This document shows, in pieces, positions 1 to 64,000 of a DNA stretch of 64,000 nt; the stretch's first letter is position 1, and every line of letters begins with the position of its first letter. The DNA is from Terriglobia bacterium (GTDB lineage: Bacteria > Acidobacteriota > Terriglobia > Acidiferrales > UBA7541): assembly GCA_020072785.1 (NCBI GenBank), contig JAIQGG010000007.1, forward strand, positions 1 to 64,000, given 5' to 3'. Position numbers and translations under genes: made by a program. The notes beneath the pieces were generated by a model, which had not been told where the DNA came from, made no database searches, and saw nothing but the letters and a program-made list of their open reading frames with translations.

Positions 1-1178
<1,178 letters not shown>

Positions 1179-1230
1179 TGCTCCCTCTGCTCCTCAGTGC
1201 AAATACGGTCTCTGCCGTTCTCCGAAATCT

Positions 1231-3495
<2,265 letters not shown>

Positions 3496-3540
3496 TGTGT
3501 GTTCGCGAAATCCTTTGTCCCGGAAATCAATTCTTTCTGC

Positions 3541-3584
3541 GGCCGCCAAGCGGCCAAACTATTTCTGCGACCGCGAAGCGGTCG
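3541..3584. repeat. Two tandem copies of a dispersed GACCGC/GCGGTC hairpin
   Basis: Copy 1 (3541-3555) has stem GGCCGC / GCGGCC around a CAA loop. Copy 2 (3568-3584) has stem CGACCGC / GCGGTCG around GAA. Both are preceded by TTTCTGC, the flank found at the other copies in the window. Relative to the other copies, copy 1 has changed both sides of the stem so that pairing is kept. They sit between the rpsG stop and the fusA start, in the 5' region of fusA. Confidence 0.75.
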
Positions 3585-3585
3585 A

Positions 3586-4056
3586 CTACCAGCGGTAGTG
3601 CGCGAAGGCCTTGTTCGCTTCCGCCATGCGGTGCACGTCCTCTTTCTTCTTCATCGCCCCGCCGCGCGCATTCGCGGCGTCAATCAATTCGTCGGCCAGC
3701 TTGTCCACCATGGTCTTGCCCGCGCGCTCGCGCGAATACTGCAGCAGCCAGCGGATCGCCAGGGACTGCCGCCGGAAGGGATTCACTTCCACCGGCACCT
3801 GGTAGTTCGCGCCGCCCACGCGCCGCGTCTTCACTTCCAGCACCGGCTTCACGTTCTCCACGGCCTTCTTGAACAGCTTCAGCGCATCGTCGTTGGTCTT
3901 CTTGGCCATCAGGTCCATCGCGCCGTAAAACACGCGCTGCGCCGTCGAGCGCTTGCCATCCCACATCATCGAGCAGATGAACTTCATCACCAGGTCGCTG
4001 CCATAGACCGGGTCCAACTGGCCCGCCCGGCGGCTGATTTGTCCTTTGCGTGGCAT
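3586..4056 (-). CDS. rpsG: 30S ribosomal protein S7
   Basis: S7 binds the 3' major domain of 16S rRNA and nucleates assembly of the 30S head. The 156-residue product starts [10 protein letters not shown], and the family hallmarks [13 protein letters not shown] and [26 protein letters not shown]-type C-terminus are present; 156 residues is the standard length. The ATG at 4056 is preceded by GGAGCAGGAGAAGAG on the minus strand. It lies 27 bp after rpsL in the str operon. In E. coli S7 represses its own operon; no equivalent site was identified here. Confidence 0.98.
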
Positions 4057-4083
4057 CTCTTCTCCTGCTCCTTCGTTCCGCGG

Positions 4084-4467
4084 TTACTTCTGCGCGGCCT
4101 TCGGCCGCTTGGCGCCGTACTTCGAGCGCGCTTGCTTGCGGTTTTCCACGCCCGCCGCATCCAGCGTCCCGCGCACGATGTGATACCGCACTCCCGGCAG
4201 GTCCTTCACGCGGCCCCCGCGCACGAGCACGATCGAGTGCTCCTGCAGGTTGTGGCCGATTCCCGGGATGTACGTAGTCACTTCCACGCTGTTGGTCAGC
4301 CGCACGCGTGCCACCTTGCGCAGCGCGGAGTTCGGCTTTTTCGGCGTCTGCGTGTACACGCGGATGCACACGCCGCGCTTCTCCGGGCAGCCCATCAACG
4401 CCGGCGACTTGGTCTTCGTCCGGACTGCCTCGCGTCCCATCCGTACTAATTGCGAAAACGTCGGCAC
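4084..4467 (-). CDS. rpsL: 30S ribosomal protein S12
   Basis: S12 sits at the decoding centre of the 30S subunit and controls tRNA selection. The 127-residue product starts at a GTG codon ([20 protein letters not shown]), preceded by GAGGGAACACT on the minus strand. The streptomycin-contact loops [15 protein letters not shown] and [14 protein letters not shown] carry the wild-type lysines, so nothing suggests ribosomal streptomycin resistance. It is the first gene of the str operon, 345 nt downstream of a consensus promoter. Confidence 0.98.
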
Positions 4468-5066
4468 AGTGTTCCCTCTTCATGTGTGATCGCATCGCAG
4501 CCGGAAACTGCCGGGCCACGTGCGCTCAACAATCGCGCACAAAATTTCGCGGCACCTGCGCCACGGCACACAGTCCGGTGCGAAAGCGCACACGTCGCTG
4601 AAAGGCGTACTGCGTATCCGGATCTACCAGCAAGAAACTCCGCACGCATCCCGAGAGGCAGGACTTCACTCCCGGTTCGGATCGGAGAGGCTTACTCGGC
4701 TTTGCGGGACTGGCGTCCCATTCCGGCCGCTCTTCTGCTCCATTCCGTCTTGCTCTGTTCCGGAGCGGAAGATCTTCCCTTCCAACTACTGGGTCAAAAG
4801 ACCCCCAACAAAACAAGGAGTATAGAGAAAAGATTTCAATCTGTCAAATCCGTTTCTCTGGACCCCAGTGGAAAAGTCCGCACTAATCTTGCAGTTACCC
4901 CTGGTTGAGCCGCAATTCCTGGTCAACTTCTCCCCGACCGGCGCTGCGCCCTTCCCAATTTGGCGTCACAGGGACTTCCGCTCAGGCGAGCTCGCTAACC
5001 CATCAACTTCTCATTTTGAGAATTAAGGCAACCTCATTATCCTTCAATTACTTAAAAAGAACAAGC
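4468..5066. other. Intergenic region: str leader and end of the amidohydrolase unit
   Basis: This 599-bp gap holds the str promoter and its long leader (about 4468-4812). Short open frames on both strands look like chance ORFs: they have no ribosome-binding site and no recognisable family. From about 4870 to 5066 base composition becomes more AT-rich, and nothing else was identified. No tRNA-like cloverleaf was seen. Confidence 0.5.
4819..4847 (-). promoter_or_regulatory. Sigma-70 promoter of the str operon
   Basis: On the minus strand, TTGACA (4847-4842), a 17-nt spacer and TATACT (4824-4819) make a near-perfect sigma-70 promoter pointing at rpsL. The predicted start near 4812 gives a leader of about 345 nt before the GTG of rpsL, unusually long for an unstructured leader. 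Confidence 0.85.
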
Positions 5067-6455
5067 CTATTTCACCGCCCCCTTCAAGGCCACCACCGGG
5101 TGCCGCGGCGTCATCACCCGCCCGCCCTGCACCTGCACGTACCCATCCCGAATGACCGCCTCCACCCGCGCCAGGTCCTCCAGGTTTTCCTCCGGCCTCC
5201 CCGCGACCACCAACACATCCGCCAGTTTGCCCGGTTGCAAGGTTCCCAGCCGGTCGTCCATATCCAGGATCTCCGCATTGGTCTTCGTCGCCGCCACCAG
5301 CGCCTCCGGCACGCTCCATCCCGCCGCCACAAAGTTTTGCAATTCGGCAATGTACGCCCCCGGCAGATAGCGGTACCAGTGCAGGATCAGGTCCGTGCCC
5401 ACGCCGCACTTGATCCCCGCGCGTCGCAAGCGTTTCAGCATCTCCAGGTTCGCTTCCTTCGAAAACGTGAAGCGCCGCGACGTGGACCCGAAATAGCCGT
5501 TCCATTCATCGAAAATAATCTGGTAGGGGATGAGCGTGGGGTCCGCCGCCACGCCCTTCCGGGCCATCAACTGGATCGTTTCCTCGCTGCGCGGCAGCGG
5601 ATGCTCGATCGTGTCCGCCCCGGCCACCACCGCCCGCTGGATGTAGAACGTCTCCGCATCCACGGCCACTTTCAACCCCAGCGCATGGGCCTCGTCCACC
5701 GCGGCCTGCACTTCCTCCGCCGTAAAGTGGCTTCCCAGCTTGATCACATCCGCGCCCTTGTGGAACTGCTCGCGCACCGCCTGCCGCCAGTCGTCCGGCC
5801 CCGAAGCGATCCGCGTGGCCCCCTGCATGCGGATCAACTCGTCCGGCGTATTCTCCGTCGAATGCCCGCCTTCTGCGGTGATGAACTGTCCCGCGGGAAA
5901 GACCCGCGGCCCCGCCAGGCGGTTCTCCGCCACCCACTGCTTCAGCCGGAACGTCACCTCGCCCTGCGAGCCCACGTCGCGCACGCTGGTGATCCCGCTC
6001 TCGAGGTAGTAGCGCAGCTTCTCCGCCGCGCGCAGGGTGGCATCCGCTTCGCTCATCGCGATGCCGGCATCCCCTTCCGTCAGCGGGTAGGTCAGGTGCG
6101 TGTGCAGGTCAATCAGTCCGGGCAGCACCGTCTTGCCCGTCACGTCCAGCACCCGCGCCGCCTGCGGCCAATCCGTGGAGCCCGCCGGCAGGATCTTCAC
6201 GATTTTGTTCCGCTCGATAACCAGCGTCCCTTCCCGCGCCGGCGCTCCGGTTCCGTCGAAAATCCGGCCCCCGCGCAGCACCAGCGTGCCCTCCGGCCCG
6301 CGCGGTCCCGGGGCCACCGGCACGCGCCGCGGATCGTCCGACACCGGCGTGCTCGGATCGAGAAACTTCCGCCGGTCCTGCGCCTTCTCCTGCGCCCGCG
6401 CGCAGGACATCCCCGCCACCATCAGCAGCAGAACTGCCGCGATCTTCGCTTTCAT
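5067..6455 (-). CDS. Secreted amidohydrolase (imidazolonepropionase-like)
   Basis: This is a metal-dependent hydrolase of the amidohydrolase superfamily, 462 residues, probably periplasmic. The ATG at 6455 (MKAKIAAVLLLMVAG) follows GGGGAGGAAG and starts a signal peptide with likely cleavage after CARA. Family landmarks are an N-terminal beta-sandwich, DLHTHL (HxH metal ligands, near residue 115), ADVIKLGSHF (bridging lysine region), DTIEHPL (His ligand) and GVGTDL (catalytic Asp). The stretch that normally carries another metal-binding His reads KVAVDAETF, with Asp where the second amidohydrolase in this window (21673-22986) has KVACHAYNG. The substrate cannot be told; relatives include Xaa-Pro dipeptidases and prolidase-like enzymes. 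An M28 peptidase lies 120 bp upstream on the same strand, which suggests peptide scavenging. Confidence 0.85.
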   Translation of the reverse strand: MKAKIAAVLLLMVAGMSCARAQEKAQDRRKFLDPSTPVSDDPRRVPVAPGPRGPEGTLVLRGGRIFDGTGAPAREGTLVIERNKIVKILPAGSTDWPQAARVLDVTGKTVLPGLIDLHTHLTYPLTEGDAGIAMSEADATLRAAEKLRYYLESGITSVRDVGSQGEVTFRLKQWVAENRLAGPRVFPAGQFITAEGGHSTENTPDELIRMQGATRIASGPDDWRQAVREQFHKGADVIKLGSHFTAEEVQAAVDEAHALGLKVAVDAETFYIQRAVVAGADTIEHPLPRSEETIQLMARKGVAADPTLIPYQIIFDEWNGYFGSTSRRFTFSKEANLEMLKRLRRAGIKCGVGTDLILHWYRYLPGAYIAELQNFVAAGWSVPEALVAATKTNAEILDMDDRLGTLQPGKLADVLVVAGRPEENLEDLARVEAVIRDGYVQVQGGRVMTPRHPVVALKGAVK

Positions 6456-6575
6456 CTTGGCTTCCTCCCCGTCCGCACTTCTGATCACTCCCGCGCCCGG
6501 CCCCGCCGCGCAAAACAGCCCGGACGGCTTATTCGTCGCAAACCGCGGGTCTTTTTCTCACGCCACCGCGGAAGA

Positions 6576-8105
6576 CTACTGCTTCGGCGCTTCCTGTTTC
6601 TCCTCCGCGCCCAGATTGCCGAACGGCCAGATCTTGAAGGCCTTCAACTCCGCGTCGTGATGCTGGCGCACCAGCATCTTCGCCGTGCGTTCCGCCGGCC
6701 ACGGCTCCGCGAAGCGCTCCGGCCGGTCCGCGATCCAGTACGCCGTTAGCGCCATCAGCGTCGCATTCTGCGCCAGCACCTCCGGCTTCACCGCTTCCAG
6801 AGCGTCCGCCGCCGAATGATGCGTGTATTTGTAGTCCGGCGAATTCTGGTGCATGTGAATTCCCGGCAGGCCCGCCAGCGTAAACGGCCCGGTGTCCGTG
6901 CCGAACATCGAGTCTCCGTTCACCGCGAAGCTTCCGAACATGCCGGCCGCCTTGGCGAACGGCGCAAAGGCCTCTTCCAGGTCGTCCCGCCCCAGCTCGA
7001 AGCGGTCCACCGGCCCCTGCCCGGTATCGAGCACCAGGTCGCCCAGATGATTCCTCATCTCCGCCTGATGCTGCTTCACATATGCAAACGACCCCAGCAG
7101 CCCCTGCTCTTCTCCCGTGAACAGCACGAAGCGGATCGTGCGCCGCGGCCGCTGCCCCGCGCGCACAATCGCTTCCGCCGCGCCCAGCACGCTCGCCGAA
7201 CCCGTGCCGTTGTCCGTCGCGCCCTCGGACAGATCCCAGGAGTCCAGGTGCGCGCCAACCACGAACACCTGCTCCGGATGCTCCCGCCCGCGGATCTCGC
7301 CTACTACGTTGGCGCTCTCCACCGGCCCCTTGCTGAACGTATTCTGCACGTTGATGCGCACGCGCACCGTCTTCCCGCTCTCCAGATAGCGCTCCAGCTG
7401 CCCCTGGTCCTCCGCCGTCATGGACACCACGGGCACCTCGAAATCCGCCTCGAACCCCAGAATTCCCGTGTGCGTCAGGTGCATCCCCGCGGCCTTCGAG
7501 CCCCCCTGCCCGCCGATCACCGCGAGCGCCCCGGCCTTCTGCGCCGCCTTCAGGAAATCCCCGAAGCGCGCGAACAGGTTGTCTCCGTCTTTCGGCCGCG
7601 GGCCCTGCTGCACCACCAGCAGCACTTTCCCCGCCCACTGCGCCGCATTCTTCATCTCTTCATCCAGGGCGAACATGTTCACCCGCACCACCTCGCCCTC
7701 GGCCCCGCCCGCGGCCGTCGAGCCCGTCCAGCCCATCGCATCCACCATAAGCTTCCGCCGCTCCGGCGCGAGCAGTTCCGCTTCCGCGCTGCCGCGCGTC
7801 CAGCCCCGCCACATCGTCCATTTCTCCGTGTGCACGTTCTCCAGGCCGATGGCCTTCATCCGGGCCGCGGCCCACGCGATCCCCTTCTGCGCTCCGGGCG
7901 TCCCGGTCACGCGCGCGCCGACCTCGTCGCTCAGCTCCGTCAGATAGTCATAGGCGTGCGAGTTCATCATCCCCTCGCCCGCCACCCGCGCCAGCTCCGG
8001 CAGCGTGCCATCTTCCGCCGGCCCCTTCGCCGCCGCTTTCCCGCCGGCCCGCGCGCACGCCAGCACCCCCAGCAGCACCGCCACCAGCACTCCCAGTTTT
8101 CGCAT
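6576..8105 (-). CDS. Secreted M28-family zinc aminopeptidase
   Basis: This is a predicted co-catalytic di-zinc aminopeptidase or carboxypeptidase of peptidase family M28, 509 residues. The ATG at 8105 (MRKLGVLVAVLLGVLACARA) has GGAGAGGAGAG upstream and begins a signal peptide; a cysteine near residue 19 leaves a weak lipobox possible. A PA-like insert occupies roughly residues 130-230. The metal site is visible as GAHLDSWDLSEGATDNGTG (His, Asp), TGEEQGLLGS (catalytic and metal Glu), DTGQGP (Asp) and THHSAADAL (last His). Every expected ligand is present, so it should be active. It forms a minus-strand pair with the amidohydrolase at 5067-6455 and is divergent from the gene at 8226. Confidence 0.9.
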   Translation of the reverse strand: MRKLGVLVAVLLGVLACARAGGKAAAKGPAEDGTLPELARVAGEGMMNSHAYDYLTELSDEVGARVTGTPGAQKGIAWAAARMKAIGLENVHTEKWTMWRGWTRGSAEAELLAPERRKLMVDAMGWTGSTAAGGAEGEVVRVNMFALDEEMKNAAQWAGKVLLVVQQGPRPKDGDNLFARFGDFLKAAQKAGALAVIGGQGGSKAAGMHLTHTGILGFEADFEVPVVSMTAEDQGQLERYLESGKTVRVRINVQNTFSKGPVESANVVGEIRGREHPEQVFVVGAHLDSWDLSEGATDNGTGSASVLGAAEAIVRAGQRPRRTIRFVLFTGEEQGLLGSFAYVKQHQAEMRNHLGDLVLDTGQGPVDRFELGRDDLEEAFAPFAKAAGMFGSFAVNGDSMFGTDTGPFTLAGLPGIHMHQNSPDYKYTHHSAADALEAVKPEVLAQNATLMALTAYWIADRPERFAEPWPAERTAKMLVRQHHDAELKAFKIWPFGNLGAEEKQEAPKQ

Positions 8106-8225
8106 TCCGCTCTCCTCTCCCGGATTCCGTGCGCCAGACTCTACCACGCCCGCCGCCGTGCTGCTCCCGCAACTCCCGCCTCCTCGCTTCTTTACCTCGC
8201 CCGCCTCCCGCCCTACACTCCCTTC

Positions 8226-10283
8226 GTGGCTTCCTCACGCGCTTGTCCGCTCACTTTCGCATGGGTAACCGCGAAGCGGTCAACCCGCGGAGCGCATATC
8301 CTGGTGGCGATTCTCCTCCTGGCCTCTTCCGCCGCCCTGCGCGCCCAGGCTCCCCCCAGCAAACCGCCGGAGAAAATCTCCGAAGCTCCGGCCGCCGCCA
8401 GAGACACCGCCGCGCCCTACACCATCGAGCTTCTCGAGACCCGCGTGCGTTTCGACGCCGACGGTTCCAGCCGCCGCGAGGTGCACGCCCGCGCCAGACT
8501 CCACACCGAGGCCGGCGCGCGCCAGTTTGCGCGCCTCAACTTCGACTACCACCGCGCCTTCGAACAGATCGAGATTCCCCTGGTGCGCATCACGCACGCC
8601 AGCGGCGGCGTCGCCGACATCCTGCCCAGCGCCGTCACCGACCGGCCCAATCCCGCCGTCGCCGACTTTCCCGCTTACCAGGACGTCCGCCGCAAATCCG
8701 TGCGCATCCTCGGCCTGCAGCCCGGCGACGTGCTCGAATACCGCGTCATCACCAGCGTCGCGCACGCGCCGCTGGCTCCCGACTTCTACCTCGCGCACAC
8801 CTTTGCGCACGACAGCGTCATCACCCAGGAAGTCTATGAGCTCGATCTGCCCGCCGGGCGCACCATTCAGCTGCGCGTCAATCCCGCGACACCCGCCGCT
8901 TCCACCGAATCCTCCGGCGAAGGCTCCGCCGCCCGCGTCGTCTACCGCTGGCAGCGCACTGCCAGCGCCGAAAAAATGCCGCCCAAAGAATCCCCCGACG
9001 CGGAGCCCGACGTCGTCCTCACCTCCTTCGCCTCCTGGGAGCAGCTTGCCGCGCGCCTCGCCGCGCTTCTCGAGCCGCCCGCCACACCCGCCCGCGAAAT
9101 TGCCTCCAAGGCCGCGGAACTCACGCACTCCGGCGCGGCCCCCGCGGACAACTACCAGGCCATCTACGAATTTGTCGCCCAGAAAATCCCCACGGTCGAT
9201 CTGCCCCTCGGCTCCACCGGTTTCCGCGCGCGTCTTCCCGCGGAAATTCTCGCATCCGGCTATGCCACCCCGGAAGACAAAGCAGTTCTCTTTGCGGCGC
9301 TGGCCGCCGCGGCGGGCCTCTCTTCGCGCCCCGCTCTGACGGGCGCTCCCGCATCCGCTGCCACTCAGCTTCCCCGGCCTTCGCTCTTTACCCACCTGCT
9401 GCTCTCCGCCGCGGGCCCGGCCGGTGAGTTCTGGCTGGACCTCAGCGTGGAGGTCGCCCCCTTCCGCATGATTCCGGCTGCGCTCCGCGGCCAGCCCGCG
9501 CTGCTGCTCCGCGCGCAGCCTTCCGCGGACGCCGCGCCAAGCGGCTGGACCGCGATTCCCGCGGAACTGCCGTTCGCCGCTTCGCAGCGCGTCACGGTGA
9601 ATGCCACGCTCGCCGCCGACGGCACGCTCTCCGCCAGAGTCCACTACGCCCTGCGCGGCGACAACGAACTGCTCCTGCGCGTGGCCTTTCACCAGACCCC
9701 GCGCGAGAAGTGGAAAGGTCTCGCCCAGCTGCTCGCCTACTCCGACGGTTTCCGCGGCGCGGTCGCTGAAGTCACGGCCTCCGACCCGGCCTCCACGCGC
9801 GAGCCTTTCACCCTCGAATACCAGATCGCCCAGCCCGCCTTCGTGGACTGGACGAAGCAGCCCGTGCGCATTCCCGCGCTGCTTCCGCTCGTTGGTCTGC
9901 CGGAACTCCCCGCGCGCCCGGCCGCGGGCGCCGCCGCGCCGCCCATCGAGCTCGGCACGCCCCTGGACATCGAGGCCCGCGCCACGCTGCGGCTGCCGCC
10001 GCGCACCCTCGCGCAGGCCCCCGCCGGCACCTCCGTGCACCGCGACTACGCCGTCTACACTTCCAGCTATGTCGCGCAGGGTTCCATACTCCGCGCCGCG
10101 CGCCGCGTGCGCTTCCTCCTCCGCGAAATTCCCGCCGCCCGCAACGCCGATTACTCCGCCTTCACCCGCGCCGTCCAGAACGACGAATCCCAGCTCTTCA
10201 CTCTCGAACGCCCCGCCACTCCCGCGCCAAAGACAAAGCCCGCCGCGCCGAAGCCTCCGGCGGCCGCGAAGCCGCACCTCTGA
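8226..10283 (+). CDS. Secreted DUF3857 / transglutaminase-like protein
   Basis: The product is 685 residues. After a signal segment (HILVAILLLASSAALRAQA) it has a DUF3857 domain (residues about 55-235), a transglutaminase-like region (about 275-390, PADNYQAIYEFVAQKI and DKAVLFAALAAAAGL), and a C-terminal DUF3858-like part ending in an Ala/Pro/Lys tail. The transglutaminase part follows the fold, but a clear Cys-His-Asp triad is not visible; the position after DKAVLFAAL normally occupied by a Cys-containing motif is not obvious. The start is uncertain: the frame has no ATG near the signal peptide, and GTG at 8226 is the best candidate although no ribosome-binding site is obvious. A copy of the dispersed hairpin (8266-8282) lies inside the proposed N-terminus. 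Function unknown. Confidence 0.75.
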   Translation: MASSRACPLTFAWVTAKRSTRGAHILVAILLLASSAALRAQAPPSKPPEKISEAPAAARDTAAPYTIELLETRVRFDADGSSRREVHARARLHTEAGARQFARLNFDYHRAFEQIEIPLVRITHASGGVADILPSAVTDRPNPAVADFPAYQDVRRKSVRILGLQPGDVLEYRVITSVAHAPLAPDFYLAHTFAHDSVITQEVYELDLPAGRTIQLRVNPATPAASTESSGEGSAARVVYRWQRTASAEKMPPKESPDAEPDVVLTSFASWEQLAARLAALLEPPATPAREIASKAAELTHSGAAPADNYQAIYEFVAQKIPTVDLPLGSTGFRARLPAEILASGYATPEDKAVLFAALAAAAGLSSRPALTGAPASAATQLPRPSLFTHLLLSAAGPAGEFWLDLSVEVAPFRMIPAALRGQPALLLRAQPSADAAPSGWTAIPAELPFAASQRVTVNATLAADGTLSARVHYALRGDNELLLRVAFHQTPREKWKGLAQLLAYSDGFRGAVAEVTASDPASTREPFTLEYQIAQPAFVDWTKQPVRIPALLPLVGLPELPARPAAGAAAPPIELGTPLDIEARATLRLPPRTLAQAPAGTSVHRDYAVYTSSYVAQGSILRAARRVRFLLREIPAARNADYSAFTRAVQNDESQLFTLERPATPAPKTKPAAPKPPAAAKPHL
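8266..8282. repeat. Dispersed GACCGC/GCGGTC hairpin, variant copy
   Basis: The sequence TAACCGC-GAA-GCGGTCA keeps five base pairs next to the loop and the outer T-A pair, with one A-C mismatch compared with other copies. It lies at the 5' end of the DUF3857 gene and is followed by AAC, as at the other sites. Confidence 0.65.
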
Positions 10284-10384
10284 TTCGTTCCTTTGTTGAG
10301 GCGGACTGCCGCCCGCCCCTCTTCTGTTCTTGGCTTGGATGTATCGCCGCTCGATGCAGGCGATCCGCCGGAGAACCCGGCGCT

Positions 10385-10960
10385 TTACTTGATTTCCAGG
10401 ATTTCTTTTTCTTTCGCCGCCGAAAAATCTTCCATCTTCTTGGTTTCCGCGTGCGAGAGCTTCTCCAGCTCGTCCAGCGCGCGCTTCTTCTCGTCTTCGC
10501 TGATCTTCTTGTCCTTCTCCAGCTTCTCGATGGCTTCCTTGACGTCGCGCCGGATGTTGCGCACCGCCGTGCGGTGATTCTCCAGCACCTTGTGCAGGTG
10601 CTTCACGAACTCCTTGCGCCGCTCTTCGGTCAGCGAGGGAATCGGCACGCGCACCACTTTGCCGTCGTTCGTGGGATTCAGCCCCAGGTCCGAGGTGCGG
10701 ATGGCCTTGTCGATCAGCGGCACCGCGCCGGGATCCCACGGCGAAATCACCAGCAGCGTCGCGTCCGGCACCGTCAGGGTGCCCAGCTGGTTGATGGGCA
10801 TCGGCGTGCCGTGGTAGTCCACGCGCACGCTGTCCAGCAGCGCCGCATTCGCGCGCCCCGTGCGGATCGAAGCCAGCTCATGCCGGAAGTCCTCGACCGC
10901 CTTTTCCATCCGCGTGCGCGCCTGCGCCATCGCATCTTTCGTGCTGGCAATTGTGCTCAT
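10385..10960 (-). CDS. frr: Ribosome recycling factor
   Basis: RRF splits post-termination ribosomes together with EF-G. The 191-residue product has the family signature ELASIRTGRANAALLDSVRVDYHG, a central beta domain (PDATLLVISPWDP) and the long C-terminal helix ending KEKEILEIK. The length is slightly above the usual 185. ATG at 10960 follows GGCGGAG. It is the last gene of the rpsB-tsf-pyrH-frr block, 35 bp after pyrH, and is convergent with the DUF3857 gene; the 101-bp gap between them shows no clear terminator. Confidence 0.97.
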   Translation of the reverse strand: MSTIASTKDAMAQARTRMEKAVEDFRHELASIRTGRANAALLDSVRVDYHGTPMPINQLGTLTVPDATLLVISPWDPGAVPLIDKAIRTSDLGLNPTNDGKVVRVPIPSLTEERRKEFVKHLHKVLENHRTAVRNIRRDVKEAIEKLEKDKKISEDEKKRALDELEKLSHAETKKMEDFSAAKEKEILEIK

Positions 10961-10995
10961 CGCATACTCCGCCTGTCCTCGGAACGATCCCCGGC

Positions 10996-11754
10996 CTAGT
11001 CCGGCGTCACCGTCGAACCTACCCGCTCGCCCAGCACCGCCCGCTTGATGTTTCCGTGCGTGTTCATGTTGAACACTACGATGGGCATGCGGTTATCCAT
11101 GCATAGCGAGATGGCCGTGGAATCCATCACCTGCAGACCCTTCGTCAGCACTTCCCGGTAGGTGATCTTCGGAAAGAATTTGGCCCCGCGCACCTTCTCG
11201 GGGTCCGCGTCGTAGATTCCGTCCACCCGCGTGGCCTTCAGGATCACCTGCGCCTTGATCTCCATCGCCCGCAGCGCTGCCGCCGTGTCCGTCGAAAAAT
11301 ACGGGTTCCCGGTGCCCCCCGCGAAGATCACCACCCGGCCCTTCTCCAGGTGCCGCGCCGCGCGCCGCCGGATGAACGGCTCGGCCACCTGGCGCATCTC
11401 GATCGCGCTCATCAGCCGCGTCACCACGCCCTTTTTCTCCAGCGCGTCCTGCAGCGCCAGCCCGTTGATCACCGTCGCCAGCATGCCCATGTAGTCGCCC
11501 GTCGCCCGGTCGATCTCCACGGTCTTCTGCCGCCCCCCGCGGAAGATATTTCCCCCGCCAACCATGATCGCCACCTGCACGCCCAGCGCCACCACGTCGC
11601 GAATCTCTCCGGCCAGCGCCGCCACCGTCTCCCCATGAATGCCGTAACCCTGCGGGCCCTGCAGCGACTCGCCCGAGAGCTTCAGCACGATCCGCTCGTA
11701 CATCGGCGCCGCCTTCTGCGCGCCTTTGCGCACCGCTGTCGTCGCTGTCTTCAT
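10996..11754 (-). CDS. pyrH: Uridylate kinase (UMP kinase)
   Basis: PyrH phosphorylates UMP to UDP in pyrimidine nucleotide synthesis and belongs to the amino-acid kinase fold. Motifs: [15 protein letters not shown] (N-terminal ATP loop), [10 protein letters not shown] (UMP-binding), [21 protein letters not shown] and [12 protein letters not shown] (nucleotide loop). The product is 252 residues from ATG 11754. An in-frame ATG at 11703 would give the minimal family length, and the frame stays open to 11829. pyrH is separated from tsf by a 228-bp gap holding a strong terminator, so it probably has its own promoter. Confidence 0.95.
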
Positions 11755-11914
11755 GGTTTTTCCCATCCCGGACCGCCCGCACCCGCGCAAAATCCCGTTG
11801 ATTGTAACAAAGATTCCCCCCGCCCGCACGGCCGCAGCCCTTCCCGGCTGCGCTGCATCTGTTTCTGCGTCTCTGCGTTCTCTGCGTTGTTTCCTTCTTC
11901 TTCTTCTCTCCCCC

Positions 11915-11953
11915 CAAAAACAAAACGAGCGCCCCGGCCTCGCCGGAGCGCTC
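11915..11953 (-). terminator. Rho-independent terminator after tsf
   Basis: On the minus strand a GC-rich hairpin (11953-11927, arms GAGCG-C-TCCGGC and GCCGGGGCGCTC) is followed by a T-rich tract GTTTTGTTTTT. It lies 30 bp beyond the tsf stop and splits tsf from pyrH. Confidence 0.8.
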
Positions 11954-11982
11954 GCAAAAGGTTTCTGCTGGTGCCGCTGGAA

Positions 11983-12624
11983 CTACGCCGCGCCCGCCGC
12001 CGCGCCCGGGCCCTCGCCCACCTTGAAGCGCACGAACCGCCGCACCGAAATGTTTTCCCCCAGCTTGGCAATCGCCTGGTTGATCAGCTCCGTGATGCTC
12101 AGCGACTCGTCCTTGATGAAATGCTGCTCGTAGAGACAGTTCTCTTCGTAGAACTTCTCCATCTTCCCGGACACGATCTTCTCGATGATGGCCTCCGGCT
12201 TGCCCGTGGCCCGCGCCTGCTCGCGGTAGATCTCGCGCTCTTTCTCAAGCATCTCCGGCGTCACTTCCTCGCGCCGCACGTAGCGCGGATCCAGCGCCGC
12301 GATGTGCATGGCCACCTCGTGGCACAGGTGCTGGAAGGCCTCCGTGCGCGCCACGAAATCCGATTCGCAGTTCACTTCCACCAGCACGCCGATCTTCCCG
12401 CCCGCGTGGATGTAGCTGCCCACCAGGCCCTCGCTGGCCTCGCGCTGCGCCTTCTTGGCCGCCGCCGCCTGCCCCTTCTTGCGCAGCACGCTGATGGCCT
12501 TCTCGAGGTCTCCACCGGCTTCCACCAGGGCCGCCCGGCAATCGCTGAATCCCGCGCTGGTGCGCTCGCGCAGCTCTTTCACCAGCTGTGCGGATATTTG
12601 CGTCGCTTCCGGTTGAGTGCTCAT
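11983..12624 (-). CDS. tsf: Elongation factor Ts (short form)
   Basis: EF-Ts is the nucleotide exchange factor for EF-Tu. The N-terminal UBA-like domain ([20 protein letters not shown]) and the core motif [12 protein letters not shown] are clear. At 213 residues it is the short form (about 195-220, as in Thermus or cyanobacteria), lacking part of the E. coli dimerisation and coiled-coil segments. ATG at 12624 follows AGAGGA. It lies downstream of rpsB with a 166-bp gap that contains a strong hairpin. Confidence 0.97.
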
Positions 12625-12723
12625 TCCTCTTCTTCTCTTTATCTCTGGAGTTGAAAACTTCCTGCCGCGGCCATCGGCCCGCGCGCCCGGTTTTCACGTC
12701 CGGCTTTTCGGGTTGATACAAAC

Positions 12724-12759
12724 GGCCCGGCGCGTTTTTCGTTGCAACGCCGCCGGGCC
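12724..12759 (-). terminator. Hairpin between rpsB and tsf (possible attenuator)
   Basis: A long stem (GGCCCGGC / GCCGGGCC continued by GCGTT / AACGC with one bulged G) lies 32 bp past the rpsB stop. On the minus strand it is followed only by GTTTGTAT, so it is a weak terminator or a processing/attenuation hairpin rather than a full stop. Confidence 0.5.
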
Positions 12760-12790
12760 TCGCGGTTTTTCCGGGAAAAGCGCGGAAGCT

Positions 12791-13702
12791 TTAGCTCTTT
12801 ACTTCTTCGCTGGTCGGAACCGCGGCCGGGACTTCGGCTTCCGCAGCCGCCGGCGCTTCCGCGGCGCCTGCGCCGGCCCCTTCCACGGGGGCGCCTTCCA
12901 CGAAGTCGCCTTCCTGCTTCTCGTACTGCTCGTAGGCGCTCGTGTCCACGTATTCCACCTGCTCGGCCAGGGCCTGGTCTTCCGCGGCCTTCTGCTCCGC
13001 CACCTGCGTCTGCTGGTAGGCGGCGTGGCCTTCGATCACCGACTCGGAAATCTTCGAGGTGAACAGGCGAATCGCGCGCAGCGCGTCGTCGTTCCCTGGG
13101 ATGATCCAGTCCACCAGGTCGGGGTCGCAGTTGGTGTCCACCACGGACACCACCGGCACGCCCATCCGCCGCGCTTCCTTCACCGCGATCTCTTCCGCGT
13201 TGGAATCGATCACGAACATCGCATCGGGGATCTGCGTCATGTTCTCGATGCCTTCGAGATTCTGGAACAGGCTCTTCATCTCGCGTTCCAGCCGCGCCCG
13301 CTCTTTCTTCGACAACTGGTCCATGCGCCCGTCTTCGATCATGGCCTTCAGCAGCTTCAGCCGCTTGATGGACTTCTGCAGCGTCGCCCAGTTGGTCAGC
13401 GTCCCGCCCAGCCAGCGGTGGTTCACGAAGAACGCTCCGCAGCGCTTCGCCTCTTCGGCGACCGCTTCCTGGGCCTGGCGCTTGGTGCCTACAAATAGAA
13501 TGGTCCGGCCTTGTCCGGTCATTTCGCTCACGAAGCGGCTCGCTTCGCGGAACATCTTGAGGGTTTTCTGCAGGTCAATGATGTGGATGCCGTTGCGCTC
13601 GCCGAAAATGAATTCCTTCATCTTGGGGTTCCAGCGGCGGGTCTGGTGACCGAAATGTACTCCGGCCTCCAGCAACTCTTTCATCGTAATTTCAACTGCC
13701 AA
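12791..13702 (-). CDS. rpsB: 30S ribosomal protein S2, with Ala/Glu-rich C-terminal tail
   Basis: S2 is a late-assembling 30S protein near the S1 site. The product is 303 residues against about 230-260 in many bacteria; the conserved core ([46 protein letters not shown]) ends near residue 230. An acidic, alanine-rich tail of about 70 residues follows, as in other GC-rich phyla. The start is taken as TTG 13702 because AAGGAGG sits four bases upstream; the next ATG is six codons in. The gene lies in the conserved order rpsI-rpsB-tsf. Confidence 0.97.
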
Positions 13703-13794
13703 TGTTCCTCCTTAGTGGATAGCCGTTTGCCCTGCGGCGCAAACACCGCCGCACTCGAACGGCCTCTTGCCGGCTCCTTGCCGGCCGTGATCTT

Positions 13795-13820
13795 GGCGGG
13801 GCCGCTTGCGCCGCCCCGCC
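13795..13820 (-). other. Strong hairpin between rpsI and rpsB
   Basis: Perfect 8-bp arms GGCGGGGC / GCCCCGCC enclose a 10-nt loop, 20 bp after the rpsI stop. No T-run follows on the minus strand, so it is probably an mRNA structure (stability or attenuation) rather than a terminator. Confidence 0.5.
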
Positions 13821-13839
13821 AGAGCTCGTCAAAACCCGC

Positions 13840-14256
13840 TTAGCGCTTGGTGAACTGGAAGCGCTTCCGCGCGCCCTTCTGCCCGTACTTCTTGCGCTCC
13901 TTCATCCGCGAGTCGCGCGTCAAAAATCCGTTTTTGCGCAGCGCCGGCTGCAGCTCCGGATTGAACCGGATCAGCGCGCGCGACAGCCCCATGCGCACCG
14001 CTCCGGACTGCCCGCCCACGCCCCCGCCGTTCGCCGTCACCATCACGTCCACCTGGTCCTGCAGGCTGGTGAACTTCAGCGGTTCCGTCGCCGCGTGCTT
14101 CCAAGCGTGATTCGGGAAATACACTTCCGGCGTCTTTCCGTTCACCGTGAACTTCCCGGTACCCGGACGCAGGAACACGCGCGCCACCGATTCCTTGCGG
14201 CGGCCCGTCCCCAGAAACCATTTCACGCCCCCAAGGGGCGCTGCCGATGCACTCAC
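13840..14256 (-). CDS. rpsI: 30S ribosomal protein S9
   Basis: S9 contacts the P-site tRNA through its C-terminal tail. The 138-residue product has the family motifs GTGRRKESVARVFLRPGTG, NGGGVGGQSGAVRMGLSRAL and the basic tail ERKKYGQKGARKRFQFTKR ending in the invariant K-R. The start is GTG 14256, with GAGGAGGAGTT immediately before it. It follows rplM by 119 bp; the dispersed hairpin at 14284-14300 sits in this gap. Confidence 0.97.
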   Translation of the reverse strand: MSASAAPLGGVKWFLGTGRRKESVARVFLRPGTGKFTVNGKTPEVYFPNHAWKHAATEPLKFTSLQDQVDVMVTANGGGVGGQSGAVRMGLSRALIRFNPELQPALRKNGFLTRDSRMKERKKYGQKGARKRFQFTKR

Positions 14257-14283
14257 AACTCCTCCTCACGCCATTTCTATCTG

Positions 14284-14300
14284 TGACCGCAGAGCGGTCA
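14284..14300. repeat. Dispersed GACCGC/GCGGTC hairpin
   Basis: Perfect 7-bp arms TGACCGC / GCGGTCA around AGA, preceded by TATCTG and followed by AAC. It lies 28 bp upstream of the rpsI start, between rplM and rpsI. Confidence 0.75.
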
Positions 14301-14375
14301 ACGCGCTCGCGGGATTTCCTTCTCGGGAAGAAAACCACTACGTGCGGAAAAATTCGCGGGCCCCTTGCGGCCCCT

Positions 14376-14825
14376 TTATACCGCCAGCGGCTGCGGCTTC
14401 TGCCCGGCGTGCTTCGCCAGCCCGCTCGCGTCGCGGTACACGCGCAGCTTCTTGGCCCGCCGCGCCCGCAGCTTGTTCTTCGGCAGCATGCCCAGAATCG
14501 CTTCGCGCACCATCCAGTCGGCCTTCACCGGACGCAGCCTCTTCGCCGGCACTTCCTTCAGCCCTCCCGGATACCCGCTGTGGCTGTAATACATCTTCTG
14601 CTCGACCTTGTTCCCGGTCATGCGGATCTTGTCCGCGTTGATCACCACCACGTGGTCGCCCGAGTCCAGATACGGCGTAAAGCTCGCCTTATCCTTCCCG
14701 ATCAGCAGCCGCGCCACCTTCGTCGCCAGCCGCCCCAGCACCACGTTCGTGGCGTCCACCACAAACCAGTTCGCGCCCACTTTCAGCGCTTCCGCCTCTG
14801 CTCCCTTGGCTACGTACGTCCTCAT
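14376..14825 (-). CDS. rplM: 50S ribosomal protein L13
   Basis: L13 is an early-assembling 50S protein. The 149-residue product shows WFVVDATNVVLGRLATKVA, GDHVVVINADKIRMTGNK, YYSHSGYPGGLKE and AILGMLPKNKLRARRAKKLRVY, all family signatures; the length is typical. ATG at 14825. It is the first gene of the rplM-rpsI-rpsB-tsf unit, 40 nt downstream of the promoter at 14865-14893. Confidence 0.98.
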   Translation of the reverse strand: MRTYVAKGAEAEALKVGANWFVVDATNVVLGRLATKVARLLIGKDKASFTPYLDSGDHVVVINADKIRMTGNKVEQKMYYSHSGYPGGLKEVPAKRLRPVKADWMVREAILGMLPKNKLRARRAKKLRVYRDASGLAKHAGQKPQPLAV

Positions 14826-14864
14826 TGCGCTCAGTCACACCTTTCCCAGTAGAGACAAACAGCA

Positions 14865-14893
14865 ATCTTAGTGTATGTATCCCTTCCTGTCAA
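14865..14893 (-). promoter_or_regulatory. Sigma-70 promoter of rplM-rpsI-rpsB-tsf
   Basis: On the minus strand TTGACA (14893-14888), 17-nt spacer, TAAGAT (14870-14865). It gives a short leader of about 33 nt to the rplM ATG, in contrast with the long str leader. Confidence 0.85.
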
Positions 14894-15173
14894 CGCACTT
14901 GCACTCCGCTCGCAGACATTCGGCCCCGCATTCGCGCAAGTAGCTGCTCTGCTAGCGGCGGCGCCATTTATCCCGCCCCGGCCGGGACGCTATCACCTTC
15001 GCCGTCCGGCCACTCCTGTCCCTGAGACGCCCCTTCAGCAAGTGCCAACTGGCATTAGAGATAACGCTCGGGTAGAATCTCGCCGGGCGGAACTTCCGTC
15101 ATTTCGCGGGAGCGCTTCGTGGCCAAACACAAACGACCAAAAGCACACACCGGTGCAAAATCCGGGAAACACT

Positions 15174-15240
15174 CCTCCGGCGTTTGTCATCCCGAACACC
15201 CCTCCGGCGTTTGTCATCCCGAACGAACGTGAGGGATCTG
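15174..15240 (+). repeat. Short direct duplication and degenerate MSFR-type repeat
   Basis: A segment beginning CCTCCGGCGTTTGTCATCCC occurs twice in a row here. The second copy runs into GAACGTGAGGGATCTG, a diverged version of the element repeated at 15.7-16.1 kb. It lies just before the GIY-YIG gene, inside a 431-bp intergenic region (14826-15256) that otherwise holds only the rplM promoter. Confidence 0.6.
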
Positions 15241-15256
15241 TTTTTGGGGCTTTAAC

Positions 15257-15763
15257 ATGGAACACACCTTTTCCGTCTACATCCTCGCCAGCCGCTCCCG
15301 CTCGCTCTACACCGGCGTAACCAACGACCTCGAGCGCCGAATGACCGAACACCGCCAAGGCGTTATCCCAGGCTTCACCACCCGTTATCGCGTCTTCCGG
15401 CTTGTCCACGTCGAACTTTTCGCTCACATCAATGACGCCATCGCCCGCGAGAAGGAAATCAAAGGCTGGCGCCGCGAAAAGAAAATCCATCTGATCGAGC
15501 AGGGAAACCCGGTTTGGGAAGACCTCGCTGCCCGACTTCCGCACGCATATAAAAGTCAGAAGCTTCAAAGCAGATCCCTCACCCGTTCGGCAGACCCGGA
15601 CGAACGGATTCGGGATGACAACTCAAAGGACGGGGCGGACGGCATCGCGCATCACACCGCGCACGGCAACCCGGACAGCAAAAGCGACCGCAAGGCGGAC
15701 AGCAAGGCACCCATGTCATTCCGAACGAAGTTAGGAATCTGCTTTTCTCTTAGACTCTCCTAG
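15257..15763 (+). CDS. GIY-YIG domain protein with repeat-derived C-terminus
   Basis: Residues 1 to about 90 form a single-domain GIY-YIG protein of the UPF0213/YhbQ type: FSVYILASRSRSLYTGVTND carries the Y-x8-9-Y-x-G core, followed by RRMTEHRQG, RLVHVELFAHINDAIAREKEIKGWRREKK and the trailing NPVWEDL. Such proteins are putative nucleases of unknown role. The family usually ends near residue 95-100. Here the frame continues to 168 residues through low-complexity sequence (KSDRKADSKAP) and stops inside a tandem repeat (MSFRTKLGICFSL), so the last 60-70 residues look like read-through into repeat DNA after loss of the original stop. Whether the long form is made is unknown. Confidence 0.8.
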   Translation: MEHTFSVYILASRSRSLYTGVTNDLERRMTEHRQGVIPGFTTRYRVFRLVHVELFAHINDAIAREKEIKGWRREKKIHLIEQGNPVWEDLAARLPHAYKSQKLQSRSLTRSADPDERIRDDNSKDGADGIAHHTAHGNPDSKSDRKADSKAPMSFRTKLGICFSLRLS

Positions 15764-16140
15764 CCACCAAATCCATCGTCGCGCGTCACACCGGACAGCA
15801 AAGGCGACCGCACGGCGGACAGCAACGCACCATGTCATTCCGAACGAAGTGAGGAATCTGCTTTTCTCTTAGCCTCTCATGGCCACCAAATCCATCGTCG
15901 CGCGTCACACCGGACAGCAAGGGCGACAGCAGGGCGGACGGCAAGGCACCCATGTCATTCCGAACGAAGTGAGGAATCTGCTTTTCTCTTAGACTCTCAT
16001 CTGCATCCCGGATGCTGTCGCGGGCCGCGCCAAACGTTAGCCCAGCCCGTGCGGACTGGGAAAGATGTGCCTCCCTACACCCATGTCATTCCGAACGGAG
16101 TGAGGAATCTGCTTTTCTCTTAGCCTCTCATCTGCGTCCC
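15645..16140 (+). repeat. Tandem array of about 120-bp units
   Basis: The unit contains ATGTCATTCCGAACGAAGTG, then AGGAATCTGCTTTTCTCTTA, then a variable stretch with CACCGGACAGCAA. Its ATG recurs at 15713, 15832, 15952 and 16083, that is with periods of 119, 120 and 131 bp; a partial unit precedes the first. The core is the same dispersed element seen in reverse at 56826-56868. The units are near-identical with single-base changes. It is not a CRISPR: no constant repeat alternates with unique spacers. Confidence 0.8.
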
Positions 16141-16326
16141 GGCGTTCTTAACCAGGAAGCCCGCCTCCGGTCTCGTCTCTTGCCTTTGCCCGTCATTTGC
16201 GCTTCTTGCATCCCGGACGGTTTTGCGGGACCGAACGAACGTGAGAAATCTCTCTTCCTCGACGCAAACCGTCCAACGCAGATGAAAAAAACTCACTAAA
16301 TTCCATGACTGCCAGTCTCAAAGTCG

Positions 16327-16354
16327 TTGACACGCGCCGCTGACTATCTAGATT
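16327..16354 (+). promoter_or_regulatory. Candidate promoter of the AT-rich island
   Basis: TTGACA (16327-16332), 16-nt spacer, TAGATT (16349-16354); a TATAAT also occurs at 16375-16380. It points at the interrupted gene starting at 16419. Confidence 0.5.
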
Positions 16355-16418
16355 AGTAGGATGCACTACAATGATATAATTCAGGCTTCAGAAATTGAAT
16401 CAGGAGACCTTTGCGTAC

Positions 16419-16793
16419 ATGGCAAGAACCAAACCGCTCGTGGCAGAAAAAAGGAATTATTTGGTTACTACGGTAGCGCAGGCAAAAGAGATCGCAATTT
16501 CGTGGCTTTCTGAAATAGAACTTTCTAACGTTACCTCTCTTGGACTACCCGAAGTAGATGATCGTTATCATATTTAGCGAGTACCAATTTGTACTGCAAC
16601 AGGAAGTATAAGAATTGGAGAAGCTGTTATTGATGCTTATACGACAGAGATACTGACAACCAAGACGACTAAAGCTCAAATGCTGGAGGCTCGTTTATTA
16701 AAAAAGGACGAGGTGCAATCGTCAAAACGGCAACCTAAAACAGAGTACCCAATCTCTCCCTTGCATGAGCGACTATCTTCGCGCAAGAATTAG
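16419..16793 (+). pseudogene. Small gene interrupted by an in-frame TAG
   Basis: From ATG 16419 (MARTKPLVAEKRNYLVTTVA) the frame reads 52 codons to TAG at 16575-16577 and then continues without a stop for 71 more codons to TAG at 16791. The second part (RVPICTATGSIRIGEAVIDA) looks like real protein. The interrupted position is followed by RVP; if the TAG were TGG the motif would be WRVP, which fits a single G-to-A nonsense change. The sequence is clearly AT-richer than the rest of the window, suggesting acquisition by transfer. My recollection is that proteins with this WRVP...GEAVIDA module occur next to DNA methyltransferases or toxin genes, but no such partner is intact here. Recoding is not excluded. 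Confidence 0.55.
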
Positions 16794-16881
16794 CACGATT
16801 GCAGTTCAAGATTTCTTATCTGGCCTCTCGACAGAAGATTTGATGAACTCGACTGCGGAGGAAGATGATTCTAATGAGTAG
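16765..16881 (+). CDS. Possible 38-residue ORF overlapping the interrupted gene
   Basis: This short frame (MSDYLRARISTIAVQDFLSG, ending in an acidic AEEDDSNE tail) overlaps the end of the interrupted gene by 29 bp in another frame and shares its AT-rich composition. Overlapping small genes are typical of toxin-antitoxin or defence cassettes. No ribosome-binding site or family was recognised, and it could be the remnant of a longer gene. Confidence 0.3.
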   Translation: MSDYLRARISTIAVQDFLSGLSTEDLMNSTAEEDDSNE

Positions 16882-17533
16882 ATTTTCCGGGACTGCCAGA
16901 GCGCTTCGCACCCTTCCGACAAGAAATTCGGCGGGTGGCTCAAGCTTAAATGACCCGGCAAGGTTGGAGTGCCCATTCCTGCGAAGCGCGTTTTTTGCGC
17001 CCCGGTTGGGTCTATGGGGCATGAGGGGGGGGGCTTTTTGCTGTTCTCCCCATCCTCGACCCCGCCCCGCCGCACCATTCGAAATATCACTAATCCATAT
17101 AGACTTTGAGTACATTCTGCGTTATAGTGTTTTTGCTTTTCAGCGCGGAGGAGACAGGACCTCGCCCCTTGTCCGTGCCACCGCTCGCCCCGCAACACTC
17201 CTTCTCCCTCCCGCAACCCCTCCAGAATCACCACTTCCGCACTCTTTCGTACCAACGGAAATCTACACGACTTAAACTTCTTTCGTTTCATGCTCTTGCG
17301 CACTCTTTTGCACTGATTCGCACACAGCGCAACGCAACTTCCAATAAATCAATCTCTTGCGCACTCTTTGCTAAAAACACGGGGGGTGGGGGGTACGTCC
17401 CCGCTTCGGAACTCCCGCTCGCCACTCGCCACTTGTCACTCGCCACTCAGCACATCACTCCTTACCGCTTCTTCCCCCGCGCCGGTTTTCGGATACAATG
17501 GGGCGCAACCGACGTTCTTTCAGCGAGGTCCGC
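16882..17533. other. Non-coding stretch, no gene recognised
   Basis: It holds G-runs (near 17025 and 17385), short direct repeats of CACTCGCCACT near 17420-17450, and open frames on both strands without ribosome-binding site, family or consistent codon pattern. Nothing functional was identified. Confidence 0.5.
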
Positions 17534-18409
17534 GTGATTCATCGCCACATCTTTCATAACGAAAGCCTGCTGCCCATCGAAAAAGTTCGGCTCTCGCCCG
17601 GACAGGCGGGGCTCCTCTGCGGCTGGGGCCTCTTCACCACCCTGCGCATCGTGCGCGGCGAGGCTTTCGCCTACGAGCGCCACTGGCGCCGCCTCGAAAA
17701 GGATGCCGCGCTCATCCGCCTGCCCATGCCCTACCCCTCCGTCAAAGTCCGCTTGCATCTCCAGGACGTGATCCGCGCCAACAAGGTCAGCGAAGGCTGC
17801 GCGCGCATCTATCTCGTCTACAATCAGGTCGGCTTCTGGCAGAGCGACGAAAAGGCCCCCCAGGTGGACCTGCTCATCTACACCGCGCCGCTCCCCGAAT
17901 ACCGCGAGCCCGTGCGCCTCGCGCTGCGCCCGCATGGCCGCCACGCGGCCTCGCCTCTCGCCGGTGTCAAGAGCATCTCCTGGCTCAACAATGTCTGGTC
18001 CGTCGCCGAAGCCCAGCGCGAAGGCTTCGACGAAGTGGTCCTGCTCAACGAACGCGGCGAAGTCGCCGAATGCACCGCCGCCAATATCTTCGCCGTCAAA
18101 GGCGGCAAGATCCATACGCCGCCGCTCAGTTCCGGCTGCCTGGAAGGCGTAACCCGCGCCATCCTCTTTGAGATCGCGCCCGAAGCGGGCATCCCCATCG
18201 TCGAGCAGGCCCTGCACCCCGAGGATCTCTACTCCGCCGACGAAGTCTTCATCTCCTCCACCAACCGCAACCTGATCAGCGCCAGCGAAATCGCCGGGCA
18301 TCCCATCGCCGCCGCTCCCGGCCCCGCCACCCTCCGCCTCCGCCAGGCCTTCGATGACCACGTCGCCGAATACGTCAACCGCCGCATCGCCTCCGCCGCC
18401 CGTTCCTAG
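17534..18409 (+). CDS. Class IV PLP aminotransferase (branched-chain / aminodeoxychorismate lyase type)
   Basis: This is a fold-type IV PLP enzyme, 291 residues from GTG 17534. The chosen start follows CGAGGT; an in-frame ATG at 17498 has no ribosome-binding site. Landmarks are GLLCGWGLFTTLRI (N-terminal substrate loop), the arginine in YERHWRRLEKD, the Schiff-base lysine in LAGVKSISWLNNV, EVAECTAANIFAVKGG and PPLSSGCLEGVTRA (PLP phosphate loop). The sequence does not separate IlvE from PabC or D-amino-acid transaminase. It is followed after 31 bp by the FHA-GAF-PP2C gene, probably co-transcribed. Confidence 0.88.
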   Translation: MIHRHIFHNESLLPIEKVRLSPGQAGLLCGWGLFTTLRIVRGEAFAYERHWRRLEKDAALIRLPMPYPSVKVRLHLQDVIRANKVSEGCARIYLVYNQVGFWQSDEKAPQVDLLIYTAPLPEYREPVRLALRPHGRHAASPLAGVKSISWLNNVWSVAEAQREGFDEVVLLNERGEVAECTAANIFAVKGGKIHTPPLSSGCLEGVTRAILFEIAPEAGIPIVEQALHPEDLYSADEVFISSTNRNLISASEIAGHPIAAAPGPATLRLRQAFDDHVAEYVNRRIASAARS

Positions 18410-18440
18410 TCATGCTAGAATCCCTCCGCAAGGCGCACTG

Positions 18441-20159
18441 ATGGCCGACACGCAGATCATTCCCGAAGCGGCTCTCGAGGTGATATCCCCGGACGGCGCA
18501 CGCCGCTTCGTACGCATTACCCAGAGCCCCTTCCTCATTGGCCGCGGCGGCGAAACCGGCAACCATCTGCAGCTCTCCGACCGCCGCATCTCCCGGCAGT
18601 GCGCGGCGATTGTCTTCGAGGGCGGGCGCTTCCACGTCGAGGATCGCGGGCAGCGCCGCGGCATGTTCGTCAACGGCGAAAAAATCGAAAGCCGCCCGCT
18701 CACCGCCGGCGACACCATCACCTTCGGCCTCGACGACTCCTATCAGCTTTTCTTCCGTTCTTCGGCCGGCGAGGAAGAGCTGCCGGCCCTGCTCACGCGC
18801 ATTGAACATATCTCCTCCAGCGACAATCCCTCTGGCGGCAGCCTGCGCCAGCTCAATCTCCTCCTGGAAGCAACTTCCCTGCTGCACTCGCAATTGCCCC
18901 TGGATTCCGTCCTGGGCACCATGCTCGATCACGCCGTTTCCGTCACCAATGCCGACCGCGGCGTGCTCCTGGTCCCCGACGAGAGCGGCAAGCTGCGCGT
19001 GCGCCTGGCCCGCCGCAGCGGCGGCAGCCGCCTTCCTATCGAGGGCATCACGCCCAGCCAGACCGCTCTGCGCATGGCCCTGGACCAGCAGGCCGCGGTG
19101 ATCACCGAGGATCTCGCGCAGGCCAACATTGATCTGCAGGCCGCGCAAAGCATTGTCACGCAGGGCTTGCGCTCCGTGGTGGTCATCCCTCTGTACGCTC
19201 TGATGCGCCGCAACACCGCGGACTCCGCCGTCGCCCCACGCCAGGACACTTTTCTGGGCGTCGTCTATCTCGACTCCCGCCGCCCCGCGGCCTTCTCCAA
19301 ACTTGACCGCCAGATCCTAGACGCCCTCTCCGTGGAGGCCGCCAGCATTCTGGACAACGCCCGCCTTGTCGAGCGCGAACGCGAACGCCAGCGCATGGAG
19401 CAGGAGATCAACATCGCCCGCGACATTCAGCAGGCCCTGCTCCCGCGCAATTTCCCGCTTCACCCTCATTTTGCCGTGACCGGCTGCAATTTTCCCTGCC
19501 TCTCCGTGGGCGGCGACTACTTCGACGTCTTCCCCCTCAGCGACGAGCGCACCGCCTTTCTCATCGCCGACGTTTCCGGCAAAGGCCTCGGCGCGGCCCT
19601 GCTCACCACCATGCTGCAGGGCGCGCTCTCCGGCATGAGCCTGGGCACCGATCCCGCGCGCGTTATCAATCACGTCAACCGCTTCCTCTGCGAGCACGCC
19701 GAGGTGGGCCGCTACGCCACCCTGTTCTTCGCCATCCTCGACCGCAACGGCAATCTCGAATTCATCAACGCGGGTCACCCATCCCCCATCCTCATCCGCA
19801 GCGGCCGCGCCGAAGCCCCCTTCACCGAAGGCTCCTTCCCCGTGGGCCTCGTTCCCGAAGCCGAATATGTCACCGCCCGCGTCAAGCTCGAGCCCAACGA
19901 CACCCTGGTCCTCTTCAGCGACGGCGTCACCGAGGCCATGGATCCCGACGACGACATGTACGGCGTCCCGCGCCTCCAGGAGGTTCTTACCGGCCAGCAG
20001 GACGTTCCTCTCGAGCAGATTCAAAAATCGATTCTGGAGTCCGTGGAAAATTTCTCCCGCGGCGCGCATCAAGCCGACGACCTGACCCTTCTCCTGGTTC
20101 GTTACCGCGCCGCACATGCCCTGAGCGACGACCAGGGCGTTCAGGCCGCTTCGGCCTGA
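18441..20159 (+). CDS. FHA-GAF-PP2C (RsbU/SpoIIE-type) signalling phosphatase
   Basis: A 572-residue cytoplasmic regulator. An FHA phosphothreonine-binding domain covers about residues 15-100 (IGRGGETGNHLQLSDRRISR); a GAF domain covers about 130-310 (LLEATSLLHSQLPLDSVLGT). A short coiled coil (RERERQRMEQEINIARDIQQ) joins these to a PP2C/SpoIIE phosphatase (about 330-560) with metal ligands in GGDYFDV, IADVSGKGLGAALL and FSDGVTEAMDPDDDMYG. Such proteins dephosphorylate anti-anti-sigma factors in partner-switching stress cascades. No anti-sigma or STAS gene is adjacent, so the target is unknown. ATG 18441 gives the FHA domain its normal N-terminus. Confidence 0.9.
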   Translation: MADTQIIPEAALEVISPDGARRFVRITQSPFLIGRGGETGNHLQLSDRRISRQCAAIVFEGGRFHVEDRGQRRGMFVNGEKIESRPLTAGDTITFGLDDSYQLFFRSSAGEEELPALLTRIEHISSSDNPSGGSLRQLNLLLEATSLLHSQLPLDSVLGTMLDHAVSVTNADRGVLLVPDESGKLRVRLARRSGGSRLPIEGITPSQTALRMALDQQAAVITEDLAQANIDLQAAQSIVTQGLRSVVVIPLYALMRRNTADSAVAPRQDTFLGVVYLDSRRPAAFSKLDRQILDALSVEAASILDNARLVERERERQRMEQEINIARDIQQALLPRNFPLHPHFAVTGCNFPCLSVGGDYFDVFPLSDERTAFLIADVSGKGLGAALLTTMLQGALSGMSLGTDPARVINHVNRFLCEHAEVGRYATLFFAILDRNGNLEFINAGHPSPILIRSGRAEAPFTEGSFPVGLVPEAEYVTARVKLEPNDTLVLFSDGVTEAMDPDDDMYGVPRLQEVLTGQQDVPLEQIQKSILESVENFSRGAHQADDLTLLLVRYRAAHALSDDQGVQAASA

Positions 20160-20189
20160 GAAACATCCGCCGCAAAGAGAAGGTGCCGC

Positions 20190-21512
20190 ATGTCCGCTGC
20201 AACCCCGCAGTCGCAATACGTTCATAAACTCATCACCCCCGAAGCCGGCGCCGCCTTGATCGCCGACGGCAGCGTCCTCTGCGTGGCTCTGGGCGTCGGC
20301 GCACCCGCGGCCCTGGCCCGCGCCGTCGCCGACCGCGTCCGCTGCGGTTCTCTCCAGGATTTGCATCTTGTCTACCAGCAGTCCCTGAAGCCTCTAGCCG
20401 ACACGCTCATCCAGCCCGACATTTTGGACAAGATCGAAGCCCGCAACTTCTTCATCGGCGAGCCCGACCGCGAAATGATCAATCGCGGGATCGCCGAAGG
20501 CCGCAAATATATCTCCTACATTCCCTGCAACTTCAGCCAGATTCCGCGGGCCCTCACCGAAGCCATCCGCGTCAACACCTTCGTCATCACCGTCTCCCCG
20601 ATGGATGCCTCCGGCCATTTCAGCCTGGGCACCAACAACGACTACGCCTCCACGGTCATCCGCCACTGCGACCGCGTCATCGTCGAGGTCAACCGCTACA
20701 TGCCCCGCGTCTTCGGGGATTCCGCCGTGCACGTCTCCGAGGTTCACGCCATCGTCGAAAACCACGTGCCCCTGCCCGAATTTCCCCTGCGCGAACCCGA
20801 TGAAGATTCCCTGACCATCGGCAAGACGATCGCCGCCATGATCCACGACGGCGGCACCCTGCAGTTCGGTATCGGCAATCTGCCCACCGCCGTTGCGCGT
20901 TTTCTGCACAACCACAACGATCTGGGCATCCACAGCGAGCTCTTCAGCCCGCCGTTCGTGGACCTCATTCAGCGCGGGGTGATCAATGGCCGCAAGAAAA
21001 CGCTGCATCCGCGCAAACACGTCTTCACCATCGCCCTGGGCAATGCCGAAATGTACGCCTTCATGAACGACAACCCCTCCCTGGAGAGCTACGCGGTGTC
21101 CTACGTGAACGATCTGCGCATCATCGCCGCACATGACAACCTCATTTCCGTCAACACGGCCATCGAGATCGACCTCTACGGGCAGGTCAACGCCGAATTC
21201 ATAAACGGCCACCAGTACAGCGGCGCCGGGGGCCAGTTCGATTTCGTGAAGGGCGCTTCGCTGTCGCGCGGCGGCAAATCGTTCATCGCGCTCAAATCCG
21301 CCGCCAAAAGCGACACCATCTCCTGCATCGTTCCGCACGTGCAGATGGCCACGGACACGCGCATGGACGTGGAGCACATCGTCACCGAATACGGCTGCGT
21401 CAACCTGCGCGGGCGCTCGACCCGCGACCGCGCCCTGGCCCTCATCAGCATCGCCCACCCCAACTTCCGCGAGGAGCTCACCGCGCACGCCAAGCGCATC
21501 AACTTGATCTAG
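20190..21512 (+). CDS. Acetyl-CoA hydrolase/transferase family CoA-transferase
   Basis: The 440-residue product belongs to the AbfT/Cat1 group, which moves CoA between acetyl-CoA and carboxylic acids such as 4-hydroxybutyrate, succinate or propionate. The catalytic glutamate is in GIHSELFSPPF; other family motifs are GTLQFGIGNLPTAVARFL, NGHQYSGAGGQFDFVKGA and the C-terminal VTEYGCVNLRGRS. Length and motifs are complete. It begins 30 bp after the phosphatase gene. A GC-rich imperfect hairpin at about 21567-21605 follows, without a T-run. The acid substrate cannot be assigned. Confidence 0.88.
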   Translation: MSAATPQSQYVHKLITPEAGAALIADGSVLCVALGVGAPAALARAVADRVRCGSLQDLHLVYQQSLKPLADTLIQPDILDKIEARNFFIGEPDREMINRGIAEGRKYISYIPCNFSQIPRALTEAIRVNTFVITVSPMDASGHFSLGTNNDYASTVIRHCDRVIVEVNRYMPRVFGDSAVHVSEVHAIVENHVPLPEFPLREPDEDSLTIGKTIAAMIHDGGTLQFGIGNLPTAVARFLHNHNDLGIHSELFSPPFVDLIQRGVINGRKKTLHPRKHVFTIALGNAEMYAFMNDNPSLESYAVSYVNDLRIIAAHDNLISVNTAIEIDLYGQVNAEFINGHQYSGAGGQFDFVKGASLSRGGKSFIALKSAAKSDTISCIVPHVQMATDTRMDVEHIVTEYGCVNLRGRSTRDRALALISIAHPNFREELTAHAKRINLI

Positions 21513-21672
21513 CGCGAATTTCTCACGGGAATGGGCGCGAGATGCCGCAAGGCGCGTTACGGAGAAGGGCGGGCCAGGCCCATCTTTCTGGGGCCTTGCC
21601 TGCCGCCTTGCAATCCCTCCCCACACACGGTACAAGTGTGCTCTCACGCATCTGTTGATCGCGGAGGAACCC

Positions 21673-22986
21673 ATGTCACGTTCACGCTGCACAGTTCTGC
21701 TTAGCGCCTTGCTCTTCTGCGCCAGCCTGGCCCGCGCCCAGTCCAGCGCGCCGCCCTTCACCGTCCTGCGCGCCGGCACGCTCATCGACGGCACGAGCGA
21801 CGCCCCGCGCAAGAATCAGCTCATTTTCCTGCGCGGCAAGCGCATCGAAAAAATCACCGACGGCGGCGCGGCCATCCCGCAAGGCACGCAAATCATCGAC
21901 CTCTCCTCCGCCACGGTTCTCCCCGGCTTGATCGATTCGCACACGCACATCTTCCTGCAGGGCGAAGACCCCGCACAGGGCGGCTACGACGCCAACATCC
22001 TCCGCCAGGGCCTGGCGCTGCGCGCGGCGCGGGCCACGGTCTCCGTGCGCCGCGCGCTGGAGCAGGGCTTCACCACCCTGCGCGACGTGGAAACCGAAGG
22101 CGCCGGTTACGGCGACGTGGGCATCAAGCAGGCCATCGAGGCGGGCTATATCCCCGGCCCGCGGCTGTTCGTCTCCACCCGAGCCATCTCCACCACCGGG
22201 GGTTACAACCTGGAAGGCTACGCTCCCGAACTGGACATGCCCAAGGGCGCGCAGCTGATCGACGGCCCCGTGGAGGCGCGGAAGGCCGCGCGCCAGCAAC
22301 TGGAACACGGCGCCGACTGGATCAAGGTGTACATGACGCACCGCTCGTGGGCCGACAAGGACGGGCATCTTGTCGCGCAGCCCACGCTGACGCTCGAGGA
22401 ACTCCAAGCGGTCGTGGATGAAACGCACGGCTGGGGCAAGAAAGTCGCCTGCCACGCCTACAACGGCATCGGCCTGCAGCGCGCGCTGGATGGCGGCTGC
22501 GACTCGCTGGAACACGGGCTGGAAATCAGCGACGCGCAGATCGCGCAGATGGCCCGCCAGGGCACCTGGTATTGCCCGACCATCGGGGCCTACTACTCCG
22601 ACTGGGCCCCGGCGAACACCGCCGCCGGGGTGCGCGACCGCGCCCGGGTCGCGCTCCACGAAACTTCCTTCCGCAAGGCGCTGAAGGCCAATCTCAAAAT
22701 CGTCTTCGGCACGGACACCGGCGGCCTGCCGTGGAGCGAGCCCATGGCCCGCGAATTCGAGTACATGGTGAAGCTGGGGATGAGTCCCATGGAGGCCATC
22801 CAATCGGCCACTTCCCGCGCTGCGGAAATGCTGGACAGCAAGGGGGATCTCGGCGTCCTGGCCCCCGGCGCCTACGCCGACGTCATCGCCGTGGCCGGCA
22901 ATCCGCTCCAGAACATCGCCGAGCTGCAAAAAGTCCGCTTCGTCATGAAGAACGGCGAAGTGTTCAAGAACGATTTCGGGAAATAG
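21673..22986 (+). CDS. Secreted amidohydrolase (imidazolonepropionase-like)
   Basis: Of the two amidohydrolases in the window this one has a full metal site. It is 437 residues; ATG 21673 follows GCGGAGGAACCC and opens a signal peptide (TVLLSALLFCASLARAQ). Ligand motifs: DSHTHIFL (HxH), ADWIKVYMTH (lysine), KKVACHAYNG (His), CDSLEHGLEI (His), VFGTDTGGLP (Asp). It resembles the Xaa-Pro dipeptidase/prolidase-like secreted group; the substrate is unknown. DUF6526 follows 29 bp later on the same strand. Confidence 0.88.
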   Translation: MSRSRCTVLLSALLFCASLARAQSSAPPFTVLRAGTLIDGTSDAPRKNQLIFLRGKRIEKITDGGAAIPQGTQIIDLSSATVLPGLIDSHTHIFLQGEDPAQGGYDANILRQGLALRAARATVSVRRALEQGFTTLRDVETEGAGYGDVGIKQAIEAGYIPGPRLFVSTRAISTTGGYNLEGYAPELDMPKGAQLIDGPVEARKAARQQLEHGADWIKVYMTHRSWADKDGHLVAQPTLTLEELQAVVDETHGWGKKVACHAYNGIGLQRALDGGCDSLEHGLEISDAQIAQMARQGTWYCPTIGAYYSDWAPANTAAGVRDRARVALHETSFRKALKANLKIVFGTDTGGLPWSEPMAREFEYMVKLGMSPMEAIQSATSRAAEMLDSKGDLGVLAPGAYADVIAVAGNPLQNIAELQKVRFVMKNGEVFKNDFGK

Positions 22987-23015
22987 CGGACGTTGCAATT
23001 TCAGGAGGAAAGTTC

Positions 23016-23450
23016 ATGAGCGAACAGAATTATGCGAATCACACCAAGATGGTTCCCGCGTTTCACTACTTCGCGATGCCCGTTTTCGCGGTCAATCTCG
23101 GGTGGGCCATCTACCACCTGGTAAGGACGGGTCTCTCCTTCGAGAGTGTGATGCGGGTGCTGCTGGCCGCGGCCCTCGTGGTGCTCTTCTTCTGCGCGCG
23201 CCTGTTCGCGCTCACCGTGCAGGACCGCGTCATCCGCCTGGAGGAGCGCCTGCGCTACGAGCGCCTGCTCCCCGCCGATCTCCAGGCGCGCAGCGGCGAA
23301 TTCACCCGCGACCAGTTCGTTTCCCTGCGCTTTGCCAGCGACGCCGAACTTCCCGCGCTGGCCCGCAAGGTCCTCGACGAGAAACTCAGCGACCGCAAAA
23401 CCATCAAGCAGCTCATCAAGAGCTGGAAACCTGACCACCTTCGGGCCTGA
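23016..23450 (+). CDS. DUF6526-type membrane protein
   Basis: The 144-residue product begins MSEQNYANHTKMVPAFHYFA after a strong AGGAGGAAAG site. Two hydrophobic helices (about residues 18-35 and 46-66) are followed by a cytoplasmic-looking helical tail with the conserved LTVQDRVIRLEERLRYERLLP and LIKSWKPDHLRA. The pattern matches DUF6526, an uncharacterised small membrane family. It is downstream of and probably co-transcribed with the amidohydrolase, and convergent with the large lipoprotein gene 22 bp away. Confidence 0.75.
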   Translation: MSEQNYANHTKMVPAFHYFAMPVFAVNLGWAIYHLVRTGLSFESVMRVLLAAALVVLFFCARLFALTVQDRVIRLEERLRYERLLPADLQARSGEFTRDQFVSLRFASDAELPALARKVLDEKLSDRKTIKQLIKSWKPDHLRA

Positions 23451-23472
23451 CCGATAGTCCTGCAGAAGGGTT

Positions 23473-26400
23473 TCAATTCGCCGTGAAGGCCGCGTCGAGC
23501 GACACGCTCTCGCCGTCCGCATTGGTCACCACGACCAGCTGCGGCCCGGCCTGCAGCGCCGGGGTGGTCACCGTGAGCGTGTTCCGATCCACCAGCGTGA
23601 CGCCGGCCGCCGCGCCGCCGATGGTCACTTGCACCCCGCTCTGGAAGCCGCTGCCGCGCAGCGTGATCTGCGTCCCGCCCGCCGCCGGCCCCGTTGCCGG
23701 CGCCAGGGACCCGATCCCCAGCGGCACGTTCGCCAGCTGCACCACAGTCAGTCCGGCGTTCTGCGCGGTGTTGTCCGCCGAGGTGAGGGCAAACAATCTC
23801 TGCCCGTTCTCATCCGTAGCAAAGAAACTGCCGCGCAAACCATCAGCTGCCGTCAGCAGCGGATTGGGAAGGAAGACGCGCAGCCGCAGCTGGCCGCTGT
23901 GCGCGTCCAGGATGTCCACTCCGCCGCGCACCCCCGCGCTGCCCGGCGCGCCCGTCAGAAACGGCTGGTAGAGGAGCGCTCCGCTGGGATGCAGCGCCAA
24001 CCCCGGCACCAGCACGCGCCCCGGTATCTGTTCGAGTTCCGCGGCGGACGGAGCGGAGAGCACCGCGAGGTCCACGCCACGAATTTCCGCCGCGCCACTG
24101 TTGCGCGTAGCAAGAATCGTTCCATCCGCTGCCGCACCCAAATCCGCGGCCAGTTCGTTCCCCGGCGTCGCTGTAAACTGGCCGGGCGTGGCCGCATCCC
24201 ACACCGCCACCGGCCCGCCCGGCACCGCTCCAAACGCGAGAAACACGCGGTCGCCATTCTTCGCGGCCTGCAGCAACGGCGCACCGGGCGCGATACTCGC
24301 CGCCGGTTGCGGCCCTGCCAGCACCGCCGGCGGATTGGCCGTCAGATCGATCATCTTCAAGCAGCCCGTGCAGGCCCCCGCCGATCCGGCCTCTCCGCTC
24401 AAACCCACGAAGACGGCCTGCGTGCTGGTTGCCGCCACGCGCGCCGGCCCGGAAAGCGTGAAACCCGCCACGCCGCCGACGGGCACGACCGTGCTGGTCA
24501 CCTGCACGCAACTGCCCGGCGCATCGAGATTCAGGAGATCCACGGCCTGCGAGCCGAAATCGGCCACCACGAGTTTCGTGCCGTCGGGGGTCAGCGCCAG
24601 CCCGCGCAGACCCGCCGTGGACGGTGCGCCGCACGACGGCGTAAGTTCCGCGGCGCGAAATTGTTTGGCCGCGAGATCGAAGACGTCCACATGGTCGTTA
24701 TTGCTGAGATAGACGAGCTGTCGCGGGCGGTCGTAGAGCAGAAATTTGTACAGGCCGGCCTTGGCGTAGGTCTGCACGTCCTGCAGAAACTGCCAGGCCT
24801 TCGCCGCCGTCACATTGCCCGCCGGCGCGCGTACCACCACATCGGCTTTCCCCGCCGTGCCTGCGGGCGTGGTCACCGTGAGGCGCTCGATGGGAAAGGC
24901 ATAGTCCGCGCCCACGCTGCCGGACGAGAGAAGCGCGGTCACGTCCTCGACTTTCTGCACCGTGGCGCCGGCCCCGCCGAACGTCACGCTGATGCCGGCC
25001 GCATCGGCGCCAAATCCGTGACCGTAGATCTGCACGGTGTCGCCGCCCGGCTTTTTCCCCGCGTTGGGCAGCACCTCGAGAATCTGCGGGCCGTAGCTGA
25101 ACGCCGCGGGCGCCAGGGCCAGCCACCCGCTCGGGAAATAGGCGGCGACGTTCACCGGACCGCTCCCCGCGCTCGGCGGCGAAGTAGCCTGCATTTGCGT
25201 CGCGCCGGCGACGTTCACGCTCAAGCCGGGCTGCGCGGCGAAGCGCATCTGCGCGGAAGCCTCGAAGTTCTGCCCCGCGAGAGTGGTTGCCGTGCCCCCC
25301 GCCGCCGGCCCTTCCGGCGGAGCCAGAGCGGGCACCGCGGCCAAGACCGGCGCGGTGGAGGGGAGCGTTCCGGGATTGGCGGCATCGAGAAAGCTCACGC
25401 CGCGGTTGGCGATGCCAAATATCTGCGCCGTCTCGTCCGCCTCCTCAATCTCCGAGCGTTCTCCCCCGATGCGGAGGTCCGGCGCCTGTCCGAGCACAGA
25501 GAGATCCTGGCTGCTCAGCACGGTAATCACGGGTGGCAGGTCGGCATTCTCGCTGACATAGAGCGCGCTGCCGTCGCGCGAAAAGACCAGGCCGTGTGCG
25601 CCGGGCGCCGCCCGCGCAGCCAGCACCTGCAGTGTACCGTCGAGCAGCAGCACCTGTGCCACACCGCCGTTCACCAGGAGCACCGCGAACCGGCTGGCGT
25701 CGCCGTTGGCCGCCGCCAGCTCGATGCTGCCCGTTCCCAGCGTGACCGGCCCCACCGCCACATTCGCACTGGCATCCAACAACGCCACGCTACCGCTCGT
25801 GTCGCCAGCCGCGGCCAGCACTTTGGTGTGATCCCCGCTGCGCGCCAGCACACCGGCGCCGTTCTGAAAGACGGCCGGGGCGCGGCTCGTCACATCCGTA
25901 AAACTGTTTGTCGCCGGATCCCACAGGGCCGGCAGCGCCGCCAGCGCATCCGGCCGCCGCAGGCGCACTAGCCCCTTGCCGCCGGCGAGGGCCACCACTT
26001 CCATGGGCAAATTGAAAATGGCGTTGGATGTCCCCGGGAGGCCCGCCACCGGGTAGCGCGCGCGCACCTGCAGCGCTGCCGCATCCACCACGGTGATCTC
26101 TTGCACACCGGAACCCACCCATAGCGTGGCGCCGTCCGCGCTGAGGTCCACGCTGCTCGCGTCCGGCACGGCGATCTGCGCCACCCGCGTGGCATCCGTG
26201 CTGGAGAGAACTTCCACCCGGTTCATGGCGGGATTGGCGACAAAGATATGCTGGCGGCCCGCATCGTAGACGATGCGCCGCCGGTGCAATTCCCCCGGCG
26301 GATCGTCGCCGGAAGGAACGGAGTCGGTGCGCGCAAAGTTGGTGCGCGGCAGGGCGGGCGGCGGCGGAGCGGCCTGCACGGTGATGCTGAGGCTGGCGGA

Positions 26401-26799
26401 ATGCGAGAGAGACCCGGTGGAGGCCTGCGCCGTCACGGTGTAGCTTCCCGCAGCCAGGGGCTGCACGGCGCCGAAGACCACGGATTGCGATCCCCCGCCC
26501 GGCACGCTGAAGGGGCTGACCGGACTCGACGGCAGCCCCGCCGGCAAGCCGCTCAGCGTCACCTGCACATTTCCCGAAAACCCATGGAGCGCGCCCACGG
26601 ATAGGGTGGCGGGAGCGCTCGTTGTGCCGCCGGTCAGAGCCAGGGAATTCGGCGAGATGGTCAGCGAGAAATCCGGGGCGGATGGAGTTGGCGGTACAAC
26701 CTGCTGGCCCGCGGAGCTACCCCCGCCGCCACAGCCCGTGCTTCCGCCGAAGGCGGCCAGGAAAAACAGTATGGAGAAGAAGCGCCGAACGCGGCCCAT
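23473..26799 (-). CDS. Large surface lipoprotein with Ig-like, beta-propeller and TIG/IPT domains
   Basis: A 1,108-residue exported protein. ATG 26799 (MGRVRRFFSILFFLAAFGGS) leads to a signal peptide with a plausible lipobox at STGC followed by glycines. An Ig-like domain covers about residues 45-135. A beta-propeller-like region of YVTN type (IFVANPAMNRVEVLSS, LWVGSGVQEITVVDAAAL) follows, then TIG/IPT domains near 485-565 and 570-650, a second propeller half (VYLSNNDHVDVFD) and a final TIG domain near 1025-1108. Such architectures occur in surface or adhesion proteins; no catalytic motif is visible. It stands alone on the minus strand with its own promoter and a highly structured leader. The frame extends to GTG 26844, but that start falls inside the leader hairpin. 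Confidence 0.82.
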   Translation of the reverse strand: MGRVRRFFSILFFLAAFGGSTGCGGGGSSAGQQVVPPTPSAPDFSLTISPNSLALTGGTTSAPATLSVGALHGFSGNVQVTLSGLPAGLPSSPVSPFSVPGGGSQSVVFGAVQPLAAGSYTVTAQASTGSLSHSASLSITVQAAPPPPALPRTNFARTDSVPSGDDPPGELHRRRIVYDAGRQHIFVANPAMNRVEVLSSTDATRVAQIAVPDASSVDLSADGATLWVGSGVQEITVVDAAALQVRARYPVAGLPGTSNAIFNLPMEVVALAGGKGLVRLRRPDALAALPALWDPATNSFTDVTSRAPAVFQNGAGVLARSGDHTKVLAAAGDTSGSVALLDASANVAVGPVTLGTGSIELAAANGDASRFAVLLVNGGVAQVLLLDGTLQVLAARAAPGAHGLVFSRDGSALYVSENADLPPVITVLSSQDLSVLGQAPDLRIGGERSEIEEADETAQIFGIANRGVSFLDAANPGTLPSTAPVLAAVPALAPPEGPAAGGTATTLAGQNFEASAQMRFAAQPGLSVNVAGATQMQATSPPSAGSGPVNVAAYFPSGWLALAPAAFSYGPQILEVLPNAGKKPGGDTVQIYGHGFGADAAGISVTFGGAGATVQKVEDVTALLSSGSVGADYAFPIERLTVTTPAGTAGKADVVVRAPAGNVTAAKAWQFLQDVQTYAKAGLYKFLLYDRPRQLVYLSNNDHVDVFDLAAKQFRAAELTPSCGAPSTAGLRGLALTPDGTKLVVADFGSQAVDLLNLDAPGSCVQVTSTVVPVGGVAGFTLSGPARVAATSTQAVFVGLSGEAGSAGACTGCLKMIDLTANPPAVLAGPQPAASIAPGAPLLQAAKNGDRVFLAFGAVPGGPVAVWDAATPGQFTATPGNELAADLGAAADGTILATRNSGAAEIRGVDLAVLSAPSAAELEQIPGRVLVPGLALHPSGALLYQPFLTGAPGSAGVRGGVDILDAHSGQLRLRVFLPNPLLTAADGLRGSFFATDENGQRLFALTSADNTAQNAGLTVVQLANVPLGIGSLAPATGPAAGGTQITLRGSGFQSGVQVTIGGAAAGVTLVDRNTLTVTTPALQAGPQLVVVTNADGESVSLDAAFTAN

Positions 26800-26884
26800 G
26801 GGGCAACCCCACGCCTGCTGGCGCCGCTTTGCCGGCGGGGACACCCGGCCAGCGGCGCAAAATCTCTAATCCGAAAGGAAAGCG
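26800..26884 (-). promoter_or_regulatory. Structured 5' leader of the lipoprotein gene
   Basis: On the minus strand the leader contains perfect outer arms GCGCCGCT / AGCGGCGC and inner arms GCCGG / CCGGC, then a second small hairpin GGGG-TTG-CCCC that abuts the ATG. No normal Shine-Dalgarno sequence is left free. This suggests control at the RNA level or a GC-rich repeat inserted in the leader; no known riboswitch class fits. Confidence 0.5.
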
Positions 26885-26890
26885 ACAGGA

Positions 26891-26919
26891 GAGATAGCGA
26901 AAACAGAAGCACTTGTCAA
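26891..26919 (-). promoter_or_regulatory. Promoter of the large lipoprotein gene
   Basis: On the minus strand TTGACA (26919-26914), 17-nt spacer, TATCTC (26896-26891). The predicted start near 26884 leaves an 85-nt leader. Confidence 0.75.
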
Positions 26920-26951
26920 GATGGGTAATATTCCGGTCAACGGGAAGATAA

Positions 26952-26992
26952 AGCGAAAAGAAAAACGGCGCGAAGACGGTCTCCGCGCCGTT
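26952..26992 (-). terminator. Terminator after bactofilin
   Basis: Perfect 9-bp arms AACGGCGCG / CGCGCCGTT with an 11-nt loop, followed on the minus strand by TTTCTTTTCGCTTT. It starts 12 bp past the bactofilin stop. Confidence 0.85.
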
Positions 26993-27003
26993 CCCGGAAA
27001 AGA

Positions 27004-27567
27004 CTACAGACTCTTGGGTGCGGTGACCGTGGCCGGAGCCCCGACCGCGCGGGCGAAAGAGTTCTTATCCTTATCCTTATCTTTCTCCGCGCTCTTGTCG
27101 ATTTCGATCGAGCCTTTGAAGTAGGCGCCATCTTCGATCATGATGCGCGCCGTAGTCAGGTCGCCATTCACCGATCCATCCTTCTTGATCTCGATGCGGT
27201 CCTTGGCCTGCAGATTTCCCTTCACGCTGCCATAGACCACCACCTCGCGGGCAATAATGTCCGCAGTCAGCTTGGCGGAGGCCCCCACGGTGAGCTTGCG
27301 CTCCTCGAGGTGGATCAATCCTTCCACCGTGCCGTCGATATGCAGATCCTCGTTACCGCTGATTTCACCTTTCACATGCAGGCCGGCCCCGAGCCGCGCG
27401 GTCGCACGGTCCGGAGTCGCGCCCGTTGGACGCATCGCATCTGTACTCATTGTCTTTGTATCCTCCCAAGCCGCCGGACCGGGTTTCGGCGGTGTCTGTT
27501 GATTCTGCGGAATTCGTGCTCCCGGCTGCGCCTCATGCGGCGTATCCGGTTTCTTGTTACCCCACAT
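27004..27567 (-). CDS. Bactofilin (polymer-forming cytoskeletal protein)
   Basis: Bactofilins are beta-helical proteins that polymerise without nucleotide and organise cell shape, wall enzymes or stalks. The 187-residue product starts at ATG 27567 (MWGNKKPDTPHE, with GGGGAGG upstream). It has a disordered proline-rich N-terminus of about 65 residues and a right-handed beta-helix core at about 70-160 (GLHVKGEISGNEDLHIDGTV, KLTADIIAREVVVYGSVKGN, DLTTARIMIEDGAYFKGSIE). The tail contains a KDKDKDK run encoded by a TTATCC direct repeat. It is alone between two terminators or gene ends; elsewhere bactofilins often act with M23 peptidases, and one lies 9 kb away. Confidence 0.92.
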   Translation of the reverse strand: MWGNKKPDTPHEAQPGARIPQNQQTPPKPGPAAWEDTKTMSTDAMRPTGATPDRATARLGAGLHVKGEISGNEDLHIDGTVEGLIHLEERKLTVGASAKLTADIIAREVVVYGSVKGNLQAKDRIEIKKDGSVNGDLTTARIMIEDGAYFKGSIEIDKSAEKDKDKDKNSFARAVGAPATVTAPKSL

Positions 27568-27742
27568 CGATCCTCCCCGAGATTGCACACCCAAACTGGT
27601 TTCTGGCTGGGGTGTGAAGAACTTTATTCCTCTGACGGGCGCGCCGCAAACCAGGTGTGCACGCGGCGTTCCTGTGAGTAACTAGCCAAAGGGCCAGTCC
27701 TTTCGCTGTCCTCGGTCCAGGACGTTTCGCGGAGCATGGTTC

Positions 27743-30700
27743 TCAGGGGGCGATGATCAGCAGAAGATCTTTCGCTTCGACCTGCTGCCCCGGCACGACC
27801 AGAAGCTTCACGATGCGCCCGGCGATGGGCGCATAAAGGTTCGATTGCATTTTCATGGCCTCCAGCGTGAGAAGCTTGGCGCCGCGCTCCACGGTCTGAT
27901 TGGCCTGCACTACAATGGCGCTGACTACGCCCGCCGTCGGCGCGGCCACCTGCCCCGGCTCCGCGGGGTCGGCCTTGGGATGTACGCGCTCGGCCACGCG
28001 CAGCGCGCGGTCGCGGACCTGCACCTCGCGCGGCTGCCCGTTCATCTCGAAAAACAGCGTGCGCGTGCCGTCCGGATGGGCATCACCGGCCGTCAGGAAT
28101 TTCACGATGAGCGTCTTTCCCGGCTCGATCTCCACGGTGATTTCCTGGCCCGGCTGCAAACCGTAAAAAAAAGCCGGCGTGGGCAGCACGCTCACGTCCG
28201 CATAGGTTTCGCGGAACTTGTCATATTTGAGGAACACTTCCGGGTATAGCAGATAGCTCAGGAGATCGTCGCGGCGCACTGCGTGCCCGGTCTTTTTCAC
28301 CAGCGCGCTTTGCTCGTCGTCCAGCTTCACCGGCTCCAGGCTGGCGCTGGGCCGCCCGGCAATGGGCGGCGCGCCGCGCAGGATGATTTTCTGCAGCTTC
28401 TTTGGCCAGCCGCCCGGCGGCACGCCCAGCACTCCCGCGAACATCTCCACCACAGAGTTCGGCAAGGCCAGGTCGTGCTTCTCCTCGAGACGCAGCACGT
28501 CCTCGGGGCGCATTTCCTTGGCCATCAGAAACAGGGTCATGTCGCCCACGACCTTGCTCGACGGGGTGACCTTCACGATGTCCCCGAAAAGCTGGTTCAC
28601 TTCCGCGTACGTCTTCTCGACTTCGCGCCAGCGGTGCCCCAGGCCCATGGCCACGGCCTGCTCGCGCAGATTGGTGTACTGCCCGCCGGGAATTTCGTGC
28701 TGGTAGAGGCGCGCCGAGCCCGCCTTGGGGCCGGAGTCGAACGGCGCGTAATACGTGCGCACCGTCTCCCAGTAGTCCGAGCACTCGTTCAGGGTCTCCA
28801 TGTCCAGGCGCGTGTCGCGCGGCGTGTGCCGCAGGGCTTCCGCGATGGAATTGAGATTCGGCTGGCTGGTGCCTCCGCTCACCGCCGCTAGCGCGGCATC
28901 CGCCACGTCCACGCCGCCCTCCGCGGCCTTGAGCACCGAGGCCGCGTTCAGGCCGCTGGTGTCGTGGGTGTGGAAATGCACAGGCAGACCGATCTCTTCA
29001 CGCAGGGCCTTCACCAGTTGAAACGCGGCATACGGCTTGCACAGCCCGGCCATGTCCTTGATGGCCAGAAAATGCGCGCCCAGTTTTTCCAGCTGCCTGG
29101 CCATGGTCACATAATATTTCAGGGAATACTTCGGGCGCCCCGCGTCCAGGATGTCGCCGGTGTAGCAGATGGCCGGCTCGCACACTGCGCCGGTCTCCAG
29201 CACGGCGTCGATGGCCACGCGCATGTTGTCGATGGAGTTCAGGGAATCGAAAATGCGGAAGATGTCGATGCCCTGGGTGTGGGCCTCGCGCACGAATTCC
29301 ACGATCAAGTTGTCCGGGTACGACGCGTAGCCCACCGCGTTGGCGCCGCGCAGCAGCATCTGAAAGCAGATGTTGGGCACGCGCCGGCGCAGTTCGCGCA
29401 GGCGCTGCCAGGGATCCTCGTGCAGGAAGCGCAGGGAAGTGTCGAAGGTCGCCCCGCCCCACATCTCCAGGCTGAAGAGATTGGGCAGGCGCTGCGCCAC
29501 GGCGCCGGCCGTCAACAGCAAGTCGTGCGTGCGCACCCGGGTGGCCAGCAGGGACTGGTGCGCGTCGCGAAACGTGGTGTCCGTCACGAGCAGCCGCTTC
29601 TCTTTGCGCGCCCAGGCCGCGAACTTTTCCGGCCCCAGCTTCTGCAGCAACTGGCGCGTTCCCGCCGGCGGGGCGATTCCCGGCGCCGCGGGGACCACCG
29701 CCGTTTCCAGGACTTCGGCCGGCTTCTTCCCCTTCACTTCGGGATTGCCGTTCAGAATCACGTCGCCCAGATAGAGCAGCAGCTTGGTGGCGCGGTCGCT
29801 GCGGTTGGGCAGACGGAAGAGTTCCGGGGATTCGTCCAGAAACGAGGTGGTGACCTCGCCGGCGCGGAAGCGCGGATGGTTCACCACGTTTTCCACGAAC
29901 AGGATGTTGGTCTTCACCCCGCGGATGCGGAATTCGCGCAGCGCGCGGTCCATGCGCTGGCAGGCTTCCGGGAGATTCGCACCCCAGGCGGTGACCTTCA
30001 CCAGCAGCGAGTCATAGTGCGCCGCGAGCACCGCTCCGGCATAGGCCGTGCCGCCGTCCAGGCGAATGCCGAACCCGGCCGGCGAGCGGTAAGTAGAAAT
30101 CTTGCCGTAGTCCGGGGCGAAATTCTTTTCCGGGTCTTCGGTGGTCACGCGGCATTGCAGCGCCGAGCCGTACAGCGGCACCTTCTCCTGCTGCGGCAAG
30201 GAAAGCGGCGCTTCATGGAGCGCATAGCCCTGGGCCACCAGGATCTGCGCGCGGACCAGGTCGATGCCGGTGACCATCTCCGTGACCGTATGCTCCACCT
30301 GGATGCGCGGATTCACCTCGATGAAGTACCACTTCGCGGCGTCCACGTCGTAGAGGAACTCGACCGTGCCGGCGTTGCGGTATTTGGCCTTGCGCGCCAG
30401 GCGCACCGCCGCTGCGCACAATTCTTCGCGCACCCGCGCCGGCAGGTTCGGCGCCGGCGCCACTTCCACTACCTTCTGGTGCCGCCGCTGCACGGAGCAG
30501 TCGCGCTCGTGGAGGTGCAACAGGTTCCCGTGGTGGTCCGCCAGGATCTGCACTTCGATGTGCCGCGCCCGGGGCAGATATTTTTCCAGAAACACCGAGG
30601 CATCGCCGAACGCCGAGCGCGCTTCCAACCGCGCTTCCTCCAACCGCGCTTCCAGCTGCGCCGCGTCGCGCACCACGCGCATCCCGCGCCCGCCCCCGCC

Positions 30701-31201
30701 CATGGCCGCCTTGACGATCACCGGATAACCGATCTCCGCGGCGATGCGCTGCGCCTCCGCGCCCGATTCCACCGGCTTTTCCGTTCCGGGCAGCACCGGC
30801 ACGCCCGCCGATGCCGCCAGCCGCCGCGCGGCCGTCTTGTCCCCCAGCAACTCCAACAGCTCGGGCGCCGGCCCGATGAAGGTGATGCCGGCCTTTTCGC
30901 AGGCCCGCGCGAAGGCCGGGTTTTCCGCCAGAAATCCGTAGCCCGGATGAATGGCGTCGACGCCCTTCTCCTTGGCCAGAGCCACGATCCCGGCGATATC
31001 CAGGTAGGCTTCCACCGGGCCTTTGCCCGCGCCCACCTGGTAGGCCTCGTCGGCTTTCATGCGGTGCAGCCCCAGGCGGTCTTCCTGCGAATAAATGCCC
31101 ACCGTGCGCAGCCCCAACTCGTTGGCGGCGCGGAAAATGCGGATGGCGATTTCGCTGCGGTTGGCAGCAAGGAGTTTATGGATCGGCTTGTTCTTCTTCA
31201 T
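27743..31201 (-). CDS. pyc: Pyruvate carboxylase
   Basis: This biotin enzyme carboxylates pyruvate to oxaloacetate, an anaplerotic step. The 1,152-residue single chain has, in order, a biotin carboxylase (1 to about 460: KLLAANRSEIAIRIFRAANE, GGGGRGMRVV, EVNPRIQVEHTVTEM), a carboxyltransferase barrel (about 540-830: DTTFRDAHQSLLATRVR, EMWGGATFDTSLRFL, KDMAGLCKPY), the PYC/OADA linker domain (to about 1050) and a biotinyl domain with the lysine in LEAMKMQSNL. The length is normal for the one-chain type. It is monocistronic in appearance: 211 bp separate it from lexA. Confidence 0.97.
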   Translation of the reverse strand: MKKNKPIHKLLAANRSEIAIRIFRAANELGLRTVGIYSQEDRLGLHRMKADEAYQVGAGKGPVEAYLDIAGIVALAKEKGVDAIHPGYGFLAENPAFARACEKAGITFIGPAPELLELLGDKTAARRLAASAGVPVLPGTEKPVESGAEAQRIAAEIGYPVIVKAAMGGGGRGMRVVRDAAQLEARLEEARLEARSAFGDASVFLEKYLPRARHIEVQILADHHGNLLHLHERDCSVQRRHQKVVEVAPAPNLPARVREELCAAAVRLARKAKYRNAGTVEFLYDVDAAKWYFIEVNPRIQVEHTVTEMVTGIDLVRAQILVAQGYALHEAPLSLPQQEKVPLYGSALQCRVTTEDPEKNFAPDYGKISTYRSPAGFGIRLDGGTAYAGAVLAAHYDSLLVKVTAWGANLPEACQRMDRALREFRIRGVKTNILFVENVVNHPRFRAGEVTTSFLDESPELFRLPNRSDRATKLLLYLGDVILNGNPEVKGKKPAEVLETAVVPAAPGIAPPAGTRQLLQKLGPEKFAAWARKEKRLLVTDTTFRDAHQSLLATRVRTHDLLLTAGAVAQRLPNLFSLEMWGGATFDTSLRFLHEDPWQRLRELRRRVPNICFQMLLRGANAVGYASYPDNLIVEFVREAHTQGIDIFRIFDSLNSIDNMRVAIDAVLETGAVCEPAICYTGDILDAGRPKYSLKYYVTMARQLEKLGAHFLAIKDMAGLCKPYAAFQLVKALREEIGLPVHFHTHDTSGLNAASVLKAAEGGVDVADAALAAVSGGTSQPNLNSIAEALRHTPRDTRLDMETLNECSDYWETVRTYYAPFDSGPKAGSARLYQHEIPGGQYTNLREQAVAMGLGHRWREVEKTYAEVNQLFGDIVKVTPSSKVVGDMTLFLMAKEMRPEDVLRLEEKHDLALPNSVVEMFAGVLGVPPGGWPKKLQKIILRGAPPIAGRPSASLEPVKLDDEQSALVKKTGHAVRRDDLLSYLLYPEVFLKYDKFRETYADVSVLPTPAFFYGLQPGQEITVEIEPGKTLIVKFLTAGDAHPDGTRTLFFEMNGQPREVQVRDRALRVAERVHPKADPAEPGQVAAPTAGVVSAIVVQANQTVERGAKLLTLEAMKMQSNLYAPIAGRIVKLLVVPGQQVEAKDLLLIIAP

Positions 31202-31412
31202 TCCCGTGACCCCGGCGAGGAAAGCGGCTTAGCGCAGAATTCTACATTGTTTCACGAATGTCCGCCGCGCCCAACGGCGTTTTTCCAATCTAATCCAGCA
31301 GGAAATTTCATCGACTATGGCGGAAGGAAGAAAAACAAAGGAGAAAAATCCAGGCAAGAAATGCGGAGAGTGATTCCGGAAATAGAAAAACTCTTAGAAT
31401 CTTTACTGTTCT

Positions 31413-32036
31413 TCAGTACTTGCGCAGCACGCTCACCACGCGGCCCTGAATCTTCACGTCGCTGGCGGGCACGACGATGGGGGCCATCTCCGAATTCGCC
31501 GGCTGCAGGCGGATCTTCCCCGCACCCTCGCGGTAGAAGCGCTTCAGCGTGGCCTCTTCCCCGCCCACCAGCGCCACCACGATATCGCCGGCATTGGCCA
31601 CCTGGGTCTGCTCGCAGACCACGTAATCCCCGTCCAGGATGTGGTCCTCGATCATCGAGTTGCCCTTGACCTGCAGCACAAAGGTGGTGGCCCCGCGCGC
31701 AAAATCCCCCAGGGAAATCGTCTCGCGATCCTCGAGCGCTTCCAGCGGCCGCCCCGCGGCGATGCGCCCGACCAGGGGCAGCTCCTGCACGCGGCGGTCC
31801 AGCACCTGTTCCTTCACCGGCTTCGGCAGTTGCACGATCTCGATTGAGCGGCTCTGGTTGTAGCCGCGGCGGATGAAACCCTTCTTCTCCAGGGTGCTGA
31901 TGTGCTTGTGCACGGTGGCCAGGGAGGTCAGTTTCAGGCCCTTGCCGATCTCCTCGAAACTCGGCGAGTAGCCGTGCCTGGTTTCGAAGGACACCAGAAA
32001 ATCGAGCACTTCCTTCTGCCGCTTGGTCAGAGCCAT
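31413..32036 (-). CDS. lexA: LexA repressor (SOS master regulator)
   Basis: LexA represses SOS genes and cleaves itself when RecA is activated on single-stranded DNA. The 207-residue product from ATG 32036 (AGGAGG upstream) has an N-terminal winged helix (MALTKRQKEVLDFLVSFETR, SLATVHKHISTLEKKGFI), the Ala-Gly cleavage site in GRIAAGRP, the nucleophile in VKGNSMIEDHI and the general-base lysine in GGEEATLKRFY. The frame runs 18 codons further up, but that stretch is Arg-rich and lies beyond the ribosome-binding site. Its promoter carries a candidate LexA operator in the -35/-10 spacer, consistent with autoregulation. Confidence 0.96.
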   Translation of the reverse strand: MALTKRQKEVLDFLVSFETRHGYSPSFEEIGKGLKLTSLATVHKHISTLEKKGFIRRGYNQSRSIEIVQLPKPVKEQVLDRRVQELPLVGRIAAGRPLEALEDRETISLGDFARGATTFVLQVKGNSMIEDHILDGDYVVCEQTQVANAGDIVVALVGGEEATLKRFYREGAGKIRLQPANSEMAPIVVPASDVKIQGRVVSVLRKY

Positions 32037-32101
32037 CGCTCGTCTCCTCCTGCGCCTAGGCGCCCGCTGCGGAAGCGGCGCGCGGCACACTTTCGCCTTT
32101 T

Positions 32102-32130
32102 ACTCTAGGCGAACACAAAGCGAACGTCAA
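32102..32130 (-). promoter_or_regulatory. lexA promoter with LexA operator in the spacer
   Basis: On the minus strand TTGACG (32130-32125), exactly 17 nt, TAGAGT (32107-32102). The spacer contains GTTC-GCTTTGT-GTTC (32125-32111), a direct repeat with N7 spacing. A partly overlapping inverted repeat TTCGCCT-N8-AGGCGAA follows. The start near 32095 gives a leader of about 60 nt. Confidence 0.75.
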
Positions 32131-32348
32131 GCAAAGAGTTTGTGCGCCGTTCTTCGCCCGCTTTTTTTCCGCGCGGCTTCCTGTTTTGGACACAACGCCG
32201 CGCCACGCGCCCGGTTGTGCTATTATTTTTGTTTGCGGGCTCCTGGTACTTCGCTCTCGAAGCACCTGCTCGCCGCGAAGCCCGGGCGCCGCAACTCCTC
32301 ACGCCGCATGCGGGGAGACATCAGCAACCAACGGGGTCACGCGTCACC
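32131..32348. other. Divergent region upstream of the oxidoreductase genes
   Basis: Between lexA and the plus-strand oxidoreductase lie the lexA promoter and about 220 bp with a T-run (32162-32168) and TATTATTTTT at 32221, but no convincing -35/-10 pair for the plus strand was found. Confidence 0.4.
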
Positions 32349-34208
32349 ATGTCCACTCTCGCGGAAACACCTCTCACCAAAGGCAAGCGCGAAGTCATCG
32401 AACAGGCGGTCATCCGCTTTGCCGGGGACTCCGGCGACGGCATGCAGATCACCGGCAGCCAGTTCACCAACACCGTCGCGCTGTACGGCAACGACATCGC
32501 CACCTTTCCGGACTACCCCGCGGAGATCCGCGCCCCTGCGGGCACCCTCCCCGGGGTCAGCGGCTACCAGCTGCATTTTTCCTCGAGCGAGGTGTACACG
32601 CCGGGCGATGCCGTGGATGTGCTCATCGCCATGAATCCCGCCGCGCTGAAAATGAACCAGGCCGACCTCAAGCCCAACGGGATCCTCATCGTCAACAGCG
32701 ACGCCTTCAAGGAAGGCGACCTGCGCAAGGCGCAGATGACCAGCAATCCCCTCGAGGATCATTCCCTGGACAAGTACCGCCTCTTCTCCGTAGAAGCCCA
32801 GCGCCTGACGCGCGCCGCGCTGCAGCATCTGGGCATCGACGCCAAGGCCATGGACCGCTGCAAGAACTTCTTCGCCCTGGGCATGTGCTATTGGCTTTAC
32901 AACCGCTCCATGGATCCGACCTTCCGCTGGATCGACGACAAGTTCAGCAAGAAGCCGCTGATCGCGGAAGCCAACAAGCTGGCCCTCAAGGCCGGCTACA
33001 GCTACTGCGAAGCCACCGAAGCCTTCCAGGTCAGCTACGAAATTCCTCCGGCCAAGCTGGAGAAGGGCTTCTACCGCAGCCTGAGCGGCAACCAGGCCCT
33101 GGCCCTGGGTTTCGTCACCGCCGCGCAAAAATCCGGCCTAACGCTTTTCCTGGGCTCCTACCCGATCACTCCGGCCTCGGACATCCTGCACGAGCTTTCG
33201 CAATACAAGAATTTCGGGGTGATGACGTTCCAGGCCGAAGACGAAATCGCGGCCATGACTTCGACCATCGGGGCCTCTTACGCCGGCGCGCTGGCCCTGA
33301 CCACGACTTCCGGCCCGGGCATGGCCCTCAAGACCGAAGCGATGGGGCTCGCCGTGATGACCGAGCTGCCCATGGTGATCGTGGACGTGCAGCGTGGCGG
33401 CCCTTCCACGGGCCTGCCGACCAAAACCGAGCAGGCCGACCTGTTGCAGGCGCTCTTCGGACGCAACTCCGAGGCGCCCATTCCGGTTCTGGCGGCTTCC
33501 ACTCCGGCCGACTGCTTCTGGGTCGCCGTGGAAGCGTGCCGCATCGCCCTCAAGTACATGGTGCCGGTGATTGTGCTCACCGACGGCTACCTGGCTAACG
33601 GCTCGGAGCCCTGGCGCATCCCGGAGCTCCAGGACATTCCGGCCATCCCGGTGAGCTTCGCCACGAATCCGGAAACGTATCAGCCCTACAAGCGCGACCC
33701 GCAAACCCTGGCGCGCCCCTGGGCCGTGCCGGGCACGCCCGGCCTGGAACACCGCATCGGGGGCCTGGAGAAAAAAGACGGCAGCGGCAACATCAACTAC
33801 GAGCCGCTCAACCACGAGAACATGGTGCGCATCCGCGCGGCCAAAGTCGCGGGCATCGTCCAGGACATTCCCGACGCCGTTCCCGCGGGGGATCCCGACG
33901 GCGACCTGCTGATCATCGGCTGGGGCTCGACGTGCGGCTCGATCACCGCGGCGCTCATGCCGCAGCGCGCCAAGGGCCGGCGCATCGGCCACGTGCATCT
34001 GCGGCACCTGAACCCGCTGCCGAAGAACCTCGGGGATGTGATGAAGCGCTACAAGAAAGTGCTCGTTCCGGAGCTGAACATGGGCCAACTGCTGTGGGTC
34101 TTGCGCGCCAAGTATCTGGTGGACGCCATCGGCATGAACAAGATCCAGGGCCGCCCGTTCAAGCAGAACGAGCTGGAAGTGAAGATCGAAGAAGTAATCG
34201 GCGCCTAA
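32349..34208 (+). CDS. 2-oxoacid:ferredoxin oxidoreductase, fused gamma-alpha subunit (KorA type)
   Basis: With the next gene this forms a thiamine-diphosphate, iron-sulfur enzyme that decarboxylates a 2-oxoacid (most likely 2-oxoglutarate) to the acyl-CoA and reduces ferredoxin, or runs in reverse. The 619-residue product has an N-terminal gamma domain (AVIRFAGDSGDGMQITGSQF, residues about 15-190), then the alpha part (GSYPITPASDILHELS, FQAEDEIAAMTSTIGASYAG, TTSGPGMALKTEAMGLAV) and a C-terminal domain II (IIGWGSTCGSI, HLRHLNPLPKNLGDV). The gamma-alpha order matches the fused KorA type. ATG 32349 is the natural start. The hairpin at 34219-34284 separates it from the beta gene. Confidence 0.93.
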   Translation: MSTLAETPLTKGKREVIEQAVIRFAGDSGDGMQITGSQFTNTVALYGNDIATFPDYPAEIRAPAGTLPGVSGYQLHFSSSEVYTPGDAVDVLIAMNPAALKMNQADLKPNGILIVNSDAFKEGDLRKAQMTSNPLEDHSLDKYRLFSVEAQRLTRAALQHLGIDAKAMDRCKNFFALGMCYWLYNRSMDPTFRWIDDKFSKKPLIAEANKLALKAGYSYCEATEAFQVSYEIPPAKLEKGFYRSLSGNQALALGFVTAAQKSGLTLFLGSYPITPASDILHELSQYKNFGVMTFQAEDEIAAMTSTIGASYAGALALTTTSGPGMALKTEAMGLAVMTELPMVIVDVQRGGPSTGLPTKTEQADLLQALFGRNSEAPIPVLAASTPADCFWVAVEACRIALKYMVPVIVLTDGYLANGSEPWRIPELQDIPAIPVSFATNPETYQPYKRDPQTLARPWAVPGTPGLEHRIGGLEKKDGSGNINYEPLNHENMVRIRAAKVAGIVQDIPDAVPAGDPDGDLLIIGWGSTCGSITAALMPQRAKGRRIGHVHLRHLNPLPKNLGDVMKRYKKVLVPELNMGQLLWVLRAKYLVDAIGMNKIQGRPFKQNELEVKIEEVIGA

Positions 34209-34218
34209 CAACAGTTTC

Positions 34219-34284
34219 GCCATTCCGAGCCGCGTCAGGGGCGGGGCAAACTCCGCGAGGAATCGCGCCGGGCTCCGGAATGGC
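34219..34284 (+). repeat. Long inverted repeat between the two oxidoreductase genes
   Basis: Arms GCCATTCCG...AGCC and GGCT...CGGAATGGC pair across about 66 nt, with the internal segment CGCGAGGAATCGCG. The arm and internal words (CATTCCGAG, CGAGGAAT) echo the dispersed repeat at 15.7 kb and 56.8 kb. There is no T-run, so it is an intra-operon RNA structure or repeat rather than a terminator. Confidence 0.6.
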
Positions 34285-34318
34285 AGCAGCACACGGAACG
34301 AATCAGGGAGACTCGATC

Positions 34319-35347
34319 ATGACCACGGCCGCTCTACCGCATCTCACGAAAAAAGATTTTCAGACCGACCAGGAAGTCCGCTGGTGCCCCGGCTGCGGCG
34401 ACTACGCCATTCTTTCCGCCGTGCAGTCCGTCTTCCCGGAGCTGGGCATTCCCCGGGAGAAGTTCGTGGTGGTCAGCGGCATCGGTTGCTCCAGCCGCTT
34501 CCCCTACTACATGAACACCTACGGCTTCCATTCCATTCACGGCCGCGCCCCGGCCGTGGCCACGGGCATCAAGGCCGTGCGCCCGGATCTGGACGTGTGG
34601 GTGGCCACCGGTGACGGCGATGCCCTGGCCATCGGCGGCAATCACACCATTCACATGCTGCGCCGCAACGTGGGCATCAAGGTCCTGCTCTTCAACAACC
34701 GCATTTACGGCCTGACCAAGGGCCAATATTCGCCGACCTCGGAATACCACAAGATCACCAAGTCCACGCCTTACGGCTCGCCCGACCGGCCCTTCAATCC
34801 GATTTCGCTGGCCATCGGCTCGGAAGCCACGTTCGTGGCGCGGTCCGTGGACGTTTTCCAGGCGCACCTGAAGGAGACCCTGAAGCATGCCGCGGTGCAT
34901 CGCGGCTCGGCGTTCATCGAGATCCTGCAGAACTGCAACATTTTCAACAACGGCGCCTGGGAAGGCATCACCGAGAAGGACGCGCGCAGCGAGCACGTCA
35001 TCCAGCTCGAGCACGGCAAGCCGCTCATCTTCGGCAAGAACCGCGACAAGGGCATCCGCCGACTGCCCGACGGGGACATCGAAGTCGTGCAACTGGGCGA
35101 CAAGTACACGGAGAAGGACCTCATCGTCCACGACGCCCATCACCACCGCGCGTCCTACGCCTTCCTGCTCTCGCACATGGAGCACCGCCCGGGCTTCCCC
35201 ACGCCCATCGGCGTGCTGCGCGCCTGGGACGACCTGCCGCGCTACGAAGACGTGATGAACGACCAGATCAAGGAAGTCATCGCCAAGAAGGGCCGCGGCG
35301 ATCTGGGCAAGCTCTTCCGCGCCGGGGACACCTGGGAAGTCAAGTAG
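34319..35347 (+). CDS. 2-oxoacid:ferredoxin oxidoreductase beta subunit (KorB type)
   Basis: The 342-residue beta subunit carries thiamine diphosphate and the electron-transfer cluster. Visible motifs are WCPGCGDYAILSAVQ (cluster cysteines), SGIGCSSRFPYYMNTYGFHS, the ThDP loop ATGDGDALAIGGNHTIHMLR...LLFNNRIYGLTKGQYSPTS, and ILQNCNIFNNGAW (further cysteine). ATG 34319 follows CAGGGAG. It is 110 bp downstream of the alpha gene, with a clear terminator after the stop. No ferredoxin gene is adjacent. Confidence 0.93.
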   Translation: MTTAALPHLTKKDFQTDQEVRWCPGCGDYAILSAVQSVFPELGIPREKFVVVSGIGCSSRFPYYMNTYGFHSIHGRAPAVATGIKAVRPDLDVWVATGDGDALAIGGNHTIHMLRRNVGIKVLLFNNRIYGLTKGQYSPTSEYHKITKSTPYGSPDRPFNPISLAIGSEATFVARSVDVFQAHLKETLKHAAVHRGSAFIEILQNCNIFNNGAWEGITEKDARSEHVIQLEHGKPLIFGKNRDKGIRRLPDGDIEVVQLGDKYTEKDLIVHDAHHHRASYAFLLSHMEHRPGFPTPIGVLRAWDDLPRYEDVMNDQIKEVIAKKGRGDLGKLFRAGDTWEVK

Positions 35348-35394
35348 GGCAGTCCGTATAGCGCCGGGCTTCAGCCCGGCATCCGAAAACACTT

Positions 35395-35438
35395 CGGGCG
35401 CCGCGACCGCAAAGGTTTTGGCGCCCGTCTTATTTCTT
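35395..35438 (+). terminator. Terminator of the oxidoreductase operon
   Basis: Arms CGGGCGCC / GGCGCCCG with a 17-nt loop followed by TCTTATTTCTT. A smaller GCCGGGC / GCCCGGC hairpin lies just upstream (35372-35390). The same arms are used by the terminator at 36662-36704. Confidence 0.85.
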
Positions 35439-35524
35439 GCCTGTGAAAGCGGGCCTGCTTGCCTTGAACCTGCCGAAGAGGTTCTCCCGCTGGACTCCAA
35501 TCTCCGCGGATGCGGCGCCGCGCC

Positions 35525-36547
35525 TCAGTTTCTCTCTCCCAGCCCATGCATCTTGCGGCATAGCCGGCAATACGTCGGCTGCTCCGTGTTGTCTACACTA
35601 TGATGCACGGGCTTCACCGATTGCAGGTAGGTGAAGATCAGCGACAGGTCCTCGTCGGTCATTCCCCGGAAGACATGCCATGGCATGACGGGAGCCAGCT
35701 CACGCACGCCGCCGACCGTCCCGGTTCGAATTGTCTGGATAAACATTTCCCTTGTGTAATAGGAAATTCCCGCCGGATCGGAGGTGATGTTGGCACTGGC
35801 CACACGGCCCCACGGCCCCTCGAGGATGAAGCCTCCGCCAAATTCCAGGCCGGGAATCGGCTGACCGTGCTCATCCTGCGGCGTGTGGCATCCGATGCAG
35901 CTCGCCATCTGCGTTTGATACCTTCCGCGGCTGAGCACCCCGGCGTTGGGTCCCGGTGCGGAGACGGGCTGCAGCACCGGCTGCGGCACATTGCGGATCA
36001 GATATTTCACCGGGAAGATGATCTCCGATTTCGGCAGAGGGTTGCGCACAGGCGGCAAGGAGCGGAGATAGACGATCACCGATGCCAGGTCTTCATCCGA
36101 CATCTCGCGGAAGCGCTCGTAGGGCATTAGCGGAAAGAGGGCCCGGCCGTCATGGCCGACGCCTTCGCGGATGGCGCGCGCCAATTGATCATCGCTCCAG
36201 GTGCCCGCGCCGGTTTCCGGATCGGGGGTTAGGTTCGGCGCGACCAAGCGTCCCGGCAAGCCTTTGAGCGGAAATAACGTTCCCGCACCCTTCATCTCCT
36301 CGATCACCGGCGCGCCACGTTTGCTCCAGTCGCGCGGCGAGTGGCAGTGCATGCACGCGGCAACATGCTCCACGAAATACGCGCCGCGCTGCAGCCGCTC
36401 CGGCGTGGCTTCGAATTTCCGGTTCGTGAGCGGACGTGCTCTCGGCCCGAGAAGGGGCCGCCAGCCAATCGTCGCCGTGATGCCCGCGGCCGCCAGCCCC
36501 AGCGGCACGACTAGCGCATAGGCCGCAATTTTCACCAGCTTGGGCAT
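35525..36547 (-). CDS. Membrane-anchored di-haem cytochrome c
   Basis: A 340-residue exported cytochrome. ATG 36547 (AGGAG upstream) starts an N-terminal transmembrane anchor (VKIAAYALVVPLGLAAAGIT). Haem sites are CMHCH (about residue 61) and CIGCH (about residue 217), each in a cytochrome-c-like domain with downstream motifs (LMPYERFREMSDEDLASVIVYLRSL; MPWHVFRGMTDEDLSLIFTYLQSV). The C-terminus ends YCRLCRKMHG, a CxxC without the following His, so probably not a third haem. Relatives are electron carriers next to dehydrogenases. No partner enzyme is adjacent, so its redox partner is unknown. Confidence 0.88.
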   Translation of the reverse strand: MPKLVKIAAYALVVPLGLAAAGITATIGWRPLLGPRARPLTNRKFEATPERLQRGAYFVEHVAACMHCHSPRDWSKRGAPVIEEMKGAGTLFPLKGLPGRLVAPNLTPDPETGAGTWSDDQLARAIREGVGHDGRALFPLMPYERFREMSDEDLASVIVYLRSLPPVRNPLPKSEIIFPVKYLIRNVPQPVLQPVSAPGPNAGVLSRGRYQTQMASCIGCHTPQDEHGQPIPGLEFGGGFILEGPWGRVASANITSDPAGISYYTREMFIQTIRTGTVGGVRELAPVMPWHVFRGMTDEDLSLIFTYLQSVKPVHHSVDNTEQPTYCRLCRKMHGLGERN

Positions 36548-36661
36548 GGATTCTCCTAGGAAAAATAGTTTCTTCTTCCCAACTGCCGGACAGTTTCCAC
36601 GATTTGCAGACCGCAAGATACCACGGCCCTTCGCGAATGCGAGTTTTCTCCCGCCCGGCAT

Positions 36662-36704
36662 CAAAAAAATACGGGCGCCTCGACCTCTTACGTCTCGGCG
36701 CCCG
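36662..36704 (-). terminator. Terminator after the M23 peptidase
   Basis: On the minus strand arms CGGGCGCC / GGCGCCCG (36704-36697 and 36679-36672) with a 17-nt loop, followed by TATTTTTTTG. It ends transcription from the M23 gene before the cytochrome gene. Confidence 0.85.
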
Positions 36705-36776
36705 GACAATTCTTCTTTCTGCTTCTCGCCTGTATTCGGGCGGACGTTCAGCCCGCCCTTTCCTGTCTGCCTTTTC

Positions 36777-38072
36777 TCACTTGCCGTGCGCCGGGACCGC
36801 TGCCAACTCACCCTGCACCACGCTGGCCTGCAGCAGCGCCGGATTTTTCAGCAAGGGCAGCCATTTGTCGCGGACGGTCTCAAATTCGGGCCGGTTGCGC
36901 TTGGAGACGGGATCGGCGGGCGGCAGGCCGAGGTGCTCGAAGTTCTTGTACTTGCCGCGCTGCAGAAAGCGGAAATCGAGATGCGGCCCGGTGGAAAGCC
37001 CGGTGCTGCCGACCAGCCCGATGACCTTGCCGATCTCCACGTGCTCGCCCGTGCGCACGAACATCCTGGAGAGGTGCAGGTACATGGTTTCGTAGCCGTT
37101 GGCGTGCGTAATCTGCACCAGGTTGCCCTCCCCGCCCTTGCGCCCGGCAAAGAGCACCCGCCCGCTACCGATGGTCTGCACCGGCGTGCCCACCGGCGCG
37201 CCGTAGTCAATGCCCAGATGCGGGCGGCGGATCTTCAGGATGGGATGAAAGCGCGCGTAGCTGAAATGCGAGGTGATGCGCGCGCCGAACTTCAGCGGCG
37301 AGCGCAAAAAGGCCTTCTGTAGCGAATTGCCGTTGGCCGCGTAATACGCGGGCCGGCCGCTGGAGTCGTGGAAGAGCAATGCCTGGTAGGGATGCCCGCC
37401 GTTGTCGTATTCCGCGACGAAAATCTTTCCGTAGCCCGCGGTCTGCCCCCCGGCGTATTTCTTCTTCTCCAGCACCACGCGGAAGGTGTCGCCGCGCCGC
37501 GGGTCGGTGTAGAAATCGAGGTCGTACCCGAAGATCTCCGCCAGACGCATGGCCAGGTCCGCCGTTTCGCCCGCGCGCTCCACGGCGTTGAACAGTGAAT
37601 CGTCCACCTGCCCGCTCACCACCACGATCTCCGTCTTTGCGGCAATCGTCCGCACTTCCGCGGAAAAGCTGCCGTCCGCCGGCGCGGGCACGATGCGCAG
37701 CAGCCGCTCCGGGTCGATGCGGTATTCGATGGTGCGCAGCCCGCCATCCACCGAACGCCCCACGGTGATCATGTTTCCCGCGCGCATCTGCCGCAGATTG
37801 AAGGCCCGCTGAGCCGCCGCGGAAGCGCCGGCCGCCTCTTCGGCGCTCAGGCCGAACTTCTCCAGCGCGGCCATGAAATTCGCGCCCGCGGGAACTTTCT
37901 TCCCCGTCGGCAGCACGCTCTGCTGCCGGGCCCACGCGGCCTCTTTCTGCGTCAGTTGCACTTCGTGCTGAAAGGCCTCCGTGGCCACCAGCCGCTGGCG
38001 AAATACGTAACCCAGCACACCCATCCCGGCGCTGCACAGCACCAGGAGCACCACGCCAAAACGACGATTCAC
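36777..38072 (-). CDS. M23 (LytM-type) peptidoglycan endopeptidase
   Basis: A 431-residue membrane-anchored wall enzyme. GTG 38072 (GGGGGAAAG upstream) gives MNRRFGVVLLVLCSAGMGVL, a signal anchor. An OapA/LysM-like N-terminal part follows (AALEKFGLSAEEAAGAS, RAGNMITVGRSVDGGLRTIE), then the M23 domain at about residues 285-385: RRPHLGIDYGAPVGTPV supplies the His and Asp ligands, and GLSTGPHLDFRFLQRG the last motif. In that motif the usual HxH reads HLD, so the second His is Asp; similar variants exist in the family but may alter activity. It precedes no gene in its transcript; a transpeptidase lies 250 bp upstream on the same strand. Confidence 0.9.
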   Translation of the reverse strand: MNRRFGVVLLVLCSAGMGVLGYVFRQRLVATEAFQHEVQLTQKEAAWARQQSVLPTGKKVPAGANFMAALEKFGLSAEEAAGASAAAQRAFNLRQMRAGNMITVGRSVDGGLRTIEYRIDPERLLRIVPAPADGSFSAEVRTIAAKTEIVVVSGQVDDSLFNAVERAGETADLAMRLAEIFGYDLDFYTDPRRGDTFRVVLEKKKYAGGQTAGYGKIFVAEYDNGGHPYQALLFHDSSGRPAYYAANGNSLQKAFLRSPLKFGARITSHFSYARFHPILKIRRPHLGIDYGAPVGTPVQTIGSGRVLFAGRKGGEGNLVQITHANGYETMYLHLSRMFVRTGEHVEIGKVIGLVGSTGLSTGPHLDFRFLQRGKYKNFEHLGLPPADPVSKRNRPEFETVRDKWLPLLKNPALLQASVVQGELAAVPAHGK

Positions 38073-38322
38073 GCTTTCCCCCAAGTTACTCGCTGCCCCT
38101 GCAGCTTTTGGCCCCACCGCGCCGCGCGCCCGGTCCCCGATGCTTCCTGGGAGAGAACACCCGGACAAAGCGCTTCTCAGCTTACCCTGCACCCCTCTTT
38201 TGTCTCAAGCAGGAACCGGAGTCAAAGGGAGAAACGGGCGGAGGTGTGGAGAACGATACGGCAAGGAGCAGGCGAGATAGGATGCGCATAGCCCCGCCGG
38301 GAACGAAGCAAGGAACAGAGAG

Positions 38323-39441
38323 TCAGTTGCCGGACGCGCCGATCCACTCGTTGCGGTGCGGCACCTCGGCAAAATAGTTCTGCTCGCGCAGCTTGCGGTA
38401 GATCCGCCCGGCAACCACCGCGGCCGTGGGGCCCATGACGCGGTGGCTGCTGCCGCGCAGGAGAACCACCAGCGCAATTTTCGGCCGCGCTTCGTCGGCG
38501 TAGGATACAAACCAGCCCACCCGCGATTTCTGGTCGTTGCACGTGCCGGTCTTGCCCAGCGCCAGTTCGTCGCCGCCCTGGTCGAAACTGGCCTTGCCCG
38601 TGCCGTAGAGCACCGCCGCGAGCATGCCTTCGCGGATCGGCGGCAGCAGCGGGGCGATATCCAGCTGGCGCTTCACGCGGGGCGCGAAATTCGCGCGCTC
38701 TTCTTCCGTGCGCGGGTACTGCAGATAGTAGAGAGTTCCGCCGTTGGCCACCGCGGAGGCCAGCGAGGCGAGCTGCAGCGGCGTCATCTGGATGCCTTCG
38801 CCGAAGCTGGACATGCGCGCCACCCCGCCGTGCGCCGGCGCTATCGCCGGGAGAAGGCCGGGATGCTCCTCCGGCATGTTGTAGCCGGAGAGCTCGCCGA
38901 GCCCCAGGAGCTTGGCGTAGCGGGACACGGTTGCGAAGCCCATGCGCCGGCCCAGCTCTTCAAAAAATTGGTTATTGGAATGGGCCATGGCCTCGGTGAG
39001 ATTCATGTACTTGCGCCGCCCGACCTTGAGCATGGTGTCGCGGGTGATGACGTCCTCTTCGAGCGCGGCGACGGCGATCGTGGGCTTGATGGTCGAGCAC
39101 GGAATCGTGCCGTTGGAGAAGGCCAACTTCTGGTTGACGATGCTCAGGATGCGCCCGGTATTGGGATCCACGGCCACCACCGTGCCGTTGTAGCGGCCCA
39201 GGGCCTCGACGGCTGCCTGGCGGATGACCGGGTCGTCGTAAGCCGCAATGTCTTCACTGGTGGAATCGGCAAAGGTGGGCACGCCGCGGAACCGCGACGC
39301 CGCATGGCCCTTGCTCCGCCGCGATGCTCGCACGCCCGCCTTGCCGCCGGCCGCCGCTGGGGCGGCGACTGCCGGAACAGCACAGGCCCACGCCAACAAT
39401 ATGGCCAACACGTTTCGCGATATCCTGGCTGCCCGCTTCAT
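38323..39441 (-). CDS. Small penicillin-binding transpeptidase
   Basis: A 372-residue secreted serine DD-transpeptidase-fold protein. ATG 39441 starts a signal peptide (NVLAILLAWACAVPAVAAPA) after GTGGGG. The three active-site motifs are complete: STIK (SxxK, in TIPCSTIKPTIAV), SNN (SxN, in AMAHSNNQFFEE) and KTG (in ALGKTGTCND). No glycosyltransferase or PBP dimerisation domain is present, so it resembles a stand-alone transpeptidase domain related to class B PBPs or class D beta-lactamases. It probably works in peptidoglycan maturation together with the M23 enzyme downstream; a beta-lactamase role cannot be excluded. Confidence 0.88.
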   Translation of the reverse strand: MKRAARISRNVLAILLAWACAVPAVAAPAAAGGKAGVRASRRSKGHAASRFRGVPTFADSTSEDIAAYDDPVIRQAAVEALGRYNGTVVAVDPNTGRILSIVNQKLAFSNGTIPCSTIKPTIAVAALEEDVITRDTMLKVGRRKYMNLTEAMAHSNNQFFEELGRRMGFATVSRYAKLLGLGELSGYNMPEEHPGLLPAIAPAHGGVARMSSFGEGIQMTPLQLASLASAVANGGTLYYLQYPRTEEERANFAPRVKRQLDIAPLLPPIREGMLAAVLYGTGKASFDQGGDELALGKTGTCNDQKSRVGWFVSYADEARPKIALVVLLRGSSHRVMGPTAAVVAGRIYRKLREQNYFAEVPHRNEWIGASGN

Positions 39442-39674
39442 AGTCCCCACTTCCACGCCCCCGAAATGGCCCCTGCCGCATGGCATGCCAGCGGCCGAGG
39501 CAACAGCGATTGTAGGGAAGCGCACGGGGATAGGCAATAGGCCAAGCACTCTAGTACGTGGATATGTGTTGTGAAATCAACTCTGTCCAAAGGGGCAGGT
39601 CTGGAGGGGAAGAAGAAAATTGGATGGTTGAAAAGTTCAAAAGTTGAAAAGGCTGAAAGCATGGAGCGAGAACG

Positions 39675-39717
39675 GAAAAAAGGTCTGGGGCGCCGTCGCG
39701 CGGCTTGCCCCCAGACC
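39675..39717 (-). terminator. Terminator of recA (may act in both directions)
   Basis: Arms GGTCTGGGGGC / GCCCCAGACC with a 15-nt loop; on the minus strand TTTTTT follows, and on the plus strand TTTT. It lies 45 bp after the recA stop. Confidence 0.85.
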
Positions 39718-39761
39718 TTTTCCGGCCTTTCCAGTCTTTAACGCTTCAACGCTTCAACTTC

Positions 39762-40883
39762 TTAGCGCGTAGGCCCGTTCACTGGCCTGCCCTTCGCCGC
39801 AGAAGCTGCCGCGCCCATAGCCCGGTCATTCGGCGCCGGCGCCGCGGCCGGAGTTGCCGCGGGAGCCGAGGCGCCGTTCACAGTTCCCGGCGTGGGGATT
39901 TCCATCTTCTTGCGCAGCGCAGCTTCCAGCTTGGCGCGAATGTCTGGATTTTCCTTGAGGAAAATGCGCGCATTCTCACGGCCCTGGCCCATGCGCTCAC
40001 TGCCGTAGCTGAGCCACGTGCCGCTCTTTTCGACGAGGCCTTTATCCACGCCCAGGTCCAGCAGGTCGCCTTCGCGCGAGATGCCTTCTCCGTAGAGGAT
40101 GTCGAATTCGGCCTCGCGGAACGGCGCGGCGACCTTGTTCTTCACCACCTTGCCGCGGGTGCGCGACCCGACGACTTTGTCCCCTTCCTTGATGGCCTGA
40201 ATGCGGCGGATATCCAGGCGGATGGAGGCGTAGAACTTCAGCGCGCGGCCGCCCGTGGTGGTTTCCGGATTGCCGAACATGACGCCGATCTTTTCGCGGA
40301 TCTGGTTGATGAAGATCAGGCAGGTCCTGGACTTGGAAACGATGCCGGTGAGCTTGCGCAGGGCCTGGGACATCAGGCGGGCCTGCAAGCCCATCTGCGG
40401 ATCGCCCATTTCGCCTTCCAGCTCGGCCTTGGGCACCAGGGCGGCCACGGAGTCCACGACGACGACGTCCACCCCGCCCGAGCGGATCAGCGTTTCCGCA
40501 ATTTCCAGCGCCTGCTCACCGTTATCCGGCTGCGACACCAAGAGGTTGTCCACGTCCACGCCCAGCTTGCGCGCATAGACGGGGTCCAGCGCGTGCTCGG
40601 CGTCGATGAAGGCCGCCTGCCCGCCCAGCTTCTGCGCTTCGGCGATGACGTGCAGCGTCATGGTGGTCTTACCGCCCGATTCCGGGCCGTAAACCTCGAT
40701 GACCCGCCCGCGCGGAAAGCCGCCCACGCCCAGCGCGGCGTCCAGCGAGAGGCATCCGGTGGGGATGACGCTCACGGGCACCAGTACATCGCGGCTGCCA
40801 AGGCGCATGATCGAGCCCTTGCCGAAGGACTTTTCGATCTGCGCGATCGCCGCGTCCAGCATTTTCGATTTCTCGTCTGCCAT
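39762..40883 (-). CDS. recA: Recombinase RecA
   Basis: RecA forms filaments on single-stranded DNA, catalyses strand exchange and triggers LexA self-cleavage. The 373-residue product from ATG 40883 (GAGGTG upstream) shows the Walker [29 protein letters not shown] (Walker B and L1), [20 protein letters not shown] (L2) and [21 protein letters not shown]. The C-terminal 35 residues are an Ala/Pro-rich tail. The candidate LexA operator is about 450 bp upstream, beyond a small ORF, so recA may be read as the second gene of an SOS-induced transcript. Confidence 0.98.
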
Positions 40884-41100
40884 TTCACACCTCGGAAGAG
40901 GAAAGTAGGAATCGTGTAACCGGGACCTTGGGGGCCGCAGGCCGGGGCGCCGCGCCGGGAACAACGCGAGACCCTTTGGGGACGTGGCTAGGCGTGCAGC
41001 TTACCACTCGGTTCACCATCGCGCCATCCCTTTCTGGCTCTGCAGCCGCGTCTTGCTCTGCCCTGCTGCTGCAAATCGCTGCTAGTTAGAGATACCCATA

Positions 41101-41292
41101 CTACCGCTGACAGCCATGCTGCGTCTCGTGGTCGCGCAGCCGGGCCTGCGCCGCACGCTCCCGCTGCTCCCACGCGGCCCGCTCCGGCGACGTCAGTTGC
41201 CGCAAGCGCGACAAATTCCGCCCGCGCGTCCGGGTTTCCACCAGCTCTTCTTCCAGTCTCTGCCGTTCACCGCAAAGGAGCAAACCACGCAT
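41101..41292 (-). CDS. 63-residue ORF between the LexA box and recA
   Basis: From ATG 41292 the product begins MRGLLLCGERQRLEEELVET and continues as one charged, probably coiled-coil helix (RNLSRLRQLTSPERAAWEQR, ending HETQHGCQR). No family was recognised, and its ribosome-binding site is weak. Its position is telling: it starts 44 bp downstream of a LexA-type operator/promoter (41336-41350) and 217 bp upstream of recA on the same strand, so it could be a small SOS protein or a translated leader. Confidence 0.5.
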   Translation of the reverse strand: MRGLLLCGERQRLEEELVETRTRGRNLSRLRQLTSPERAAWEQRERAAQARLRDHETQHGCQR

Positions 41293-41335
41293 GGGGCACC
41301 TGCCAGCAACATCGGGGAGAAGGTATCCCAAAGGC

Positions 41336-41350
41336 GAACAAAAGGCAAAC
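41336..41350 (-). promoter_or_regulatory. Candidate LexA operator upstream of recA
   Basis: On the minus strand GTTT-GCCTTTT-GTTC, same spacing as the lexA box, followed by GCCT as in the other two sites. TTTGCC (-35-like) and ATACCT (-10-like) flank it at 17 bp, so the box overlaps a promoter. Confidence 0.6.
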
Positions 41351-41538
41351 ACTATTTTCGCCTAATATTCGCCATCGCCGGGCCCCTTCCCCTGCAGGCG
41401 CCTCTTCCCGCCCTAGTCTTCCTTTGAGGGCACCTTGCAAAAACTATACGTTGAGATCCTTTCCGACAGGAGTCGGAATCTTCGATCGGTCAACCTAATC
41501 GGGTGACAGGATGACAGCGTCGAGGTACTGGGAAACAC

Positions 41539-43365
41539 CTACAATTTCTTGCGCCAGATTTCCTGGCGGGTTTCGAGGCGCGTGGCGGCGATCCAACGGC
41601 CGTCGGGGGAGACGCGCGGGTGCAGGAGGTTGGCGGCGGCGGCGCTGAGTTTTTTGGGCGTGCCGCCGGCACGCGGGATGGCGAAGAGCTGCATGCGGCC
41701 ATCCTGGAGGGCGCTAAAGAGGATGGTCTGGGCGTCGGGAGTCCAGTCCAGGCCGCTGTAGGTGTCGCTTTTGTAGGTGACGAGGCGCTGCGCTTGGCTG
41801 CCATCAGCGGCGAGAATCCAGATGGCGCGCTCGCCGGGGGCGGATTCGTCCTCGACGGCGATCTCCTCGCCCTTGGGCGACCACATGGGCCACTCGGCAC
41901 TGTGCACCTCCGCCGGGAGAGGCAGCTTCGCGCTGCTGAGGACGCTGCCGGTTTCCGGGTTGATGGTGGTGATCCACAGGCGATAGACGCCGGGCTTGCC
42001 GCCCTTTTCCCACGAGGGAAAGACCAGGCGGCGGCCGTCGGGAGACCAACTGGGGGAGCCCGTCTCCCAGCCGAAATCGGTGAGGCGTATTTCGGGCGCC
42101 TGCGGATCGCCGGCGCGCTTGAGCCAGATGTCGTCGCTGGCGCCGGGGGCGTCGTAGTAGGCCACGGGCTGCGGCGCACGGTGGGAGTGGAAGGCGATCC
42201 ACTTCCCGTCCGGCGACCACTCCGGAGGAAAATCCTCGTGATTACCGGCGATGACCACGCTGCGCGGCGAAGTGGCGTGCGCTTCGGCGTCCACGCTGAC
42301 CGCGCCGGCGTCCAGATCGAGGGCCCAGTCCGCGCGGCGCCATTGCCCGAAGAAAAAGCCGATCTGGCGGGAGTCGCGGCTCCAGGCGGGGAGCTCGGCA
42401 CCGGGGAGCACTTCATGGGCCGGGCCTCCGGCAATGGGGAGGGCCACGATGGAATCGTGAATGGTGTTCTGCGCCCAGTACAGATTGCCCGCGGCCTCGA
42501 CGGGAGCGGTCTTGTCCCCGTCCGAAGAGACCAGTTTTTTCAACCGTTTGCTGCTGAGATTGAATTCGTAGATGTCCAGCCAGCGCTCGGCGTCCGGATT
42601 CTGGCGCGCGGCGGCCTCCGGCGCCTTCTCGCCAACGAGCGAGAGATAGAGCCGCCCGCCATCGGGCGAAAGGCTGAGCGGGCTCAGCCGGGGGTCCGCA
42701 TCCAGCCCCTGCGCGAGCGGCACGACCTTGCCCATACCGACAGGCACCTGCACCAGCGAAGTCGAGCCGCCAGCCTGGCGCACCATGGCGTAGAGGCTCT
42801 GCGCATCGGGCGCAAAGACCGCGCCGGTGATCACGCCGGGGACGGCGATGTGTTTTCTTTCCTTCCAACCGCCGACCCACAGCCCGGCATCGGCGACGTT
42901 GGAGCGAAAATAGGCCGAAGTCTTTCCGTCCGCAGAGCAAACGGGAATGGCATCGGGCTTGAACATGACGCGGTCGAGGCCCTTGTTTTCGATCATGGCG
43001 TACCAGCCCTCGAGAGCGCCGTGCTGGCCCATGCGCAGCAGTTCCTCGCCGCAGAAGAAGGCCTGGGAGACGCTGGCCAGCGGGCCGCGCAGCCGCGCGG
43101 CGTCCTCCTTCTTGGTGACCAGGGAGATGAGGTCCACGCCCCCGGCGCGGGAAAGAAGCGCCCACTTCCCGTCGCTGGAGATGGCGGCGCCCGGCGCCAG
43201 ATCTTCAAACCAGCGATGGCCCGCGCGCGAATAGATTTTCTCGGCGCCGGCGGGCGCGCCTTGCTGCGCCAGCGCTACGCCCGCGAGGCCCAGCGCGGCA
43301 GCAGCCAGGAGACAACCAGAGAAACGGCGCGCGCGAAAAAGTGCGGGGAGCATGGAAAGCGTCAT
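41539..43365 (-). CDS. Secreted PD40/TolB-like beta-propeller protein
   Basis: A 608-residue exported propeller. The signal peptide (FSGCLLAAAALGLAGVALAQ) is followed by repeated PD40-type blades: PPEWSPDGKWIAFHSH, PSWSPDGRRLVFPSW, PMWSPKGEEIAVED, LDWTPDAQTILFSA and PRVSPDGRWIAATRL. The C-terminus ends without an S9 peptidase domain. A binding or scaffold role is likely; no enzymatic motif is seen. Its start codon overlaps the stop of the hydroxyacyl-CoA dehydrogenase gene (ATGA), so the two are translationally coupled despite unrelated functions. Confidence 0.82.
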   Translation of the reverse strand: MTLSMLPALFRARRFSGCLLAAAALGLAGVALAQQGAPAGAEKIYSRAGHRWFEDLAPGAAISSDGKWALLSRAGGVDLISLVTKKEDAARLRGPLASVSQAFFCGEELLRMGQHGALEGWYAMIENKGLDRVMFKPDAIPVCSADGKTSAYFRSNVADAGLWVGGWKERKHIAVPGVITGAVFAPDAQSLYAMVRQAGGSTSLVQVPVGMGKVVPLAQGLDADPRLSPLSLSPDGGRLYLSLVGEKAPEAAARQNPDAERWLDIYEFNLSSKRLKKLVSSDGDKTAPVEAAGNLYWAQNTIHDSIVALPIAGGPAHEVLPGAELPAWSRDSRQIGFFFGQWRRADWALDLDAGAVSVDAEAHATSPRSVVIAGNHEDFPPEWSPDGKWIAFHSHRAPQPVAYYDAPGASDDIWLKRAGDPQAPEIRLTDFGWETGSPSWSPDGRRLVFPSWEKGGKPGVYRLWITTINPETGSVLSSAKLPLPAEVHSAEWPMWSPKGEEIAVEDESAPGERAIWILAADGSQAQRLVTYKSDTYSGLDWTPDAQTILFSALQDGRMQLFAIPRAGGTPKKLSAAAANLLHPRVSPDGRWIAATRLETRQEIWRKKL

Positions 43366-44234
43366 GGCTTCTCCTGGGAATAGCTGTAAAAGCCGCGGCC
43401 GGATTTACGGCCCAGCCAGCCGGCGGCGACATATTTTTTCAGCAGCGGGCAGGCGCGGTATTTGGGATCGCCTAGGCCGTCCTGCAGGACGTGCAGGATA
43501 TCCACGCAGACGTCGAGGCCGATAAAATCGGCCAGCTCCAGCGGACCCATGGGATGGTTCATGCCCATCTTCATCACGGCGTCCACGGCTTCGACGGTGG
43601 CCACGCCTTCCAGGACGGCGTAGGCGGCTTCGTTGATGAGCGGCATGAGCACGCGGTTGGAGACGAAGCCGGGCGCGTCGTTGACGGCAACCGGCTTCTT
43701 GCCGAGCCTTTCGGCGAGGCGCAGGGTGGTGTCGAAGGTGGCGTCCGAGGTCTGCAGCGCGCGGATAACTTCGACGAGCACCATCACCGGCACGGGGTTC
43801 ATGAAGTGCATGCCCACGAAGCGGTCGGGGCGCCCGGTGAGCGCGGCGAGGGTGGTGATGGCGATGGAGGAGGTGTTGCTGGCGAGGATGGCGTCCGGGC
43901 GGAGGATCCCGTCGGCCTCCTGCAGGACGGCGCGCTTGATCTCCAGCTTTTCCGGGACGGCTTCGACCACGAAATCGGCGGCGGCGATGGCCTGCATGTC
44001 GGTGACCGGCTGGAGGCGGGCGAGGACGGCGGCGCGGTCGGCTTCGGCGAGCTTGCCCTTCTTGATCTCGCGGTCGAGATTCTTGCCGATGGTTTCCAGG
44101 CCGCGGTCGAGGAAGCGGGGCTCGACGTCGCGCAGGATCACGGAGAAGCCCGCGCGGGCAAAGACATGCGCGATGCCGTTGCCCATGGTGCCTGCGCCCA
44201 GCACGGCAACGGTTTTGATTGCGTCCACGGTCAT
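43362..44234 (-). CDS. 3-hydroxybutyryl-CoA dehydrogenase
   Basis: This NAD(P)-dependent enzyme interconverts 3-hydroxyacyl-CoA and 3-oxoacyl-CoA. The 290-residue product from ATG 44234 (GGAGG upstream) has a Rossmann motif VLGAGTMGNGIAHVFA, SNTSSIAITTLA, the catalytic His in GMHFMNPVPVM with Glu in LVEVIR, and the C-terminal domain NRVLMPLINEAAYAVLEG, GPLELADFIGLD, GRGFYSY. It is the short PaaH/Hbd form without a hydratase domain. It lies in one minus-strand unit with a thiolase 0.8 kb upstream, so together they can carry out acetoacetyl-CoA/3-hydroxybutyryl-CoA chemistry (beta-oxidation or storage polymer). Confidence 0.93.
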   Translation of the reverse strand: MTVDAIKTVAVLGAGTMGNGIAHVFARAGFSVILRDVEPRFLDRGLETIGKNLDREIKKGKLAEADRAAVLARLQPVTDMQAIAAADFVVEAVPEKLEIKRAVLQEADGILRPDAILASNTSSIAITTLAALTGRPDRFVGMHFMNPVPVMVLVEVIRALQTSDATFDTTLRLAERLGKKPVAVNDAPGFVSNRVLMPLINEAAYAVLEGVATVEAVDAVMKMGMNHPMGPLELADFIGLDVCVDILHVLQDGLGDPKYRACPLLKKYVAAGWLGRKSGRGFYSYSQEKP

Positions 44235-44297
44235 AGCAATCCTCCGAACTACGCTTTCCATTTGGATGGAGGGCAGTTTACTACAGGCGGGCACGCC

Positions 44298-44939
44298 TCA
44301 CCGAGGCGGCGTGCCTTCGCGGACTTCGCGGAGGATTTCGCGGGCGGCAGGTTCGTCGGCGGGCATGACGAAGAGGCGCAGCGTGCCGGGCTCGGCGCCT
44401 TCACGGCGGACGCCGATGCGATTTTCGCGCAGGCAATCTTCGAGGATCCGGGCGAGGCCGACGTCCTCGCCGCTCCAAATCTCCGCGGTGGCTTGTTGGG
44501 GGTTCCACCCAGCCGCGCGGCGTTCTTCTATTTTTTCGGCCTCTTCTGCTTCCCTTGTTTCTTGTTCCTCTTCCTCCCCCGGTTCCCTGAAGGCGAAAGG
44601 CGAAGACTGATAGATGGGCTCGAGCAGTTCGCGCGCGCGTTGCGCATCGGAGCGGAAGACGCGCACCTCGTATTTCGGCCGCGGCATGCCTAGCTCAAAA
44701 ACAAAATGGTCCTGGGTGGCCTTCACGTGGTGCGGGATGCCGGCTTCGCGCAGAGCGGCAATAGCCTGGCTAACGGCCACGGGATCGCCGCTTTTCCAGA
44801 CCATGTCGATGCGCTCCTTGCGCTCTTTTTCATGGAGCGGGCGGCCGCGTAGGGCCTCGGGCACCAGCTCGACGCCGCACATCGTACAGCGGCCGTAGCC
44901 GGCGGCGTATTCGGCATCGCATAGCGGGCAGTAGTTCAT
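44298..44939 (-). CDS. Zinc-ribbon protein with DUF2007-like domains
   Basis: The 213-residue product starts MNYCPLCDAEYAAGYGRCTM: two CxxC pairs (CPLC, CTMC) make a zinc ribbon. Two DUF2007-like signal-transducing domains follow (WKSGDPVAVSQAIAALREAG; SGEDVGLARILEDCLRENRI ending RLFVMPADEPAAREIL), joined by a Glu-rich linker (EEEEQETREAEEAEKIEERR). The role is unknown; DUF2007 resembles ACT/PII-like sensory folds. It sits between thiolase (85 bp upstream) and the dehydrogenase (63 bp downstream), so it may sense or regulate this pathway. That is inference from position only. Confidence 0.7.
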   Translation of the reverse strand: MNYCPLCDAEYAAGYGRCTMCGVELVPEALRGRPLHEKERKERIDMVWKSGDPVAVSQAIAALREAGIPHHVKATQDHFVFELGMPRPKYEVRVFRSDAQRARELLEPIYQSSPFAFREPGEEEEQETREAEEAEKIEERRAAGWNPQQATAEIWSGEDVGLARILEDCLRENRIGVRREGAEPGTLRLFVMPADEPAAREILREVREGTPPR

Positions 44940-45024
44940 AGTTTGCTTCGTTCCTCGCCCCTGGGAAGGATTCAAGAGAAAAGCCGCGGGGCTGTCGCCC
45001 CGTGCTACAGCGCTACCCGACAGT

Positions 45025-46209
45025 TCAAAAGCGCTCGATGGCCAGGGCCACGGCATTGCCGCCGCCGAGGCAGAGAGCGGCGACGCCGCGCTGGAGGTTG
45101 CGGCGCTGCAGCTCGTAGAGCAGGGTGACGAGGATGCGCGCGCCGGAAGCGCCGATGGGGTGGCCGAGGGCCACCGCTCCGCCGTTGACGTTGACCTTTG
45201 CGGAATTCAGCTTGAGTTGGCGGGTGACGGCGAGAGCGGCGACGGAGAAGGCCTCATTCAGCTCGAAGAGGTCCACGTCCTTGTCGCGGTTCCAACCGGT
45301 CTTGGCGAGGAGTTTTTCCACGGCGTCCACCGGAGCCATCATGACCCACTTGGGCTCGAGGCCGCTGACGGCCTGGGCGACGATGCGGGCGATGGGCTGT
45401 TTGCCGAGCTGCGCGGCCTTGCGCTCGCTGGTGACCACCAGGGCGGCGGCGCCGTCGTTGGTGCTGGGGGCGTTGCCGGCGGTGACCGTGCCGTCTTTTT
45501 TGAAAGCGGGCTTGAGCCGGGCGAGGGCTTCCACGGAAGTGTCCTCGCGGGGCGATTCGTCGTGCTGGACGACGAGGGGAGCGCCCTTCTTCTGGGGGAT
45601 CTCGATGGGCAGGATCTGCGAGGTGAAGAGGCCCTCTTTGCGGGCGCGCACGGCCTTCTGGTGGCTTTCGAAAGCGAAGCGGTCCTGCTCCTCGCGGGTG
45701 ATGGAATATTTTTCGGCGACGAGTTCGCCGGTCATGCCCATGTGGAAGTTTTCGTAAGCGTCCCACAGGCCGTCGTTGATCATGGAATCGATGATCTTGC
45801 CGTCACCAAGACGGTAGCCGGTGCGCGCCTGGGGAAGCAAGTAGGGGCAGTTGGACATGGACTCCATGCCGCCGGCGACGAGGAGTTCGGATTCCCCGGT
45901 CTGCACGGCCTGCGCGGCGAGGGCTACGGCCTTGAGGCCGGAGCCGCAGACCTTATTAATGGTCATGGCGGCGACGCGGGGATCGCAGCCGCCTTTGAGG
46001 GCGGCCTGGCGCGCGGGATTCTGGCCGAGGCCGGCCTGCACGACGTTGCCGAGAATGGCTTCGTCCACTAGCTTCGCGTCAATGCCGGCGCGGCGGATAG
46101 CTTCGGCGACAACCTTGCCGCCGAGCTCGGGGGCGGAAAAGCCGGCGAGGCCGCCCTGGAATTTACCGATGGCCGTGCGGACGGCGGAAAGAATAACGGG
46201 ATTTTCCAT
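45025..46209 (-). CDS. Acetyl-CoA C-acetyltransferase (thiolase)
   Basis: This enzyme condenses two acetyl-CoA to acetoacetyl-CoA or runs the thiolytic reverse. The 394-residue product starts at ATG 46209 (GGAGG upstream; [20 protein letters not shown]). The acylated cysteine is in [16 protein letters not shown], the catalytic His in [13 protein letters not shown] and the second Cys in [10 protein letters not shown]. Length and motifs match the biosynthetic/degradative tetrameric thiolases. It heads a minus-strand unit with the zinc-ribbon protein and hydroxybutyryl-CoA dehydrogenase. Confidence 0.95.
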
Positions 46210-46318
46210 GGTGAGCCTCCGGGGAGCGACGCACTCGATTATACAGCGATGCAAAGGAGGAGAAGACGCCGGAAAGAATTTTGGGGGCGGTGGGAAGACC
46301 GCCCCCCAGAGAACGGGT

Positions 46319-46855
46319 TTAGTTTGCGGCAGCAGCTTCGGCTGAGCCCATCTGGCCTTCGTCGGCGCTGGGGCCATAGAGCGCGGGCACCGGAATATTC
46401 AGCAGGCGGAAGTAGACGGTGAGCTGGGCGCGATGATGGATTAGATGGTTCATCACCATGCCGCGGAGAACGGCGACCTTGGGCAAGGTGAAGATCGTCT
46501 TTCCACCAGCGAGAAGAGTCCAAGGTTTCATCATGTCCTGATCGCTGGCAGAAGCGAGGGCGGCGCGCCCCTCGGCGCATTGTTTATCGAAGACAGCGAG
46601 AAGCTCTTTGCGAGAATCCGTTTTGGGAGGCACGTAAGCAGGACCGCCCACCGGGGCATAATCGAGCTGCTCCGTATTGAGGGTGACGGTGGCCCACCCG
46701 GGCATGGTCGCGATGTGGCCGGCGAGCCAGCCGAGGGTGCCGGACTTATCGTGGGGCTTCCAATTCCATCTGTCGTCAGGGACGCGCTCGAGGGTTTTGC
46801 GCGTGTTCTGCATTTCCTGGTCGTATTCACCGAGCATCATTTGGCCGATAGTCAT
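46319..46855 (-). CDS. DinB-superfamily protein
   Basis: The 178-residue product has the DinB/YfiT four-helix pattern: [40 protein letters not shown] (first His ligand), and the C-terminal [20 protein letters not shown] with the paired His of the metal site. The family comprises putative metal-dependent thiol transferases, named after the DNA-damage-inducible dinB of Bacillus subtilis. A candidate LexA operator lies 115 bp upstream in the correct orientation, with a copy of the dispersed hairpin between them. It lies 109 bp upstream of thiolase on the same strand. Confidence 0.85.
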
Positions 46856-46906
46856 GACTGCTGCTCCTTTCGATGCGGATGGCTGCTAAGGCTTCCTCTA
46901 TCTCTG

Positions 46907-46923
46907 TGACCGCAGAGCGGTCA
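46907..46923. repeat. Dispersed GACCGC/GCGGTC hairpin
   Basis: Perfect 7-bp arms TGACCGC / GCGGTCA around AGA, preceded by TCTCTG and followed by AAC. It lies 52 bp upstream of the DinB-fold gene start, inside its probable leader. Confidence 0.75.
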
Positions 46924-46969
46924 ACGGAAAACCGCGGGGAAACGGCGCGACAAACAGTAGCATCAAGGC

Positions 46970-46984
46970 GAACAAAAAGCAAAT
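46970..46984 (-). promoter_or_regulatory. Candidate LexA operator between two DinB-fold genes
   Basis: On the minus strand ATTT-GCTTTTT-GTTC followed by GCCT, matching the lexA and recA sites at the second half-site and flank and relaxed in the first half-site. TTTGCT and GCTACT flank it as weak -35 and -10 elements. It could serve the minus-strand gene (46855) and perhaps also the plus-strand gene (47050). Confidence 0.5.
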
Positions 46985-47049
46985 ACTCTTTGCAACCCCA
47001 AAACCCCTATCCCCTTGCCTGTGGCGGCCCATGGCGGGACAATCCCGGC

Positions 47050-47598
47050 ATGGCACACGAATTCACGACCTCGTATTTGAAGGATGCACTCGACCTGTTC
47101 CGCTATTACAAGCGGCTGGGCGAGCGGGCGATGGAGCAGTGCCCGGAGGAAGGGCTGTTTGCCGCGCTGGACGCGGAGTCCAATTCCATCGCCATCACGG
47201 TGAAGCACCTGGCGGGGAACATGCGCTCGCGGTGGACGGATTTTCTGACCACCGACGGCGAGAAGCCCGACCGCAACCGGGACACGGAGTTTGAAGCGCC
47301 GCCGAAGACGCGCGCGGAGCTGCTGGCGCTGTGGGAGGCGGGTTGGAAGCAAGTGTTTGCGGCGCTGGAGCCGCTGACGGATGCCGATCTGACGCGGCGG
47401 GTGCTGATCCGCACCGAGCCGCATTCCGTGCTGCAGGCGGTCCAGCGGCAAATCGCGCATTACGCGTACCACGTGGGACAGATCGTGTACCTGGGGAAGC
47501 ACTTCGCGGGCGGGGGCTGGACGGCACTGACCGTGCCGCGCAGGAAATCGGCGGAGTTCAACGCGAACGTCGCCTCCGGGAAGACTTCGCAGCGCTAA
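47050..47598 (+). CDS. DinB-superfamily protein (DUF1572-like)
   Basis: A 182-residue member of the same four-helix superfamily, but of the DUF1572 branch: YLKDALDLFRYYKRLGERAM, SIAITVKHLAGNMRSRWTDF (first His), EFEAPPKTRAELLALWEAGW, and VLQAVQRQIAHYAYHVGQIV with the C-terminal His pair. ATG 47050 fits the family start; no strong ribosome-binding site is visible. It is divergent from the other DinB-fold gene across a 194-bp region with the LexA-type motif. Substrate unknown. Confidence 0.85.
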   Translation: MAHEFTTSYLKDALDLFRYYKRLGERAMEQCPEEGLFAALDAESNSIAITVKHLAGNMRSRWTDFLTTDGEKPDRNRDTEFEAPPKTRAELLALWEAGWKQVFAALEPLTDADLTRRVLIRTEPHSVLQAVQRQIAHYAYHVGQIVYLGKHFAGGGWTALTVPRRKSAEFNANVASGKTSQR

Positions 47599-47678
47599 GG
47601 AGCCGCCGTGATAGCTGAATTGCCGTTGTTTCCTACGCGTGCTAGGCTCTTGGCTATCGAGGAGCCGATCGAGGGCAT

Positions 47679-47903
47679 ATGGCGACGAATCAGCAGAGCG
47701 AACTCGTTTTCGAAATCACGCAGGACAGCGACGGCGGCTTTACGGCGGAATGTCTCACCGAAGCCATCATCACACAAGGAGACACCTGGAACGAACTGCG
47801 CGCCAACGTGAAGGAAGCAGTTCAGGCCTATTTTTTTGACCGGCCTGCTCCTCAAACGATCCGGCTGCATCTTGTGCGCGACGAAGTGCTCGCCATCGGA
47901 TGA
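47679..47903 (+). CDS. HicB-family antitoxin
   Basis: The 74-residue product (MATNQQSELVFEITQDSDGG) has the partial RNase H-like HicB fold: GGFTAECLTEAIITQGDTWNELRANVKEAVQAYFFD and the conserved ending IRLHLVRDEVLAIG. It lacks the DNA-binding tail of long HicBs, as is common for this short group. Its stop overlaps the ATG of the hicA remnant (GGATGA), the classic hicBA arrangement. Since the toxin is broken, this may be an orphan antitoxin. Confidence 0.8.
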   Translation: MATNQQSELVFEITQDSDGGFTAECLTEAIITQGDTWNELRANVKEAVQAYFFDRPAPQTIRLHLVRDEVLAIG

Positions 47904-48056
47904 AACTCCCTCCTAGAAACGGACCAGCCCACCGCTCAGCGCATTGCAATCCCCGCGCACCAGGCACTCCGAATTGGAACACTCCATGCCATTCTCAAAT
48001 CAGTTGCCACTCATAAAGGCGTTTCCCGCGAAGCCCTCCTCGAATCGATCTCCTGA
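47900..48056 (+). pseudogene. Degenerate HicA toxin, internally deleted and frameshifted
   Basis: ATG 47900 begins MKLPP, as HicA proteins of this group do, then the frame is lost. In the +1 frame from 47919 the sequence TDQPTAQRIAIPAHQALRIG, followed by TLHAILKSVATHKGVSREALLESIS and a stop at 48054, is a clear HicA C-terminal half. The central part with the dsRBD-like core and the catalytic His (normally in a GSH motif) is missing, roughly 30 codons. The toxin should be inactive. Confidence 0.75.
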
Positions 48057-48108
48057 AACACACTCTCCCGCTTTCCCAATGGTGTGAAGTCCGGTACGCT
48101 CTCTATTG

Positions 48109-51102
48109 ATGGCAACACTCTTTGATCTGGGACCACAGGACGATCCGCTGGCCGGGCTGAATGAGGCGCAGCAGCGCGCAGTAACGCACAGCGAGGGGCC
48201 GCTGCTGGTGATCGCCGGTGCGGGCACGGGCAAGACCAAGGTCATCACCGAGCGGATCCGGCATCTGCTGGCCTCCAATCCCGAGCTGGGCGGGGAAAAC
48301 ATACTGGGGCTGACGTTCACGGACAAGGCCGCGGCAGAGATGAAGCACCGCGTGGTGGCCGCGGCGGGAGAGCGCGCCGAGAGCGTGACGCTGGCGACGT
48401 TCCATTCCTTCTGCAAAGAGCTGCTGGCGGAGCTGGAGCCGGAACGCGTGCTGCTGGACCAGGTGGACCACTGGATCCTGCTGCGGCGAAACCTGGCGCG
48501 GCTGCGGCTGGAGAAATTCCGGCGGCTGGCGGATCCCGGTCAATTTTTGAGCGACTTCGTGGAATTCTTCTCGCGCTGCCAGGACGAGCTAGTGAGCAGC
48601 GCGGAGTACCAGCGCTACGCCGACGCGCTGGCCGCGCAACTGGAAGCCGAGCGGGCCACGCTGGACGAGGAGACCTGCAAGGAGCGGGGCGAGCAGGCGG
48701 CGCTGCAACAGGAGATCGCGCGCGCCTACCGCACCAGCGAGGAGCTGCTGCGGGAAAAGAACCGGCTGACGTTCGGGGCGCTGCTGGCGGAGACGGCGAC
48801 GCGGCTGCGCAGCGATGCGGCGCTGCGCGCGCGGCTGCAGCAGCGCTACCAGCACATCCTGGTGGACGAATTCCAGGACACCAACATCGCGCAGCTGGAG
48901 CTGCTCTATCTGCTGGCGGCGGAACCGCGCAATATCCTGGTGGTGGGCGACAACGACCAGGCCATCTACCGCTTTCGCGGGGCGTCGTTCGGAAGCTTCA
49001 CGATTTTTCTGGAGCGCTTTGCGGGGTGGCGGCGCGGAGCGGATTCCGGGCCGTGGCGGGTAACGCTGACGGAAAACTACCGGTCGATGGCCAAGATTCT
49101 GCGGGTGGCGACGCAGGTGATCACGCAGAACGAGGTGAGCGAGGATTTTCCGAAGAAGGTGCTGAGCACGGCGCGGGGCGAGGGCGAGAAGATCCGCATC
49201 GTGGAGCTGGGGACGGCCGCGGACGAAGCACGCTGGGTGCGCGGGGAGCTGCAGCGGCTGCACGGCGCGGGGCACCGCTGGCGGGAGTTCGCGATTCTCT
49301 ACCGGCAGCATGCGCACCGCGACGCGCTGGTGGCCGAACTGCGGCGCGCGGGAATTCCGTTTTTCATCGCCAAGCTGTCGATCCTGAAGCACGGGCTGGT
49401 GCGCGACGTCCTGGCCTACCTGCGGCTGGTGGCGCGGCCCTACGACGACATTTCCTGCGCGCGGGTGCTGGCCGCGCCCGCGTGGGGTCTGGACGCCACG
49501 GGGCTGATGCGGCTGACGGAACGCGCGGCGAAGAAGCGCGGCACGCCGCTCTACGACGTGCTGCAGGCGCCGCAGGCGGAGCTGACATTCGGCGCGGCGC
49601 AGCCGGACACGAGCGGGCTGCTGGAGTTTCTCTCGGCGCAGCGCAAGACGATGCGGCGGAAGACGGCCCGGGAGATCCTGGGCGAGCTGCTGGACTGGCT
49701 GGAGCTGGCGGAGCGCGTTCCGGAAGAGGACCGGCGGTACGTGGAGCAGATGGTGAGCTTCCTGAAGGAGTGGGAGCCGAAGAGCGAGACGCGTTCGCTG
49801 CCGGAATTTCTGGAATATCTGGACTTCTACGAGCAGGCCGGCGGGACGATCAGCCTGGCGGAAGAAGGGCCGCGGGACGCGGTGCGGCTGATGACCGTGC
49901 ACGGGGCCAAGGGGCTGGAGTTTCCGCACGTGTTCATTCTGCGGATGAACGCGGGGGCGTTTCCGGTGCGGCCGCGCTCGCACGTGTTTGAGTTTCCGGA
50001 AGCGCTCATCAAAGAGGAGCGGCCGCAGGGCGATTTCCACATCCAGGAGGAGCGGCGGCTATTCTATGTGGCGCTGACGCGGGCACGGGACCGGCTGACG
50101 CTGACGACGCTGACGGACAAGAAGTCCAAGCGCTCGCCGTTTCTCGATGATTTCCTGATGGAGGCGCCGATCAAGAAGCGGGACGTGACGCAGAGCGCGC
50201 CGAATGTGCCGCCGGCGGCGGAAGCAGAGGCTGCATCCGCGGAGGCCGCGGGCCCGGGTTCGCTCTTCCCTGCTTCGGGAGCGCCGCCGCGGTTATTTTC
50301 GCGGATCGGGACGTGGGCGGAAAGTTTTCATCCGCCGGCGCCGATGCCGCTGCAACTGAGCGCCTCGGCGATCGATTCCTACCGCTCCTGCCCGCAGCGC
50401 TATCTCTTTTCGAAATTCTGGCAGCTGCCGGAAGGGCCGCGGGCGGCGATGAGCTTCGGCAGCGTGATGCACACGACGATCAAGCGTTTCGTGGGGGAAC
50501 TGCGCAAGGGCAACCGCCTGCCGTTCGAAGAGGTGGCGCACATTTTCGAAACCGAGTGGACCTCGGCGGGCTTCGAGGACGACTACCAGGAAGGCGAATA
50601 CAAGAAGGATGGCCTCGAGCAGCTGCGGGTGTTTCACGCGGCGCTGTTGGCGGAGCCGCCGCAGGTGCTGGAACAGGAAAAGAGCTTCGAGCTGCCGCTG
50701 GACAACAACATCGTGATCACGGGGCGAATCGACCAGATCAATTCCTTGGGCGGGCGGGACGTGGAGATCGTGGATTACAAGACGGGCAAGCCGAAACCGG
50801 ACGCCGCAGCGCGCAAGGACCTGCAGTTGAGCATCTATGCGCTGGCGGCGCGGGAGATTCTGGAGCTGAACCCGGTGGACCTGACGTTTCATTACCTGCT
50901 GACGAACGAAAAGCAGGTGACCTCGCGGGACGCGAAGCAACTGGACGAGGCGGTGCGCATCGTCCAAGAAGTCGCGGCGGATATCCGCGCGGGGGAGTTT
51001 CCGGCGAAGCTGGGGTTCCAGTGCCGGAGCTGCGCGTACCGGACGATCTGTCCGGCGCAGGAGGAAAGCCAAAAAGTCCAGGAGTTGCAAAAAAGGCCAT
51101 AG
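48109..51102 (+). CDS. UvrD-like helicase with C-terminal Cas4-type PD-(D/E)XK nuclease
   Basis: A 997-residue fusion. The superfamily 1A helicase has Walker A GAGTGKTKVITERI, LTFTDKAAAEMKHR, DEFQDTNIAQLELL (motif II), GDNDQAIYRFRGAS, LTENYRS, and VRLMTVHGAKGLEFPHVFI (motif V) with YVALTRARDRL (motif VI). The nuclease occupies about residues 745-990: FGSVMHTTIKRF, GRIDQINSL...VEIVDYKTGKPK (catalytic Asp, Asp, Lys). Its iron-sulfur cysteines are one in SYRSCPQRYLFSK and three in CRSCAYRTICPAQ, as in AddB and Cas4. It therefore resembles RecB/AddAB-like end-processing enzymes in one chain and is probably involved in recombination repair. ATG 48109 is chosen over TTG 48106. No LexA-type motif was seen upstream. 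Confidence 0.93.
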   Translation: MATLFDLGPQDDPLAGLNEAQQRAVTHSEGPLLVIAGAGTGKTKVITERIRHLLASNPELGGENILGLTFTDKAAAEMKHRVVAAAGERAESVTLATFHSFCKELLAELEPERVLLDQVDHWILLRRNLARLRLEKFRRLADPGQFLSDFVEFFSRCQDELVSSAEYQRYADALAAQLEAERATLDEETCKERGEQAALQQEIARAYRTSEELLREKNRLTFGALLAETATRLRSDAALRARLQQRYQHILVDEFQDTNIAQLELLYLLAAEPRNILVVGDNDQAIYRFRGASFGSFTIFLERFAGWRRGADSGPWRVTLTENYRSMAKILRVATQVITQNEVSEDFPKKVLSTARGEGEKIRIVELGTAADEARWVRGELQRLHGAGHRWREFAILYRQHAHRDALVAELRRAGIPFFIAKLSILKHGLVRDVLAYLRLVARPYDDISCARVLAAPAWGLDATGLMRLTERAAKKRGTPLYDVLQAPQAELTFGAAQPDTSGLLEFLSAQRKTMRRKTAREILGELLDWLELAERVPEEDRRYVEQMVSFLKEWEPKSETRSLPEFLEYLDFYEQAGGTISLAEEGPRDAVRLMTVHGAKGLEFPHVFILRMNAGAFPVRPRSHVFEFPEALIKEERPQGDFHIQEERRLFYVALTRARDRLTLTTLTDKKSKRSPFLDDFLMEAPIKKRDVTQSAPNVPPAAEAEAASAEAAGPGSLFPASGAPPRLFSRIGTWAESFHPPAPMPLQLSASAIDSYRSCPQRYLFSKFWQLPEGPRAAMSFGSVMHTTIKRFVGELRKGNRLPFEEVAHIFETEWTSAGFEDDYQEGEYKKDGLEQLRVFHAALLAEPPQVLEQEKSFELPLDNNIVITGRIDQINSLGGRDVEIVDYKTGKPKPDAAARKDLQLSIYALAAREILELNPVDLTFHYLLTNEKQVTSRDAKQLDEAVRIVQEVAADIRAGEFPAKLGFQCRSCAYRTICPAQEESQKVQELQKRP

Positions 51103-51118
51103 CGGTGAGGCGGCAAAG

Positions 51119-51502
51119 ATGGATCGGGAATGCTTCGTCAAGCTCGTGGAGGAAGTACTGGAGGCACTTCCGGCGGAGTTTCGTAAACGGATACATAACC
51201 TCGCTGTTCTAGTCGAAAACCGACCACCCAAACGATCATCGAGAAAAACACGCGGGAGTGCTCAGAAGGCTGGCTTCGAGAAGACTGCTCGTGTGGTCTT
51301 AGGAATCTATCAAGGCGTCCCAGCTACCAAGAGGAGTGTGTTTGACCCATCCGCTGGGCCAGACCGCATCGTCCTCTACCAGAAGAACATCGAGGAGGTC
51401 TGCTCCAATGAAGCCGAAATCCGTCACGAGGTCAGGCAGACAGTCCTCCACGAACTGGGGCATTATTTCGGGATGGACGAGGCCCAACTGAAGGATGTCT
51501 AG
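51119..51502 (+). CDS. Small zincin-like metallopeptidase family protein
   Basis: The 127-residue product (MDRECFVKLVEEVLEALPAE) belongs to the family of short minimal zincins: PAEFRKRIHNLAVLVENRPP, LGIYQGVPATKR, PDRIVLYQKNIEEVC and the active-site motif RQTVLHELGHYFGMDEAQL, containing HExGH with the usual trailing Asp. The family is often near DNA-metabolism genes and has no proven substrate. It starts 17 bp after the helicase-nuclease and is probably co-transcribed. Confidence 0.88.
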   Translation: MDRECFVKLVEEVLEALPAEFRKRIHNLAVLVENRPPKRSSRKTRGSAQKAGFEKTARVVLGIYQGVPATKRSVFDPSAGPDRIVLYQKNIEEVCSNEAEIRHEVRQTVLHELGHYFGMDEAQLKDV

Positions 51503-51577
51503 GCATTGCTAGCGGGAGAGATTTTTCTGCGCCCCGGGCGCCTCGAAATGCCGGGGTTGAGTTTTTCCGCAGCCGGC

Positions 51578-51617
51578 GAAAAGGAAAAGGGCGCTGACGG
51601 TGCGGCTGCCAGCGCCC
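51578..51617 (-). terminator. Terminator of the 18-residue peptide gene
   Basis: On the minus strand perfect 8-bp arms GGGCGCTG / CAGCGCCC are followed by TTTTCCTTTTCGCC. It lies 22 bp after the stop of the peptide at 51639. Confidence 0.8.
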
Positions 51618-51638
51618 TGAGGATCCCGAGAACGATAC

Positions 51639-51695
51639 TTACTTGCCCTTTTTCTTGGGCTGTTTCTTTGCTTCCCTCTTGGGTTTGTTCTTCAT
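51639..51695 (-). CDS. 18-residue lysine-rich peptide
   Basis: ATG 51695 is preceded on the minus strand by GGAGG with a 6-nt spacing, and the frame reads MKNKPKREAKKQPKKKGK then TAA. Half of the residues are lysine or arginine. A strong terminator follows after 22 bp, so ribosome-binding site, frame and terminator form a complete tiny transcription unit. The peptide could bind RNA, DNA or ribosomes by charge; this is inference. No promoter was identified with confidence. Confidence 0.55.
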   Translation of the reverse strand: MKNKPKREAKKQPKKKGK

Positions 51696-51815
51696 CGTGA
51701 ACCTCCTTCCAGATGCATGCGGCGATCCGCGGGCGAACGCGGCGCGCGCCCCGCAGTTGCGATGCGGGCATCGTCCTGCCGCGTCCAGGATATTACTGCA
51801 GAAGGGCCCGGCACG

Positions 51816-52904
51816 CTATGGCAAACCGACAAAATAACCGTCGCGAGCGAGAATGGAGAGGCCGGGGCGCTTCACGCGGATTTCGATGGAGTGGTAGTCG
51901 AGGGAGCGGTCGGTGCCGCGAGGGGTGTAGGCGAGGGTGTACTGGTTGCGGGCCTCTTCGGAAACGGCGGAGTACAGGCGCTCCATCTCCTCGCGCTGCG
52001 CCGCGTAGAAAACGTCGCCGCCGGTGGCATGGGCGAATTTCGAAAGCGTGGTAAGGCGGCGGTTGAAGAAAGCGTTGCCGACGCCAACGCCATAGACGGA
52101 GATGCCCGCGGTGAGCAGGGAGCGCACCGTGTCGTCGAAGCTCATGGAGTTGTGCTTGGAATTGACGCCGTCGGAGATGAGGAAGATGAGCTTGCGGCGG
52201 TCGCGGCCGCGGTCCTTGAGCAACTGGGCGGCGGCATAGACGGCGTCGTCCACGGCCTTGGTGGGCTGGCCCTTGAGGATCCTGGCCGAAGGCGGAATCT
52301 GCGAAGCGCCGGGCGCGGGGATACCGTTGATCTTGGGGCCGGAACCGAGAGGCCCGCCGGCGGGAGCGGGAGCAGGGGAGCTTCTGACGGTGACGCGCTG
52401 GAGCTGGGTGAGGAGGACGTCGGGATCCGAGGTGAAGCCCTTGCCCGGGTAGAAAAACTGGTCGAAGCGGGCGACGCAGACCTCGTCATTGCGGCTGAAG
52501 CCCGCGGCCAGCGTGGGGAGCGTGGCGGCGACCTGTTCGGCGACGCGGTTCTCGAGGTCGTTGTCAATCAGGATGACGACAGAGAGCGGGAAGGGGTCGC
52601 TTGAGAAGACGTCAATGTGCTGTTCGACGTCGTCCTCCAAGACCCGAAATTCGTCGCGGGTCAAATCGGGGACGATACGGCCTGCGGCGTCCTTGACGAT
52701 GACCGGGACGACGACGAGGCTGGTAGTAACGCGGATGCGCGTCTGCACATCCTCCTGCTGCGGGGGAGGCGGGCTCGCCGGGGCGGGGCGCGGCGGGGAA
52801 GTCTGGGTCTGGGCCGCCAGGAAAGGTCCCGGGAGCAGGAGCAGAATGCACAACAGGAAGGCGAGGCTGCAGACGGCGGTGCGAGTTTTGCGTGTACAAT
52901 TCAT
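51816..52904 (-). CDS. Secreted VWA-domain protein of the acidobacterial type, altered MIDAS
   Basis: A 362-residue exported protein. The signal peptide (SLAFLLCILLLLPGPFLAAQ) precedes a proline-rich linker and the VWA-related domain: VTTSLVVVPVIVKDAAGRIV, DLTRDEFRVLEDDVEQHIDV, LIFLISDGVNSK, and the C-terminal EEARNQYTLAYTPRGTDRSLDYHSIEIRVKR. The metal-binding MIDAS motif, DxSxS in functional VWA domains, reads DNDLE here (VVILIDNDLENRV), so divalent metal binding is doubtful. It also has an extra glycine/proline-rich insert near residues 175-205. It is divergent from the next VWA gene. Confidence 0.88.
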   Translation of the reverse strand: MNCTRKTRTAVCSLAFLLCILLLLPGPFLAAQTQTSPPRPAPASPPPPQQEDVQTRIRVTTSLVVVPVIVKDAAGRIVPDLTRDEFRVLEDDVEQHIDVFSSDPFPLSVVILIDNDLENRVAEQVAATLPTLAAGFSRNDEVCVARFDQFFYPGKGFTSDPDVLLTQLQRVTVRSSPAPAPAGGPLGSGPKINGIPAPGASQIPPSARILKGQPTKAVDDAVYAAAQLLKDRGRDRRKLIFLISDGVNSKHNSMSFDDTVRSLLTAGISVYGVGVGNAFFNRRLTTLSKFAHATGGDVFYAAQREEMERLYSAVSEEARNQYTLAYTPRGTDRSLDYHSIEIRVKRPGLSILARDGYFVGLP

Positions 52905-53034
52905 GGTTGTGAGGTCCGACGTTCCGCGCGATCCGGGTGACGCATCTTCCCGGGCACGAGCTGCATCCTAAGATGCCGGGGACGGTGGATGGCGATGTCT
53001 CCGGAGAAACGCTCCCTTTCGAGGCGATTATACA

Positions 53035-53997
53035 ATGCACAGGGCAAAGAACTGGATGTGGATCGCGATGCTGTCTCTCGGGGGAGGACTGCTGGCCTGG
53101 ACCGCGGGGGCGCAGGAGCCCATCGCGCAGGCGCCGGTGATCCGCACACAGGTGAACCTGGTCAACGTGTTTGCGACGGTGCGGGACAAGAACAAGCGCA
53201 TCGTGACGGACCTGAAACAGGACAATTTCCGGGTCTTCGAGGACAACAAGGAAGAGAAGATCGCGTTCTTCTCCCGGGAAACGGCGTTGCCGGTGACCCT
53301 GGGGCTGCTGATCGACACCAGCGGCAGCGAAAGCAACCGGCTGGGCGCGGAGCAGGAAGCGGCGTCGCGATTTTTGAACCGGGTGCTGCGCAAGGGCGAC
53401 CTGGCCATGGAGATCAGCTTTGACACGGACGTGGACCTGCTCTCGGACTTTACCGACGACCGCGGGCAACTGGAGCGCGGGATCCAGCGGGCCCGGATCA
53501 ACGCGCCGAGCGGCGGGGGCATCAACCCCGGGCCGATCCCGCAAAGCCAGACCGGGGGTACGCATTTCTATGACGCGGTGTACCTGGCATGCACGGACAA
53601 GCTGGCCACGGAAGCGGGGCGCAAGGCGCTGGTGATCATCACCGACGCGTTCGACGAGGGGAGCAAGCTGCGCGTGGAGGAAGCCATCGAAGCGGCGCAG
53701 CGCACGGATACGGTCATCCACATTCTGCTGGTGCACGATCCGGGTTATCCGACCGGCGCGGGAATCGCGAAGAAGATCACGGAAGAGACGGGCGGACGGC
53801 TGATCGACGTGTACAGCGAGAAGCGGCTGGAAGAGGCGTTCGATCAGATTTCGGAAGAATTGCGCAGCCAGTACACGCTGGGCTACTACCCGAGCAACAC
53901 CAACCATGACGGGAAGTACCGCAAGATCAAGATCGAGATGAGCAGCAAAGACCTGAAGGTGCTGGCGCGCAAGGGATATTACGCGCCGAAGAGCTAG
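53035..53997 (+). CDS. Secreted VWA-domain protein of the acidobacterial type
   Basis: A 320-residue exported protein with signal segment (MWIAMLSLGGGLLAWTAGAQ) and a complete VWA-related domain: QVNLVNVFATVRDKNKRIVT, DNFRVFEDNKEEKIAFFSRE, the intact MIDAS LLIDTSGSESNRL, GGTHFYDAVYLACTDKLATE, LVIITDAFDEGSKL and the ending RSQYTLGYYPSNTNHDGKYRKIKI. ATG 53035 is directly preceded by TATACA, which looks like a -10 element; the second ATG at 53056 is an alternative start. Function in the phylum is unproven; surface or periplasmic protein binding is likely. Confidence 0.88.
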   Translation: MHRAKNWMWIAMLSLGGGLLAWTAGAQEPIAQAPVIRTQVNLVNVFATVRDKNKRIVTDLKQDNFRVFEDNKEEKIAFFSRETALPVTLGLLIDTSGSESNRLGAEQEAASRFLNRVLRKGDLAMEISFDTDVDLLSDFTDDRGQLERGIQRARINAPSGGGINPGPIPQSQTGGTHFYDAVYLACTDKLATEAGRKALVIITDAFDEGSKLRVEEAIEAAQRTDTVIHILLVHDPGYPTGAGIAKKITEETGGRLIDVYSEKRLEEAFDQISEELRSQYTLGYYPSNTNHDGKYRKIKIEMSSKDLKVLARKGYYAPKS

Positions 53998-54215
53998 GAG
54001 CGGCACCGCAAACTGCGCCCCTACCTAGGCTGATATTGCAGCAACGGGATGAATTGCGGCTGATGCCGCAGAGAGCGAAACCACGAGTTGCCGCCCTCCC
54101 CGCGGCGCCGAGTTAATTTGCGGGCGGCGGCACAAAACCTTCCTGAAGCGCGCGGCCGCGGATTTCCCAAAAAACAAGCGAATGGTCCGGCGATCCCGGC
54201 GAAACAAGCCTGCCG
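53998..54215. other. Gap between convergent VWA genes
   Basis: These 218 bp separate the ends of two convergent VWA genes. No ORF with a ribosome-binding site and no clear terminator hairpin was found. Confidence 0.4.
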
Positions 54216-55265
54216 CTATTTTGCGGCGGGCCTGCCGGGAGTGGTGTCGATCACGCGGGCGTAGTAGCCGCGGCGAGCGCGGACCTGTAGGCCCTTGCGG
54301 TCCACCACCTCGATTTTGATCTTGTGATACTTGCCGTTGGCCACGTAGTTGGTGGGGTTGTAGGCGAGCGAATACTGGTTGCGGAGCTCGTCGCCGATAT
54401 CCTGGAAGGACTGGTCGAGATCGTCGACGTGATAGGGGAAGAAGGCGCGGCCGCCGGTCTCTTCGGCGATATCCTCGAGGATTTTGTCGCCGTCGGTCTT
54501 GGCAAACTTGCGATCGCCGGTCTTGGAGGGGTCGGTCTGGCTGAGGGAGACCCACTGCGTGCTGGTGCTGATGGTATAGATGACCACGCTGGTGCGCTGG
54601 GCCATTTCGATGGCTTCGGCGCGGGTATGTTCGGAGAGATTGTCCTCGCCGTCGCTGATGAGGATCATGACGCGGCGGACGACGTCGGGCTGGTCGCCGG
54701 GGGGGCGCGGGGGGTGGCTGAGTTCGTTGCTGCAGGCTGCGTAGATGGCGTCGTAGACGGCGGTGCCGCCACCGGCCTTCATCTTCATGATTTCGTCGCG
54801 CAGCCGCCCGGCGTCCTCGGTGAAGCCCTGCAGGACGTAGGGGCGGTCGTCGAAGGTCATGACGAAGGACTGGTCCTTGCCGCGGCGCAGGACGTTGTAG
54901 AGGAAGCCGACGGCGGCGTCCTTTTCAAACTGGATGCGCTCGCGGATGCTGTTGGAGGTGTCGAGCAGCATGCCGATGCGCAGTGGCAGATCGGTCTGGC
55001 GGCTGAAGTAGCGGATGTCCTGGGGCTTGCCGTCGTCGAAAACGCGGAAGCTGTCCTTGTCGAGGTCGGCGACGAGCTTGTTGCGGCGGTTGAGGACCGT
55101 AAAGAGGACGTCGACGAGGTTGATCTCGCGAGTGATGGCCTGGGCGGAGCGCTGCGGCGCGGGCTCCTGCGGCGGAGGAGGCGGCGGAGTCGGCTGCTGG
55201 GCGGAAGTGCCCGCCGCAGTGAGGAGAGCCGCGAGGAGAAGCAGGGGAAGGGCTTTGCGTCGCAT
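54216..55265 (-). CDS. Secreted VWA-domain protein of the acidobacterial type
   Basis: A 349-residue exported protein: signal peptide (LPLLLLAALLTAAGTSAQQ), a run of prolines, then the VWA-related domain: AITREINLVDVLFTVLNRRN, DSFRVFDDGKPQDIRYFSRQ, MIDAS LLDTSNSIRERI, GGTAVYDAIYAACSNELSHP, MILISDGEDNLSEHTRAEAI, and the C-terminal RNQYSLAYNPTNYVANGKYH. The start is one of two adjacent ATGs (55268/55265); AGGA spacing favours 55265. It is the third VWA gene in 3.5 kb, closest in length and motifs to the second. Confidence 0.88.
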   Translation of the reverse strand: MRRKALPLLLLAALLTAAGTSAQQPTPPPPPPQEPAPQRSAQAITREINLVDVLFTVLNRRNKLVADLDKDSFRVFDDGKPQDIRYFSRQTDLPLRIGMLLDTSNSIRERIQFEKDAAVGFLYNVLRRGKDQSFVMTFDDRPYVLQGFTEDAGRLRDEIMKMKAGGGTAVYDAIYAACSNELSHPPRPPGDQPDVVRRVMILISDGEDNLSEHTRAEAIEMAQRTSVVIYTISTSTQWVSLSQTDPSKTGDRKFAKTDGDKILEDIAEETGGRAFFPYHVDDLDQSFQDIGDELRNQYSLAYNPTNYVANGKYHKIKIEVVDRKGLQVRARRGYYARVIDTTPGRPAAK

Positions 55266-55312
55266 CATGTTCCTGTGCACCTGAAAAGTATAGAGACGCG
55301 GCGGACGAAGCG

Positions 55313-56302
55313 TCAATGCGCGGCGTCCAGTTGTGCGTCCAGCCGCCGCGGGTCTTCGCCGGCGGCCGCGGCGAGCTGCCGCAGATAGCCGCGCAGCGCT
55401 TCCGGCAGCGGGGCGCGCACGTCGAGGGTCTCGCCGGTGCGCGGATGCGCGAAGACCAGGCGCGCGGCGTGCAGGAAATTGCGGCCCAGCGCGGGCAGCT
55501 CCGTCTTGCCGACATGCTCGCAGCGCTCCGCGCCGTACAGCGTGTCCCCCACGACGGGATGGCGCAGCGCGGAGAAGTGTACCCGAATCTGATGCGTTCT
55601 GCCCGTGTGCAGTTGCACTTCGACTAGAGTGCAGCCGCCGACGCGGGCCAGGACGCGCCAGTCGGTGCGGGCCTCGCGGGAGCGGCCGGCGGTCTTCTTG
55701 CGGGCGCTCATGCGCGTGCGCTGGCGGAGGTCGCGGCCGATGGCCATCTCGATGCGGCCGTGCTCCTGGGAGAGCTGGCCCTCGACGAGGGCCACGTAGG
55801 TCTTGGAGATTTCGCGGCGCTGGAAGATGTCGCTGAGGCGGGCGTGGGCGAAATCGTTTTTGGCGACAATGATGGCGCCGGAGGTGTCCTTGTCGAGACG
55901 ATGGACGATGCCCGGGCGAAGGATGCCGCCGCCCTTGGAGAGGGCCTGGCCGCGGCCGAGGAGGGCGTTGACGAGGGTGCCGCTGGGGTGGCCGGCGCCG
56001 GCGTGCACGATCATGCCCGCGGGCTTGTTGACCACGAGCAGATCGTCGTCTTCGTAAAGGATTTCGAGGGGGATGGATTCTGGCGCGGCGTGCGGGACGG
56101 GGCGGGGCTGTGGTTCGATCTCCACGCGCTCGGCGCCGCGCAGGCGCAGAGCGCCTTTGGCGGGAGCGCCGTTGACACGGACCAGGCCGGCTTCAATCAG
56201 CTCCTGGATGCGGGTGCGGCTGAGCTCTGGGATGCGGGCGGCAAGGTAGCGGTCGAGGCGGAGGCCCGCGTCTTCGGAGGCGACGAGGAATTGCTTTTTC
56301 AT
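55313..56302 (-). CDS. RluA-family 23S rRNA pseudouridine synthase (RluD type)
   Basis: It isomerises uridines in large-subunit rRNA, most likely helix 69 if it is RluD. The 329-residue product from ATG 56302 has an N-terminal S4 domain (LDRYLAARIPELSRTRIQEL) and the catalytic loop GIVHRLDKDTSGAIIVAKN with the essential Asp, followed by LVEVQLHTGRTHQIRVHFSA and RHPVVGDTLYG. Its start overlaps the lspA stop by four bases (ATGA), so the two are coupled. The frame is open far upstream, but that part is the shadow of lspA. Confidence 0.92.
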   Translation of the reverse strand: MKKQFLVASEDAGLRLDRYLAARIPELSRTRIQELIEAGLVRVNGAPAKGALRLRGAERVEIEPQPRPVPHAAPESIPLEILYEDDDLLVVNKPAGMIVHAGAGHPSGTLVNALLGRGQALSKGGGILRPGIVHRLDKDTSGAIIVAKNDFAHARLSDIFQRREISKTYVALVEGQLSQEHGRIEMAIGRDLRQRTRMSARKKTAGRSREARTDWRVLARVGGCTLVEVQLHTGRTHQIRVHFSALRHPVVGDTLYGAERCEHVGKTELPALGRNFLHAARLVFAHPRTGETLDVRAPLPEALRGYLRQLAAAAGEDPRRLDAQLDAAH

Positions 56303-56814
56303 CCGGGATGTTTCCGCGCGGTTTCCGGTGCGGGGCGTCTGCCGCCGAAGAAGGCGTCGAGGAGGACCAGGGCGGCGCCGATGGTGATGGCGGAATCGGC
56401 GACGTTGAAGGCGGGCCAGTGATAGGTGCCCAGCCAGACTTCGAGGAAGTCGGTGACCGCGCCATGGACAATGCGGTCGGTGAGGTTGCCGGTGGCGCCG
56501 CCGAGGAGCAATGCCAGGCCCGCGGCGGAGAGGCGGCCGCTGCTGCGGTCGGCGACGAGAAACCAGGCGAGCGCGCCAATGACCACGAGGGAGCCGGCGA
56601 TGAGGGCGACGCGCAGCCAGGGCGAGGCGGTGCCGGAGAACATGCCGAAGGCGATGCCGGGATTGCGGCTGTGCACGAGATAGACAAAGTGGGGGAAAAG
56701 CTCGTGGCGGTAGCCTTCGGGCGTCTGGGTCTCGAACCAGGCCTTGGTGGCGCGGTCGGCGAGAACCACCGCGAGGGTGAGCCAGAGCCAGCGGAGGCGG
56801 GAAGTAAACGTCAT
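56299..56814 (-). CDS. lspA: Lipoprotein signal peptidase
   Basis: LspA cleaves the signal peptide of diacylglyceryl-prolipoproteins in the inner membrane. The 171-residue product has four membrane helices and the catalytic aspartates in GGATGNLTDRIVHGAVTDFLEV and YHWPAFNVADSAITIGA; the N-terminal helix contains VLADRATKAWF and RNPGIAFGMF. Length is normal. It is coupled to the downstream pseudouridine synthase. The large lipoprotein at 23.5-26.8 kb is one likely client. Confidence 0.95.
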   Translation of the reverse strand: MTFTSRLRWLWLTLAVVLADRATKAWFETQTPEGYRHELFPHFVYLVHSRNPGIAFGMFSGTASPWLRVALIAGSLVVIGALAWFLVADRSSGRLSAAGLALLLGGATGNLTDRIVHGAVTDFLEVWLGTYHWPAFNVADSAITIGAALVLLDAFFGGRRPAPETARKHPG

Positions 56815-56825
56815 GAGATTCTCGG

Positions 56826-56868
56826 GGAAGAGAAAAGCAGATTCCTCGCTTCGCTCGGAATGACACTG
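56826..56868 (-). repeat. Dispersed MSFRxKRGICFSL element, single copy
   Basis: Read on the minus strand it contains GTCATTCCGAGCGAAGCGAG and then GAATCTGCTTTTCTCTT, the core of the tandem unit at 15.7-16.1 kb. It sits alone in the 134-bp gap between ileS and lspA. Confidence 0.75.
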
Positions 56869-56948
56869 AGGCGATGGAGGGTCAATTCAGTCATGGGCGA
56901 TGGGCCGTGGCACTCCAATGATGGTGCGTTGTAGCGCAAGTCAGTATG

Positions 56949-59801
56949 TCAGGTTACCGCTACGCTTGCGGGTCCCTGTCCCTCGATTTCGGCGAGGGCT
57001 TCGGTGCAGCGCTCGCAGACGGCCGGGTAGCGGGCGTTCTCGCCCACGTGCGTTGAGTAGTTCCAGCAGCGCTCGCATTTTTTGCCGTCGGCGCGCTCGA
57101 TCTTGATGGCCAGGGCAGGGAGCAGTTCGCTCGCGGCCGCGCCCTCGGGCGCGGCGGCGGCGACCACGGCCTGGGAGACGATGAACAGCGCCGGGAGCTC
57201 CGCGTGCTTTTCCTCGAGCAACTTTTGCAGCGCGGCGGCTTCGCCTGCGGCGTGCAGGATCACTTTGGCTTCCAGCGACCCGCCGATCTGCTTGGCGGCG
57301 CGGGCCTGTTCGAGGGCGACGAGCACCGCGGCGCGGGCGCGCGCGAGTTGCGCCCACTTCTCGGCGGCTTCCTTGCTGATGCCGGAGGCCAGCGCGGCCG
57401 CTTCCGGGAAGAGGGCGATGTGCACGCTCGAGGGTTCGCCGGGCTGCTTGGGCAGATATTGCCAGATCTCCTCAGCAGTGAAGACGAGGATGGGGGTGAG
57501 CAGGCGCGTGAGGGCGCTGGCGATCTTGTAGATGGCGGTCTGCGCGGAACGCCGCGAAGCGCTCCGGGGGGCCTTGGTGTACAGGCGGTCCTTGAGGACG
57601 TCGAAATAGAAGGCGCTGAGGTCCACGACGCAGTAGTCGTGGATGGCGTGATAGACGCGGTGGAATTCGTAGGCGTCGTACCACTCGCGGCACTTCTGGA
57701 CCAGCTCGGCGGTGCGCTCGAGCATCCAGCGGTCGATCTCCTCGAGCTGCTCGTTGGGGAGAGCATCGCGCGAGGGATCGAAGCCTCCGAGATTGCCGAG
57801 AGCGAAGCGGAAGGTGTTGCGGATCTTGCGGTAGGCCTCGGAGAGCTGGGTCATGACGCGGTCGGACATCTTCACGTCGGACTGGTATTCCTGGGAGGCG
57901 ACCCACAGGCGCAGCAGGTCGGCGCCCCACTTCTCGCAGATCTCGCTGGGGAGGACGACATTGCCGAGGGATTTGGACATGGGGCGGCCGTGCTCGTCGA
58001 GGGTCCAGCCGTGGGTGACCACCTGGCGGTAGGGCGAATGGTGCTTGACGCCGACGCCGATGAGCAGCGAGCTGTGGAACCAGCCGCGATACTGGTCGGG
58101 GCCTTCGAGATAGACGTCGGCGGGCCATTCGCCCTTGCCGGTAAGCACGGCGAGGTGCGAGGAGCCGGAATCGAACCACACGTCGAGGATGTCGTTCTCT
58201 TTTTTCCATTGGGCGGCGCCGCAGGAACATGTGGTTCCGGCGGGGAGCAGCTCTTCCGGCGAGTGGCGGTACCAGGCGTCGGCGCCCTCTTTTTCGAACC
58301 ACTTTACGACGTTGCGCAGGGCGGCAAAATCCGCGAGCTGCTTGCCGCAGGCTGCGCAGAAGAAAACGATGATGGGCACGCCCCAGAAACGCTGGCGGGA
58401 GACGCACCAGTCGGGGCGCTCGGCGATCATCTCGTGGATGCGCTCTTCGCCCCAGGAGGGGATCCACTTGACGCGATGGATCTCTTCGAGGGCTTCCTGG
58501 CGCAAGGTTTTGGAAGAGCCGTGCGCGGCCTGGTCCATCTTGATGAACCACTGCTCGGTGGCGCGGAAGATGACGGGATTGTGGCAGCGCCAGCAGTGCG
58601 GGTAGCTGTGCTTGTACTCGGCATGGCCGAGCAGCGCGCCGCGCGCGCCGAGAAGCTTGACGATAACGGGGTTGGCGGCGAAGACATCCTTGCCCTTGTA
58701 CTCGGGGAGGCCTTCGAGGAAGACGCCCTGGTCGTCGAGCGGGGCGTGAGTCTCCAGGCCGTAGCGCTGGCCGGTGAAGAAGTCGTCGGCGCCGTGGCCC
58801 GGCGCGGTGTGCACGATGCCGCTGCCCTGATCGAGGGTGACGTAGTCGGCGAGAACGCCGGGAACCTCGAGGGGGAGGAAGGGATGCTGAAAATGCACGC
58901 CTTCGAGGTCGCGGCCCTTGTAAGTGGCGCGAACCCTGGCTTCCCGAATGCCGCATTCGATCTGAAAAGCGGCAACGCGCTCGGCGGCGAGGAGGAAGAC
59001 GCCGCGCTCGGTCTCGACGATGGCGTATTCAAAATCGGGATGAAAGGCCAGACCGCGGTTGTGGGGCAGCGTCCAGGGGGTAGTGGTCCAGATGATGGCG
59101 CTGACTTCCTTGCCGATGGCTTCGGTGCCGCCCTTGCGGCCGTCGACGACAGCGAATTTCACCCACACGGAGGGGCTGACGTGATCTTCGTATTCGACTT
59201 CGGCTTCGGCGAGCGCCGTGCGGTCGTGGATGCACCAGTAAACGGGTTTGCGGCCGCGATAGACGTAGCCCTTTTCGATGAAGTCGAGGAAGGCCCCGGC
59301 GATGGTGGCCTCGTACTGATTGCTCATGGTCAAGTAGGGTTCTTCCCAGCGTCCGAAGACGCCGAGGCGCTTGAAGTCGCGGCGGTGCTGATCGACGTAG
59401 CGCGTGGCGTATTCCCGGCAGAGGCGCCGGAATTCCGCCGGAGCAACCTTTCCTTTGCCCCCGAGCTCCTTTTCCACCTGGGTCTCGATGGGCAGGCCGT
59501 GGCAATCCCAGCCGGGGATGTAGGGGGCCTGGAAGCCGGCCATGTTCTTGGACTTGACGATCATGTCCTTGAGGATCTTGTTCAGACCGGTGCCGAGATG
59601 AATGGTGCCGGTGGGATAAGGGGGGCCGTCGTGCAGGACGAAGAGGGGGCGGTCCTTGCGGGCGGCAAGGATCTGCTCGTAGAGATGGACCTGCTGCCAG
59701 GCGGCCAGCTGCCTGGGTTCGTTGAGGGGCAGGCCGGCCTTCATGGGGAAGTCGGTCCTGGGCAGGTTGATCGTCTTTTTCAGTTCGAGCGGGTCGGCCA
59801 T
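56949..59801 (-). CDS. ileS: Isoleucyl-tRNA synthetase
   Basis: This class I enzyme charges tRNA-Ile and edits valine. The 950-residue product shows the HIGH-equivalent PYPTGTIHLGTGLNK, the CP1 editing domain (IIWTTTPWTLPHNRGLAFHP), GWDCHGLPIETQVEK, the KMSKS-equivalent MSKSLGNVV, and a C-terminal zinc finger (CERCWNYSTHVGENARYPAV then CERC). It also keeps the tryptophan-rich DVWFDSGSSH. ATG 59801 is used; the frame stays open to GTG 59864, and neither start has a strong ribosome-binding site. It heads ileS-lspA-rluD, with a 134-bp gap before lspA. Confidence 0.97.
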   Translation of the reverse strand: MADPLELKKTINLPRTDFPMKAGLPLNEPRQLAAWQQVHLYEQILAARKDRPLFVLHDGPPYPTGTIHLGTGLNKILKDMIVKSKNMAGFQAPYIPGWDCHGLPIETQVEKELGGKGKVAPAEFRRLCREYATRYVDQHRRDFKRLGVFGRWEEPYLTMSNQYEATIAGAFLDFIEKGYVYRGRKPVYWCIHDRTALAEAEVEYEDHVSPSVWVKFAVVDGRKGGTEAIGKEVSAIIWTTTPWTLPHNRGLAFHPDFEYAIVETERGVFLLAAERVAAFQIECGIREARVRATYKGRDLEGVHFQHPFLPLEVPGVLADYVTLDQGSGIVHTAPGHGADDFFTGQRYGLETHAPLDDQGVFLEGLPEYKGKDVFAANPVIVKLLGARGALLGHAEYKHSYPHCWRCHNPVIFRATEQWFIKMDQAAHGSSKTLRQEALEEIHRVKWIPSWGEERIHEMIAERPDWCVSRQRFWGVPIIVFFCAACGKQLADFAALRNVVKWFEKEGADAWYRHSPEELLPAGTTCSCGAAQWKKENDILDVWFDSGSSHLAVLTGKGEWPADVYLEGPDQYRGWFHSSLLIGVGVKHHSPYRQVVTHGWTLDEHGRPMSKSLGNVVLPSEICEKWGADLLRLWVASQEYQSDVKMSDRVMTQLSEAYRKIRNTFRFALGNLGGFDPSRDALPNEQLEEIDRWMLERTAELVQKCREWYDAYEFHRVYHAIHDYCVVDLSAFYFDVLKDRLYTKAPRSASRRSAQTAIYKIASALTRLLTPILVFTAEEIWQYLPKQPGEPSSVHIALFPEAAALASGISKEAAEKWAQLARARAAVLVALEQARAAKQIGGSLEAKVILHAAGEAAALQKLLEEKHAELPALFIVSQAVVAAAAPEGAAASELLPALAIKIERADGKKCERCWNYSTHVGENARYPAVCERCTEALAEIEGQGPASVAVT

Positions 59802-60010
59802 CGGCGTCAGTGTTTTCTCAGTCCCTTCGTCACCCGTACCCAGGTCCAGTGATACGGTGGGCACATCGGTCAGCAGTGTAAATGCGTATGTTACAATGAT
59901 CTTTGGCTGGTGTCAGCCGATTCGCTCGTGCAACCCAGCACGGCTGGGGCGAATCGAAAGAAATTACAAGCACTCGAATGGGGCTTGGCGCGTCTAACTG
60001 AGGGAGAACG

Positions 60011-61264
60011 GTGCCGGAATCTTTTACCAATCTGTTGCCGCCGGATCTAAAGAGGCCGAAAGTGTCCTCGCCGGGCGCGTCGAACGCGACGAATGGTCCC
60101 GTGCCGGCGTCGGCGGTGCCTCGGTTCGGACCGCCCGCCCATCTGATCCTCGACAACTTCTGGTCCAATTTCCGCGATTTCCTGCTGGAGCGTCCGGCGA
60201 AGCTAGGGCCGGCGCGCGCGGGCACACCCTTCCGGCAGATGAGCTTCGGTGGCGGGGTCTTCGAGAATCTCAAGGATTTTCTGAGCAGCAAGCCGGCGCT
60301 GCCGCGGACGGCGGGCACGAGCCGGCTGGAAGTGAACTGGGGCTCGGGTTTCGGCAGCTTCGGACAGCGGGTGAAGGAAGCGTTCTTCCCGCCGCAGTTG
60401 CCGCCGCTGAAGGTGACCAGCCAGCCGGTCAAGGTCAAGGACATCTGGTCAAAGGACGAGAATTTCGGGCGCACCCAGGCGATTTCCATCGGGCTGCACG
60501 TCGCGGTGATCCTGCTGCTGCTGGTGCCGATCGTCGGCAACATGATGCCGGAAACCACGCAGGCCAACACGAAATTTGATGTCACGCCGCTGGACATCTC
60601 TCCCTACATTTCGAAGCTGCCCGCGGGCGCAAACAAGGCCGGCGGTGGCGGTGGCGGAGGCGACCGCTCGCACCTGCCGCCGACGAAGGGCAAGGCGCCG
60701 CGCTTTGCCATGACGCAGTTCACGCCACCCTCGGCGACAATCAAGAACCCGCATCCCAAGCTGCCGATGGACCCTGCGTTGCTGGGACCGCCGGAATTGA
60801 AGGTGGCGAATCCGGTGCTCTCGAATTACGGGGATCCGCTGGCGGCCACGGTGAATCTCTCGAATGGGCCGGGCGGGGGCAGCGGTATCGGGACGGGAGA
60901 AGGCGGCGGGATCGGCTCGGGTGAAGGCGGGGGGCTGGGCCCCGGCTCGGGCGGCGGCACGGGCGGCGGAGCGTTTCGCGCCGGAGTGAACGGCGTCGGG
61001 ATTCCCGTGTGCCTGTATTGCCCGGACCCGCAGTATTCGGAAGAGGCGCGCAAGGCCAAGTATATGGGCTCCGTCGTGCTGCAGGTGATCATCACCGCGG
61101 ACGGCCGGGCCACGAACATCACCGTCGTGAAGGGCCCCGGACTGGGCCTGGAAGAAGAAGCGATCAAGGCCGTGAAGGGCTGGCGCTTCAAGCCGGCCGT
61201 GGGACCGAGCGGCAAACCCGTGCCGGTGATCGTACCGATCGAAGTCACCTTCCGGCTCTTCTAA
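60011..61264 (+). CDS. TonB-like energy transducer with long cytoplasmic N-terminus
   Basis: The 417-residue product starts at GTG 60011 after GAGGGAGAACG. Unlike classical TonB, the single membrane helix (TQAISIGLHVAVILLLLVPI) lies at about residue 155-175, after a 150-residue cytoplasmic segment. The periplasmic part is Pro/Gly-rich, with a run GGGSGIGTGEGGGIGSGEGG, and ends in a TonB C-terminal domain (about 330-417: YSEEARKAKYMGSVVLQVII, EEEAIKAVKGWRFKPAVGPS, VPIEVTFRLF). The domain entry reads VCLYCPDP, an unusual CxxC. It should couple membrane potential to outer-membrane transporters; no ExbBD or receptor gene is in the window. Confidence 0.85.
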   Translation: MPESFTNLLPPDLKRPKVSSPGASNATNGPVPASAVPRFGPPAHLILDNFWSNFRDFLLERPAKLGPARAGTPFRQMSFGGGVFENLKDFLSSKPALPRTAGTSRLEVNWGSGFGSFGQRVKEAFFPPQLPPLKVTSQPVKVKDIWSKDENFGRTQAISIGLHVAVILLLLVPIVGNMMPETTQANTKFDVTPLDISPYISKLPAGANKAGGGGGGGDRSHLPPTKGKAPRFAMTQFTPPSATIKNPHPKLPMDPALLGPPELKVANPVLSNYGDPLAATVNLSNGPGGGSGIGTGEGGGIGSGEGGGLGPGSGGGTGGGAFRAGVNGVGIPVCLYCPDPQYSEEARKAKYMGSVVLQVIITADGRATNITVVKGPGLGLEEEAIKAVKGWRFKPAVGPSGKPVPVIVPIEVTFRLF

Positions 61265-61318
61265 CACTCTTCGGATCGAATCTCTCACGCAACCAGTAGT
61301 AAGAACTGCGGTTGCCAA

Positions 61319-61807
61319 TCATCGGCCGGTCATCGGACGATCCTCACGCTCAATCCGGAAGTCGTAGCATCCCGCCTCTGTGTCACGAACCTGAATGTAA
61401 TCCACATCCACACGTGTGAATAGCTCTTCGACAACCCCTTCGAGCCTGCCATCCGTCACGAACTCCCGCGCCAGAAGCCGCCGGCCGCGGCCATAGGCGT
61501 TGAGCGTCAGCGGATGCGAGCGCAGGTCCTCCGGAAAGCCGGCATCCTCTGGATAACGGTCGCAGGCTTCGGCATGTATGAAAACAGGCCCCGGCAGGGG
61601 AAGACGCTCGATCTCTTCGAAAGGGTCATAGGTAAACAGAATTCGGCGGTCAACACCGACAGTGAATGTGCGCAGGCAATGCCGGCACGGCCCGTGTCCG
61701 CTGGCTGTCTCGGTATGCGCTGGGTGCCCATAACCGGGCGAGCGCAGCGTCGTACGCACGGCGTTCACCGTTCTTGTCGGAATGGCCACAACTCGGAATG
61801 AACTCAT
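61319..61807 (-). CDS. DUF1203 family protein
   Basis: The 162-residue product from ATG 61807 (GAGGGGTG upstream) matches DUF1203 throughout: [40 protein letters not shown] (CxxC), [52 protein letters not shown] and [20 protein letters not shown]. The conserved Cys/His residues suggest metal binding. The function is not known. It is convergent with tonB (54 bp apart) and divergent from the ABC exporter genes. Confidence 0.88.
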
Positions 61808-61982
61808 GTTGCACCCCTCGCCTGATCTTGGAACTCTCGGCCGCCGCTCGGCATGGCCGGCCAGGCCAAGCATGAAGCACAGGCGGTATTCGTTCTATCC
61901 GGAATCTGCTCCCAAATTCGGAGAGCGCAGCCCGGGAGTCTTCTGCGGTACCATGGTCGGGACCGAAGGGCAGTCGCTGGTC

Positions 61983-62765
61983 ATGGCCTTCCTGCACAAA
62001 GCCCGCCGCAACGACTCTTTCTGTGACCGCGAAGCGGTCAACTCTCCCGAAGAAAAGAGCGCCGATTCCGTCTTTCACGTACACGGGATCACCAAGATCT
62101 ACCGCATGGGCGAAGTGGAAGTGCCGGCGCTGTGCGGCGTGGACCTGGACCTTTATCCCGGGGAGTTCGTGGTGCTGCTGGGGCCGTCGGGGAGCGGGAA
62201 ATCGACACTGCTGAATATCCTGGGCGGACTGGACGTGCCGAGCAGCGGCGAAGTCTTCTACCGCGACCACAATCTCACCACCGCGGACACCGAGGAGCTG
62301 ACGCGCTACCGGCGCGAACACGTCGGCTTCGTCTTCCAGTTCTACAACCTGATACCGAGCCTGACGGCGCTGGAGAACACGGCGCTGGTGACGGAGATCG
62401 CGGAAAACCCGATGGACCCGGAAGAGTGTCTGCGGATGGTGGGGTTGGGCGACCGGTTGCAGCACTTTCCGGCGCAGCTTTCCGGCGGGGAACAGCAGCG
62501 CGTGGCCATTGCGCGGGCAGTGGTGAAGCGGCCGGAGGTACTGCTGTGCGACGAGCCCACCGGGGCGCTGGACTACGCCACGGGCAAGCTGGTGCTGGAC
62601 GTGCTGGAGCGCGTGAACCGCGAGTTGCACACGATCACCGTGGTGATCACGCACAACGCCGCCATCGCGGCGATGGCCGACCGCGTGATCCGCATCAGCA
62701 GCGGGCGCATCGTGGAGATCCGGCGCAACGAGAAGAAGGCTACGCCGGCGGAGCTGGCGTGGTGA
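61983..62765 (+). CDS. ABC exporter ATP-binding subunit (MacB/LolD type)
   Basis: The 260-residue ATPase has Walker [17 protein letters not shown], the Q-loop in [20 protein letters not shown], signature [20 protein letters not shown], Walker [12 protein letters not shown] and the H-loop [15 protein letters not shown], typical of the LolD/MacB/FtsE group that partners FtsX-type permeases. ATG 61983 is the first start that gives a full domain without a very long extension. A dispersed hairpin copy (62024-62040) falls inside the first 20 codons (encoding CDREAVN), so the N-terminus up to [11 protein letters not shown] is partly repeat-derived. Confidence 0.9.
62024..62040. repeat. Dispersed GACCGC/GCGGTC hairpin inside an ORF
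   Basis: Perfect 7-bp arms TGACCGC / GCGGTCA around GAA, preceded by CTTTCTG and followed by AAC. It lies 42 bp downstream of the proposed ATG of the ABC ATPase and would be translated. Confidence 0.75.
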
Positions 62766-62772
62766 GGCGGTC

Positions 62773-64000
62773 ATGACGGCGCTGCAGAAAAAGCTGGTGC
62801 GCGACCTGTGGCATCTGCGCAGCCAGGTGCTGACGATCGCCGCGGTGGCGGCGTGCGGCATCGCCACCTACGTGACGATGCGCGGGGCCTACGAATCGCT
62901 CACCACGGCGCAGAGCGGCTACTACGCGCGGTATCACTTCGCCGACGTTTTCGTGCAAGTGAAGCGCGCGCCGCGGGCGCTGGCCGCGCGGGTGGCCCAG
63001 ATCCCCGGAGTGGCCACGGTGGAGACGCGGGTGGTGGAGGAGGTGACGCTGGACGTGCCGGGGCTGGCGGAGCCGGCGCTGGGGCGGCTGGTCTCCATCC
63101 CGGAACGGCGCGAGCCGCTGTTGAATGCGCTGTGCCTGCGCGAGGGGCGCTGGATCGAACCGGGCGCGGGCAACGAAGTGCTGGCGAGCGAGGCTTTCGC
63201 AAATGCCAACGGGCTGAAGCCCGGCGACACGCTGGGGGCGGTGATCAACGGGCGCTGGGAGCGGCTGTACCTCGCGGGGATCGTGCTGTCGCCGGAATAC
63301 GTTTACGAGATACGCGGCGCGGAAGTATTCCCGGACAACCGGCGCTTCGGCGTGCTGTGGATGAGCCGGGAGGCGCTGGGGCCGCCGTTCCAGATGGAGG
63401 GTGCGTTCAACGACGTGGCGCTGACGCTGGCGCCGGGAGCGAGCGAAGCGGAAGTTTTGACGCGGCTCGATTCCCTGCTCGAGCCCTACGGCGGGCTGGG
63501 GGCCTACGGGCGGGCAGACCAGATCTCGCACCGCTTTCTGAGCGACGAACTGGCGCAGGACCGGGTGACGGGGATTTTCGTGCCCACCATTTTCCTGGGG
63601 GTGGCGGCGTTTCTGATTCATGTGGTGCTGACGCGGCTGGTGAGCACGCAGCGTAATGCGGTGGGGCTGCTGAAGGCGTTCGGCTATGGCAATGCCGCGA
63701 TCGGCGTGCATTACCTGCAGTTCGCGCTGGCGGCCGTGCTGGTGGGAACAGCGGGAGGCGTGCCTCTGGGCATCTGGCTGGGACGCGGGCTGGCGCGGCT
63801 ATATGCCGGCTATTTCCGTTTTCCAGAGCTGCACTTCGTGGCCGGGGGCGGGCTGCTGCTGATGGCCATTGCGCTGAGCAGCGCTGCGGCGGCGCTGGGC
63901 GCGCTGACGGCGGTGCGCGCCGCGGCGGCCCTGCCCCCGGCGGAAGCGATGCGCCCGGAATCGCCTCCGGAGTTCCGCGCGGGGCTGGCGGAGCGCCTGG
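62773..64000 (+). CDS. FtsX-family ABC exporter permease (partial, cut by window edge)
   Basis: It starts 8 bp after the ATPase gene (ATG 62773, MTALQKKLVRDLWHLRSQVL). A first membrane helix (VLTIAAVAACGIATYVTMRG) is followed by a periplasmic MacB-PCD-like domain (VATVETRVVEEVTLDVPGLA, LCLREGRWIEPGAGNEVLAS) and the first FtsX core: helices near residues 260-282 (GIFVPTIFLGVAAFLIHVVL), about 310-335 and 355-378. At least 409 residues are present and the gene runs off the end; a second FtsX core is expected beyond. The pair probably extrudes lipids, lipoproteins or peptides; the substrate is unknown. Confidence 0.88.
   Translation, partial: MTALQKKLVRDLWHLRSQVLTIAAVAACGIATYVTMRGAYESLTTAQSGYYARYHFADVFVQVKRAPRALAARVAQIPGVATVETRVVEEVTLDVPGLAEPALGRLVSIPERREPLLNALCLREGRWIEPGAGNEVLASEAFANANGLKPGDTLGAVINGRWERLYLAGIVLSPEYVYEIRGAEVFPDNRRFGVLWMSREALGPPFQMEGAFNDVALTLAPGASEAEVLTRLDSLLEPYGGLGAYGRADQISHRFLSDELAQDRVTGIFVPTIFLGVAAFLIHVVLTRLVSTQRNAVGLLKAFGYGNAAIGVHYLQFALAAVLVGTAGGVPLGIWLGRGLARLYAGYFRFPELHFVAGGGLLLMAIALSSAAAALGALTAVRAAAALPPAEAMRPESPPEFRAGLAERL

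Follow-up and report, generated by a model that had tools for sequence, protein, structure and literature searches.

The window (the whole 64,000-nucleotide stretch of DNA analysed here) comes from a soil Acidobacterium of the class Terriglobia and is located on contig 7 of an 11-contig genome of 3.73 Mb that is 98.9% complete, and its coding fraction is 0.84. It contains lexA, recA, a small ORF and a divergent pair of DinB-superfamily genes, together with four predicted LexA boxes:

31413-32036, minus strand: lexA, LexA repressor of 207 aa, with HTH and S24 peptidase domains
32107-32125, minus strand: predicted LexA box of lexA, GTTCGCTTTGTGTTCGCCT, supported by pattern, matrix, and conservation in genus and class
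32131-32135, minus strand: third half-site TTTGC, 11 bp upstream of the lexA box and just upstream of the -35-like TTGACG
39762-40883, minus strand: recA (Pfam RecA, 466 bits; start aligned in relatives)
41104-41292, minus strand: genus-specific small ORF of 63 codons, with the boxes on one side and recA on the other; product predicted as a helical hairpin
41332-41350, minus strand: predicted LexA box oriented towards the small ORF and recA, GTTTGCCTTTTGTTCGCCT
41356-41374, plus strand: second, divergent predicted LexA box, TTTCGCCTAATATTCGCCA, absent from the original prediction
46322-46855, minus strand: DinB_2/DinB-superfamily gene (Pfam DinB_2 3e-14, DinB 2e-10), YfiT-like four-helix fold
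46966-46984, minus strand: predicted LexA box, ATTTGCTTTTTGTTCGCCT, between the divergent DinB_2 and DUF1572 genes
47050-47598, plus strand: DUF1572 (DinB-superfamily) gene (Pfam DUF1572 4e-70), divergent from the DinB_2 gene

The lexA product scores as a canonical LexA with both domains and the full catalytic set. It reaches 197 bits against TIGR00498 (curated cut-off 110.95), carries the Pfam domains LexA_DNA_bind (PF01726) and Peptidase_S24 (PF00717), and contains the cleavage pair A94-G95 and the catalytic residues S127 and K165, which are invariant in 32 relatives.

Three minus-strand sites sharing one motif had been proposed from the sequence of the window, and all three match RTTYGCYTTKTGTTCGCCT exactly (32107-32125, 41332-41350 and 46966-46984). 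No further match to RTTYGCYTTKTGTTCGCCT with up to three mismatches is found in the window. The chance expectation is 0.17 and none of 100 shuffled windows reaches three sites, but both figures are partly circular, as RTTYGCYTTKTGTTCGCCT was drawn from the sites themselves. An independent matrix of 19 columns was therefore built, using 81 lexA promoters that belong to other Acidobacteriota or to close lexA relatives; all of them come with a LexA no more than 72% identical to the window LexA and from outside the window's family. The four boxes take ranks 1-4 in the matrix scan of the window: 41356-41374 on the plus strand (26.6 bits), followed on the minus strand by 32107-32125 (23.4), 46966-46984 (23.0) and 41332-41350 (20.8). 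Fifteen random windows of the same dinucleotide make-up peak at 11.4-17.6 bits. One more match, at 26940, reaches 17.9 bits; as this is close to the random maximum, the match was left uncounted.

In respect to the promoters, the elements at lexA, in the recA region and at the DinB_2 gene were assigned by eye only. The lexA box does fill a 17-nt spacer, as had been claimed: the 17 bases between TTGACG (32130-32125) and TAGAGT (32107-32102) are box sequence. In the recA region and at DinB_2 the first half-site of the box may itself act as a weak -35 (by eye, TTGCCT and TTGCTT, respectively).

The half-site of the box

The shared core GTTC-N7-GTTC, as initially described, is literally present in the lexA site only, while the other two sites start with GTTT and ATTT, and it was not upheld in a wider set of promoters. 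All gapped pairs of 4-mers were counted, without bias, in 116 lexA promoters outside the genus. The first rank is taken by TTCG-N7-TTCG, found in 87 of the 116 promoters, against 2 of 116 for GTTC-N7-GTTC; in 20 shuffles no pair exceeds 6. For boxes chosen by a TT[CT]GC skeleton, the base preceding each TTCGC holds 0.05 and 0.52 bits, and YTT after the first half-site is strong. In these promoters the conserved half-site is TTCGC (TTCGC-N6-TTCGC), with the first base of each half-site free. The best form of the box, DTTCGCYTTNNNTTCGCC, is a direct repeat with an 11-bp period. This sharper motif for the group is enough for scanning metagenome-assembled genomes without experiments.

The repressor's own gene carries a predicted operator (32107-32125) that is kept across the class, the box being found upstream of nearly every lexA sampled in the genus and of most in the class. 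The third half-site recurs in relatives, as CTTTGCTTGACGTTCGC in L015/L016 and in similar triple half-sites in L029, L038, L043 and L091.

The recA region and the small ORF

The boxes at 41356-41374 (plus) and 41332-41350 (minus) form an inverted pair, 5 bp apart. Two boxes facing away from each other, 24-26 bp end to end and about 435-570 bp before recA, are observed in the window and in nearly all same-genus loci checked. In all five other sampled genera of the family, one box is located about 130 bp directly before recA. The remaining recA promoters examined in the class show a box in only five cases (L319, L320, L328, L332, L335). Because the box is present in the genera of the family and in only these five other promoters, membership of recA in the regulon is, as far as these promoters tell, lineage-specific within the class. 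Mazon et al. are said to have found in 2006 that recA of Acidobacterium capsulatum has no box, which fits.

The small ORF, about 63-69 codons long across its members, has relatives in 22 of 61 genomes searched, all of the same genus and always in single copy; about 20 are intact. Nearly all are preceded by the paired boxes, and the start codon is found 57-60 bp from the start of the box, behind a conserved TTTCAACAGGTG leader in most members. The pooled pN/pS ratio is 0.49 in frame, compared with 1.07 and 1.24 for the alternative frames; dN/dS is about 0.16-0.37 in most close pairs. Since purifying selection is seen in this frame only, the small ORF very probably encodes a protein. Cys7, His55, His59 and Cys61 of the product are invariant in 16 members. 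The AlphaFold2 model is a two-helix hairpin (pLDDT 86.5), which would bring together the two ends bearing the invariant Cys and His residues; zinc binding would be a guess. A Pfam search with the product gave nothing significant, and a structure search with the model returned generic helical hairpins only (best E 0.76), with no significant PDB relative. The gene before recA is probably under LexA control and is the least-known element of the regulon. We give even odds to a reading in which it encodes a new small protein induced by SOS, perhaps a zinc hairpin with Cys/His ligands, that acts on RecA, cell division or replication. In this reading, the gene would have entered the promoter slot of recA in a single genus of Acidobacteria, and a second, inverted LexA box would have come with it.

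One variant stays inside the LexA explanation and is no alternative to it: the boxes of this region would mainly control the small ORF, and recA would be served by its own constitutive promoter in the 217-bp gap. The conserved start codon 57-60 bp behind the box and the 217 bp of non-coding DNA between the small ORF and recA agree with such a division, as does the retention of the ORF in only about 20 of 36 genomes of the genus. It is nevertheless unlikely: the single box stands directly before recA in the other genera of the family, and two genomes (G024 and G017) have a box before recA and no small ORF, which makes recA the ancestral target.

Sites across the genome and in relatives

The genome-wide gene list comes from pattern searches and fetched stretches, rather than from a full matrix scan. 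The widened pattern was derived from the sites of this genome, and the same pattern reversed, which has the same composition, was used as the control. With at most one mismatch there are 10 sites in the genome against 0 for the control, and none of the ten was called inside a gene. Two mismatches give 20 sites against 5; the sites with two mismatches themselves amount to just about twice the control number and lie mostly inside genes, as chance would give. The loose form GTTY-N7-GTTC, with 171 matches in the whole genome against 117 for the control, was too weak for use.

The boxes overlap -35/-10-like elements and hold T-tracts, and could in principle reflect mere promoter or composition similarity (TTGC/TTGAC -35 elements, T-rich spacers) picked by eye. 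Against this stands the empty reversed control, and the scores are not reproduced by dinucleotide shuffles or random windows; moreover, conservation extends to the oppositely oriented partner at recA, which points away from that gene. On the sequence statistics this reading is refuted, and we give it practically no credence.

The ten sites belong to lexA, recA (the pair), DinB_2/DUF1572, mrfA-mrfB, tcmP-DUF5131, dinB-dnaE2 and three minor places. Those outside the window are as follows, with the first three gene assignments taken from Pfam/NCBIfam:

C2:919207: MrfA-type DEAD helicase, then an RNase H-like exonuclease
C4:64879: TcmP and DUF5131
C6:62509: Pol IV (dinB), then a second DNA polymerase III alpha (dnaE2)
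C2:1034303: downstream, nothing but a 44-codon ORF that has a good ribosome site; no obvious repair target
C1:600876: place of a boxed Rv2578c-type radical SAM gene in a relative
C1:733980: site with one mismatch; no clear target

The helicase-exonuclease pair is presumably comparable to the MrfA-MrfB pair of Bacillus subtilis. At C1:600876 the radical SAM gene is missing here and the flanking genes are syntenic, so that the site looks like an orphaned operator. The three sites without an obvious repair target (C2:1034303, C1:733980 and C1:600876) were counted against the LexA reading.

The site at 46966-46984 had been assigned to the DinB-fold gene, which is true but incomplete, as the box stands between two divergent genes. 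The DUF1572 start is 66 bp away from it, and the box is kept in five relatives, 63-109 bp before the orthologous start; the divergent arrangement is also seen in L137. The DinB-fold gene was rejected as a polymerase IV, since Pfam places it in the unrelated DinB_2 superfamily. The true Pol IV gene is found on another contig with a box of its own: at C6:62509 the translesion polymerase genes dinB-dnaE2 carry a predicted operator. The boxed dnaE is a second, accessory copy, and the replicative dnaE is a separate, better-scoring one. Among the repair genes named for checking in the original prediction, dnaE2 is thus boxed, in an operon with dinB, whereas uvrA, ruvC and imuB show no site; no boxed copy of the classical imuA-imuB, uvrA or ruv genes was found in this genome at up to two mismatches, which likewise counted against the LexA reading, as did the assignment of the promoters by eye.

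Within the genus, the widened pattern matches 4-16 times per genome (24 genomes), compared with 0-4 times for the control. The strict pattern has 102 sites in the 21 other genomes of the class, against about 20 control matches (summed from the table), and outside the class it drops to approximately the control level in most genomes. Relatives also carry recurrent boxes at dnaB (in three genera), at the Rv2578c-type radical SAM gene (at four loci), at the MrfA helicase and at ImuA-like genes, behind which lies a family-B DNA polymerase.

In general, the claim of an SOS regulon is strongly supported: the sites stand, genome-wide, mostly before genes of DNA repair or of known SOS type, and they recur throughout the class at lexA and throughout the family at recA. 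It is very likely that they are operators of the LexA encoded in the window. A different direct-repeat regulator could own the sites, with lexA and recA merely sharing this second regulator, and the sites away from repair genes (C2:1034303, C1:733980) would suit it. We regard this as very improbable. The motif stands at lexA itself across the whole class, a hallmark of autoregulation, and tracks recA, dinB-dnaE2 and the ImuA-like genes; its 11-bp direct-repeat geometry is common to the LexA boxes of Alphaproteobacteria, and among the groups sampled the tree places the LexAs of Alphaproteobacteria nearest.

Proposed regulation and comparison with known systems

We infer LexA binding, repression and damage induction at the predicted boxes, with repression over the promoter and release by RecA-stimulated self-cleavage taken from established knowledge of LexA. 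In the undamaged cell, a LexA dimer on TTCGC-N6-TTCGC would block transcription of lexA, the small ORF-recA unit and DinB_2/DUF1572 by overlap, the boxes covering the putative promoters of all three. The two recA boxes, 5 bp apart and facing away from each other, could thus hold two LexA dimers as neighbours. Upon DNA damage, RecA filaments would stimulate the self-cleavage of LexA at Ala94-Gly95 and the genes would be turned on; mrfA-mrfB, tcmP-DUF5131 and dinB-dnaE2 would switch on together with those of the window. This offers a sequence-based outline of the SOS regulon for a large, mostly uncultured soil group, and mrfA-mrfB, the DinB_2/DUF1572 pair and the small ORF are proposed as damage-response genes under LexA.

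The ImuA-ImuB-DnaE2 mutasome and its ImuA-less variants are described by Timinskas and Venclovas 2019 (PMC6511836). As in the mutasome, a LexA-type box precedes an operon that joins a Y-family polymerase to a second DnaE (L125). Its Y-family polymerase, however, scores as Pol IV/DinB rather than ImuB, and the operon has no ImuA. The dinB-dnaE2 operon resembles the Y-family plus DnaE2 variants of Bacteroidetes and Streptomyces (PMC6511836). In the case of Balneolaeota, LexA uses the direct repeat TTACACATATTTTWTACATA, described as one of several cases in which the recognition of direct repeats arose independently (PMC7739468). A direct repeat, no palindrome, and an SOS network under LexA and RecA are common to both groups, whereas the half-site sequence differs.

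The Alphaproteobacterial LexA box is GTTC-N7-GTTC (PMC3323433). In the fetched Alphaproteobacterial lexA genes GTTC recurs at 11 bp, with three copies in Sphingomonas, Cereibacter and Methylobacterium. The assignment of the present box to this direct-repeat type stands for the 11-bp period, and triple half-sites upstream of lexA are likewise found in both; it fails for the half-site, which is GTTC in Alphaproteobacteria and TTCGC here. The recognition helices of the window LexA and the Alphaproteobacterial LexA also differ (SLATVHKHI vs SKSGIHRLI). A maximum-likelihood tree of 43 proteins puts the Alphaproteobacterial LexAs, together with one direct-repeat LexA of a Methylobacter plasmid, beside the Acidobacteriota (support 82/85), with long branches nearby. 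The tree would agree, weakly, with a lateral transfer of lexA, which Mazon et al. reportedly proposed in 2006. The same repeat, with a shifted half-site and a different helix, makes the proposed transfer testable by specificity swaps.

A LexA box of an Acidobacterium, linked to Alphaproteobacteria, had already been described by Mazon et al. in 2006 (Microbiology 152:1109), as cited in PMC3323433 and PMC7739468, and the box type is therefore no surprise outside Alphaproteobacteria. The acidobacterial SOS regulon described here is of the kind known since 2006, ordinary and well supported; it resembles that of A. capsulatum in the phylum, the direct-repeat box and, perhaps, a LexA related to the Alphaproteobacterial LexA. 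The A. capsulatum core of Mazon, Campoy, Erill and Barbe is reportedly GTTC-N7-GTTC. Unlike in that core, the outer G is free here and TTCGC is the unit, and recA, which reportedly lacks a box in A. capsulatum, has two boxes here and one in every sampled genus of the family. Beyond the known box type, the new elements are the fourth site of the window, the sharper motif, the longer gene list and the unstudied small gene before recA.

The small reading frame before recA

41104-41292, minus strand: 63-codon ORF between the LexA boxes and recA

This ORF, which is under purifying selection, is restricted to one genus and matches no known family. Its predicted structure is a helical hairpin, each end of which carries invariant Cys/His residues.

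Further LexA-type boxes in the same genome

L126:4977-4995 (contig position C1:600876), minus strand: orphan LexA-type box
L127:5130-5270 (C2:1034303), plus strand: short ORF (44 codons) that has a strong ribosome site
L125:28-4840 (C6), minus strand: putative operon in which Pol IV is joined by a second, DnaE2-like DNA polymerase III alpha

At C1:600876 the box is kept and an Rv2578c-type radical SAM gene is missing; this gene, with a box, is present at the syntenic locus of a relative (L140). The box at C2:1034303 is perfect and lies ~115 bp from the 44-codon ORF, and there are no other genes close by. The putative Pol IV/DnaE2-like operon is preceded by a box, and contains neither imuA nor imuB.

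Boxed genes in relatives and a plasmid lexA

L154:1-3032, minus strand: unannotated RecA/ImuA-like gene, then a family-B DNA polymerase, with a LexA-type box in front

This boxed arrangement, found in relatives (L154, L146, and L159), is possibly an alternative mutagenesis cassette. Three genera of the order (L134, L136, and L160) have a LexA-type box at dnaB, which encodes the replicative helicase.

On a gammaproteobacterial (Methylobacter) plasmid (L291), lexA adjoins umuDC and has GTTC-N7-GTTC upstream, and its product clusters with the LexA proteins of Alphaproteobacteria.
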